Virus record (IMG/VR): IMGVR_UViG_3300021364_000062
Coordinates: 1-38,649 of that record
Strand: one strand, 5' to 3'
Length of the DNA stretch: 38,649 nucleotides
DNA from: a virus
Numbering within the stretch: position 1 is the first letter of the stretch; every line of letters starts with the position of its first letter. Under the pieces are notes generated by a model that had not been told where the DNA came from, did not search any database, and saw only the letters and a program-made list of their open reading frames with translations. Shown here one piece after another: positions 1 to 38,649 of the stretch. Made by a program: the position numbers and the translations under genes.

Positions 1-1895
1 TGAAGAAATTGCTCACCCGGTTTCATATCAATAACTTCGATATGTCTAACTTTAGATCCAGGATAAACACCTTGCATCTTATCTTCAACTTCTTTTCTTG
101 TAGGTCTCTTTAGTTGCGGGAAAAAAACCTTCATAGAATATCCTTTACCTCTCCAAGTCACCATCACATACATTAAATTTCCAGTTTTTGCTGGCATTCT
201 AGTTGCCTCTTCAATTTCTACTCCTTCACATTCGCAAGGATCGCAACCACAATATGGACAAACTTCATCCTCTTCTTCATACTCTTCAGATACGGACTTC
301 CATCCACCACCTGCCTTCTTATATTCTTTCGCAGCCCAACCATTGGCATAAGCTGAATTACCAGTAATTGTTATTAGTCCATTTTGTACCATTACCCAAG
401 TATTATTTTTTGTTGTTGGGCACCAAACGTCCTCAACACCATCATCTTCAATAATTAGATTCTGAGTACTATGAAATTTTTTATTTCTTATAATAGTTGC
501 ACCAGAGATGTAATCCGTTTTTTCATAAAAAGATGTATAGTAACCATTTAGATAAGCAGATAATATTGCTGCCCAGAAGTGATCATTATTCTTTTGTGTA
601 AATCCAAAGGTGTGTCTTTCTTTTATTTTTGTGGATCCACCCTGATCATGTCCATCATATATTATTGATGATGCTAAGTAAACTTCTCTTTGTTCTTTAT
701 TCCAAGATAAAACTTTTTCTACCCAGTTATCTTTCTTTGACCAATTTGATTCAAATAGATTATTTTTTGAATTATCAGTAAGTTCAGCACAAGTAATTAA
801 TCTCATTCTCTTATGGATATCTTTTGTTTCAACTAAGGAAACATTTTGATAATTGTTACCAGATCTTACTACCCATTTATGATTTTCTGTTGCTCTTATT
901 GAAAACCCAGTCTTTTTATAAATTCTCTTTAATGGTGCTTGCTCATAAAAATGCAAATTATCAATTTGATTCCACTCTAATATATCATTTTCTATATTAT
1001 ATGTAAGAATATCTTCTCCTACCTTTAATTCTTCATATGATTTTAAACCTTCTTTAGTGATTGCTTGAGAATCTAATGGAACGCAAGGGTATACATCAAA
1101 CTTTGCTTTTGCTCTTGCCTTCATTTTGGACCAGAGTGAAGGATTGGTGGGAACGTTCTTTTCATTTAGAACTTCCGATTCCATTTCAAGGATAATCTTA
1201 TCCACCAATTTAAGATCTTCACCAAACATCTTAGGACCTTTAGTTTTATTTTCTGCTTCGGGAACACAATTTGGAACTTCTTTATTTCCTTTCTTTTTAG
1301 TACCTACTTGCTTATATCCCTTCCAACAAGGATCTTTCTTTGCTTCATCCATAGATCCGTGAACATTATGCTCACCACTATCAATGTAATCTGCTGCTGA
1401 ATCGATGTAATCTGCTGCTTTTGTAATTTTAGATTGAACCCATGCCTCCACATTACCTTCGCCTTTCATTTTTGATTTGAGACGATCTACTGCTTTTCTA
1501 ATGGTTTCAAGTTCAGAACGGATCATAGAATGTTCATGATCTGGTTGCTTTTTTTGCTCCTTTATACTAAAAGATTCTTGTTTATCTCCCGAAGGATATT
1601 TTTTATAATCTTCTGGTTTAGTGAATGTTCTTACCATGGTAGGTTTTTCTCCTCCAGATTTTTTTTGTTGAGATTTATCTTCTTTTCTTTTTCTTCTAAC
1701 AGCAGAACGAATTAATTTCTTTCCCTCTTTCCCCATTGAGTTTAGCTTTGCCAACCTTTGGGAAGAAAAGCACTTAGGAGTTTTTCCTTTATCTTCGGGT
1801 TCATTCGCGCATGGAGATCCATCTGGCTGAACCCACCCATGTTTCCCACTTTTAGATTTTGATTTTCCAAACCAATCTCTTAAATCTTCTTGCAT
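1..1895 (-). CDS. Intein-containing DUF5872-like phage protein, cut by window edge
   Basis: The reading frame is open from ATG at 1895 to the left edge, about 631 codons, with no stop. An in-frame TGA lies upstream and no earlier ATG exists. Visible order: residues 1-270 are N-extein, Lys-rich, with GWVQPDGSPC, PKCFSSQRL, a basic RRKRKED stretch and WKGYKQVGTKKKG. Residues 271-513 are an intein. From 514 the C-extein continues with SAYANGWAAKEYKKAGGGW, a cysteine cluster (CPYCGCDPCEC) and an aromatic segment (TWRGKGYSMKVFFPQ). Splicing would restore the block KFDVYP-SAYANGW, which I recognise from cyanophage proteins of DUF5872 type. The function of the spliced protein is unknown. It lies directly downstream of gp16, where terminase gp17 might be expected, behind its own late promoter at 1968-1975. 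The Shine-Dalgarno is weak (AAGAAAAG). Confidence 0.8.
   Translation of the reverse strand, partial: MQEDLRDWFGKSKSKSGKHGWVQPDGSPCANEPEDKGKTPKCFSSQRLAKLNSMGKEGKKLIRSAVRRKRKEDKSQQKKSGGEKPTMVRTFTKPEDYKKYPSGDKQESFSIKEQKKQPDHEHSMIRSELETIRKAVDRLKSKMKGEGNVEAWVQSKITKAADYIDSAADYIDSGEHNVHGSMDEAKKDPCWKGYKQVGTKKKGNKEVPNCVPEAENKTKGPKMFGEDLKLVDKIILEMESEVLNEKNVPTNPSLWSKMKARAKAKFDVYPCVPLDSQAITKEGLKSYEELKVGEDILTYNIENDILEWNQIDNLHFYEQAPLKRIYKKTGFSIRATENHKWVVRSGNNYQNVSLVETKDIHKRMRLITCAELTDNSKNNLFESNWSKKDNWVEKVLSWNKEQREVYLASSIIYDGHDQGGSTKIKERHTFGFTQKNNDHFWAAILSAYLNGYYTSFYEKTDYISGATIIRNKKFHSTQNLIIEDDGVEDVWCPTTKNNTWVMVQNGLITITGNSAYANGWAAKEYKKAGGGWKSVSEEYEEEDEVCPYCGCDPCECEGVEIEEATRMPAKTGNLMYVMVTWRGKGYSMKVFFPQLKRPTRKEVEDKMQGVYPGSKVRHIEVIDMKPGEQFL
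357..1085 (-). mobile_element. Intein (class 1, 243 aa) with degenerate endonuclease-like middle
   Basis: The element is translated in frame within the host gene. It starts at Cys1 with CVPLDSQAIT, a typical block A. Thr66 and His69 in RATENHKWVV fit block B (TxxH). The end, DVWCPTTKNNTWVM then NGLITITGN, fits blocks F and G. The last residue is Asn243 and the first C-extein residue is Ser. The penultimate residue is Gly, not His, which is common in phage inteins as I recall them. The middle, roughly residues 110-210, makes it longer than a mini-intein. EVYLASSIIYDGHDQGG at 134-150 resembles one LAGLIDADG-type motif, but it is degenerate and no clear second motif is visible, so homing activity is doubtful. 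All splicing residues appear intact. Confidence 0.88.
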
Positions 1896-1967
1896 CTTTT
1901 CTTTTTTTCTTGGCAATGAGCACGTTGAGAAAATCCTTTGGAATTTGAACAATCAATACTCTTTTTA

Positions 1968-1975
1968 TATTTATG
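1968..1975 (-). promoter_or_regulatory. Late promoter CATAAATA
   Basis: CATAAATA on the minus strand matches the T4/cyanophage late promoter form NATAAATA. It lies 73 bp upstream of the intein-containing gene and just past the gp16 stop, so it would drive that gene and whatever follows to the left. Confidence 0.6.
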
Positions 1976-1998
1976 ACTCCAAGTCTTTTTAGAGTGAT

Positions 1999-2442
1999 TT
2001 ATTTTTCTTTATTATTTTTTTTCAAAAGCTTGGATAACTCAGCAGTAGATCCTATGAAAAGGGCATTAGTTACATTAGTAGGCCCCCTTTTACCTGACAT
2101 TTCATCAATAGATTTGAGTTTTTTCTGCAAATCTAAAAGTTTATCAGTAGCATCTGAAACATTCTTTATCAATTGACCAAGAACTTCATAAGCTCTTGGA
2201 GATTCACTTTCTTGTGCTAACTCAAGAACACCATTTATCGCCTCTTGGCCTTTTTCAATAATGGAATATAGATTACCTCTAGTATATTCATAATCTTTTG
2301 TGATATGTGCCATGGATTTTTCTTTCTCTGACTCGGGTTCAGACTTTTCTTCTTGAAAGTCCACCTCAACATCAACTTTTTTTACATCATGCTCGGAGTT
2401 ACTCTTTATATCAAATGCCTTGTTTAAACTATCAAAATCCAT
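1999..2442 (-). CDS. gp16: Terminase small subunit gp16
   Basis: This 147-aa acidic/helical protein resembles cyanomyovirus gp16, the small subunit that regulates DNA recognition and stimulates the large terminase gp17 during head packaging. The N-terminal 45 residues are Glu/Lys-rich and low complexity. The recognisable core runs from DYEYTRGNLYSIIEKGQEAI (about 50) through SPRAYEVLGQLIKNVSDATDKLLDLQKK to a C-terminal FIGSTAELSKLLK. The gene starts 2 bp after the gp15 stop, so it belongs to the gp13-gp14-gp15-gp16 unit. Its position immediately downstream of gp15 matches T4 order. The length is similar to T4 gp16 (164 aa). Confidence 0.9.
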   Translation of the reverse strand: MDFDSLNKAFDIKSNSEHDVKKVDVEVDFQEEKSEPESEKEKSMAHITKDYEYTRGNLYSIIEKGQEAINGVLELAQESESPRAYEVLGQLIKNVSDATDKLLDLQKKLKSIDEMSGKRGPTNVTNALFIGSTAELSKLLKKNNKEK

Positions 2443-2444
2443 AA

Positions 2445-3443
2445 TTAAAACTCAGTATCAAACCCAAAATCATCTCCAAATTCTATTAAATCATTGTCAG
2501 CAGAAGTTATTAACTTAATCTCAGTTCCAGAAACATGTTCAGTTATGAGAGTTCCATAAGATCCTCTTTCCACTTGAATTTCATTTCCATCTATAGAGGT
2601 AACTTTCATGGTCTCTCCATCAATTGTAATATAGTCATTTAATGAAATCTGTGATGAATCTGAAATATTAAATGTATATGTGGAAATTTGTAAATCTTGC
2701 GATGATGTTGCAACTACATTGTTTGTATAACTCTTAGTAGCAACTGGAGTTGTTCTATATGTAACATCTCTTGCAGTAGAATTTGAATCTCCAGAAGAGA
2801 AAGCAATAGAAGCTTTTTTAATAATATCTTTATTGGCAGAGGAAGAAATTGGACCAAACAGGTATGTTTTTGCTGTAAATCTTAGAGTATAAATTAACGC
2901 TCTTCTTGTTGCAAAATCACCTTCATAATCATCTTCCATTACTATATTATTGAGAGTGAATGGAATATCTCGTTTTTCTCCAATAGTACTGACTAAATTT
3001 ACAGTTAATGTATATGATGGTTGGAAATATGGTAAAATTTGCTCAATGATCTGAAGCATATCATCATTATGCTTGGTCATTATACTCAATTCAAATTCCA
3101 TATTATATGGAACTGGTACATAAGACTTTCGTACTCCACTGCCATCTTGTGATGGAATTAAAAATGATTGAGTTGTAGTTACTTTTCTAGTAGAATCGTA
3201 ATTTAAGGAAACAAATTCAAATGACATTCTTGGTAAAGTAATCCTTACGGGATTATTCAAATCATCTGGAGATTCATTAAGTCTTGCCAAGAACTTTTGA
3301 GTTGGTCCATAAGCTAATGGAACTTTTATTTCAGATACGACCTCATTGGATTTATTTCTTTGGACTATCTTTATATTATTGAATAAAGTGCCAAAACTAA
3401 TGATAGTTCTTCTTAAAATTTCGTGATAAAAATATTCAAACAT
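2445..3443 (-). CDS. gp15: Tail sheath stabilisation/completion protein gp15
   Basis: 332 aa. The N-terminal two thirds match the gp15 family, which caps the tail and joins it to the neck. It begins MFEYFYHEILRRTIISFGTLFNNI, with MSFEFVSLNYDSTRK near 73 and SYVPVPYNMEFELSIMTK near 107, and ILPYFQPSYTLTVN near 139. The region after about residue 225 goes beyond T4 gp15 (272 aa). It holds ITIDGETMKVTSIDG followed by VERGSYGTLITEHVSGT, a module also seen in the two giant virion proteins here. The gene lies 17 bp after the gp14 stop. No late promoter of its own is visible, so it is probably co-transcribed from upstream. Confidence 0.92.
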   Translation of the reverse strand: MFEYFYHEILRRTIISFGTLFNNIKIVQRNKSNEVVSEIKVPLAYGPTQKFLARLNESPDDLNNPVRITLPRMSFEFVSLNYDSTRKVTTTQSFLIPSQDGSGVRKSYVPVPYNMEFELSIMTKHNDDMLQIIEQILPYFQPSYTLTVNLVSTIGEKRDIPFTLNNIVMEDDYEGDFATRRALIYTLRFTAKTYLFGPISSSANKDIIKKASIAFSSGDSNSTARDVTYRTTPVATKSYTNNVVATSSQDLQISTYTFNISDSSQISLNDYITIDGETMKVTSIDGNEIQVERGSYGTLITEHVSGTEIKLITSADNDLIEFGDDFGFDTEF

Positions 3444-3460
3444 TTTAGTTCCTCAATTTA

Positions 3461-4864
3461 TTATGGAGTTCCGAAAGGATTGGATTCTGAAAAATCTATA
3501 ATCTGATCTGCCTCATTCTGAATATCACTGTTATCTTCATATTTTCCTTCATCATTTGAAGGATCACCTGGATCAGATAGGTTATCTGTATTTAGTATTC
3601 TTAATGTGTATGAAGCACTAGATTTAGAACCTACTATAAATTCTCCTGGTTTAAATTCTCCAGTTAACTTTGCAACTTCAAGAATATTAGTAACTGAGTT
3701 CCAAGATTTTACTCTTGCAGAAGTTCCACTTATAGATCCTGTAACAACTTCATTGTAGATATAAGTCCCAACTCCAGAAAGTGATTCTGGATTTGTAATA
3801 GTTATTGTAGGTGCTTGAGTATATCCAATTCCACTATTTATAATTCTTATTTGACTAATAGTTCCTGCAGAACTTACTACTGCATATCCTTGAGCGGAGG
3901 TTGTTCCAACTCCAACAAAAGTTACTGATGGTGGTGAAATATACCCACTACCACCATCAGTAACTGTAACTATTCCAACAACACCATCATCTATAAATGC
4001 TTCTGCTTCTGCTCCAGATCCACCACCATCAAAAAATAAAACTTTGGGTGCAACAGTATATCCAGATCCTGGATTTGTTAACTCCACTCCTTGAACTCTA
4101 AGTAAATTAGTTTCATACGGCAAGCAAAAATCACGTATATTTCCTATCATTGTAGAAATTCCAGTTGCAGTAATACCACCAGATGGTGCTGATGAAAATG
4201 CAACTCTTGGCGCTTCTGTATAACCTTTACCTCTATTTGTTACACTTACATAAGTTACACCACCATTCACTATAGATGTTATGGCAGAAGCTGTTGATCC
4301 AGACCCAACCATTTGTAAAGTTTGAATATAACCAATATCTTTGGTATTATCATCTATAAATTCAATTGATGTATCAATATCTTCATCTTGATATCTAAAT
4401 AGTTCACATCTCAATTCATAAACATAATTTTTTTGGAGTTGATAGAATGGTTTTTCGTGCTCTACATATTTGATTTCAAATAGTTTATCTCCTAAAGGAA
4501 AATATATTATATCTCCTTCTTTTGGTCTTCCTGGATTTTCTAATTTATTAATCAAAGGGCTGATATAACTTTCAAATCTTTCTTTAGAAATAATCAGTGT
4601 TAAATCATCAATCTCCTGAATTCCAAACTTGGAAAGTAAAGTTCCCTGTCCTCCATATCCATCATAAGTATCTACATAAGCTTCTATTGGATAAGCATTT
4701 TTAAATTCAGATTCAATAAGTTCTCTTATAACAGTTTTTTCAGTTACAAAATTTCTTGGGAGATAATGTACATCAACGCCATAAATTTTTAACTGTTCAT
4801 TAATTAGATCTTGAACGAGACCTTGTTCTGTTTTAGATCCTTGAAGAAAAAATGGATTTAACAT
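3461..4864 (-). CDS. gp14: Neck protein gp14 with inserted GSGYT-type repeats
   Basis: 467 aa, versus 256 in T4. Residues 1-180 are the recognisable neck domain: MLNPFFLQGSKTEQGLVQDLI, GVDVHYLPRNFVTEKTVIRE and GDIIYFPLGDKLFEIKYVEH. Gp14 joins gp13 in the connector that seals the filled head and attaches the tail. From about 190 to 365 there are four copies of a turn-rich repeat (TNRGKGYTEAPRV, TNPGSGYTVAPKV, TDGGSGYISPPSV, INSGIGYTQAPTI). Then comes a module VKSWNSVTNILEV followed by GEFIVGSKSSASY near 390-420. The repeats recur in gp8 and both giant proteins, so gp14 probably carries a surface-exposed decoration. It starts 6 bp after the gp13 stop. Confidence 0.92.
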   Translation of the reverse strand: MLNPFFLQGSKTEQGLVQDLINEQLKIYGVDVHYLPRNFVTEKTVIRELIESEFKNAYPIEAYVDTYDGYGGQGTLLSKFGIQEIDDLTLIISKERFESYISPLINKLENPGRPKEGDIIYFPLGDKLFEIKYVEHEKPFYQLQKNYVYELRCELFRYQDEDIDTSIEFIDDNTKDIGYIQTLQMVGSGSTASAITSIVNGGVTYVSVTNRGKGYTEAPRVAFSSAPSGGITATGISTMIGNIRDFCLPYETNLLRVQGVELTNPGSGYTVAPKVLFFDGGGSGAEAEAFIDDGVVGIVTVTDGGSGYISPPSVTFVGVGTTSAQGYAVVSSAGTISQIRIINSGIGYTQAPTITITNPESLSGVGTYIYNEVVTGSISGTSARVKSWNSVTNILEVAKLTGEFKPGEFIVGSKSSASYTLRILNTDNLSDPGDPSNDEGKYEDNSDIQNEADQIIDFSESNPFGTP

Positions 4865-4870
4865 AATAAA

Positions 4871-5701
4871 TTATCCGATAAGGTCAAGGGGTGGAAGTTC
4901 ATATGAAGATGACATTTTTTCCATTAGATCATCAATCTCCTTTTGTCCATCATCATATATTTGTCTTCCATTCAATTCCACTCCACCTGGAAGTTTGACT
5001 CCTTGGAATTTAATTAAGTTTTGACCCCATTGTCTTTTTATTAATGAAGTTAGATATTTTTTTAAGAAAGAATCATTCCATACTTGAGAATAGTTATTCG
5101 GATTCATCATTCTATAGCAATCTATAACTATAAAATCTCCAGCATATACACTCGCCCAGTCAATATCTAAATAAAGTCTATCTTGTCTCTTATTAAATCT
5201 TATTTGCTTTTGAGTTGTTAATAAAAAATCAATATCTTCAAGATAAGTTTTTGTCATGGCATAAGTTAATAGTTCAGTAGAGCCCCAGTAGTAAATATCA
5301 TTTAAGAAAAGTTGATATTTAATACTAAACATTCCGCTTGAAATTGAGTTAGAACCCTCAAATTTAAATATTTTATTTACTCCAATAACAAAATCTGGAA
5401 CTTGAAGATAATTACCATTTTCATAATAATTAAATGTTGTTCCTGATCCAACTACTGAAGTGGAAGCAATTCCAACTCCAGAAATGCCAGCAGCTCTTCC
5501 TCTATCTATATCTTCTTGAGTTAATTGATATTTCAAAAATGTTGGATAAACTCCATCAAAGTGCCTTTCTTGGAAAAATTGAACAGCATCATCTACAAGA
5601 TCTTCAATTTGCTCATCAGCAACATTAATTTCCAAAACAGGAGCACCCAGTTTTCTTAGGCAGTAATCAATTAATTCTTGTCTTGTAGATGGTTGTGCCA
5701 T
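4871..5701 (-). CDS. gp13: Neck protein gp13
   Basis: 276 aa, close to T4 gp13 (309 aa). Recognisable signatures are STRQELIDYCLRKLGAPVLEIN at the N terminus, QIEDLVDDAVQFFQERHFDG near 27-46, and the C-terminal LTSLIKRQWGQNLIKFQGVKLPGGVELNG. With gp14 it forms the head-completion/neck complex. The start codon overlaps the stop of the preceding 54-codon gene (TAATG), which suggests translational coupling. A perfect 10-bp hairpin lies about 50 bp upstream inside that small gene. No own promoter is visible. Confidence 0.93.
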   Translation of the reverse strand: MAQPSTRQELIDYCLRKLGAPVLEINVADEQIEDLVDDAVQFFQERHFDGVYPTFLKYQLTQEDIDRGRAAGISGVGIASTSVVGSGTTFNYYENGNYLQVPDFVIGVNKIFKFEGSNSISSGMFSIKYQLFLNDIYYWGSTELLTYAMTKTYLEDIDFLLTTQKQIRFNKRQDRLYLDIDWASVYAGDFIVIDCYRMMNPNNYSQVWNDSFLKKYLTSLIKRQWGQNLIKFQGVKLPGGVELNGRQIYDDGQKEIDDLMEKMSSSYELPPLDLIG

Positions 5702-5865
5702 TATAGTTTAGATAAAACTTCTTGTTGTTTTAGGTATAACTTAACATAAGTCTTAGACACTTCTCTCAAAGTGTCTAAATCACCTATACTATCTATATCT
5801 CTTGATAGTTTTTCAAATTCAAATAATCTAAATGTACTTTCAAGTGTTATATTTTTATGATCCAT
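5701..5865 (-). CDS. Small conserved cyanophage protein before gp13
   Basis: A 54-aa protein beginning MDHKNITLESTFRLFEFEKL and ending LKQQEVLSKL. It is predicted helical and charged, with no membrane segment. It is placed by context: the start overlaps the end of the preceding 74-codon gene by 11 bp and the stop overlaps the gp13 start (TAATG), so it sits tightly inside the neck operon. I believe similar short proteins occur at this locus in other cyanomyoviruses, but the function is unknown. Coding contains a perfect inverted repeat at 5753-5778. Confidence 0.75.
   Translation of the reverse strand: MDHKNITLESTFRLFEFEKLSRDIDSIGDLDTLREVSKTYVKLYLKQQEVLSKL
5753..5778 (-). other. Perfect 10-bp hairpin inside coding sequence
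   Basis: Arms TTAGACACTT (5753-5762) and AAGTGTCTAA (5769-5778) are separated by a 6-base loop. It lies within the 54-codon gene, about 50 bp before the gp13 start. There is no T-tract, so it is more likely an mRNA processing or stability structure than a terminator, if it does anything. Confidence 0.5.
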
Positions 5866-6079
5866 TCGCAATATTCATTAATAAAATTTTAATTTCATTT
5901 AAGTCTTTTTTAATAGAAGAAACTTCTGTTTCTAATTTTTTTATTTTTGAAGTTTCTGAAATTTTTTGCTTGTATGAATCTACATACTTTTTGTAATTTT
6001 CAAAGTCATTATTGACAATTCCATTAGAATTTACGTCTCTTAGCAAATAATCTTTATCTTTTACCTTTATATAATCCAT
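5855..6079 (-). CDS. Small coiled-coil protein of the tail/neck operon
   Basis: 74 aa. The N-terminal half (MDYIKVKDKDYLLRDVNSNGIVNND) resembles a short motif found in many cyanomyovirus small proteins encoded near neck genes. The C-terminal half (about 38-70) has a heptad pattern (KKLETEVSSIKKDLNEIKILL), so a coiled coil is likely. It starts 2 bp after the stop of the upstream 2614-codon gene and overlaps the next gene by 11 bp. It is part of the same transcription unit. The function is not known and may be structural or chaperone-like by context. Confidence 0.75.
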   Translation of the reverse strand: MDYIKVKDKDYLLRDVNSNGIVNNDFENYKKYVDSYKQKISETSKIKKLETEVSSIKKDLNEIKILLMNIANGS

Positions 6080-6081
6080 AA

Positions 6082-9000
6082 TTAAACTTTGGGTTTTACT
6101 GTAGCAATTGCCCTCAAGTCTTTAACTTTTGGAACAAATGCCTGATTTTCACTAGACATAACAATTTTGATTGCAAAAGCATTAAATTCTGGCAAGTCAT
6201 CTACTGAATATTCATAATCTCTGAATGTTGGGTCTTGATTAAATCTGATTTTAGAATCTGATGATCCATCATTCTGAGACTTATCAATAACTCTCTTAAT
6301 TCCATCACCATCTATTCTATAGTTTGAATAACCGGGGAACAACTCATAATTTAGAGAATCTTCTGGTGAATCATCTCTAAAAAGTTGATATAAGACTCTT
6401 ATGTCATTTTCAATTGTATGAGATGCTTTCAATAAAACTTTGATAGAATTTGCTGGAATTTTTAGTCTAACTGGTTTGGAAATATAAATGCAAGAGTGAT
6501 TATCATCATTTAAACTCCTGACACTATCATCATTCGCATAATTTGCATTTTCATTTACTCCACCAGTTGGACTATTAACTAAATTGGAAGTTAATTCAAT
6601 ACTTGCAATTGCAGTATCAATGACAGGAGAAACTCTAGAATCATTTGATTCCATATTAAACTCTATTGAAAATGATCTATTTCCGGGAGAATCTGTGATA
6701 AACCTTTGCTCATTTACATCCGAACAAACTAATCTCGGAGAATCTAAGTAATTTTGAGTATTTAGGGAAACATTTTCAAATCCTTTATCTCTAAATGATA
6801 TTTCATTTCCAGAAATGCTAGATCCACTAAAAGATCTAATTTTAGAATTTAATCTAGTTTTAGATGGAATTATATTTGCAATTTTTGGAGTAATCACTTC
6901 ATATTGGATATTATTTGAAATTTCAGTTCCCGGATTTCCTGTTCTAATAGTTTCAGAAAAATATAGATCATTAGATCTATCTTTACCTATAGTTTTTCCA
7001 TCAAAGTCTGTATCTGAAGTATCAATTTTGATAAAATATGAATTTAGTGTTATTGCATGATCTTCAATATTATCAACCTCAGCGAAATTATGAATTTTAT
7101 TGATTCTTCTTAAAGAAATTCCATTAAATTCATACTTACTAATTTTTACACCAGATGCATAAGATCTTATAGAAGTTCCATCAACACCTCTTTGGGCAAT
7201 ATTCAATGCATTTCCACTAACAGTATACTCAACCACTTCTTCTCCAATTAGAGCATATCCATAGTTAGATCCATTTACAGGCAATCCTTCAAATAATTCA
7301 AATCCCGAAGAGGAAGTTAAATTAAATGTAGTATCAGAAATAGCAATACTTTGAGTTATGGTACTACTAACTTCGGAATTTAAAGGTCTCATTTTACTTA
7401 TCTTCACATAATTTTCTCTAGAATGCATACAATGATTTAGGTGAGAGATTTTCATATGCAATCCATCATAATAAGTATCATTTCTTACTGAAGAAATAGT
7501 TGCGCCAGTAGAAATCTGAGTTCCAGAACTATTGATATAAAATATTGTACTCGCACCAGATACAAATGTTCCCTGAACATTATCAATAATTAGAGAATTA
7601 TTAATTGCACCTATACTTGAAATCCCAATTTTTCCTCCAAATCCAACATTCAACCCAAAATTTTGTTCTGGGATTGATAATATATCCCCATTTTGGTAAT
7701 TTAATCCACCATCAGTTATAGTTACTGTAGTTATTCCCGAATTTACTACTCCAATAGTAGCAACTACACCAGAACCAGATCCAGTTTGAGTTACAAGTTC
7801 AACATTTGGAAATGTTCCATCAGTATATCCAACTCCAGAGTTTGTTACAAATGCTGTTACAGCACTTCCCCCAAGTCCGACTAATTTTCCTGTAGCAGAT
7901 CCTTGAGATAAAGATGCTCCCGGAATTAATCCTGCACTATCATATCCCGTAGAACCTAATCCAACTATAACTTTTTTGGATAATGGTAAAAGTTGATTGT
8001 CTCCAGTAACAGTAACTTTATTATTACCCATAGAAAGTTTTGGGTTAAAGAATTTCACAACTCCATTATTAACAAAGTCTGCTCTATAAAGTCTATACTT
8101 AAGATCTTCTAATTGTGCTGGAGACCAGGTGGATCCATTTTGAGATTTGAACAAGCTTCCTAAAGTTGGCTGTTTAGAAAGTCTAATTCCAGTCAAAATA
8201 TCATTTTGACCTAGTTCGGATACATACACTCTATATTGAGGACTTCCTGAGAGAAGAACTACTGAAAACTGAGAGGATTGCTGGCTTCCTATAGGAGCAG
8301 ATCTTACTTCTAATTGTTTTGGTCCAGGCAAATATACTGGAGAGGGGAAAGTAAATCTGGTAGAAATCGATCCATCTGAAGAAAGATTCACTTGATCTGG
8401 ATTTAAAGTAACTTCAGAGAATGGAACTACTTCATTACTAGGAACTCCTGCAATCATCGGACGAATTTGAAGTGTTACTGGAATTTCTTCATCTTTAGTT
8501 TCAAAGAATACTTCGACATCAGTTAAGAAAATTCCACTATTATCAGAGACATAGAATGACTGTGCTAATGGATCGTGGTTTTCCCAAACACTGAACTGTT
8601 GACCACCAGTACCACCAGTTAAAGTTTGTGTTGTTGTGGTTGTATTTGTTGTGGTGTTTGTAATATTATTTGTATTTCTATTAAATGAACTTAAAATAGT
8701 TACGTTTCTTGTGGTCAAAATATTTGTTTGAGTTACATTACGAACTCCAGATGATGTGAATTCAGCCTGAGCAGAACTTTCATTGATTCTGCTATTAGCA
8801 ATAAACTCATCGAAGATTTGATCTAAATTATCGAGATTTGGAGTGTCTATTAATGTAAAAGTATTTTCACCATTTATCCATCTTGGATTGGAAGGTTCAT
8901 TTGGATTTGGGATGAATAAAGAACCTATAAGTCTTCCAGAATTATCCGAAATTAATCTCACTTCTTTGACAGTAGCAATAGCACCTGAGGTTTTTCCAAC

Positions 9001-12000
9001 TAATCTCATATTCTTAGTGACTAAACCATAATACTGAGTTTCTGAAGTTAGTTCTAATGATCTAGTGTCTACATTTAAAACTGAGGAAGATTCTGAATAG
9101 TCATCTTCAAAAGGTTGTAAGGTATATGGATTTAATTTAAATATATCTGGTTCTGGATCTGATGCGGGAAGTAGTGTTGGAATAACTTCTCCAGTAGTAA
9201 AATCTAATGGTCTATCGACTGGAAGTATAGTTGCTGGAACTCCAGAACCATCAAAAGGACCTGTTCTATGATTTGGTTTACATACTCTAAAAATTATTTT
9301 TTCAGATATATCAGTTACAGAATCACTTTCTACAGTTTCTCCAATCTGGAATTTTCCAGAAATCATTTCAATTTCAAGTAGTTTTGGAATAATGTAACTA
9401 CTAACATCAATACCCTCAAAGAAAGGATAGAATCTAGTTCTTGGCCTCAAGCCTACACTATCAAACTCAATATTTCTACTTCTTAAGAATCTGACTTCTT
9501 CAGTAAAGTTTGAAATTGATTCTGATGTAGTATCTGTAGTGATAATTTCTTCTGGAATTATTATAGTAGTAGTTTCAGAAGTAGATTCTGTAGTGGTAGT
9601 GGTTTCAACATCAGTTTCAAAAACTGTTGGTGGTTGTCCGGGTATGAAATTTATAACTGCCCTTCTTTGCCCATTGTTAGTATCAATAGCAGTTAAAAAT
9701 TGATTTGCAGCATCTGGGGGGAGAAGTTGGGTAATTAAATTTCTGTCTGTTTGTGTGACATTAGACTTCCATACATTTAAATGAAGTACATCGCTACCTA
9801 TAACAGTTTTACTTTCACCAGTTCCACTAGTTCTAATGTTAGATGAATTTTTATTGGGATCAATTGAAATTTGATATCCGCCAAATCTTGATACTCCGTT
9901 TAGAATATTTTTTGCATTTTGAATCCAATCAAATCCTCCAGTTCCAGTCATTGGAGTCGGAGCAGGTATGAATACATCCCTATCAATAGTTACGTTATTT
10001 ACAACTGTAAAGTTCTCATCCTCCCTCTCAACTCTATTAACAACTTCATTGAAAGAAGTTGTTTCTCTCGCAACTTCATCAATCCAAGTATCAATGGGCG
10101 GTCTAAGTGTTATAGAACCTTCCCAATATCTAACTAAAAATGGAGTAACGCTTTCAGTTTTTGATGCATAAGGTTGCTCAAAATATAAAACAGAATTATA
10201 ATTTAGTGTAATTAAATCTCCAGTTTTTCTAACATTCACAGAACCCAAATCAGAAACATAACTTAAATCTGAATTTGGTTGGAAATTTGAAGTTACTCCA
10301 TCAATAGCCTCAGATCCTAATTGGAGATCTAATGAAGTGGTATAATGTCTGGGTCTTAATGTATTTGTAGAAGTATCGATGCAAGATCTAAAATTTGGAT
10401 TTTGCAATTGATGGTAATCATGAGAACTAAAATTATCTACAAAAAATCCACACTTAAATCTATCCAATCCAGTTTCTGCATCCTTAATAGTAAAATTCTC
10501 TGTTTTACTTTCTAGCATTGAAAGGGTAGTAAATTTTTCAACTCTTTCAATTCTATTCTCCAATAAAGCAATATCTTCCATTCTGTACCTTTTATGTACA
10601 GACATATCAACATTTACATTTTTAGTATTGAAAACATATGGTGGTATGTATACTGTAGCTATATCTAAAGAATTTGCCAGTCTTTCTGATTGAGTTGGAT
10701 TACTTGAAGGATTACCTTGTAAAACTTCGAAAGTTCCATCAGAGTTTAAATAAACAGTATCTATTCTTCCAACATAATAATTGTAGTTTAATAATACATT
10801 TTCTCCCGAAGCAAGAATGTATTGTGAATACTGGCCATCAGAATCAAAAGTTCTAGAATCAAATTCAAATGGAGATTTATTTGATGTAGTATATGGAGCA
10901 ACTCTTGGTCTTATATCTACATAATCAGTTAATCTTACTTTATTATAGAAAGGAACATCATATTTGAAATTTTCTTGATCATAACTATTTGCAGTGATAA
11001 ATTCTCCAGTATCTGAGGAATCTATAGTATAATTTTGAAAGATTATTTTCAATTGTCTGGTTGGAGGTTCTACTCCACCTATTCGTATAATCCTAGAATA
11101 ATCATAAAATGTATCTCTTTGACCATCATCCAAAATAAAGTTTTTTGTTATATTTTTTGATGATGATATTTTATTAGTTATTGTTGCTTGATTTTTAGAT
11201 TCATTCCCAACAATAACTTCTGAAGAAGAGAAAGGATTTGTATTAAGATACACATACTCCAATTTATCAGAATCAACTCTACCAACAACCAATGCTACAG
11301 ACCCACTAGTTCTTCCAGTAATTTGTTCCCCGATTATAAAGTCCTGGTTGCCATTTAAAGTTCCGCTAATCTGAATTATGGGGGCACTTGCAGATGATGT
11401 TCCATTTGATTCAAATACTGCAAGAACTCTAACAACATCTGGAACATTTAAACTAATTTCACTATCTTGAACTCTAGTTCCATAGATTTGACTATATGAC
11501 AACCCATCATTAAGTGTTGTAGTACCAATTCCAGAGGATGTCAATGAAGAATTTGACACTGTCAATTTAGAAACTTTATTTAATTTTTTCTTCTTTGAGC
11601 TTGGTTTTAAATTTTTTACTGTTGCAATTAATTCTGCATTATTTCCAGATTGTTTTGAAAGACCTCTAAAGGTGACAGTTTTTCCATCATTACTCAATTC
11701 AAATTTATCTTGTCTCATTATCTCAGTAGTTCCATCTTCATATGAAATCAAATATCTATCTTCATCGAAAGATTCAAAATAAACATCAATCTCTAAGACG
11801 TTTATTGTTGCAGAAATGCTAGAATTCTGAAATGATGATATATTAAAAGTTCTTCTTTGAAGAATTTCTGTTTCTTGTAAATTTATACTAGAAACATTGT
11901 CATGGTTGAGTCTAGTTAAAAATGATTTTTCTTTAGATTCCAAATTTGGAGAAATTTTGATAATATTTGTAACTTCGAAAGATCCAGAAGAAAGACTTCC

Positions 12001-13926
12001 GTTGCAAATTTCGCTCACACTAGTAATTCCGGCAATAGTAAAACTAGTTCCAGATACACCTACAGAAGTTACTTTATTGTATATTGGGTCTCCAGTAAAA
12101 TCTGTACTTGCATAAGAAACAATATCTCCAACTTTAACTAAATTTGTAAATTTTGTTTCCAAACCTGCAGAAACAACCCCATTATCTATTTTAAAGGTAG
12201 TTCCTGGTTTTGCAATATAAGATTTTTTTGTAAGTACTAAATCAGCGTTAAAAGTGGAGAGTCCTACAGAATTAGTTGCATATATTGATTTAATATCGGA
12301 AATGGAATAGTCTGTAACTGAATTTATTAGCCTCCCATCATCTAATTCATTAATAATGATTTGTTCATTTTCTAAAAAATTTCCAGTAGTTTCATATAAA
12401 GTTAATTCTACCTCAGATGATCCTATAGCATTTTTTAAATAACCACTTGCATTACTACTTTTACCCCGAATAAATGTTGGAAGTGATAGACCACCATCAA
12501 TAGAAGTGGTGAGACCGATAGTAGTATATGTTCTTATATCAAACAATCTCAATTGCAATCTACTTGTCTGATCTACATAATCGCTTTCAGGAACAAAATC
12601 ATAAACTCTAGCCACTCCAATTGTAGTTCCTGCAGCAACATTAGAATCTGAACCTTTACGTTCATTTTGAAGATAAACTACATTATCAGTTCCAAATCCT
12701 ATTGTTGGAGCTCCTGTTCCATTATTAAGAATTGCTAAAGTTCCTGAATTGTATGATAGATTTATTTGGGGGGAAGTTTCAGTGGTTCTTGTTTTTGGAA
12801 CATCAATCAGTGTTGGGGAAATAGTTTCTACATCATACCCACCAACATATGCTTTTCCTGGTCCAATTTGATAGACCATTGAATCTTCTGAAGGATTATT
12901 ACCCTGGACAGTTCTCTGACCTTCGAAATAAACTCCTTGATTTCTAACTCTATCATTTAGACTATCTCTTACAAAAAGAGAAAATGGTTTTACAAAATAA
13001 TTTCCAGATTCATCGAAGGTTCTTCTAGCTAACTCATCTCTTATTAAATTGTATTGTGTATTCTCATTAAAAAATTGGGGGGCACCATTTTTAACTCTTA
13101 AAATTTCAACAAAGGAGTCTGTGTCTAAATCATCAATATTTTTTTTAGATAGAATTAATTCCAATTTAAATCTATCTGCACCTGGAGCGGCATAGTTTGT
13201 AAATCCTTGAGCATTATCAAACAGACTTGAATCTTCATCTGAGTTAACTAAAGTCTCTACAACATCAAATCCAACTTTATATGAAGGATTGGATCCATAT
13301 TGATCTAAAAGTATTCTTTGGGATTTTACATTTGCAAATATTCCCCCTACAAAATATACACCATCAGCTACAGATACAGCACTCCCTTCAAAAATAGCAT
13401 TTTCAAATAAAGTATTGCAAAAACCTTCTCCAGATTGAATAGTAAAATTGCCATAAGAAACTGGAGTTTCTAATATTAATGTTTCATTATCTCTAAAAAC
13501 TTTTACATCAAAATTTTCTCCTCCACTTTGCAGATATTTTACATATAAAGTATAATTTCCTTTCTCAGAATCTGTATTGTTTAATAGATATACTATTTCT
13601 GCAGTTACTCCACTTGAAGATCCTCTAATTTTTGCTCCTAGAAGTTCATTAAAATATAGTGAAATTGAATTTCCATTATACTCAGGTTCAATTTGAACTG
13701 CATAAAGTGGATTTTCGTATTTTAATTGCCCAGGAATTACTACTGACCCTTCTTTAAAAATATGTTTTCCAAATTGCTCAGTTTGGTACTGAGCCATAGA
13801 TTGTAGAGTATTTAATTCTCTTGCCTGAACTGGATACCCAGGTTTGAATAATACTTTATAATAATCTTTTTCTGGATCAAAATCATCAAAATATGGTGAG
13901 ACGTTTAGATTAGTTTCCTGTGACAT
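6082..13926 (-). CDS. Giant DUF4815-type virion structural protein
   Basis: 2614 aa. The N terminus carries the hallmark of the cyanophage DUF4815 structural family: VSPYFDDFDPEKDYYKVLFKPGYPVQARELN (cited here in parts: SPYFDDFDPEKDYY then FKPGYPVQARELN), with FGKHIFKEGSVVIPG near 52. Further landmarks: FFVDNFSSHDYHQLQNPNF near 1160; a Thr-rich linker near 1440-1470; GLRPRTRFYPFFEGIDVSSY near 1490; an Asn/Thr-rich linker near 1755; DPLAQSFYVSDNSGIFLTDV near 1785; GVGYT and GGLNY repeats near 2025-2075; RGVDGTSIRSYASG near 2250. It occupies the position of T4 genes 9-12, so a peripheral baseplate or fibre role is likely. It probably extends from the baseplate. The exact counterpart in T4 is unclear. 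It starts 6 bp after the gp8 stop. Confidence 0.88.
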   Translation of the reverse strand: MSQETNLNVSPYFDDFDPEKDYYKVLFKPGYPVQARELNTLQSMAQYQTEQFGKHIFKEGSVVIPGQLKYENPLYAVQIEPEYNGNSISLYFNELLGAKIRGSSSGVTAEIVYLLNNTDSEKGNYTLYVKYLQSGGENFDVKVFRDNETLILETPVSYGNFTIQSGEGFCNTLFENAIFEGSAVSVADGVYFVGGIFANVKSQRILLDQYGSNPSYKVGFDVVETLVNSDEDSSLFDNAQGFTNYAAPGADRFKLELILSKKNIDDLDTDSFVEILRVKNGAPQFFNENTQYNLIRDELARRTFDESGNYFVKPFSLFVRDSLNDRVRNQGVYFEGQRTVQGNNPSEDSMVYQIGPGKAYVGGYDVETISPTLIDVPKTRTTETSPQINLSYNSGTLAILNNGTGAPTIGFGTDNVVYLQNERKGSDSNVAAGTTIGVARVYDFVPESDYVDQTSRLQLRLFDIRTYTTIGLTTSIDGGLSLPTFIRGKSSNASGYLKNAIGSSEVELTLYETTGNFLENEQIIINELDDGRLINSVTDYSISDIKSIYATNSVGLSTFNADLVLTKKSYIAKPGTTFKIDNGVVSAGLETKFTNLVKVGDIVSYASTDFTGDPIYNKVTSVGVSGTSFTIAGITSVSEICNGSLSSGSFEVTNIIKISPNLESKEKSFLTRLNHDNVSSINLQETEILQRRTFNISSFQNSSISATINVLEIDVYFESFDEDRYLISYEDGTTEIMRQDKFELSNDGKTVTFRGLSKQSGNNAELIATVKNLKPSSKKKKLNKVSKLTVSNSSLTSSGIGTTTLNDGLSYSQIYGTRVQDSEISLNVPDVVRVLAVFESNGTSSASAPIIQISGTLNGNQDFIIGEQITGRTSGSVALVVGRVDSDKLEYVYLNTNPFSSSEVIVGNESKNQATITNKISSSKNITKNFILDDGQRDTFYDYSRIIRIGGVEPPTRQLKIIFQNYTIDSSDTGEFITANSYDQENFKYDVPFYNKVRLTDYVDIRPRVAPYTTSNKSPFEFDSRTFDSDGQYSQYILASGENVLLNYNYYVGRIDTVYLNSDGTFEVLQGNPSSNPTQSERLANSLDIATVYIPPYVFNTKNVNVDMSVHKRYRMEDIALLENRIERVEKFTTLSMLESKTENFTIKDAETGLDRFKCGFFVDNFSSHDYHQLQNPNFRSCIDTSTNTLRPRHYTTSLDLQLGSEAIDGVTSNFQPNSDLSYVSDLGSVNVRKTGDLITLNYNSVLYFEQPYASKTESVTPFLVRYWEGSITLRPPIDTWIDEVARETTSFNEVVNRVEREDENFTVVNNVTIDRDVFIPAPTPMTGTGGFDWIQNAKNILNGVSRFGGYQISIDPNKNSSNIRTSGTGESKTVIGSDVLHLNVWKSNVTQTDRNLITQLLPPDAANQFLTAIDTNNGQRRAVINFIPGQPPTVFETDVETTTTTESTSETTTIIIPEEIITTDTTSESISNFTEEVRFLRSRNIEFDSVGLRPRTRFYPFFEGIDVSSYIIPKLLEIEMISGKFQIGETVESDSVTDISEKIIFRVCKPNHRTGPFDGSGVPATILPVDRPLDFTTGEVIPTLLPASDPEPDIFKLNPYTLQPFEDDYSESSSVLNVDTRSLELTSETQYYGLVTKNMRLVGKTSGAIATVKEVRLISDNSGRLIGSLFIPNPNEPSNPRWINGENTFTLIDTPNLDNLDQIFDEFIANSRINESSAQAEFTSSGVRNVTQTNILTTRNVTILSSFNRNTNNITNTTTNTTTTTQTLTGGTGGQQFSVWENHDPLAQSFYVSDNSGIFLTDVEVFFETKDEEIPVTLQIRPMIAGVPSNEVVPFSEVTLNPDQVNLSSDGSISTRFTFPSPVYLPGPKQLEVRSAPIGSQQSSQFSVVLLSGSPQYRVYVSELGQNDILTGIRLSKQPTLGSLFKSQNGSTWSPAQLEDLKYRLYRADFVNNGVVKFFNPKLSMGNNKVTVTGDNQLLPLSKKVIVGLGSTGYDSAGLIPGASLSQGSATGKLVGLGGSAVTAFVTNSGVGYTDGTFPNVELVTQTGSGSGVVATIGVVNSGITTVTITDGGLNYQNGDILSIPEQNFGLNVGFGGKIGISSIGAINNSLIIDNVQGTFVSGASTIFYINSSGTQISTGATISSVRNDTYYDGLHMKISHLNHCMHSRENYVKISKMRPLNSEVSSTITQSIAISDTTFNLTSSSGFELFEGLPVNGSNYGYALIGEEVVEYTVSGNALNIAQRGVDGTSIRSYASGVKISKYEFNGISLRRINKIHNFAEVDNIEDHAITLNSYFIKIDTSDTDFDGKTIGKDRSNDLYFSETIRTGNPGTEISNNIQYEVITPKIANIIPSKTRLNSKIRSFSGSSISGNEISFRDKGFENVSLNTQNYLDSPRLVCSDVNEQRFITDSPGNRSFSIEFNMESNDSRVSPVIDTAIASIELTSNLVNSPTGGVNENANYANDDSVRSLNDDNHSCIYISKPVRLKIPANSIKVLLKASHTIENDIRVLYQLFRDDSPEDSLNYELFPGYSNYRIDGDGIKRVIDKSQNDGSSDSKIRFNQDPTFRDYEYSVDDLPEFNAFAIKIVMSSENQAFVPKVKDLRAIATVKPKV

Positions 13927-13932
13927 ATTTTT

Positions 13933-15513
13933 TTAGAATTGCAAAATAACTTTAATGTCTTCTTTTTGATTGGAAGATCTTGTAATAGAGGGTCTATTAT
14001 CAACATAAATTATATTTCCAGAATATTTTTCTACTTCTGGGTTTGACACTCCATTTGTAAAGGATTGCCCCAATTGATAAGTATTATTATTTATTTGGGT
14101 GGTAACACCAGTAAATGAATCATCAATTTTCAATTCAACTCCACTTCCTATTATGGATAGAGATCCTCCATTACCAATAGTAGATGTAAATCTATTTAAT
14201 TCAAATCCATACTCTGGTGATGTATTTTTAGTTCCATCAGTATTAAATCCGGAAAGTCTTCTGTCTTGCCAATACTTCAATACACCAGTGTTTTTATCAT
14301 ATGATATTACTCTACCGACTGCTGTTGTTCCCGTAGAAACTGTCTGAGTGACATAAGTGTCGGCGGGAAATGTTACAGTTCTATAAAAATCTTCACTTTC
14401 ACTATCTGGAGATTTTAATTTAAGTGCATATGAAGCACTTGCAGTTGTATCACTCAATAGAGCATCTGATTGATATTGTGTTGGATTTTCTACAATACCA
14501 AATCTTGATATTTGGTTTCCGGTTATAAAATCAGGATTTTCTATAGTATTTTCAATTCTAGTATACATTAATACTGAAGAAGCTCCCAACTCACGGTAAA
14601 TGTCGTATCCGTGTCCACCTTTGGGTGGAATAATAACATCAAACTCTGGGGCAGTCCCTCCAGATCCAATTGTTATGCCTGCAGATTGGTAATCTACGGT
14701 TCCAAAAGTATATCCAGAACCACCTTCAGATATAGTTATAGAGCTAACAGTTTTTTGATTTCCAATTACAACAGTAGCTTTTGCTCCAGTCCCATCACCC
14801 TTTATGGGAACATTAGTATATACTGCATTTGCAGAACCGACATTTACACCCCTATTGATGACTTTTACAACTTTTAACTGACCACTTGCTTCTGCGTGAT
14901 TTCTTACAGATTGTGTTTCTATATTTGTACTCCAATTTTTTGGAGTAGTGATGAAATTTATAGAGTCAAACTTAATAATTTCGGAAGGTTTTATAGTATA
15001 CAAATATTTCCATAAGTACCCATCACCACTGTTTCCGGCAGATCTTGGTTCCAGATCAATAAAAGTTGGTTGATCTAATGAAATATTTCCAGTAAAGTTA
15101 TTTTCTGGAGATGCTCCATTATCTAAACAAATATAAACTCTCAAGTCTTCATTGACAACATAATAATTTGATGAGTATAAACTAGTTGCACTACTCACTC
15201 CAGCAACTTTTGAGGAACTTATATCATGACGATACATATCATATATTTGTCCAGTCTCCCACTCAATCTTCCTAACAACTAGCCTAACATTTTCTGAAGT
15301 GATCTTTGAAAGACCAATCATAGTATCCCAATAATCATTTTCTTGACTAAAATTATCTTTGGGAGCTGGAGGAGAAACATCCCAATCAGATTTATATTCT
15401 GTTGCATTTGATAGTCCAATGAATGCATAATATGAATTATCAGAAGCAGTTACTTCAGAAACAAAATTTTTAGCATTTAATATTCTTAACTGATCTGTTA
15501 TAATGGCCGACAT
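13933..15513 (-). CDS. gp8: Baseplate wedge protein gp8-like
   Basis: 526 aa versus 334 in T4. The N terminus (MSAIITDQLRILNAKNFV, then SYYAFIGLSNATEY) and WDVSPPAPKDNF, then NDYWDTMIGLSKITSENV, match what is annotated as gp8 in cyanomyoviruses. GDGYLWKYLYTIKPSEIIKF near 165 is another signature. Residues 225-290 contain a GSGYT-type repeat insertion (ITISEGGSGYTFG). Gp8 is a baseplate wedge component binding gp7, gp10 and gp6. The synteny gp6 - giant - gp8 supports the call. It has its own late promoter(s) at 15528-15539, only 15-26 bp upstream. Confidence 0.82.
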   Translation of the reverse strand: MSAIITDQLRILNAKNFVSEVTASDNSYYAFIGLSNATEYKSDWDVSPPAPKDNFSQENDYWDTMIGLSKITSENVRLVVRKIEWETGQIYDMYRHDISSSKVAGVSSATSLYSSNYYVVNEDLRVYICLDNGASPENNFTGNISLDQPTFIDLEPRSAGNSGDGYLWKYLYTIKPSEIIKFDSINFITTPKNWSTNIETQSVRNHAEASGQLKVVKVINRGVNVGSANAVYTNVPIKGDGTGAKATVVIGNQKTVSSITISEGGSGYTFGTVDYQSAGITIGSGGTAPEFDVIIPPKGGHGYDIYRELGASSVLMYTRIENTIENPDFITGNQISRFGIVENPTQYQSDALLSDTTASASYALKLKSPDSESEDFYRTVTFPADTYVTQTVSTGTTAVGRVISYDKNTGVLKYWQDRRLSGFNTDGTKNTSPEYGFELNRFTSTIGNGGSLSIIGSGVELKIDDSFTGVTTQINNNTYQLGQSFTNGVSNPEVEKYSGNIIYVDNRPSITRSSNQKEDIKVILQF

Positions 15514-15527
15514 TTTCTAAAAGTTTT

Positions 15528-15539
15528 TATTTATTTATG
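15528..15539 (-). promoter_or_regulatory. Overlapping late promoters upstream of gp8
   Basis: The minus strand reads CATAAATAAATA, giving CATAAATA (15532-15539) and AATAAATA (15528-15535), both fitting NATAAATA. It sits 15 bp before the gp8 start and overlaps the last codons region of the giant upstream gene (stop at 15535-15537). Confidence 0.65.
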
Positions 15540-18500
15540 CTCTATAAAGATAGTTCTTCAGGGGTTGGTATCTTTGAACAATTGGAGATGTTGTAATACC
15601 AACAATTCCATTTTTATATACAGAAAACTCTGTGGGATTTTTTCTAATAAGTCCACTAATTCTTCCCCAACTATATTCTCCATAAAAATATGTTTGCCCA
15701 AGACTCACTAATCCATTATAATCTTCAACACTCACAACAACTCTTGCAACAGAAGTTGTTCCAACTCCAGAAACTGTTGTTTGTGCTATAGAAACACTTG
15801 CAACTTGATATACATTATCTATGAATGTTGATCCCACACCAATTATTGATCCAGTATCATCCAGGGAATTCAATCCATATCCAACGTTAGAATTTCTGAC
15901 TGCAAAATAATAACCAGTCTGTATACCGCTTATGCTAGTTGATGCTGTTCCAGTAATATCACTATCTCTAATATAGGAGTATTCTGGAATGAACAGTTCA
16001 AATTGAATTCCAGTTGAAGCAACACCGACAGATACTGTTGTAATTCCTGTAATAATTCCAAAATCACCTTCATAGACAATATCTTCAATTTGTTCAAATT
16101 TGGAGTTTGGTGGATCTATAAGAACCGAAGGTGGATTTGTATATCCAGATCCGCCATCTGAAACATCAATGGAAACTACATTTTCGCCAGAAATTGTTGC
16201 AGTTGCTATAGCAGTTGATCCAGATGAAATTGGAGATGAAATATAAACATTTGGTGTTGTTGAATATCCCAATCCATTATCTAAAATTTCAATAGAACTT
16301 ATTGTTCCTGCAATAGAAACTGTAGCAGTTGCTGCACAAGATATTAAAGAATCTTGAGATAATATTTTAATTGTTTTTGTTCCATCATCAACAACATCCC
16401 CAATTTCATCATAATTATCAAAAATTGTTTTTATATTATCTACAAAAATTTCAGTATCTGTAGTAGAGACATCTTTAATTAAGTATGAAGTTGGATTGAT
16501 AACTGGTTCATAAGACTCTCTTGCCTTTGATATAATGAAATTATTTGTAGATTGTCCAAATCCAACTGCAGACAAGAATATATCATTTCTTTGCTTACAC
16601 CATATAACATTCCTTTCTAAAGATTCACTATCAGATAATCCCCTTCCAGAATAAGTGTTAGTTTTAACAGTATCTGAAGTGATAATTTCATTTACAATTC
16701 TCCTATTTTCTTTAAGATTAATATCATCAGAATCTAGTCTAAGAGTATCGCCAACTTTCACAGTTTCAAAAATATCAACAAACTTTGTATCTACATCATC
16801 AGTTCCAGCATAGAAAAGAATTTTTGATTTTGCAACTCTTGATATATTTGAGTTTGGAATATCGAGTGATTGTGGTGCTTGTAAGAACCTAATTGTACTC
16901 CCTCCGTCAAATACATAAGATTCCCCAGGAACTTGAAGAACATCATTGATGAATATTAACAATGTATTTTGAAGGATAATGTTTGATCCAGGTTTCTTTT
17001 CAATTGAAGTTTGTCTGCCATCTATTCTTAATGGAAAAACTGTTCTAACACCATCAATAAGATCATCAATTGGATCTAAAACTTGAATTTTTCCTAAATG
17101 CCAAGCAGAGAATTGATCATCATAAACAGAATCAATAGTTAATTGAAACTCATCATATGATAATGAAGTGTTAGTTGGGATTCCAGTAGTTCCTCCAATA
17201 GCAACTGTTAAAATGTCATATTTATTGTATGCATATCCATAATTTTTAATTTCATAATTGAGTACACTACTATCTTGACTTACTATTAAATCCACAGTAG
17301 CCTCTGTCCCAATTCCAGGTTGAGGAGTATCTGAACTATAAATTAATGGAATATTTGAATATGATAAAGGCTCATCAAATATAACATCTGGTGGATTTGT
17401 GCTGGTATATCCAGATCCTGGATTAGTAATAGCAACACTTACAATATTTCCATTACTAATTGCCGCAGTCCCAATGAATTCAATGTTTGGTATTCCTAAA
17501 CTTGTTGTAGCAACACCTACATTAACTATAGTCTGAATTCCAGATCTATATCCAGATCCACTATTTCCTATACTAATAGAAGAAATTGTGCCCGCAATTG
17601 ACACTACTGCAGTTCCACCAGCAGATACTAATGGTTGATATCCAAACCCTTGCGTAGACCCTACAGAGACTATAATTCCACCTCTTGGTATACTTGAGTT
17701 GTTGATATCATAAGATGCCCCTACAGAAGATCCTGAGAAAGTTATAGAAGTGATTCCAGAAGATTCTTCTAGATCATAATCCCCTTCTATTGAAATTGTA
17801 CTTAATCTTGCAGGTAACTGCATTACATTCCTAACAAGAGTTATTGCATTGTCTGTAGAGAATCCGCTAACATTTTGATAATCTGATTTTAATGTTATTG
17901 TATTTTTTACTCCATTAAACTGATCAGAAATAGAATCAAAGATATAATTAGATTCATATGGTTGGATATTAGTACCTTCAATACCAGACCTCATAAAAGC
18001 TCTTCCACTAAATGTAGATCTGATTTTTAGACCATCAAAATCAGTTTCTTCAGGATCTAATGGATTTTCTATAGGAACTTGTCCTTTTGGCGGACTTGCA
18101 AAATAAATTGTGTTATTTGTGATGTTGTAATTTGCTTCAATTTTGGTGACAAGAGACCCTGTTAAATGACTTGTAGATATTGTTCCTAGTTTTGCTCTAT
18201 CCACCAAAATTGAATTTGTCGATCCATATCCAACAGCCACAACTTTCACAATTTCATCCTCAACTTTCAAAAATTCTCCGCCAGATATTTGGAGTAGATC
18301 ATCAACTAAAATTACTGTACTTAAACCTACAAAATCTGAAGACAGTTGAGTTGTTTTTGCAGTAGAAACTATTGGAGATTGAATTACATTATCTATAGAT
18401 ATTAAGCATTTTGTATTTTGTTTTTGTGATTCAAACTTATGAGTTGTTCCTACTCCCACAGAAGTCAAATCCAAATATGTTGGAATTACTTTTAATGCTT

Positions 18501-21500
18501 CTGTAGCAGATGCAGAAACTCTTACTCTAGAATTATCAATCTTTACAATATAGAGTGTAGATGGTAATTTATCTGTAGATCCAATTCCAGGTATTGTTGT
18601 AGTTCCAATTCCTATCGGAGATCCTAAATTTCCTCCCCCATTATAGATTATCTCTTCTCCCGTTGTGAAAAAGTGGTCTGGAATGATAATAATATCATTA
18701 TTAATATCCACTATAGATGAATCACTTCCATCAAAATCTCTTTCAAATATTTTTAAACCTCTATGTGTCAACTCAAAGAAATCTTTTTCGGTATTGCTAT
18801 CGAATTGATCGGAAATATCATCAATATCAATAACAATATTACCTATAGATTGAATATAATCTTGTATTAATTTGGAATTAAAGATAATTTTATTTGATCT
18901 TGTTCCATCAAAAATTAAATTTTCAGTTGCCAAATCAAAGTTAGTTATACAATCCAAATCAATAACTGAATCAATATTGCTTACGATTGTGACGTTTCCA
19001 CTGTTTTGATCTGTAGATATTCCAACTCTACTGTCCGATGTGACTCCAACCAATGAAAACTTTTTAAATCCAGCAGTATGATTTAAGATAGATACTGAAT
19101 CTTCCCAAACATTAAGAGGAATTTCTGACTTCAGTGCATATGAAAAATATTGATAATAGTCACTGTCGTGAATTCTTTGAAAATCATTGTTCAAAAATCC
19201 CTTTTCATTATTCCATCTATTATCAACAGTAGATCCGGAATCAATAACATAGAATCCCTCAGAAGAATTTACACTTATAATATTTGCTTTTGTATTACTT
19301 GTTTTACCTACAAGTTGTTTTCCCGAAACAAACTCATCTCTAGATGATACTACTAAATTCTTTGTTTGAGCATTCCAACTCTCTACTTTTCCAGAAATTT
19401 CATCAGAAACTATTTCTTCACCTCTTAGAAAATTTTTATCTTCAAATTTAACATTGAATGTTGGGAAGTATTTTTCTGGAATAATTCTAGCATTAGAAGT
19501 AACTCTATTGAAAGTTCCTAAAGTATCTGTTGGAGAAATTAATTCAGACATACTGTAAGAAACAGTGGCTCCTATTCCTCCGATATTAGGATCCACATTA
19601 TTAATAGTGAACAGAGTATAGTTATAATCTGAAGAATTGTAATTTTTCAATTCATCTGGACTTAAACTTATTGCTACATTTTCAATTAAAACCTTTTCAC
19701 CCACTTCAAATGGAAAATCACTAGCATCACTAAATGATGGGGCAAGAGTTACCGTAACATTTTTGGAACCTGTATCATATACAATTGAATCAATTTCAAT
19801 TCCATTTGAATTATTTACAGGTATAATTATTGGTTGAACATCAGAAATTCCCTCAGTGTTTTGAATAATATCAACCACATTATCTTGATACTTATATACT
19901 AAAATTGCATCACTTAGCAGTTCTCCAGTTATACCATCAATAACTATTAAATTTGTGTCTTCGGTGTATGCAAATCCTCTTTTAAGAACTTCGACACTTT
20001 CAATCTTAAATAAAGGATCAACTGCTAATGTATTTGGAATATTTACGGAAGGTCTAATAGTATTATCTGCTGAATAATCATAACCAATTGAGGATAATCT
20101 ATAAGTGGATATAATACCCACAGATGATGATTTTGAATATATATTTGCATTTATACCACTATTACTTTGAATTGATACCTTAGGGAGTGATTTGTATCCA
20201 TACCCACCAGTAGAAACCTTAATTTTTGAAATTTCACCAAGAACATCTTCGGAGTTTGTATTATATGAAAGAGTTGCTTGGGTTTCTGTATATGATGAAG
20301 ATTCTGGGAAATTATCTATTTGATATGTAAAAGTATTACTGGAAATTCCACTTAAAATCTTTGTACCAGAATATCTACTCTTTAAAACATTGATTTGATT
20401 GTTTCTGGGTTGATCTACATCTACAATAATTTCTCTTTTGACATTTGGATTATTTGTATCTGAAACAGGAACTAACTTATAATATATTTTTTTAGGGGAA
20501 TTATCATTTAAAGTTAATTCTAATCTTGCTGCAGAATTTACACCAACTTCATAAGTATTAAAAGTTCCATCTGAACCTTTTTTAGAAAATATAAATCTTT
20601 CATTGTTTCCAGTATAGATTCTATCAGAATAGTTCTCATCAAGATATAAATTTAAGTCAAAGGCTGGGAAAGGGGTATTTCCACTGACATAAGATAAACT
20701 TTCATCTGACAAGTCGAAAGAAATTGTTTCATATTCAGTATATTCAATTTCTGGATTTATTTTTGAAATTGTTCCAGATCCAGTAGAAGTAATATTTACT
20801 TCAGATCCAATTTCTAAATTGTATGTGCTAGTATAAAGTCTTATTTCATTTGAATTGATTGGATTGGCATAATAAATTTGATTATCTATTAATCCAGAAA
20901 TAGTAACAGTTTCTTCAAAAATAATTTTTTCTCCATATTTTATGTTGTGATTATTAATATAAATTGAATTATTTTCAACATCAACATTTAATGCTGTAAA
21001 TGATAGTGGATCTAAAACAACTCTTCTATTTGCATTGTTATATTTAACTACTATAGTTCTGGTTGTTTTTGGTCTTACTGTAATATCTACTTGATTTTGG
21101 ATAGAAAGTCCATGTGTTTGAGCAGTAGATACAGTCACAACATTTCTACTTGCCTCAGCAATTAGTACATCATCGTAAAGTGTCTTAAAGCTGTGATATG
21201 TATTAGTTCCAATTCCAGTAAAATATAGTAAGTTCGCTGATGTAGTTCCAACTCCAACAAAATTACCTTCGGAGTTCAATCCCACTTTAAAAGTGGATAT
21301 TCCAATCAAATCCTTAGATAATTTTGCTGCAAATATTTGAGATCCATCTCCAAGAGAAAATACATCCACACCATTTTTGGACACCTCTATAGAATTACCA
21401 CCATTTGTGTTATAAACTAATAAATCTCCAGTGGAAAGGTTGTGATTTGGCAAATATATTGCTTTAGTTGGAATTGTTAATGTGGTATTTCCAACTCCAG

Positions 21501-24500
21501 GATTTGAGAAGTATAATGTAGATGTTATGCCAATCCCAAATGAAGTTCCAATTCCAACAGATTCTGATGGGTCAAAATACAATTCTCTGTTTGTGGATTT
21601 ATTATAATTATTTTTTGGATTAAAGTTTACTGAAATTTTTCTTGGAAGTTCAGTAATCCCAATACCAGCAGAGTGAGTACTTAATCCTGATGCACCATCT
21701 CGATTTCTGAGAATTCTAATTCTTGAGGATTTTGAATCGATGTTTAATACTTTGACTTTCTCACTTCCAATCTGATAGAAATCATTTTCTCTAATTGCGG
21801 ATGATTGTAAATTTCCCGAAACGCTAATGTATGTTGCTATTCCAGTAGATTCAACTGTACCAATTCCAGAAACTAAGGTAAATTGATTTTTAGTAAAAGA
21901 TATCCTAGATTTTTGCTCAACTTCATCTAAGGCAAATATCTTAACCGGAAAATAAGTTTCCAAATCGTGGGGATTTTCTGCATATCCAACATAGTTTCCA
22001 TCACGATATTCAAATTCAATGTTTTGTATTGATGTTGAAGCGCAACTTACTGAATTTATTCCAACCCCCTTTAAATTGGAAACAAAGGCAGAAGCAGATC
22101 TTCCACCTGTTTCGGCATTATCAAAAACTATCCTATCCCCAACCCTATAATTGTTTCCACCATTTATAATTTCAATACTATCAATTTTTCCAGCACTAAC
22201 TGTTTTTATAGTTGACTTTGGTTTTAGATAACTTGAATTTAGGAAGTAATCATAACTACTATTTTTTTTACTTACATTGTATGAGTAAGTATTTTTTATC
22301 CATCCAGTTTTGTTTATATCTGTAGAATCTTGATTTGAATCACTTTTAAAATTAAATTCATTTGGTTTGGATTTATAATAATTACCAATTAGATATGGAA
22401 ATTCTGGTAACAGATACCTATCAGTACTATCATAGTTGGAAGAAAATGTTGCAAAGTATGCATAAGTCCCATCAGGAAATTCTGGTGTTACACAAAATCT
22501 TCCATTACGTCTATCCAAATCCCCACTATTGGTGAATTGATAATCCTCAACAAAGAATCCATTCGCATATCCTGAAGGTCTACTATCAGATAATATTTCA
22601 GAATATCCAGATCTCATTCTTTTAATGCCACCACTTCCATCAGTATTGGCATATCCATATGGACCATATATGGGGTGCCCATCATATGACCAACCTATGA
22701 TTGGAGAATGTGCTCCTGGAGATACTTCTTTACCATTATCATCAAAAACTAAATCTGCAGTTTTTAATCCATCTTGCCCGATTCCTAAGACTGATTTTCT
22801 CAATCCCCTACTTGCATAGATGTGTCCATACTGAAGTCCAATTATTCCCCTACCTGAGACTAAGCATCCATCATCATTTTCATCATTATTAATTGGATAT
22901 AGAATTGATGGTAATCTATAAGGTAGATTTATATTCCAAGGTTTTATATTTGCAGAAAACTTTGCACCAGTTCCTGGAGTTAATACATCAACTCTAGTTT
23001 TTTCTTTAGTATAACCACTGCCAGAAGAAACTACAACAACTCTTGTGAGCTTTCCATTTTCAATAACTGGAGACAGTTTGGCACCTATTCCATCACCATT
23101 TATAATCAAATCTGGTTGAATATTATAATTTGATCCCACCTTCACTGGATATGCAAAAATAATTTCCCCACCATAAATAACAACTTCAACTTCAGCACCA
23201 CTTCCAGACTCTAATGTTATTTGTGGTTGCTTCGAATAATTAATAATCTCTCGATCCCCATAATTAGATCCTCCATCTTCTATAAAAATGGATTTAACAT
23301 TTCCCCTAAAGACAGGAATTACCTCAGCTTCAAATTCTGTAGATGTATTATACAGTGAAGGAATTTCTACAATTCCGTTTATTGAGACTGTTATATCTGG
23401 ATAATTAAATTCGTGAACTTCTCCACCAACACTAGTCAGGTTAATATATTGACCAGTTCTTAGTAGAAAATCATCACCATTATTAGGCACTTCATACAAT
23501 CTAAATGAGTCACTATCAATAGATTCGACATAATAATTGGAGGTTGTTAATCCACCAATAGAAGTTGATTGAGGTTTGTATGAAATAAGTTCTCCAGTAG
23601 AGAATCCGTGATCTTTTATATTAATTGAATCAAATGCGGTATTAATTCCAGATTTTGATGCATATGCATACATCTTTCTATTTGTATATCCAGAACCTTT
23701 ACTAATTACATTAATACCTCCAAGTCTATTCTTTTTCTTTGCAGATTTAAATTTCTGTAAACCTAGATTTTCTGTAGTTGAAAATGATATACCAATACCA
23801 GCAACGGCTTTTTGATAAGAAGAATGTAGAGTAATTGTATTAATTCCAACAACACCGACATAATATGATGAATTGGTTGTTAAACCTGTTATATTATTTG
23901 TACCATTAGTGATGTAAATAACTTCTTCATAATTTGAGAATTTGTGGGGACTATCAAAAGTTATTTGATTTGAACTTACTGAAGATGGACTTGGAATTAT
24001 ATCCACTTCATAATCATATGATTTGAGAAAAGCTTCTGCCTTTGCCCCCGAACCATTTCCTCCACTAATGATTACTTCGGGAATATCTGAGTAATTGAAT
24101 CCGGGATCTATAATATCAATTCTCTCAAGAGATCCAGAAACACTGCAATTTCCAGTAGCACCAGATCCTACAGAATCTGATATGTTAAGAATGGGGTTAT
24201 TTATGACATCATATCCAGACCCTTCTGATAGGACATCAATACTTTCAATTTCTCCATAGTAAATGTAATCTCCAGACTTATAGTTTTGAATTTCAACCCC
24301 ATTCACAAAAATGCCGATTGGACCAGTTTCTGTTGCAATATCAGAACTACCATAACTTTCGGGTTTTTTTATTTCTCTAATTAATTTTTGTGTTTGGAGA
24401 TCCTTTTCTTCAAATTGCTGAGTTGACTCATTTAAAGTATTGAATAAAAGTAATCCTACAGATCCTCCAGTATATGAAGAAAAATCTACAAAGTTATTTG

Positions 24501-26451
24501 CAATGATAGATTCACTAGTCTTTGTAACCTTTATTTTATTTTCTCCTATTTTTTTACAGTATCCAACAATTTGATCCTGATTATTTAATTTTACAATCAA
24601 TAAATCACCAGTCAAAAATAAATGAGCATTTATGAAAGATATGGTTTCATTAGAAATTGATGAAATTTGTTTGGTTAAGGTATTGATTCTGATGGTATTA
24701 TTACCATATCTTGGTAATGATGATGCAGTAATATAAACAGAATCTTCTGTATTATCATAATAAACTCCAGAAACATTTGAATTGTAAATGTTTAATTCTG
24801 GATAACCTTCAAGATTTAATTTTGAAATACTTCTGTGTATCGTATATGATACGTTAGTATTAAGTTTACCTTGACCTCTAATTGAGACTGTGTTGTTATC
24901 TTGAACATCTGAAACTATACCATCAGAAGTTTTTCCGTTAGGTCCAACCAAATAAATTGGATCTCCAATTTTGAAATCATTTTCATCAAAAGTTGTAACT
25001 CTATATGAAAAGTCTGATATGTCATTTACAGGCTCAATATTTTGGATTTTATAATTAGATGCTACATTTAAAAACCAGTTCTCAACTCTAACATCATTAT
25101 TAAAATTATACTTACCTAGACTTTTTAGGTTTACTTCAAACCCACTTTCCAATAAATTATTAGTATTTGTTGAATCTAATTCCGAAATGACTCCAGTTAT
25201 TCTTACTCTAATTTCAGAACCATCTATGTCAGTTGCATATGCATAATCATTATATTTTACTTCTTCTCCGGCAAGAATATTTTGAGTAATACCAGAACAA
25301 CCGAAAAATTGAGTGGTTGACTTAGAAGTGTATGTTATTAAAATTACATTTCCTTCAGGTTGATCCACTATAAGAGATCCAAAATTTGGAAATCCTAATG
25401 TTGAATCTACATCTAAATGCTCTTGTCCAGCAATTACGTCTGAAACTAACTTAGATTTTGGATGAATTGTAAATTTTCCTTGAGTAGATCCTCTAGATTC
25501 AATATCCTTATCATAGTCAAAGTCCAAACTTACAATATAATAATCCTTTACTATTGCTGCTGCAGACTTTGAAGAAGTTTCTGAGATTATTTGACCAATT
25601 CTAGTTACATTTGATCTAGTTATCTTTTCTACATTTACAACAGTACCTTGAGCTTCTACTGAAGATGAAGTTTTATTTTGATATAAAGTCTTGTTTAAAA
25701 GATTTTCTGGATTCCCTTGTATTTGCTCTACTACAAGATCTTTTGTAATTCTATATTGAGCGACAGAGGGTTCAATAAGATAATCTCTAGGAAGAATAAC
25801 CTCAGCAGGTTTTCCATATAACGCATTAAAAAGAATTCTAAAAGATTCTGATGTTCCTTTTGATGTATAAAAATTATTTGCCTGCTTTACAAATAATTTT
25901 TCATTTAATGGTTCGTAAAAAGGTCTGTTTTCAAATCCTGGAGTGATTTGCTTTTTAATTTTATTGAAGAATTCTGATAGAAGTAGAGAGTTTAGATTAT
26001 TGACAACATCCCCAACAGAATGCTCATTCAAGTCGGAAGAAGAGAAAATTAATTCATCTGCAAGACTGTTTGCATTATACGAAGTAACTCCAGAAAATCC
26101 CCTATAGCAATTTTTAAATGAGGTCTCATCTTTACTTTCATATGCTATAATCTCATCATTAATCTGAATAAGACCTAATGTATCGGGAAACCCGGCAGTA
26201 GACTCAACATAGATATCTGAATCTACAAAATTGACTGCTTCAATAAGAGTTGTGGATCTAATTAAATCTCCAAGATTATCAACCTTTACATACTGATCTA
26301 TGTTATTCATCAAATCATAAGGATTTCCCTTAGATTCTAAAGAATAATAATATTGTTTTAAGAATTCTAATACTAAAGGAAATTCTGCCTGAACAAATTC
26401 TGGCAATTGATTTTGGATAATAGAACTGACTTTAACTCTTTTTTCTGCCAT
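15535..26451 (-). CDS. Giant YHYH-domain virion protein at the gp7 position
   Basis: 3638 aa, an uninterrupted 10.9-kb frame between gp6 and gp8, where T4 has gp7 (1032 aa). The N terminus (VKVSSIIQNQLPEFVQAEFP, FLKQYYYSLESKGNPYDLM) is the conserved start of this cyanophage protein family. A YHYH-type domain is visible near 1245-1345 (GWSYDGHPIYGPYGYANTDG, then FCVTPEFPDGTYAYFATF). Near 2455 is VWEDSVSILNHTAGFKKFSL. Near 3130-3195 are GVRTVFPLRIDG and FINDVLQVPGESYVFDGG, a common phage tail motif. GSGYT-type repeats occur at many points (for example near 745, 1180, 2945, 2980, 3395 and 3425). RGxxG and SWNAQTKNLVV modules also recur. It probably builds the wedge and a large peripheral structure. 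Equivalence to gp7 is inferred from position. Confidence 0.85.
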   Translation of the reverse strand: MAEKRVKVSSIIQNQLPEFVQAEFPLVLEFLKQYYYSLESKGNPYDLMNNIDQYVKVDNLGDLIRSTTLIEAVNFVDSDIYVESTAGFPDTLGLIQINDEIIAYESKDETSFKNCYRGFSGVTSYNANSLADELIFSSSDLNEHSVGDVVNNLNSLLLSEFFNKIKKQITPGFENRPFYEPLNEKLFVKQANNFYTSKGTSESFRILFNALYGKPAEVILPRDYLIEPSVAQYRITKDLVVEQIQGNPENLLNKTLYQNKTSSSVEAQGTVVNVEKITRSNVTRIGQIISETSSKSAAAIVKDYYIVSLDFDYDKDIESRGSTQGKFTIHPKSKLVSDVIAGQEHLDVDSTLGFPNFGSLIVDQPEGNVILITYTSKSTTQFFGCSGITQNILAGEEVKYNDYAYATDIDGSEIRVRITGVISELDSTNTNNLLESGFEVNLKSLGKYNFNNDVRVENWFLNVASNYKIQNIEPVNDISDFSYRVTTFDENDFKIGDPIYLVGPNGKTSDGIVSDVQDNNTVSIRGQGKLNTNVSYTIHRSISKLNLEGYPELNIYNSNVSGVYYDNTEDSVYITASSLPRYGNNTIRINTLTKQISSISNETISFINAHLFLTGDLLIVKLNNQDQIVGYCKKIGENKIKVTKTSESIIANNFVDFSSYTGGSVGLLLFNTLNESTQQFEEKDLQTQKLIREIKKPESYGSSDIATETGPIGIFVNGVEIQNYKSGDYIYYGEIESIDVLSEGSGYDVINNPILNISDSVGSGATGNCSVSGSLERIDIIDPGFNYSDIPEVIISGGNGSGAKAEAFLKSYDYEVDIIPSPSSVSSNQITFDSPHKFSNYEEVIYITNGTNNITGLTTNSSYYVGVVGINTITLHSSYQKAVAGIGISFSTTENLGLQKFKSAKKKNRLGGINVISKGSGYTNRKMYAYASKSGINTAFDSINIKDHGFSTGELISYKPQSTSIGGLTTSNYYVESIDSDSFRLYEVPNNGDDFLLRTGQYINLTSVGGEVHEFNYPDITVSINGIVEIPSLYNTSTEFEAEVIPVFRGNVKSIFIEDGGSNYGDREIINYSKQPQITLESGSGAEVEVVIYGGEIIFAYPVKVGSNYNIQPDLIINGDGIGAKLSPVIENGKLTRVVVVSSGSGYTKEKTRVDVLTPGTGAKFSANIKPWNINLPYRLPSILYPINNDENDDGCLVSGRGIIGLQYGHIYASRGLRKSVLGIGQDGLKTADLVFDDNGKEVSPGAHSPIIGWSYDGHPIYGPYGYANTDGSGGIKRMRSGYSEILSDSRPSGYANGFFVEDYQFTNSGDLDRRNGRFCVTPEFPDGTYAYFATFSSNYDSTDRYLLPEFPYLIGNYYKSKPNEFNFKSDSNQDSTDINKTGWIKNTYSYNVSKKNSSYDYFLNSSYLKPKSTIKTVSAGKIDSIEIINGGNNYRVGDRIVFDNAETGGRSASAFVSNLKGVGINSVSCASTSIQNIEFEYRDGNYVGYAENPHDLETYFPVKIFALDEVEQKSRISFTKNQFTLVSGIGTVESTGIATYISVSGNLQSSAIRENDFYQIGSEKVKVLNIDSKSSRIRILRNRDGASGLSTHSAGIGITELPRKISVNFNPKNNYNKSTNRELYFDPSESVGIGTSFGIGITSTLYFSNPGVGNTTLTIPTKAIYLPNHNLSTGDLLVYNTNGGNSIEVSKNGVDVFSLGDGSQIFAAKLSKDLIGISTFKVGLNSEGNFVGVGTTSANLLYFTGIGTNTYHSFKTLYDDVLIAEASRNVVTVSTAQTHGLSIQNQVDITVRPKTTRTIVVKYNNANRRVVLDPLSFTALNVDVENNSIYINNHNIKYGEKIIFEETVTISGLIDNQIYYANPINSNEIRLYTSTYNLEIGSEVNITSTGSGTISKINPEIEYTEYETISFDLSDESLSYVSGNTPFPAFDLNLYLDENYSDRIYTGNNERFIFSKKGSDGTFNTYEVGVNSAARLELTLNDNSPKKIYYKLVPVSDTNNPNVKREIIVDVDQPRNNQINVLKSRYSGTKILSGISSNTFTYQIDNFPESSSYTETQATLSYNTNSEDVLGEISKIKVSTGGYGYKSLPKVSIQSNSGINANIYSKSSSVGIISTYRLSSIGYDYSADNTIRPSVNIPNTLAVDPLFKIESVEVLKRGFAYTEDTNLIVIDGITGELLSDAILVYKYQDNVVDIIQNTEGISDVQPIIIPVNNSNGIEIDSIVYDTGSKNVTVTLAPSFSDASDFPFEVGEKVLIENVAISLSPDELKNYNSSDYNYTLFTINNVDPNIGGIGATVSYSMSELISPTDTLGTFNRVTSNARIIPEKYFPTFNVKFEDKNFLRGEEIVSDEISGKVESWNAQTKNLVVSSRDEFVSGKQLVGKTSNTKANIISVNSSEGFYVIDSGSTVDNRWNNEKGFLNNDFQRIHDSDYYQYFSYALKSEIPLNVWEDSVSILNHTAGFKKFSLVGVTSDSRVGISTDQNSGNVTIVSNIDSVIDLDCITNFDLATENLIFDGTRSNKIIFNSKLIQDYIQSIGNIVIDIDDISDQFDSNTEKDFFELTHRGLKIFERDFDGSDSSIVDINNDIIIIPDHFFTTGEEIIYNGGGNLGSPIGIGTTTIPGIGSTDKLPSTLYIVKIDNSRVRVSASATEALKVIPTYLDLTSVGVGTTHKFESQKQNTKCLISIDNVIQSPIVSTAKTTQLSSDFVGLSTVILVDDLLQISGGEFLKVEDEIVKVVAVGYGSTNSILVDRAKLGTISTSHLTGSLVTKIEANYNITNNTIYFASPPKGQVPIENPLDPEETDFDGLKIRSTFSGRAFMRSGIEGTNIQPYESNYIFDSISDQFNGVKNTITLKSDYQNVSGFSTDNAITLVRNVMQLPARLSTISIEGDYDLEESSGITSITFSGSSVGASYDINNSSIPRGGIIVSVGSTQGFGYQPLVSAGGTAVVSIAGTISSISIGNSGSGYRSGIQTIVNVGVATTSLGIPNIEFIGTAAISNGNIVSVAITNPGSGYTSTNPPDVIFDEPLSYSNIPLIYSSDTPQPGIGTEATVDLIVSQDSSVLNYEIKNYGYAYNKYDILTVAIGGTTGIPTNTSLSYDEFQLTIDSVYDDQFSAWHLGKIQVLDPIDDLIDGVRTVFPLRIDGRQTSIEKKPGSNIILQNTLLIFINDVLQVPGESYVFDGGSTIRFLQAPQSLDIPNSNISRVAKSKILFYAGTDDVDTKFVDIFETVKVGDTLRLDSDDINLKENRRIVNEIITSDTVKTNTYSGRGLSDSESLERNVIWCKQRNDIFLSAVGFGQSTNNFIISKARESYEPVINPTSYLIKDVSTTDTEIFVDNIKTIFDNYDEIGDVVDDGTKTIKILSQDSLISCAATATVSIAGTISSIEILDNGLGYSTTPNVYISSPISSGSTAIATATISGENVVSIDVSDGGSGYTNPPSVLIDPPNSKFEQIEDIVYEGDFGIITGITTVSVGVASTGIQFELFIPEYSYIRDSDITGTASTSISGIQTGYYFAVRNSNVGYGLNSLDDTGSIIGVGSTFIDNVYQVASVSIAQTTVSGVGTTSVARVVVSVEDYNGLVSLGQTYFYGEYSWGRISGLIRKNPTEFSVYKNGIVGITTSPIVQRYQPLKNYLYRA

Positions 26452-26460
26452 TTTTTAAAA

Positions 26461-28383
26461 TTATTTTCTGATTAATGAACTGTTTGTATAACTTGAAGTT
26501 GAATTGTAGTTTGTTCCGGAGATATCATTGCCAGATGAAATGGTATCTTCTAATGCAGTCAAATTACTGTTATTAATATCTATCTGAAGATATAAATCTT
26601 GCAATCCAATGATGTCATTTGATTTTGGAGATGCTGATATTTCTATAATATTATCAGATCCTCTATTTTTGACTGTATTTAATATATTTAATGGATATAA
26701 TTTAATCTCTCCCTTTTCATAATCTATAGTCCCAATGTTTTTTCTGATAATTTTATATGTATTTTCTTGGACTTTAAATAGTATTATTTTTCCAGTGAAA
26801 TCATTATCTGGGATATCTGTCATATAAACAGTTCCGCTAATTCCAGATACCGAAAATCCACTTGATTTTATATTAAATCCAGATTTTGATGCAATATGAA
26901 ATTGATTTCCATAACAAATCTCATAATCAGCAAATCTATTTACTTCTGTTCTCAAATCTCTTCTCATTTTGATCTTTGTAATGTTAGAAGTAATTGATAT
27001 ATTACTGTCATCTATAAGTTTTTGAAATTTGCTATACTTAAATCTAGATCCATAAGAGTTCAACTCTGATGATTTTGAGTAAGATTCAATATTTTTGCTT
27101 ACAATATCTAAAACTTCAGAAGAACTTCTGGCAAGATTGCTATTATAGTAAATTGTTGAGTCGTATTCAATATAAAGATACTTTAAATCAAGAATTTCTG
27201 GTACAATTCCGGCAACATTATACTTTCTCAATTCTCTTTTAATATTATCCTTAATATAATTGGATAAATATGGTCCATTAATTGGTTTAATTGATATAAA
27301 AACTCTTCCATATCTTGGTGGATTTAATTCCTCACCACCAAAAACTGAAACTGACTCTACTTCGGAGTAAATTTTTGGTATGATAGATTCATAATCTGTT
27401 GATGTAACTGCTCTATTTTGTGCAGCATAGATTCTTGGAGCATATTTTCTTACATATTCTACAGATTCAATATCCTTTCCACCATAAGCAGGTACATTTG
27501 TAGTGACTGAAGAGATATTTGAGGTGATTAATCTGCCTTCATTGTCAATTATTCTACCAACATAGTTGAAAGAAGATGCTCCGTTGACTGTAGGACCATT
27601 ACTGATATTATAAGTAACCTCAATTACATTACCATTATCAAGTTTTTTGCCAAAAATTCCATCTCCAAAGATTAATTCATATCTCTGATCCTCAACTTCT
27701 TGTATGAAAAAGACTTTTGATTTTGAATCAATATCAAAAAGACTTTTTGATAGGTTGAATTTCCTTACAACAGATGAACCAGACTCATCTCTGACATATA
27801 CATTGAGTGTAGAAGTATCAATATTTGGATTGGACAATACAATTTTCTGATTTGGAATGCTACTATTTACAGTAAATGTTTCTGTAACTGGAGTTCCTTC
27901 AACAATCTCAACATTATCAAAAGATGCAATATTATCTATTACAGGAACTGTGATATTGTCTATGACAGTAAAGGTATAACTCTCCCTTCCAAAGGTCTGT
28001 GTGGTGCATACAGTGCCCTTCTGAAGTGTTAATGTAAGAGGTCTATTTGTAGAATCTACATTATTGATTGATATATTTGCAATATCAACAAAGAAACTTA
28101 CATTTGCTCTTGTCGAAGTAATTGATCTAGGAACATATCCAATATTTCTTGCTAAAGAAACTACATTCTCTCTTAATGTAGCTCCGTCAATAAAGACCTC
28201 ATTGCTAAGCATATTAGCATTATATGAGGTCAAATATGTATTATATGCTAATGTATCAATTAGAATTGAAAGATTAGATCCTTCAAAATCATAATCAGTA
28301 AAATTTGATTTTGCTCTCAAATATTCAATGATTGATTCTTTTATTTGATCAAAATCTAAGTTGGAGAAATTTACTATTGCCAT
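26461..28383 (-). CDS. gp6: Baseplate wedge protein gp6
   Basis: 640 aa, near T4 gp6 (660). The N terminus NFSNLDFDQIKESIIEYLRA, followed by FEGSNLSILIDTLAYNTYLTSYNANML and LRENVVSLARNIGYVPRS (each a separate block), is characteristic of gp6/baseplate J-family proteins. Near 330 AAQNRAVTSTDYESIIPKIY is the conserved J-family core. Gp6 dimers form the inner iris ring of the baseplate and drive sheath contraction. The start codon directly follows the gp25 stop, so gp25 and gp6 are co-translated, and the next giant gene begins 9 bp after its stop. Confidence 0.95.
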   Translation of the reverse strand: MAIVNFSNLDFDQIKESIIEYLRAKSNFTDYDFEGSNLSILIDTLAYNTYLTSYNANMLSNEVFIDGATLRENVVSLARNIGYVPRSITSTRANVSFFVDIANISINNVDSTNRPLTLTLQKGTVCTTQTFGRESYTFTVIDNITVPVIDNIASFDNVEIVEGTPVTETFTVNSSIPNQKIVLSNPNIDTSTLNVYVRDESGSSVVRKFNLSKSLFDIDSKSKVFFIQEVEDQRYELIFGDGIFGKKLDNGNVIEVTYNISNGPTVNGASSFNYVGRIIDNEGRLITSNISSVTTNVPAYGGKDIESVEYVRKYAPRIYAAQNRAVTSTDYESIIPKIYSEVESVSVFGGEELNPPRYGRVFISIKPINGPYLSNYIKDNIKRELRKYNVAGIVPEILDLKYLYIEYDSTIYYNSNLARSSSEVLDIVSKNIESYSKSSELNSYGSRFKYSKFQKLIDDSNISITSNITKIKMRRDLRTEVNRFADYEICYGNQFHIASKSGFNIKSSGFSVSGISGTVYMTDIPDNDFTGKIILFKVQENTYKIIRKNIGTIDYEKGEIKLYPLNILNTVKNRGSDNIIEISASPKSNDIIGLQDLYLQIDINNSNLTALEDTISSGNDISGTNYNSTSSYTNSSLIRK

Positions 28384-28785
28384 TTATCGTGCCTGCTGCA
28401 ATGCAAAGTCTAGTTGTTGTGGTCTTGCATCAATTCCTACAATGCTGTAGTATACTGTAACATTAAATTCTAAAGTTTCATAATTCGGGGCAACCTCAAC
28501 ACTCACATTATTAACTCTGGGTTCATATAAATTTATTGATTCTAAAATTTGACCTCTGATAGTATCTGATACAATTTCACTCATATTCTCAAAAAGAGAA
28601 GATGATACATTACTACCAAAATCAGCATTAAAGAATCTTTCTCCAGGTCGAGTCAATACAATATTGCGAATAGAACGAGCAATTGCAGTTTCATTTTTAA
28701 TTGCAAGAATATCATTATTCAGAGGACTAATCTGAAATGACATACTTAAATCTTTAAATCCAGGACTTACCCGTTCTAATGGCAT
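28384..28785 (-). CDS. gp25: Baseplate wedge protein gp25
   Basis: 133 aa, equal in size to T4 gp25 (132). Signature: ISPLNNDILAIKNETAIARS, then IVLTRPGERFFNADFGSNV, the conserved core of the gp25/W family. Gp25 nucleates sheath assembly on the baseplate with gp6 and gp53. A GATAAATA late promoter lies 24 bp upstream at 28809-28816. This makes gp25 the first gene of the baseplate unit gp25-gp6-giant. No catalytic lysozyme residues are expected in this family. Confidence 0.95.
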   Translation of the reverse strand: MPLERVSPGFKDLSMSFQISPLNNDILAIKNETAIARSIRNIVLTRPGERFFNADFGSNVSSSLFENMSEIVSDTIRGQILESINLYEPRVNNVSVEVAPNYETLEFNVTVYYSIVGIDARPQQLDFALQQAR

Positions 28786-28808
28786 TGAATAGTATTAATT
28801 CTTTATCT

Positions 28809-28816
28809 TATTTATC
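28809..28816 (-). promoter_or_regulatory. Late promoter GATAAATA for gp25
   Basis: GATAAATA on the minus strand overlaps the stop of the upstream 86-codon gene and lies 24 bp before the gp25 ATG, a typical placement for a T4-type late promoter at the head of the baseplate genes. Confidence 0.65.
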
Positions 28817-29075
28817 AATCAATAATTACATTACGATTGCATTTGCAATCGCATTTTTTATTCACACTATCATTTACAATTTCTTGAAGAACTTCTTTAT
28901 TTTCTTCCAAAGAGTTATAGTCGGTAACTAATCTATCAGTTCCCCACATTTGATGCATATACTTTTTGTTTCTATCGACTGGTGAATTTCCCATTTGAGT
29001 TAGGTAATAAACAGCAACAGAACTTTTAAAGGGGTTTCTATCCCTGCTCCGATTTGGTACTCCAAAAGTATTCAT
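28815..29075 (-). CDS. Conserved cyanophage hypothetical, 86 aa
   Basis: The protein begins MNTFGVPNRSRDRNPF and contains VAVYYLTQMGNSPVDRNKKY followed by MHQMWGTDRLVTDYNSLEEN. The C terminus has a Cys pattern KKCDCKCN. I chose ATG at 29075, which lies 38 bp inside the 3' end of the upstream 216-codon gene in another frame. Translating further upstream in this frame gives only sequence antisense to codon use of that gene. I believe the central motif is widely conserved in cyanomyoviruses. The function is unknown; the position just before gp25 suggests a late virion-assembly role. Confidence 0.75.
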   Translation of the reverse strand: MNTFGVPNRSRDRNPFKSSVAVYYLTQMGNSPVDRNKKYMHQMWGTDRLVTDYNSLEENKEVLQEIVNDSVNKKCDCKCNRNVIID

Positions 29076-29688
29076 CAGTATCGCCAAGACGACCCCACTC
29101 AATACCATTCTCAACTTGAAAATGATGAGTTGAAACTTTAAAGTCGGGTTTCTTTGGTTCTTCTGGAGTAATTGATAAATCGTAAAATCTAAGTCTATTA
29201 TTTGGATATAAGGCAAATTGGCCATTCTCAAGCATAATGCAGTTATGACTCTTATGTTCATCGGGAGTCTCACTCACATTTGTATCTGTGATATCACAGT
29301 CTGAGTGAAAGTTATCTATAGTAAAAAGATATTGCCCTTTGAGTGTTCCTTGATTTCTTGTATAAACCTCTACGTCCATAGTAGAGATAAATTGTTTTTC
29401 TATCACCCTTATTCCATAATCCATACAATTCCAAAACTGCAAGTTATCTAGAGAGAGATTTGGTAGAGGCGCAAGCGGTTTTGATAAGAAAGCTGAAATT
29501 GGCAATTTATCATAAAGAGCACCGTATTCTGGAAGATAAGTCTCAAAATAAAAACAGCGTCCAGGTATGGACTTTGCCGATACCCAAACGCCTTCTGTAT
29601 ATTCACCATAACCATCTTTAAGATCTCTGAGATATTCTTTACGAACCCAGACTTTTTTTGAAGGTAGATTGGCAATTAATTGAGACAT
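29038..29688 (-). CDS. Conserved cyanophage hypothetical, 216 aa
   Basis: Starts MSQLIANLPSKKVWVRKEYL at 29688, immediately preceded by TAA of the small basic gene (TAA-ATG). Blocks conserved in cyanomyoviruses as I recall them: PGRCFYFETYLPEYGALYDK near 42, LDNLQFWNCMDYGIRVIEKQ near 80, SETPDEHKSHNCIML near 138, KVSTHHFQVENGIEWGRLGD near 183 ending DEYFWSTKSEQG. No membrane segment or catalytic motif is evident. It overlaps the next gene by 38 bp. The role is unknown, but its tight link to gp25 implies late expression. Confidence 0.85.
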   Translation of the reverse strand: MSQLIANLPSKKVWVRKEYLRDLKDGYGEYTEGVWVSAKSIPGRCFYFETYLPEYGALYDKLPISAFLSKPLAPLPNLSLDNLQFWNCMDYGIRVIEKQFISTMDVEVYTRNQGTLKGQYLFTIDNFHSDCDITDTNVSETPDEHKSHNCIMLENGQFALYPNNRLRFYDLSITPEEPKKPDFKVSTHHFQVENGIEWGRLGDTDEYFWSTKSEQG

Positions 29689-29823
29689 TTATTTTCCCTG
29701 ACCTCTATAAGATTTTTTTGCCTTATTACGTGATGTGGCAGCATATTTTGTGTGTTTCCCAGAACCCTGTCGAGTATTTTTTGGGTGGAATTCAATTTTA
29801 GTATTGCCAAATTTAAATGCCAT
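29689..29823 (-). CDS. Small basic protein, 44 aa
   Basis: Translated: MAFKFGNTKIEFHPKNTRQG, ending NKAKKSYRGQGK. It is strongly basic (many Lys/Arg, Thr, Gly) with no hydrophobic segment, so nucleic-acid or virion binding is possible. There is a strong Shine-Dalgarno (GGAGGA, 8 bases before ATG). The stop abuts the ATG of the next gene. I believe very similar 44-residue proteins occur next to the 216-aa gene in other T4-like cyanophages. The function is not known. Confidence 0.85.
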   Translation of the reverse strand: MAFKFGNTKIEFHPKNTRQGSGKHTKYAATSRNKAKKSYRGQGK

Positions 29824-29865
29824 TTACAATGTCCTCCAATTCACTGTTTATTTTTTTATTGAGCA

Positions 29866-30642
29866 TCAAATAACTCTCATCTTTTCATGTCCCACACGAA
29901 TACGTGGATCGCACCAAATCTCATATCCTGCTTCTTTTGCATCAAGACAGAATGAGACATCTTCTCCACACATATCTTGTACTGCACCAGATTCAAAGAC
30001 TTGCATCTTTGGGGCAAACCAAGGATACTTCATTTCTTCATTTTCAAATACACCATTCTTGATAAGAACCCAACCAAATCCTGTATAATCTACTGTGAAA
30101 GGTTTTTTCCTTTTTGAGATAGTATCAACCATCTCATGATTCATTACGCCACCATTGTTTCTGAAATCATTTTCATCAAGCCAATGTGCAACTGAAGTAG
30201 TTCTACCATCTTCTGTAGAATACCATCCAGCAACAATTTCTTTTTCTTCACCATCTTCTGAGATTGCCATATCACAAAGTTGCCAAAACTTCTCACTATT
30301 GAAAACAATATCACTGTCAATCCAAAGTTGATAATCATAATTTAACTTTCCATCCCAAGGAAGTTGATCTGGACCACGAAGAACATTTGCACCCAGACAT
30401 TTGCAACGTGCAAAATTAACCATTGATGAATAATCTTGACTAATCTGAATACTCATTCCGTTTTGTACAAGATCAAAACAAAGTTGAACAAAATTCTTCA
30501 AAAATGTAAAAGAGCATCCACGACCAGGAAGACAAAATACAATACTCTTCCCCCTCATTCTTTCCTTGATGGAATCATAATCCCACTCAATATTTTTTTC
30601 AACCTTAGGTGCCTTTGCCTTTACTGTGAATCCCTTAGCCAT
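29866..30642 (-). CDS. GT-A fold glycosyltransferase (GT2-like)
   Basis: 258 aa from ATG at 30642, which has GGAG 11 bases upstream; a further three codons could be added only by using TTG. Family features: GKSIVFCLPGRGCSFTFLKN near 34, a DxD-type metal/sugar-nucleotide motif in QLWIDSDIVF near 107-113, FGWVLIKNGVF near 193, and the acceptor-side GEDVSFCLDAKEAGYEIWCD near 230. These match the conserved cyanophage glycosyl transferase. It could modify virion proteins or host glycans; the substrate cannot be read from sequence. A late promoter AATAAATA (30713-30720) precedes it and a TATAAT hexamer (30688-30693) lies between. Confidence 0.85.
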   Translation of the reverse strand: MAKGFTVKAKAPKVEKNIEWDYDSIKERMRGKSIVFCLPGRGCSFTFLKNFVQLCFDLVQNGMSIQISQDYSSMVNFARCKCLGANVLRGPDQLPWDGKLNYDYQLWIDSDIVFNSEKFWQLCDMAISEDGEEKEIVAGWYSTEDGRTTSVAHWLDENDFRNNGGVMNHEMVDTISKRKKPFTVDYTGFGWVLIKNGVFENEEMKYPWFAPKMQVFESGAVQDMCGEDVSFCLDAKEAGYEIWCDPRIRVGHEKMRVI

Positions 30643-30712
30643 TTTTATCAATTCTCCAATAGATGTTTAAAAGTTTTGTCATTTGACATTATACAGTTCA
30701 ATTCTAACGTTC

Positions 30713-30720
30713 TATTTATT
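30713..30720 (-). promoter_or_regulatory. Late promoter AATAAATA for the glycosyltransferase
   Basis: AATAAATA on the minus strand, 71 bp upstream of the glycosyltransferase ATG and just past the stop of the 63-codon gene. Confidence 0.55.
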
Positions 30721-30725
30721 TTCTG

Positions 30726-30917
30726 TCAATAAGAAGACTCTAAACTTACTTGCCTATTGACTGTAAGTTCTTCATAAGATAGATCATCTTCAGTATATTC
30801 AGTTTTCATAAGTCCTACCATACCCTTTAAGTTTTCCCAAATCTCATTAAATTGATCCTCATTTAATGAATGATATAGACATTTGTTCTTTGCATATACG
30901 TGATATATCTTAGTCAT
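30726..30917 (-). CDS. Small conserved hypothetical, 63 aa
   Basis: I chose ATG at 30917 (MTKIYHVYAKNKCLYHSLNE) because a G-run Shine-Dalgarno (AGGGGGG) lies 5 bases upstream. An earlier in-frame ATG at 30935 would place that site inside the gene. The N-terminal pattern KIYHVYAKNKCLYHSLNEDQF resembles a common short cyanophage protein type (pattern quoted to show its form). The rest is acidic with no membrane segment. The function is unknown. Confidence 0.75.
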   Translation of the reverse strand: MTKIYHVYAKNKCLYHSLNEDQFNEIWENLKGMVGLMKTEYTEDDLSYEELTVNRQVSLESSY

Positions 30918-30967
30918 ATAAACCCCCCTATACATAAAAAATTTTGCGGAATTTTTTCTCTTAATTC

Positions 30968-31111
30968 TTATTTTGAAACTGAATTATATATCAGGGCTAT
31001 TATAATCCCAAGAGGAACTCCAATAATCTTAAAGAATTTGCCAGGATATCTTATGATCCATCCTGCAAAAATAACTCTCCAAAAATTCCAATAAGGAGCT
31101 CTTCTTTTCAT
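30968..31111 (-). CDS. Tiny membrane protein, 47 aa
   Basis: Translated MKRRAPYWNFWRVIFAGWII then RYPGKFFKII, GVPLGIIIAL and IYNSVSK. A basic, aromatic N terminus is followed by two short hydrophobic stretches (about 10-20 and 29-43), so a small inner-membrane protein is likely. No good Shine-Dalgarno is visible upstream. Support comes from the composition and from a possible late promoter GATAAATA at 31237-31244. The function is unknown; it could act in lysis or at the host membrane, but nothing in the sequence proves it. Confidence 0.6.
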   Translation of the reverse strand: MKRRAPYWNFWRVIFAGWIIRYPGKFFKIIGVPLGIIIALIYNSVSK

Positions 31112-31194
31112 TGTTTAAAAAACTTATGGGGGGGAAAAATTGCAAAAAAATTTTTGAATTATATATGGAACTTTTTTATTTTTATGAATCCTCT

Positions 31195-31229
31195 CAGGTA
31201 TAAAAAATACCTCAGAATTTTTTTTTTTG
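31195..31229 (+). terminator. Plus-strand hairpin with long T-tract
   Basis: Imperfect stem (AGGTAT/ATACCT plus outer pairs across a C-C mismatch) followed by a run of twelve T on the plus strand. It looks like an intrinsic terminator reading rightward, although no rightward gene precedes it, so its role is unclear. Confidence 0.35.
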
Positions 31230-31236
31230 ATTTTGA

Positions 31237-31244
31237 TATTTATC
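31237..31244 (-). promoter_or_regulatory. Candidate late promoter GATAAATA
   Basis: GATAAATA on the minus strand, 126 bp upstream of the 47-codon membrane gene and the closest promoter-like sequence to it. Confidence 0.4.
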
Positions 31245-31382
31245 GGTCGATTTGTCACCTCTGTAGGTTAGGGAAGTTAATGATTTTTATAGGGGGGGCA
31301 TCGCCCACAAGAACTAACACAAACCCCCATAAATCACTGCTGTTCACTAACACTAATACTAATAAGTGTCAAATGGTAAATG

Positions 31383-31410
31383 TGTGTGCCACTAATACAT
31401 GTGGCACACA
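31383..31410 (-). terminator. Terminator-like hairpin after the 59-codon gene
   Basis: Perfect 10-bp stem TGTGTGCCAC/GTGGCACACA with an 8-base loop. It directly follows the stop of the 31421-31600 gene. The same hairpin with its flank (CACACATTCTGTTCACTCAA) follows the stop of the 33470-33655 gene, so it is a re-used 3' cassette. Confidence 0.55.
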
Positions 31411-31434
31411 TTCTGTTCACTCAACCAATGACAT
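31405..31434. repeat. Left arm of 30-bp inverted repeat
   Basis: Begins CACACATTCTGTTCACTCAA and runs through CCAATGACAT. It is the inverted copy of 31594-31623 with one mismatch. It includes the stop codon and last codons of the 59-codon gene and, read on the plus strand, contains an ATG equal to the real start codon in the right arm. Confidence 0.9.
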
Positions 31435-31600
31435 AAACTGCATCAGGGTGATGATCCTCACACCAGTATGTGGCAGGATAACCACGATCTGCACAGTGAG
31501 CATTCATGCGATCGACTTCATTCTGTGCCTGTTCTTCAGTCAGGTGAGAGTAATGAACCCTCACTTGATGGTTGTACTTTGAGAAGACTGCGAATGTCAT
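31421..31600 (-). CDS. Small hypothetical between inverted repeats, 59 aa
   Basis: Translated MTFAVFSKYNHQVRVHYSHL, then TEEQAQNEVDRMNAHCADRG, then YPATYWCEDHHPDAVYVIG. It is His/Tyr-rich with two Cys, has an alpha-beta appearance and no membrane segment. It resembles short cyanophage proteins of unknown role. Both ends lie in a 30-bp inverted repeat (31405-31434 and 31594-31623). The start codon is in the right arm and the stop in the left arm. A hairpin terminator follows. The upstream region holds a partial copy of the intergenic cassette (AAGTTACACTAACCTCCA). Confidence 0.75.
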   Translation of the reverse strand: MTFAVFSKYNHQVRVHYSHLTEEQAQNEVDRMNAHCADRGYPATYWCEDHHPDAVYVIG

Positions 31601-31623
31601 TGGTTGAGTGAACGGAATGTGTG
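31594..31623. repeat. Right arm of 30-bp inverted repeat
   Basis: Begins ATGTCATTGG and ends GGAATGTGTG. It is the reverse complement of 31405-31434 at 29 of 30 positions and contains the start codon of the 59-codon gene on the minus strand. Confidence 0.9.
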
Positions 31624-31645
31624 GAGGTTAGTGTAACTTAAGAGA

Positions 31646-31831
31646 TCAGAGAATTACTTTGCTAGTGTAAGGTTGAGGACGACATTCCCATCGTTTTGCT
31701 GTAGGGAATTGATCGACTACTTTTTGTGCTTTGTTGTCGATGAACTTAGAATACTTTTTGTAAGTTCCGAGTTCCTGATTCTGCAGAAGAACATTACCCT
31801 CAGAATCTTGAATTTGCAGATACCAGGTCAT
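31646..31831 (-). CDS. Small hypothetical, 61 aa
   Basis: Starts at ATG 31831 (MTWYLQIQDSEGNVLLQNQE), at the inner edge of intergenic cassette 1. A longer in-frame version from GTG 31873 would only translate the cassette, which is identical in front of two unrelated genes, so I reject it. The rest (LGTYKKYSKFIDNKAQKVVD, then QFPTAKRWECRPQPY) has a beta-strand start and a helical middle. I recognise it as a common cyanophage small protein type without a known function. Confidence 0.75.
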   Translation of the reverse strand: MTWYLQIQDSEGNVLLQNQELGTYKKYSKFIDNKAQKVVDQFPTAKRWECRPQPYTSKVIL

Positions 31832-31909
31832 GAATCTTAAGAGTGTTGATTGTGTGAGGTATGTGTCCCTCACACTACTATGTCAATCTGGAGGTGAGTA
31901 ACTTTAATT
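31829..31909 (-). repeat. Intergenic cassette copy 1 (long form, 81 bp)
   Basis: Carries GGAGGTGAGTAACTTTAATT on the plus strand, TTGACA on the minus strand (31881-31886) and an inner hairpin (GTGTGAGG/CCTCACAC). It is nearly identical to copies 2 and 3. Its end falls on the ATG of the 61-aa gene. The upstream arm (CTGAAGGTGA) pairs with TCACCTCCAG with one mismatch. Confidence 0.85.
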
Positions 31910-31930
31910 CACCTTCAGAGTTTGTATCAA

Positions 31931-32062
31931 TCAGAACAGAATATCTGCAATCTCATTGATAGTTTGTTCAGAATCCATCTGCTCAATTACATCAAGAATC
32001 TGAAGGATTTCAGCACCATTGTTACCTTGTCGAAGCATACCAATTGCAACAGACTTAGACAT
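31931..32062 (-). CDS. Small helical hypothetical, 43 aa
   Basis: Translated MSKSVAIGMLRQGNNGAEIL, then QILDVIEQMDSEQTINEIAD, then ILF. A compact, probably helical protein. The pattern VAIGMLRQGNNGAEILQILD is one I recognise as typical of short cyanophage proteins that likely serve as regulators or host-takeover factors, but the function is unknown. No clear Shine-Dalgarno is visible (a pyrimidine-rich stretch precedes the ATG). Its stop is followed by cassette copy 1. Confidence 0.7.
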   Translation of the reverse strand: MSKSVAIGMLRQGNNGAEILQILDVIEQMDSEQTINEIADILF

Positions 32063-32139
32063 AATAAAGAAAGAAAAGTGTTAGAAACTGTTGGTGCTTT
32101 TAATGTCATCACCAGGACAATGTGTGAGTGATACTTAAA

Positions 32140-32454
32140 TCAGAGAATCATGCCAGGAGTGAACTTAACTACTTCTCCATTAGTTGACACAAACCACTCA
32201 CCATTCTTCTGAAACACATGGTCATCAATGCCATGGGCAAAAAGTAATGCATTGAGGCGGGATTTTGTTGTTTTTGTTTGATGACCACCACCATCAAAGA
32301 TCTGGATGAAGTTATCACCAACTGTGGCAATGTGATTGCCATGAAGGAAAACACGAGACATATTTGCATTGTCTGTTTTCACTTCAGTGTTTCCATTCTT
32401 CCAGTTCAGTGCTTCAATCACTGCTTCATTCATCTGCTGTTCGATCTTACGCAT
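32140..32454 (-). CDS. Conserved hypothetical, 104 aa
   Basis: MRKIEQQMNEAVIEALNWKN opens the protein, followed by VFLHGNHIATVGDNFIQIFD near 35, TKTTKSRLNALLFAHG near 60, VFQKNGEWFV near 80 and VKFTPGMIL at the C terminus. This pattern (helix, then beta sheet with FLHGNxIAxxG, then TTKSRLNALL) is familiar from many cyanophage genomes as a protein of unknown function. There is no membrane segment or enzyme motif. No cassette lies directly upstream; the start is next to an AT-rich spacer. Confidence 0.85.
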   Translation of the reverse strand: MRKIEQQMNEAVIEALNWKNGNTEVKTDNANMSRVFLHGNHIATVGDNFIQIFDGGGHQTKTTKSRLNALLFAHGIDDHVFQKNGEWFVSTNGEVVKFTPGMIL

Positions 32455-32501
32455 GATCTTAAATGTTGAAGGTTTTTGTGAAGAATTGATGAAAGATTAA
32501 C

Positions 32502-32663
32502 TCAGAAAGGATTAGTCCAAGTTTCGTATTGCTTCATGGTAATCTTACCTTTCTTGCACAAAGTATCAGTGAAATTGTTCCAATTTTCCCTAGTGTAGAT
32601 AACATCACCTTTCACAACACCAAGGTTAATGCGAAACAGTTCAAGTGCTTGCTTTTTGGTCAT
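32502..32663 (-). CDS. Small hypothetical, 53 aa
   Basis: Starts at ATG 32663 (MTKKQALELFRINLGVVKGD), exactly at the end of cassette copy 2. It continues VIYTRENWNNFTDTLCKKGK and ends TMKQYETWTNPF. Charged and mostly helical, no membrane segment. The start is chosen because everything upstream in frame is cassette sequence. The function is unknown. Confidence 0.75.
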   Translation of the reverse strand: MTKKQALELFRINLGVVKGDVIYTRENWNNFTDTLCKKGKITMKQYETWTNPF

Positions 32664-32741
32664 GAATCTTAAGAGTGTTGATAGTGTGAGGTATGTGTCC
32701 CTCACACTACTATGTCAATCTGGAGGTGAGTAACTTTAATT
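32661..32741 (-). repeat. Intergenic cassette copy 2 (long form, 81 bp)
   Basis: Same form as copies 1 and 3. The inner hairpin here is a perfect 10 bp (TAGTGTGAGG/CCTCACACTA). The outer hairpin uses GTGAGTAA from the upstream gene's tail pairing with TTACTCAC. TTGACA lies at 32713-32718. Confidence 0.85.
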
Positions 32742-32752
32742 ACTCACAAATG

Positions 32753-32962
32753 TCACCAAGGAATAACTTTTAGATTATCTGCAATTCCCATAGCCAATTC
32801 AGCAAGAATTACTGGTTCAATCTTACCAATCTTTTCTTCAAGAATTTCTGTAATGTTATTCAATAGAAATTCATACCACTCATCAGTTTCCATAAGTTCA
32901 CTTGCAATTTCACTTGCAAGTGCTTCAGACATTTTAACAATAGATTGATTGGAAAGAGTCAT
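32753..32962 (-). CDS. Small helical hypothetical, 69 aa
   Basis: MTLSNQSIVKMSEALASEIA starts at 32962, directly after cassette copy 3; M11 (MSEALASEIASEL) is an alternative start. The body is acidic and helical (ELMETDEWYEFLLNNITEIL, then EPVILAELAMGIADNL). No motif gives a function. Each end abuts a cassette, so it looks like a self-contained module. Confidence 0.72.
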   Translation of the reverse strand: MTLSNQSIVKMSEALASEIASELMETDEWYEFLLNNITEILEEKIGKIEPVILAELAMGIADNLKVIPW

Positions 32963-33040
32963 GAATCTTAAGAGTGTTGATAGTGTGAGGTATGTGTCCC
33001 TCACACTACTATGTCAATCTGGAGGTGAGTAACTTTAATT
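32960..33040 (-). repeat. Intergenic cassette copy 3 (long form, 81 bp)
   Basis: Practically identical to copy 2 over 81 bp, including TTGACA and the 10-bp inner hairpin. The outer hairpin is weak here because the upstream flank is G-rich (GGGGTGGGG). Confidence 0.85.
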
Positions 33041-33067
33041 CCCCACCCCTGTATGAGTCAGCAGCCC

Positions 33068-33376
33068 TCAGAAGTATGTGCCAGGAGCATAACCTTCTAT
33101 TGCACCCTGAAGTAACATAGAGTGATCAATTTGCCCCTTTGAAACTCTTTTACCGTCGATTTGGAAAGTATAACGCAACTGACCTTTTACAGTTTTGCTA
33201 ACTTTACAGGTCAGGCAGATTTCACCAATACGATGACCCTTACGATCATACTTTGCGAAGTAATGGTTACACACACCAGGTAGTTTATAATCAACAACTC
33301 CATTGCGTTGTTGATAGTTTTCCAGTGCAAGTTCCTCAGTGAGAGTGATGTTCTGGTAGAGATCTTGGAGTTGCAT
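33068..33376 (-). CDS. Conserved hypothetical with Cys/His pattern, 102 aa
   Basis: I chose ATG at 33376 (MQLQDLYQNITLTEELALEN), which has AGGA 8 bases upstream; longer in-frame versions would translate the hairpin and leader of the neighbouring unit. Further on: GVVDYKLPGVCNHYFAKYDR, GEICLTCKVSKTVKGQLRYT, then GKRVSKGQIDHSMLLQGAIE. CNHY plus CLTC could form a metal site, but the spacing is not a standard zinc finger. Its function is unknown. Confidence 0.75.
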   Translation of the reverse strand: MQLQDLYQNITLTEELALENYQQRNGVVDYKLPGVCNHYFAKYDRKGHRIGEICLTCKVSKTVKGQLRYTFQIDGKRVSKGQIDHSMLLQGAIEGYAPGTYF

Positions 33377-33433
33377 TGGTGTGTTCCTTTGACTCTTTAA
33401 TACTACAGGATTCTGGACTCTGTGCTCTTTTAT

Positions 33434-33457
33434 TGTGCCACTAATACTTGTGGCACA
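33434..33457 (-). terminator. Second copy of GTGCCAC hairpin
   Basis: Stem TGTGCCAC/GTGGCACA with an 8-base loop, just downstream of the 33470-33655 stop and followed by ATAAAAG on the minus strand. It shares hairpin and flank with 31383-31410. Confidence 0.55.
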
Positions 33458-33469
33458 CATTCTGTTCAC

Positions 33470-33655
33470 TCAATCCACAATATCCATCAGTTGATGAACA
33501 CCAGCATGAGAAGTGTAGTAAAATTGTTGAGTTTCATGACACCACAGATAGTAAGCATCACAACCCATAGAATAGTCTGCAATGTTATAAGTGTAACTCC
33601 CATCAGTTACAGTTTTGTTGAACATTGCTCGAACTTGGTTGTAGTCAATTTGCAT
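33470..33655 (-). CDS. Small aromatic hypothetical, 61 aa
   Basis: MQIDYNQVRAMFNKTVTDGS, then YTYNIADYSMGCDAYYLWCH, then ETQQFYYTSHAGVHQLMDIV. Tyr-rich, no membrane segment. The start lies at the end of cassette copy 4, with AGGA 13 bases upstream. A hairpin terminator re-used elsewhere follows the stop. No function is recognised. Confidence 0.75.
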   Translation of the reverse strand: MQIDYNQVRAMFNKTVTDGSYTYNIADYSMGCDAYYLWCHETQQFYYTSHAGVHQLMDIVD

Positions 33656-33710
33656 GGGGTCAATAAGTTCCTACACTAATGAGTCAGTCTGGAGGTGAGT
33701 AACTTTAATT
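33653..33710 (-). repeat. Intergenic cassette copy 4 (short form, 58 bp)
   Basis: Identical over 58 bp to copy 5. The core GGAGGTGAGTAACTTTAATT is present; the -35-like hexamer is CTGACT instead of TTGACA. GTGAGTAA/TTACTCAC forms an 8-bp outer hairpin. It supplies AGGA before the ATG. Confidence 0.85.
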
Positions 33711-33727
33711 ACTCACAAGTCTTACCC

Positions 33728-33997
33728 TCAAACCATCACAAACTGTGCCTTACCTTCTTCAATGAAAACCACACCATTGTGCTCACCGATAGTATAATCA
33801 ACACCTTGCACAGTTTCGTTGATCACAGACCAGGAATCTTGCTCGTGCTTGGTGATAACGTAACCGTACACATTCTGGCAACAAAGGAATTTCTCACCAG
33901 TGCGATATGCAGACTCAAGATTTACACAAATCTTACGATCAACACCGAACTCATTAAAACAGTTCGTGGAGAGAATGAAGAGAGTGTAGAAAGGCAT
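33728..33997 (-). CDS. Small hypothetical, 89 aa
   Basis: MPFYTLFILSTNCFNEFGVD, then RKICVNLESAYRTGEKFLCC, QNVYGYVITKHEQDSWSVIN, ETVQGVDYTIGEHNGVVFIE. It appears beta-rich with several Cys. Start at 33997 is fixed by cassette copy 5, identical to the start context of the 33470-33655 gene. No known domain is recognised. Confidence 0.75.
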   Translation of the reverse strand: MPFYTLFILSTNCFNEFGVDRKICVNLESAYRTGEKFLCCQNVYGYVITKHEQDSWSVINETVQGVDYTIGEHNGVVFIEEGKAQFVMV

Positions 33998-34052
33998 GGG
34001 GTCAATAAGTTCCTACACTAATGAGTCAGTCTGGAGGTGAGTAACTTTAATT
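33995..34052 (-). repeat. Intergenic cassette copy 5 (short form, 58 bp)
   Basis: Identical to copy 4. The stop codon of the upstream 54-codon gene (34047-34049) lies inside its conserved end, so the cassette is fused to the end of that gene. Confidence 0.85.
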
Positions 34053-34211
34053 CCCTAAAATGTTTGAGGAATAATCATAAAATGTAATTTTGTCATCGTC
34101 ATCAACCATGAACAATTCTGAATAATAAAGTTTATCTCCAATCACAAACTCTTCAATTACATAATCCACAGGTACTTCAAGAGCAGAAGCAATTTTCTCA
34201 AGTCGATTCAT
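34047..34211 (-). CDS. Small acidic hypothetical, 54 aa
   Basis: MNRLEKIASALEVPVDYVIE, then EFVIGDKLYYSELFMVDDDD, then KITFYDYSSNILGN. The N terminus (LEKIASALEVPVDYVIE) resembles a helix-turn-helix pattern as in Cro/C1-type regulators, but the rest is too short and acidic to call one. It starts 3 bp after the stop of the 34215-34463 gene, so the two are co-translated. Its last codon and stop lie in cassette copy 5. Confidence 0.7.
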   Translation of the reverse strand: MNRLEKIASALEVPVDYVIEEFVIGDKLYYSELFMVDDDDKITFYDYSSNILGN

Positions 34212-34214
34212 AAC

Positions 34215-34463
34215 TTAATTCTTTTCACTTCCAATCATAACATGCCTGTAGTTGAACTCACTTACCAACCAACCAGTTTCTGATGTAATCTCTTCACAGA
34301 TGAGATATTCAAACTCTGCAATGTCAGCATCAGGATGACAATCAATCTCAAAGATTCGCCCTTCAATGTCACCCTCTAACATCTTCACTTGAGAATGGGT
34401 GAGTGCATCAAACCCATCATCTGTAGTGTCAAACTTGACATCGTAGACTTGAATCGTAGGCAT
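34215..34463 (-). CDS. Small acidic hypothetical, 82 aa
   Basis: I chose ATG at 34463 (MPTIQVYDVKFDTTDDGFDA); an in-frame start seven codons earlier (34484) has no better ribosome site. The rest reads LTHSQVKMLEGDIEGRIFEI, then CHPDADIAEFEYLICEEITS and ETGWLVSEFNYRHVMIGSEK. Acidic, alpha-beta. Many short phage proteins with this look exist, without known function. A sigma70-like promoter at 34598-34626 lies 135 bp upstream. Confidence 0.75.
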   Translation of the reverse strand: MPTIQVYDVKFDTTDDGFDALTHSQVKMLEGDIEGRIFEIDCHPDADIAEFEYLICEEITSETGWLVSEFNYRHVMIGSEKN

Positions 34464-34597
34464 CAGTGTGAATTGTGATGACAAAGGAAATTGTATTGAG
34501 AGGGCACGGTAATTACTTTTACATCAACCTTATGTCCCCGCTTCTAGTTGTCGGGGTGGTTGAAAACCGCCTTTGTTTCTTCCCTCTCAACTTTCAT

Positions 34598-34626
34598 AGT
34601 ATGGCAGGGATTGGGGGACTTTGCAA
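34598..34626 (-). promoter_or_regulatory. Sigma70-like promoter TTGCAA-N17-CATACT
   Basis: On the minus strand: -35 TTGCAA (34621-34626), 17-bp spacer, -10 CATACT (34598-34603). It is placed to drive the two-gene unit 34463-34047. A GGGGGA/TCCCCC hairpin lies over the spacer. Confidence 0.5.
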
Positions 34627-34665
34627 TCCCCCTTGTGCCACCTTCTCAACTGGTTTTATTTCTCT

Positions 34666-34836
34666 TCAGTTTGAAGGGAAATTACGGCAGACAGCATCAC
34701 ACAAAAGTCGGGTTAAATCTTCTTGGGTTTCGGGATACTTTCCCTCCCACATTTCCCAACAAAATGTTTCAATGATGGAATTAATGTCCTCCATAAGTTG
34801 TTCACGTTGCACCAACATTTCAAGTTTGGGATTCAT
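34666..34836 (-). CDS. Small helical hypothetical, paralogue A, 56 aa
   Basis: MNPKLEMLVQREQLMEDINS, then IIETFCWEMWEGKYPETQED, then LTRLLCDAVCRNFPSN. A clear paralogue of the 38346-38516 gene: REQLMEDI, DAVC and NFPSN are identical. I recognise the family from cyanophages, function unknown. ATG at 34836 is used because the extension upstream needs a TTG start inside a hairpin leader that is shared by both copies. Confidence 0.78.
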   Translation of the reverse strand: MNPKLEMLVQREQLMEDINSIIETFCWEMWEGKYPETQEDLTRLLCDAVCRNFPSN

Positions 34837-34840
34837 CAGA

Positions 34841-34918
34841 ATTGGAACAAAGTGGCGAAGAAAGTGTAACAAATGGCGGTTGTAATAACCGCCAAGTTAG
34901 TGAAAGACATTCAGGAAA
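34841..34918 (-). repeat. Duplicated leader with GGCGGTT hairpin, copy A
   Basis: This segment recurs at 38521-38598 with only a few changes. It holds a perfect stem (TGGCGGTT/AACCGCCA at 34874-34894) followed on the minus strand by ATTTGTTAC. It lies after the stop of the KTSC-like gene and before paralogue A, so it probably terminates the former. Confidence 0.8.
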
Positions 34919-35140
34919 TCAGGCAGCAATAGGTTGCAGGGTGCTATTCTTCACTGATTTGTTGAAAAAACTACCCACAGACTTTTTGCTGTTGATAACA
35001 TTACTCAGTTCAGTTACAAATGTCGTCACATCATTCACAGTGTAATCATAGTCACTACCACTCACAAAAGTAACAGTGGCAATGTTGTCCTCAACTGCAA
35101 TGTTGCTGATAGCAGTGCTGTTGGAAATCTCGAAGTTCAT
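34919..35140 (-). CDS. KTSC-like small protein, 73 aa
   Basis: MNFEISNSTAISNIAVEDNI, then TVTFVSGSDYDYTVNDVTTF, then SKKSVGSFFNKSVKNSTLQP. The layout Ser/Ile-rich start, a TFVSGSDYDY strand and SKKSVGSFFNKSVKN fits the KTSC fold, a short domain often fused to or near nucleic-acid enzymes. The assignment is by pattern only. A sigma70-like promoter at 35214-35242 lies upstream. The ribosome site is weak. The role in the phage is unknown. Confidence 0.7.
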   Translation of the reverse strand: MNFEISNSTAISNIAVEDNIATVTFVSGSDYDYTVNDVTTFVTELSNVINSKKSVGSFFNKSVKNSTLQPIAA

Positions 35141-35213
35141 CTGAAAAATAATAAAAATGAGTGTTTATAGTTTGAGTGTCTTTAGGGCGCATCTCATTCC
35201 CTTTGATACACTT

Positions 35214-35242
35214 AAGATAGCAAGAACTGGGAAAACAATCAA
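35214..35242 (-). promoter_or_regulatory. Sigma70-like promoter TTGATT-N17-TATCTT
   Basis: Minus strand: TTGATT (35237-35242), 17-bp spacer, TATCTT (35214-35219), 74 bp before the KTSC-like gene. It lies just inside cassette copy 6. Confidence 0.55.
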
Positions 35243-35305
35243 GAGGCAATGTGCCAGTTTGAAGATTGTCTCTTGAAGTGTTTCCCTCTCACACTACTAG
35301 GTCAA

Positions 35306-35328
35306 TCTGAAGGTGAGTAACTTTAATT
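35306..35328 (-). repeat. Intergenic cassette copy 6 (core)
   Basis: Variant core (AAGGTGAGTAACTTTAATT) with adjacent TTGACC and TAGTGTGAG. Outer hairpin CTGAAGG/CCTTCAG; the G-to-A change in the core is matched in the pairing arm. Confidence 0.8.
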
Positions 35329-35377
35329 CCTTCAGGATTTGGTGCCTTATCTGAACGCAACAAAATGACTCCTAAGT

Positions 35378-35424
35378 GATAAGATTTTAACGCAAGAATC
35401 TTATCAGGAATCTACCTGTTTTTT
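35378..35424 (+). terminator. Hairpin pair followed by T-run
   Basis: Stem GATAAGATT/AATCTTATC (35378-35386, 35397-35405) followed on the plus strand by CAGG/CCTG and six T. It reads as a plus-strand intrinsic terminator, or as an mRNA hairpin for minus-strand RNA. Confidence 0.4.
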
Positions 35425-35464
35425 ATTTAATTGTATCATCATAAGGCTTCCAATTTTATGTCCT

Positions 35465-35492
35465 GTTTTATTGCGCCGGAGACAAGTGTCAA
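35465..35492 (-). promoter_or_regulatory. Possible sigma70 promoter TTGACA-N16-TAAAAC
   Basis: Minus strand: TTGACA (35487-35492), 16-bp spacer, TAAAAC (35465-35470). No protein gene starts directly downstream; the next structure is the hairpin at 35378. Confidence 0.3.
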
Positions 35493-35596
35493 CTCCCTCT
35501 GGAATGAATCAATGGATGATATTGTTTAAGATTCTAGTTGACTCTTTACCCTAAATCGGAGAGTTCAATGCAGCAGAATCTTGCATTCACTGAGTT

Positions 35597-35604
35597 TATT
35601 TATA
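35597..35604 (-). promoter_or_regulatory. Perfect late promoter TATAAATA without a gene behind it
   Basis: TATAAATA on the minus strand is the exact T4 late consensus, but the nearest minus-strand protein gene starts 450 bp further on. It may drive a late non-coding RNA or a long leader. Confidence 0.5.
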
Positions 35605-35683
35605 CGACTTATTTTGTGTTTTTGAAATAACTCATAAGGTGCATAATTGTCTCAATTAAGTACATTCTCCCCTAAACATAGAA

Positions 35684-35716
35684 AGAGACCCCTTACAGGT
35701 CATTGTAGGGGTCTCT
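35684..35716 (-). terminator. Strong hairpin terminator after the 54-codon gene
   Basis: Stem AGAGACCCC + TACA pairing with TGTA + GGGGTCTCT around a 6-base loop, one bulged T, followed on the minus strand by TTCTATGTTT. It sits 28 bp after the stop of the 35744-35908 gene. The symmetric stem may also stop plus-strand RNA. Confidence 0.75.
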
Positions 35717-35743
35717 CAGAGAGTTTTATTGATTTATGAGTTT

Positions 35744-35908
35744 TTACCAATCAACATCAAAATCTTCTACATAAGCACTCACTTTTTCATTGGGTTCAAG
35801 TTTGAGTGTTTTCTCCCACTTAATTTGCCTCGGATTGAAGTCTTCCATGACCTCTAGATCCAATGTTACCCTTACCCGCCTTTTCTGTGCAATCTGATAA
35901 GAAACCAT
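35744..35908 (-). CDS. Small charged hypothetical, 54 aa
   Basis: MVSYQIAQKRRVRVTLDLEV, then MEDFNPRQIKWEKTLKLEPN, then EKVSAYVEDFDVDW. Basic N-terminal strand, acidic C terminus. It has the best expression signals of the accessory region: a Shine-Dalgarno GGAGGA 5 bases before ATG, a TTGACA-N17-TATGAT promoter 33 bp upstream and a strong terminator behind it. So it forms a complete one-gene unit, expected to be expressed early. The family is unknown to me in function, though I believe close relatives occur in cyanophages. Confidence 0.85.
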   Translation of the reverse strand: MVSYQIAQKRRVRVTLDLEVMEDFNPRQIKWEKTLKLEPNEKVSAYVEDFDVDW

Positions 35909-35940
35909 GAGAATCCTCCAAGTGTTTGTGTCTGAACTTA

Positions 35941-35969
35941 ATCATAAATCCCCTGGGCATTTATGTCAA
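35941..35969 (-). promoter_or_regulatory. Consensus sigma70 promoter TTGACA-N17-TATGAT
   Basis: Minus strand: TTGACA (35964-35969), 17-bp spacer, TATGAT (35941-35946). It fires towards the 35744-35908 gene. It is about 70 bp from a divergent consensus promoter. Confidence 0.8.
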
Positions 35970-35980
35970 GTGATTGATAG

Positions 35981-35988
35981 TATTTATT
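35981..35988 (-). promoter_or_regulatory. Possible late promoter AATAAATA
   Basis: AATAAATA on the minus strand upstream of the sigma70 promoter of the 54-codon gene; it could add late expression. Confidence 0.35.
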
Positions 35989-36041
35989 GGAATGTCTTAT
36001 GTTTTATGAGACTTTGTGGGGGTTTTCTGATCTTTGGGGGG

Positions 36042-36070
36042 TTGACATTTTAGAGTGCTTGTGTTATTAT
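36042..36070 (+). promoter_or_regulatory. Consensus sigma70 promoter TTGACA-N17-TATTAT (plus strand)
   Basis: TTGACA (36042-36047), 17-bp spacer, TATTAT (36065-36070), predicted start near 36077. It is the only strong promoter I found on the plus strand, and it points into the tandem array instead of a gene. Confidence 0.8.
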
Positions 36071-36076
36071 GGGCAG

Positions 36077-36308
36077 TCTAAGATCACAAGACTCTGAGAC
36101 ATTTAGAACAAGAACTCAAGACATTTAGAACAAGAACTCAAGACATTTAGAGAACATTTAGAACAAGAACTCAAGACATTTAGAACAAGAACTCAAGACA
36201 TTTAGAGAACATTTAGAACAAGAACTCGAGACATTTAGAGAACATTTAGAGAACATTTAGAACAAGAACTCAGGACATTTAGAACAAGAACTCGAGACAT
36301 TTAGATAC
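36077..36308 (+). ncRNA. Predicted repetitive non-coding RNA
   Basis: Inferred transcript from the promoter at 36042-36070 through the array. It has no open frame: the units contain TAG and are not multiples of three. No clear intrinsic terminator follows on the plus strand, so the 3' end is unknown and transcription might continue antisense to 36397-36582. Confidence 0.4.
36098..36308 (+). repeat. Tandem repeat array, 211 bp
   Basis: Built from two words: GACATTTAGA-type starts and AGAACAAGAACTC tails. I count twelve copies of CATTTAGA and seven of AGAACAAGAACTC, in full 22-bp units and shorter 11- and 13-bp units (CATTTAGAGAA). Only single-base changes occur (CTCAA, CTCGA, CTCAG). The units sum exactly to 211 bp with no spacers. 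Confidence 0.95.
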
Positions 36309-36309
36309 T

Positions 36310-36344
36310 TTTTCCACAGTAGTTGTGGAAAAACCTGTGGAAAA
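36310..36344. other. Three DnaA-box-like sites (TTTTCCACA)
   Basis: TTTTCCACA at 36310-36318, and its complement TGTGGAAAA at 36324-36332 and 36336-36344. The first two form a perfect inverted repeat with a 5-base gap. TTTTCCACA is, as I recall, the DnaA-box form of cyanobacterial origins. There is no T-tract behind the hairpin in either direction, so a terminator is less likely. Confidence 0.65.
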
Positions 36345-36396
36345 CAATACTTAAATAGATTTTTTAATACATTTTTAATTGTTTTTTAATTGTTTT

Positions 36397-36582
36397 TCAA
36401 ATATCAATCTCCCAATCATTATCTTTCAGAAGATTAACCCAAAAGTGATTCCTACCATTCATTGAAGTCAGAAAAACCTCATTACCTTTATTCTGTTCAA
36501 TAATACATTCAGGATTTGAATCCATCAGATTACTGAACCTGTTTTTTGCCTTTTTAGATTTTGGAGAAACAAATGCAATCAT
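36397..36582 (-). CDS. Small basic hypothetical, 61 aa
   Basis: MIAFVSPKSKKAKNRFSNLM, then DSNPECIIEQNKGNEVFLTS, then MNGRNHFWVNLLKDNDWEID. Alpha-beta, basic at the N terminus. The protein style (SPKSKKAKNRFSNLMD... FLTSMNGRNHFW) is a familiar one in T4-like cyanophages. ATG overlaps the stop of the upstream gene (ATGA), so the two are coupled. Downstream lies the DnaA-box/array region. Confidence 0.8.
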   Translation of the reverse strand: MIAFVSPKSKKAKNRFSNLMDSNPECIIEQNKGNEVFLTSMNGRNHFWVNLLKDNDWEIDI

Positions 36583-36770
36583 TTTGCAAACTGTTGTTGT
36601 TTGTTTTTATCAATTCCATTCCTACCACTACCAGTGGCAGCATAGAATCTAGATCTTGCACCACCAACTCGAGAACAAATAAGTTCAGACTTTTTGGGAA
36701 GACGAGTTGGAAGAACTGTTACAGTAAATTGACCAGAAGCAATGGCATGTTCAAGTTGAGTCTGAGTCAT
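36579..36770 (-). CDS. Small basic hypothetical, 63 aa
   Basis: MTQTQLEHAIASGQFTVTVL, then PTRLPKKSELICSRVGGARS, then RFYAATGSGRNGIDKNKQQQ. Strongly basic in the second half, so nucleic-acid binding is possible but unproven. The start follows cassette copy 7, with AGGA 12 bases before ATG. It overlaps the next gene by 4 bp. Confidence 0.78.
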   Translation of the reverse strand: MTQTQLEHAIASGQFTVTVLPTRLPKKSELICSRVGGARSRFYAATGSGRNGIDKNKQQQFAK

Positions 36771-36826
36771 AAGAAAATGAGTTCCTACACTAATAAGTCA
36801 ATCTGAAGGTTAGAGTGTTTTTAATT
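36771..36826 (-). repeat. Intergenic cassette copy 7 (divergent core)
   Basis: The left part (TTGACT, TTAGTGTAGGAACT) is conserved, but the core is altered (GAAGGTTAGAGTGTTTTTAATT). TCTGAA/TTCAGA still allows an outer hairpin. Confidence 0.75.
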
Positions 36827-36835
36827 CAGAAGGAA

Positions 36836-37285
36836 TCACCTCTGATAAAGATACCCACCAGACCAATCTGCATTCTCAAACAACCATTCACGATCTTTGA
36901 TAAGACGCAGATCATAACGAACACCTTTTGCAGGAGATTTCCAACTGGCAGACTTGTAGACTTCACCAGTCTTCTTATCAATGAAAGCATGAACAGATCG
37001 TGAACCATGAGCATTCATAATCACCTTATGATACTTACGACCAGACTCAAAAGTAAAGTCATAATCACACTGACCATTCTTCAGATCTTCGATACATGCT
37101 TCATGATAAGCAACATTATCAAGATCACGAAAAAGAGCTCTTTCGTGCAGTTTGATACTGTACTCAATGTAGTTTTGTTTGAGTGCATCACACAACATAT
37201 GACAATACTTTGTGACATTCAGTTGAACAGTGTTTCTTGCATCTTGAGATGCAACATAATCAGCAAAAGTCTGAGTCATGGTCAT
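36836..37285 (-). CDS. Conserved hypothetical, 149 aa
   Basis: MTMTQTFADYVASQDARNTV, then CHMLCDALKQNYIEYSIKLH, then CIEDLKNGQCDYDFTFESGR, KYHKVIMNAHGSRSVHAFID and KTGEVYKSASWKSPAKGVRY, ending DREWLFENADWSGGYLYQR. The block FIDKKTGEVYKSASWKSPAKGVRYDLR (in part) is one I recognise from many cyanophages, mostly unnamed. It has a helical N terminus and a beta-rich C terminus. Start at 37285 has AGGA 12 bases upstream from cassette copy 8; M3 is an alternative. Confidence 0.85.
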   Translation of the reverse strand: MTMTQTFADYVASQDARNTVQLNVTKYCHMLCDALKQNYIEYSIKLHERALFRDLDNVAYHEACIEDLKNGQCDYDFTFESGRKYHKVIMNAHGSRSVHAFIDKKTGEVYKSASWKSPAKGVRYDLRLIKDREWLFENADWSGGYLYQR

Positions 37286-37339
37286 AAAGAACTGAGTTCC
37301 TACACTACTAGGTCAATCTGGAGGTGAGTAACTTTAATT
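37286..37339 (-). repeat. Intergenic cassette copy 8
   Basis: Core at 37317-37339. It has the best outer hairpin: an 11-bp perfect stem TCTGGAGGTGA/TCACCTCCAGA, then TTGACC and TAGTGTAGGAACTC before the ATG. Confidence 0.85.
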
Positions 37340-37360
37340 CACCTCCAGAGTTTGTATCAA

Positions 37361-38041
37361 TCAGACCCCGCAGAGTTGTTTGTGCTGACTTCCTGATGCC
37401 TGACGGTTCAGTGATACATTGCTACCAACATCTGCTCCAGCAGTAGCACCAGCACCAGAAGCACCCCGGAATTTAGTGCTAGAATTGAAGCGCATTTTGC
37501 TCAGTGCAGTAACAACTGCTTGCTTATCTTCGTGAACACGATTCTCCTCTTTTTTCATCTCACGGAGACGATCAGCAACCTGAATTGCAAATGCTTTCTT
37601 GAAGTTAATCTTAAAAGATCGCTTCAGGTTAGCACCAGTCAGTTGAGCAATAATCTTCTCAGCAGAGTATGCCTTATCTGCCTCACGGTTCATAACATCA
37701 ACCAGGAACTCACTGTAAAGATTTACCTGAATCTGTTGAGCTTCACTACCAATCACTTGAATAGTTTTAGCACCATTGATGTCAGTTTTGACATATGCTT
37801 TTGCATCGTAAAACTTAGCAACAGCATTGACAATCTGAGCGAAAGCAACATCCATTTTTTTGAAAGATGCGAACTGTTCATCAACAGCAAGAACCTCTTT
37901 TGCTTCCTGCAAAGTGATACCATGCTTTGCGCACAGTTTATCAATCATTGCCGCAGCAGCAGATGCTTCACCATCAAAATCTGTGCTCTCTTGAAGTTTG
38001 AGCATCGACTTGATTTTGGCGATGACTTGTTGGCGATCCAT
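37361..38041 (-). CDS. DUF2786-like protein, 226 aa
   Basis: I chose ATG at 38041 (MDRQQVIAKIKSMLKLQEST), since the 13 upstream in-frame residues come from cassette copy 9. The N-terminal 20-65 pattern (KIKSMLKLQES...FDGEASAAAAMIDKLCAKHG) is the DUF2786 type: K-I/L-x-x-L-L-x-L-A-x-S, then an Ala-rich helix. The C terminus is Gly/Ala/Ser-rich (about 200-220) and ends CGV. The fold is a helical pair; the biological role is unknown. It is the largest accessory gene of this region. Confidence 0.82.
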   Translation of the reverse strand: MDRQQVIAKIKSMLKLQESTDFDGEASAAAAMIDKLCAKHGITLQEAKEVLAVDEQFASFKKMDVAFAQIVNAVAKFYDAKAYVKTDINGAKTIQVIGSEAQQIQVNLYSEFLVDVMNREADKAYSAEKIIAQLTGANLKRSFKINFKKAFAIQVADRLREMKKEENRVHEDKQAVVTALSKMRFNSSTKFRGASGAGATAGADVGSNVSLNRQASGSQHKQLCGV

Positions 38042-38103
38042 TTTGTTTGGTCTGGTTTGTTGCTTACACTGTAGGGTCAATCTGAAGGTGAGTAACTTTA
38101 ATT
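38042..38103 (-). repeat. Intergenic cassette copy 9
   Basis: Core at 38081-38103 (AAGGTGAGTAACTTTAATT) with TTGACC. The downstream part has diverged (ACAGTGTAAG instead of TAGTGTAGG), and AGGA is lost. Confidence 0.8.
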
Positions 38104-38108
38104 ACCCC

Positions 38109-38336
38109 TCAATCTGATGTATTCTCAAATCTATCAAGTTGAAGACTGATAAACATATCTCTCAGATTTTCTATTGCTGTTCGTCGTTGAACAATCTCAT
38201 TCTCTAATGGAAGATCATCAATTCCTGCATCATAAGGTGCCATGAGTTGATAAGATTCCATGGCATGAAGAAGTAAATCATTGATAATTTCATGTTGAAA
38301 CTCTGTAAGAGTCACAGTAATGTCATTTAGATTCAT
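38109..38336 (-). CDS. Small helical hypothetical, 75 aa
   Basis: MNLNDITVTLTEFQHEIIND, then LLLHAMESYQLMAPYDAGID, then DLPLENEIVQRRTAIENLRD. Helical, acidic, no membrane segment. The stop is followed by cassette copy 9, and the start lies 9 bp after the stop of the upstream paralogue B, so the two are probably co-transcribed. The function is unknown. Confidence 0.8.
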   Translation of the reverse strand: MNLNDITVTLTEFQHEIINDLLLHAMESYQLMAPYDAGIDDLPLENEIVQRRTAIENLRDMFISLQLDRFENTSD

Positions 38337-38345
38337 GAGTTTGTC

Positions 38346-38516
38346 TCAGTTAGAAGGAAAGTTTTTGCAGACAGCATCACACAAGGTTTTTACCAATTCT
38401 TGTTGATCTTCGTTATATTCATCACCCCAAGTATCATAAAAGAAACTTTCAATGATACAATCAATGTCTTCCATAAGTTGTTCACGTTGCATCAACATCT
38501 CAAGCTTGGCAGTCAT
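38346..38516 (-). CDS. Small helical hypothetical, paralogue B, 56 aa
   Basis: MTAKLEMLMQREQLMEDIDC, then IIESFFYDTWGDEYNEDQQE, then LVKTLCDAVCKNFPSN. It is a paralogue of the 34666-34836 gene with the same length and the same leader duplication. It is probably a helical protein. Start ATG 38516 is used for the same reason as in paralogue A. Confidence 0.78.
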   Translation of the reverse strand: MTAKLEMLMQREQLMEDIDCIIESFFYDTWGDEYNEDQQELVKTLCDAVCKNFPSN

Positions 38517-38520
38517 CAGA

Positions 38521-38598
38521 ATTGGAGCAAAGTAGCGAAGAAAGTGTAACAAATGGCGGTTGTAATAACCGCCAAGTTAGTGAAAGTCATTCAGGAAA
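38521..38598 (-). repeat. Duplicated leader with GGCGGTT hairpin, copy B
   Basis: Second copy of 34841-34918, with the same TGGCGGTT/AACCGCCA stem at 38554-38574. It lies behind the stop of the partial gene at the right edge. Confidence 0.8.
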
Positions 38599-38649
38599 GT
38601 TGAGAAACTTCAAGGTCAAACTCAGCATTATTCTTCTCACACTGGGCGA
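38591..38649 (-). CDS. C-terminal end of a gene cut by the right edge
   Basis: Eighteen codons and a TGA are visible, reading AQCEKNNAEFDLEVSQLS. The frame runs off the window. No identification is possible from this fragment. Confidence 0.55.
   Translation of the reverse strand, partial: AQCEKNNAEFDLEVSQLS

Follow-up and report, generated by a model that had tools for sequence, protein, structure and literature searches.

A conserved promoter and DnaA-box cassette as a candidate replication origin of T4-like cyanophages

Why would a T4-like cyanophage keep a near-consensus promoter that points away from its genes, into repeats, host-type DnaA boxes and AT-rich DNA? The locus lies in a stretch of 38,649 bases (IMG/VR record IMGVR_UViG_3300021364_000062, positions 1 to 38,649), here called the window, which is a fragment of a T4-like cyanomyovirus. 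On its minus strand lie gp25, gp6, gp8 and the tail and neck genes; two very long minus-strand ORFs among the baseplate genes (6082-13926 and 15535-26451; 2614 and 3638 aa) probably encode tail or fibre proteins. Beyond the structural genes comes a run of small genes with no assigned function. A 54-aa gene and a 61-aa gene enclose a gap of about 490 bp, which we counted in favour of an origin because the median intergenic gap of S-PM2d is 6 bp (PMC5931967). Within the gap, a cassette composed of promoter, start motif, tandem array, DnaA boxes and AT-rich tract reads from left to right in this order on the plus strand, opposite to all neighbouring genes (Table 1). We consider this cassette the best candidate so far for the site at which these viruses start to copy their DNA.

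The cassette in the window

Table 1. Features of the cassette and its flanks, in positions of the window
Feature	Position	Strand	Remarks
Flanking small gene	35744..35908	-	54 aa, phrog_12516, no assigned function
Divergent promoter, TTGACA-N17-TATGAT	35941..35969	-	serves the small gene to the left
Sigma70-type promoter, TTGACA-N17-TATTAT	36042..36070	+	antisense to the neighbouring genes; relatives have the same promoter in the same place
Predicted start of transcribed region, CTAAGATCACAA	36078..36089	+	in most IMG/VR cassettes
Tandem array, 11-bp units ACATTTAGAAC / AAGAACTCAAG / ACATTTAGAGA	36097..36305	+	purine-rich leader
DnaA box 1, TTTTCCACA	36310..36318	+	exact motif
DnaA box 2, TTTTCCACA	36324..36332	-	exact motif, inverted to box 1
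DnaA box 3, TTTTCCACA	36336..36344	-	exact motif
AT element TTTTTTAATACATTTTTAAT, 20-mer, candidate unwinding element	36360..36379	+	within AT-rich 36345-36400
Flanking small gene	36397..36582	-	61 aa, phrog_1653, no assigned function; ends at the AT-rich tract

A preliminary description of this DNA had pointed to a consensus sigma70 promoter reading into repeats on the plus strand, and the promoter is indeed near-consensus: it matches 11 of 12 consensus bases and a TG precedes the -10 element. Perfect matches to TTGACA-N17-TANNAT occur only three times in the window, the second being the divergent promoter. The boxes, already likened to cyanobacterial DnaA boxes in that description, carry exactly the published cyanobacterial motif, TTTTCCACA (PMC5987646). 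The window holds no further exact copy besides the three listed; about 1.0 would be expected in its whole length, and the chance of finding three within 35 bp is about 9e-7. Boxes 1 and 2 form the perfect inverted repeat that had been noticed (10 bp, with a 5-bp loop), and the first box stands 4 bp from the array rather than the 2 bp first given. A scan of contigs for triple boxes returned matches in many phyla, so a cluster of the motif alone is no proof of a cyanobacterial-type origin.

The AT-rich DNA said to follow the boxes is exceptional in its duplex stability: of all 60-bp stretches of the window, 36345-36400 belongs to the 0.01% with the lowest stability, and T-rich 11-bp repeats run through the tract up to about 36400. 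The corresponding tracts of four isolates fall in the lowest 0.5-1.4%. The 20-mer TTTTTTAATACATTTTTAAT, which defines the AT element of the window's cassette group, occurs exactly in 66 IMG/VR stretches and in S-PM2, where it adjoins the boxes.

The tandem array was also confirmed, with a length of 209 bp by TRF instead of 211 (period 55, 4.0 copies, 84% matches). Twelve copies of ACATTTAGA lie in it, each 11 or 22 bp from the next, and the rest of the window has a single further copy. As no ORF of at least 60 aa lies on the plus strand of the array, we rejected it as coding sequence. In most relatives the repeat motif occurs one to three times, which indicates that, as judged from sequence comparison, a long array is not needed; a single-copy version, GAGACATTTAGAG, is present in S-SM1 and S-SSM5, and a similar one in S-CAM8. 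Leaders of IMG/VR cassettes, taken from promoter to boxes, repeat most strongly at 33-34 bp (z 11.7 and 8.9 without the window), and the array of the window is therefore the expanded case of a common feature. The array was also rejected as the key part of the cassette, given that an exact 31-mer from it is absent from IMG/VR and that a search for a triple-ACATTTAGA pattern hit only three contigs, and in none of them this cassette. Two apparently unrelated contigs carry 25-bp arrays containing ACATTTAGA (L204 1117-1216 and L205 3980-4070).

Conservation of the cassette and variation of its palindromic sites

A low-stringency search with the window element led to gaps of the same kind in S-PM2, Syn1, S-RIM44, S-CAM3, S-CAM8 and DSL-LC03, and a match to the promoter only in SynMITS9220M01. 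Exact boxes were then counted in 22 whole phage genomes. At least two exact boxes within 40 bp were found at the cassette in 13 of them (S-PM2, Syn1, S-RIM44, S-CAM3, S-CAM8, S-RIM8, DSL-LC03, S-ShM2, Syn9, S-SM2, S-SM1, S-SSM5 and Syn19); of the 14 cyanophages that had not been chosen through the element itself, 7 have the cluster. Conservation of the boxes in relatives, the test named in the preliminary description, is thus strongly borne out. The only other box clusters in the 13 genomes were in DSL-LC03 (80507-80579; L133 ~1884-1957) and S-ShM2 (53068-53092; L154 1069-1093), where a further group of exact boxes lies 200-400 bp from the one at the cassette. Among the genomes surveyed, no box cluster was found in S-SSM7, S-CRM01, P-SSM2, P-SSM4, P-HM2 and ACG-2014f. 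The P-RSM4 cassette contains one degenerate box and that of P-SSM7, a phage on Prochlorococcus NATL1A, two exact boxes; the idea that the boxes are confined to Synechococcus phages was dropped for this reason.

In the isolates the cassette lies on the strand opposite the genes and consists of TTGACA, then CTAAG, in many cases ACATTTA, and then AT-rich DNA and boxes; the CTAAG of the start motif is invariant in 11 of 11 aligned isolate cassettes. The boxes are arranged as +,-,- with steps of 14 and 12 in the window and, identically, in S-CAM3; as +,-,- with steps of 13 and 12 in S-PM2 and DSL-LC03 (one DSL-LC03 box is degenerate); as +,- at 23 in S-RIM8, S-CAM8 and S-ShM2 and at 24 in Syn9; and as three direct boxes at 12/12 in Syn1 and S-RIM44. 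Their position relative to the promoter and the AT element differs by group; in the window they stand before the AT element, in S-PM2 after it. A 128-bp S-SSM5 cassette matches 168 cyanophage records, 158 of them over at least 80% of its length, and a 136-bp S-PM2 cassette matches 56 records, always at one place per record, many of these records being near-identical isolates. Some of the matching records annotate a small hypothetical ORF over part of the match. The cassette is a conserved, single-copy, largely non-coding element of T4-like cyanophages. Hundreds of sequenced viruses whose cyanobacterial hosts live in oceans and lakes have it, each genome one time.

Two side observations concern individual loci. 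In S-PM2 (NC_006820, 19177-19333; L131 1458-1614), tRNA-Asn and tRNA-Leu are annotated across the boxes and the AT element; the coordinates look misplaced, since ARAGORN finds no tRNA in that 3-kb stretch. Another cyanophage contig (L317 1107-1170) carries four exact boxes, three of them in a tandem repeat of 21-bp period, CCTGTGGAAAAGTATTATAAT.

To obtain loci not chosen by their boxes, IMG/VR was scanned with the 20-mer TTTTTTAATACATTTTTAAT alone, which gave 52 distinct loci. Promoter and start motif lie upstream on the same strand in 36 of them. Exact boxes occur within 110 bp upstream of the AT element in 16 of these 36 cassettes, against a background of 1 in 3158 windows elsewhere on these contigs. 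The boxes stand mostly at about -31, -42, -53, -63, -74 and -84 from the AT element, and their phases cohere at 10.5-11 bp (Rayleigh p about 5e-4 for 10 configurations from related phages that are not independent). Two features of a DnaA origin, a cluster of host-type DnaA boxes and their helical register beside a candidate unwinding element, are therefore present. A rule that the nearest box faces the AT element in one way was discarded, because it fails in L347, L355 and L358 unless degenerate boxes are counted.

What do the remaining cassettes carry? Exact boxes are lacking in 20 of the 36, and 11 of these bear other palindromes instead. We call the DnaA boxes module A (16 cassettes); module B (5) has TTGATTCTCAATAA/TTATTGAGAA palindromes in the place of the boxes, module C (6) has sites of the type TGATACGAATTCGTATCA...AATAATTATCA, and 9 cassettes have none of these; no cassette has two kinds together. 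Module B, which presumably resembles Fur-type operators, was seen as (A)TTGATTCTCAATAA with TTATTGAGAA at L344, L345, L364, L370, L389 and L288, and module C as TGATACGAATTCGTATCATTATCACC then AACAATAATTATCA at L342, L353, L361, L371 and L339. Isolates show the same in the same place: S-RSM4 has module B (L518, ~140.2 kb) and SynMITS9220M01 a degenerate module C (L127, ~1590-1650). By their sequences, the cassettes without DnaA boxes look like the outcome of a cartridge exchange, and such swapping implies that the cassette family can do without DnaA itself, and that not all relatives need it for whatever the cassette does.

A transcription-activated origin and the competing readings

How might such a cassette work? 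In the T4 origins oriF (ori uvsY) and oriG (ori 34), whose core is ~100 bp long, a promoter used by host RNA polymerase is followed downstream by an A+T-rich unwinding element, and the transcript persists as an R-loop that primes leading-strand synthesis (PMC3016281). Because the cassette has its promoter and AT tract in the same order, with DnaA boxes in register, we propose that it may be a transcription-activated origin of T4-like cyanophages at which host DnaA would help to open the DNA, a reading that we hold at even chances. We infer that host RNA polymerase would start at the antisense promoter and make a purine-rich, unstructured, non-coding RNA through the repeats towards the AT-rich unwinding element. 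The boxes beside that element would be occupied, in helical register, by host DnaA, which would help to keep the strands apart, and leading-strand synthesis by the phage replisome would be primed by the RNA in an R-loop. What the sequences themselves establish is the parts, with their order, register, copy number and conservation. The purine content of the leaders is 58% (background 48 +/- 7%; 64% in the window) and the predicted fold of the transcript is no better than that of shuffled sequences (z -0.26); a purine-rich, unstructured leader of this kind would favour R-loops.

The order of the parts and the conservation of the boxes support the origin reading of the preliminary description, whereas the GC skew does not help it and the replacement of the boxes by other modules counts against it, as do the group-dependent position of the boxes, the cyanomyoviruses that have no box cluster and a neighbourhood unlike that of T4 oriF. 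A skew switch had been anticipated at the site. The cumulative GC skew is weak in Syn9, S-PM2, S-CAM3 and S-ShM2 and shows no change at the cassette; what lies about 8 kb from the boxes is its maximum, not its minimum, and p about 0.02 is reached in only two of the four genomes. We rejected GC skew as an origin marker here for being weak and off-target, and it is a weak test in phages that pass to recombination-dependent replication. Origin is consequently our leading hypothesis, and DnaA-type origin describes only half of it. More tentatively, the origin may be modular: the R-loop promoter and the unwinding element would be fixed, and a cartridge of initiator sites would be exchanged between lineages, with host DnaA boxes in most and two other palindromic operators in others.

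If modules are exchanged, is DnaA needed at all? In a pure R-loop origin of the T4 type, promoter, leader and unwinding element would suffice, DnaA would have no initiator role, and the module would serve only to bring in a protein, of an architectural or roadblock kind, that stops RNA polymerase beside the unwinding element. The swapping of the module while promoter, start motif and AT element stay, including modules B and C in S-RSM4 and SynMITS9220M01, agrees with this, as does the fact that T4 oriF and oriG need a promoter and an unwinding element only (PMC3016281). We nevertheless find it doubtful, because most of the isolates surveyed, like both major cassette groups, have two to four phased copies of exactly the host initiator's motif.

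The strong conserved promoter, the conserved first transcribed bases and the lack of an ORF could also belong to a regulatory non-coding RNA gene, making an sRNA or an RNA antisense to a gene at its 3' end, with the palindromes as operators or termination sites; cyanophages are known to make antisense RNA (cfrI, PMC5931967). This is unlikely, since an Rfam search of the element gave no match, the transcript lacks the secondary structure beyond chance expected of a structured non-coding RNA, the leader varies from about 30 to over 300 nt with differing repeat units, and no terminator-like site reading the plus strand was found at the cassette. Moreover, the first box is inverted in most phages and direct in Syn1 and S-RIM44 with its 9-mer intact, which argues that an RNA hairpin is not what is kept; a hairpin formed by the inverted boxes was rejected on this flip, the chance-level fold and the empty Rfam search.

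Quite unlikely, too, is a transcriptional switch without a role in replication, in which the divergent near-consensus promoters and the boxes as operators would regulate the small genes at its flanks (phrog_12516 and others): no gene belongs to the rightward promoter, the boxes lie 240-270 bp downstream of it, beyond the usual range of operators, and the cassette persists despite different flanking genes in S-PM2, Syn1 and the window. Very improbable is a decoy that would titrate host DnaA to stop host replication, as datA titrates DnaA in E. coli, for although this lytic phage has exact host boxes and phage copy number rises during infection, the boxes number only two to four per genome, in a register fixed to AT element and promoter, and are replaced in the same place by unrelated palindromes, so that the sites would act locally.

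Relation to known origins and meaning for cyanophages

Compared with T4 oriF and oriG, the transcription-activated origin proposed here shares the promoter and the AT-rich unwinding element that follows it on the same strand, among the least stable DNA. It differs in having host-type -35 and -10 elements instead of a MotA middle promoter, in a transcript that would be non-coding antisense RNA instead of a gene's mRNA, and in the addition of host DnaA boxes or other palindromes and of phased repeats. Its neighbourhood is not the uvsW-uvsY-25 setting of oriF either. A synteny with oriF (the cassette lies between gp25 and a 'helicase', oriF between uvsW and gene 25) was rejected, as the helicase is not UvsW by tblastn; the T4 uvsW ortholog lies at 120-144 kb in S-ShM2, Syn9 and S-CAM3 and at 82.5 kb in S-PM2, tens of kb from the cassette. 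The comparison of loci is a test of common descent, not of mechanism. T4 itself (NC_000866) has only two copies of TTTTCCACA, and one, at 115853 inside gene 26, lies ~530 bp from oriF, probably by chance.

With the DnaA-type oriC of cyanobacteria the cassette shares clustered TTTTCCACA adjoining AT-rich DNA. It has two to four boxes, whereas Nostoc oriC has six (PMC5987646), it sits behind a dedicated promoter in a phage with its own replisome, and neither dnaA nor dnaN is near it. Direct repeats in helical phase, DnaA boxes of the host type and an AT-rich tract stand side by side in the cassette, as they do in iteron plasmid and lambda-type origins. The difference is that the repeat motif of the cassette is down to one copy in most isolate relatives, and no initiator-like gene, Rep or O, was found among the flanking proteins tested. 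For Syn9, a single theta origin has been predicted (Weigele 2007, as quoted in PMC2984593); Syn9 holds the cassette once, although its skew profile in our analysis does not point to it. In the open-access literature, as far as it was accessible, this prediction was the only statement on origins of T4-like cyanophages that we found, with no mapped origin, and we found no mention there of DnaA boxes in cyanophages. Promoter-bearing phage origins are a known kind, as are origins with DnaA boxes; within that literature, what appears to be new is that T4-like phages combine the two and that the module can be exchanged.

T4-like cyanophages rank among the most abundant marine viruses, and the cassette provides a named coordinate in the laboratory-grown isolates Syn9 (52.6 kb), S-PM2 (19.2 kb), S-SSM5 and S-ShM2. 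If DnaA acts at the cassette, a phage family with its own replisome would have tied the start of its replication to the replication initiator of its host. Should the exchanged modules be docking sites for other proteins of the host, different phage lineages would have their replication licensed by different host regulators, and, were the modular reading true, a phage origin would have been re-keyed to different host DNA-binding proteins by the swapping of cassettes.
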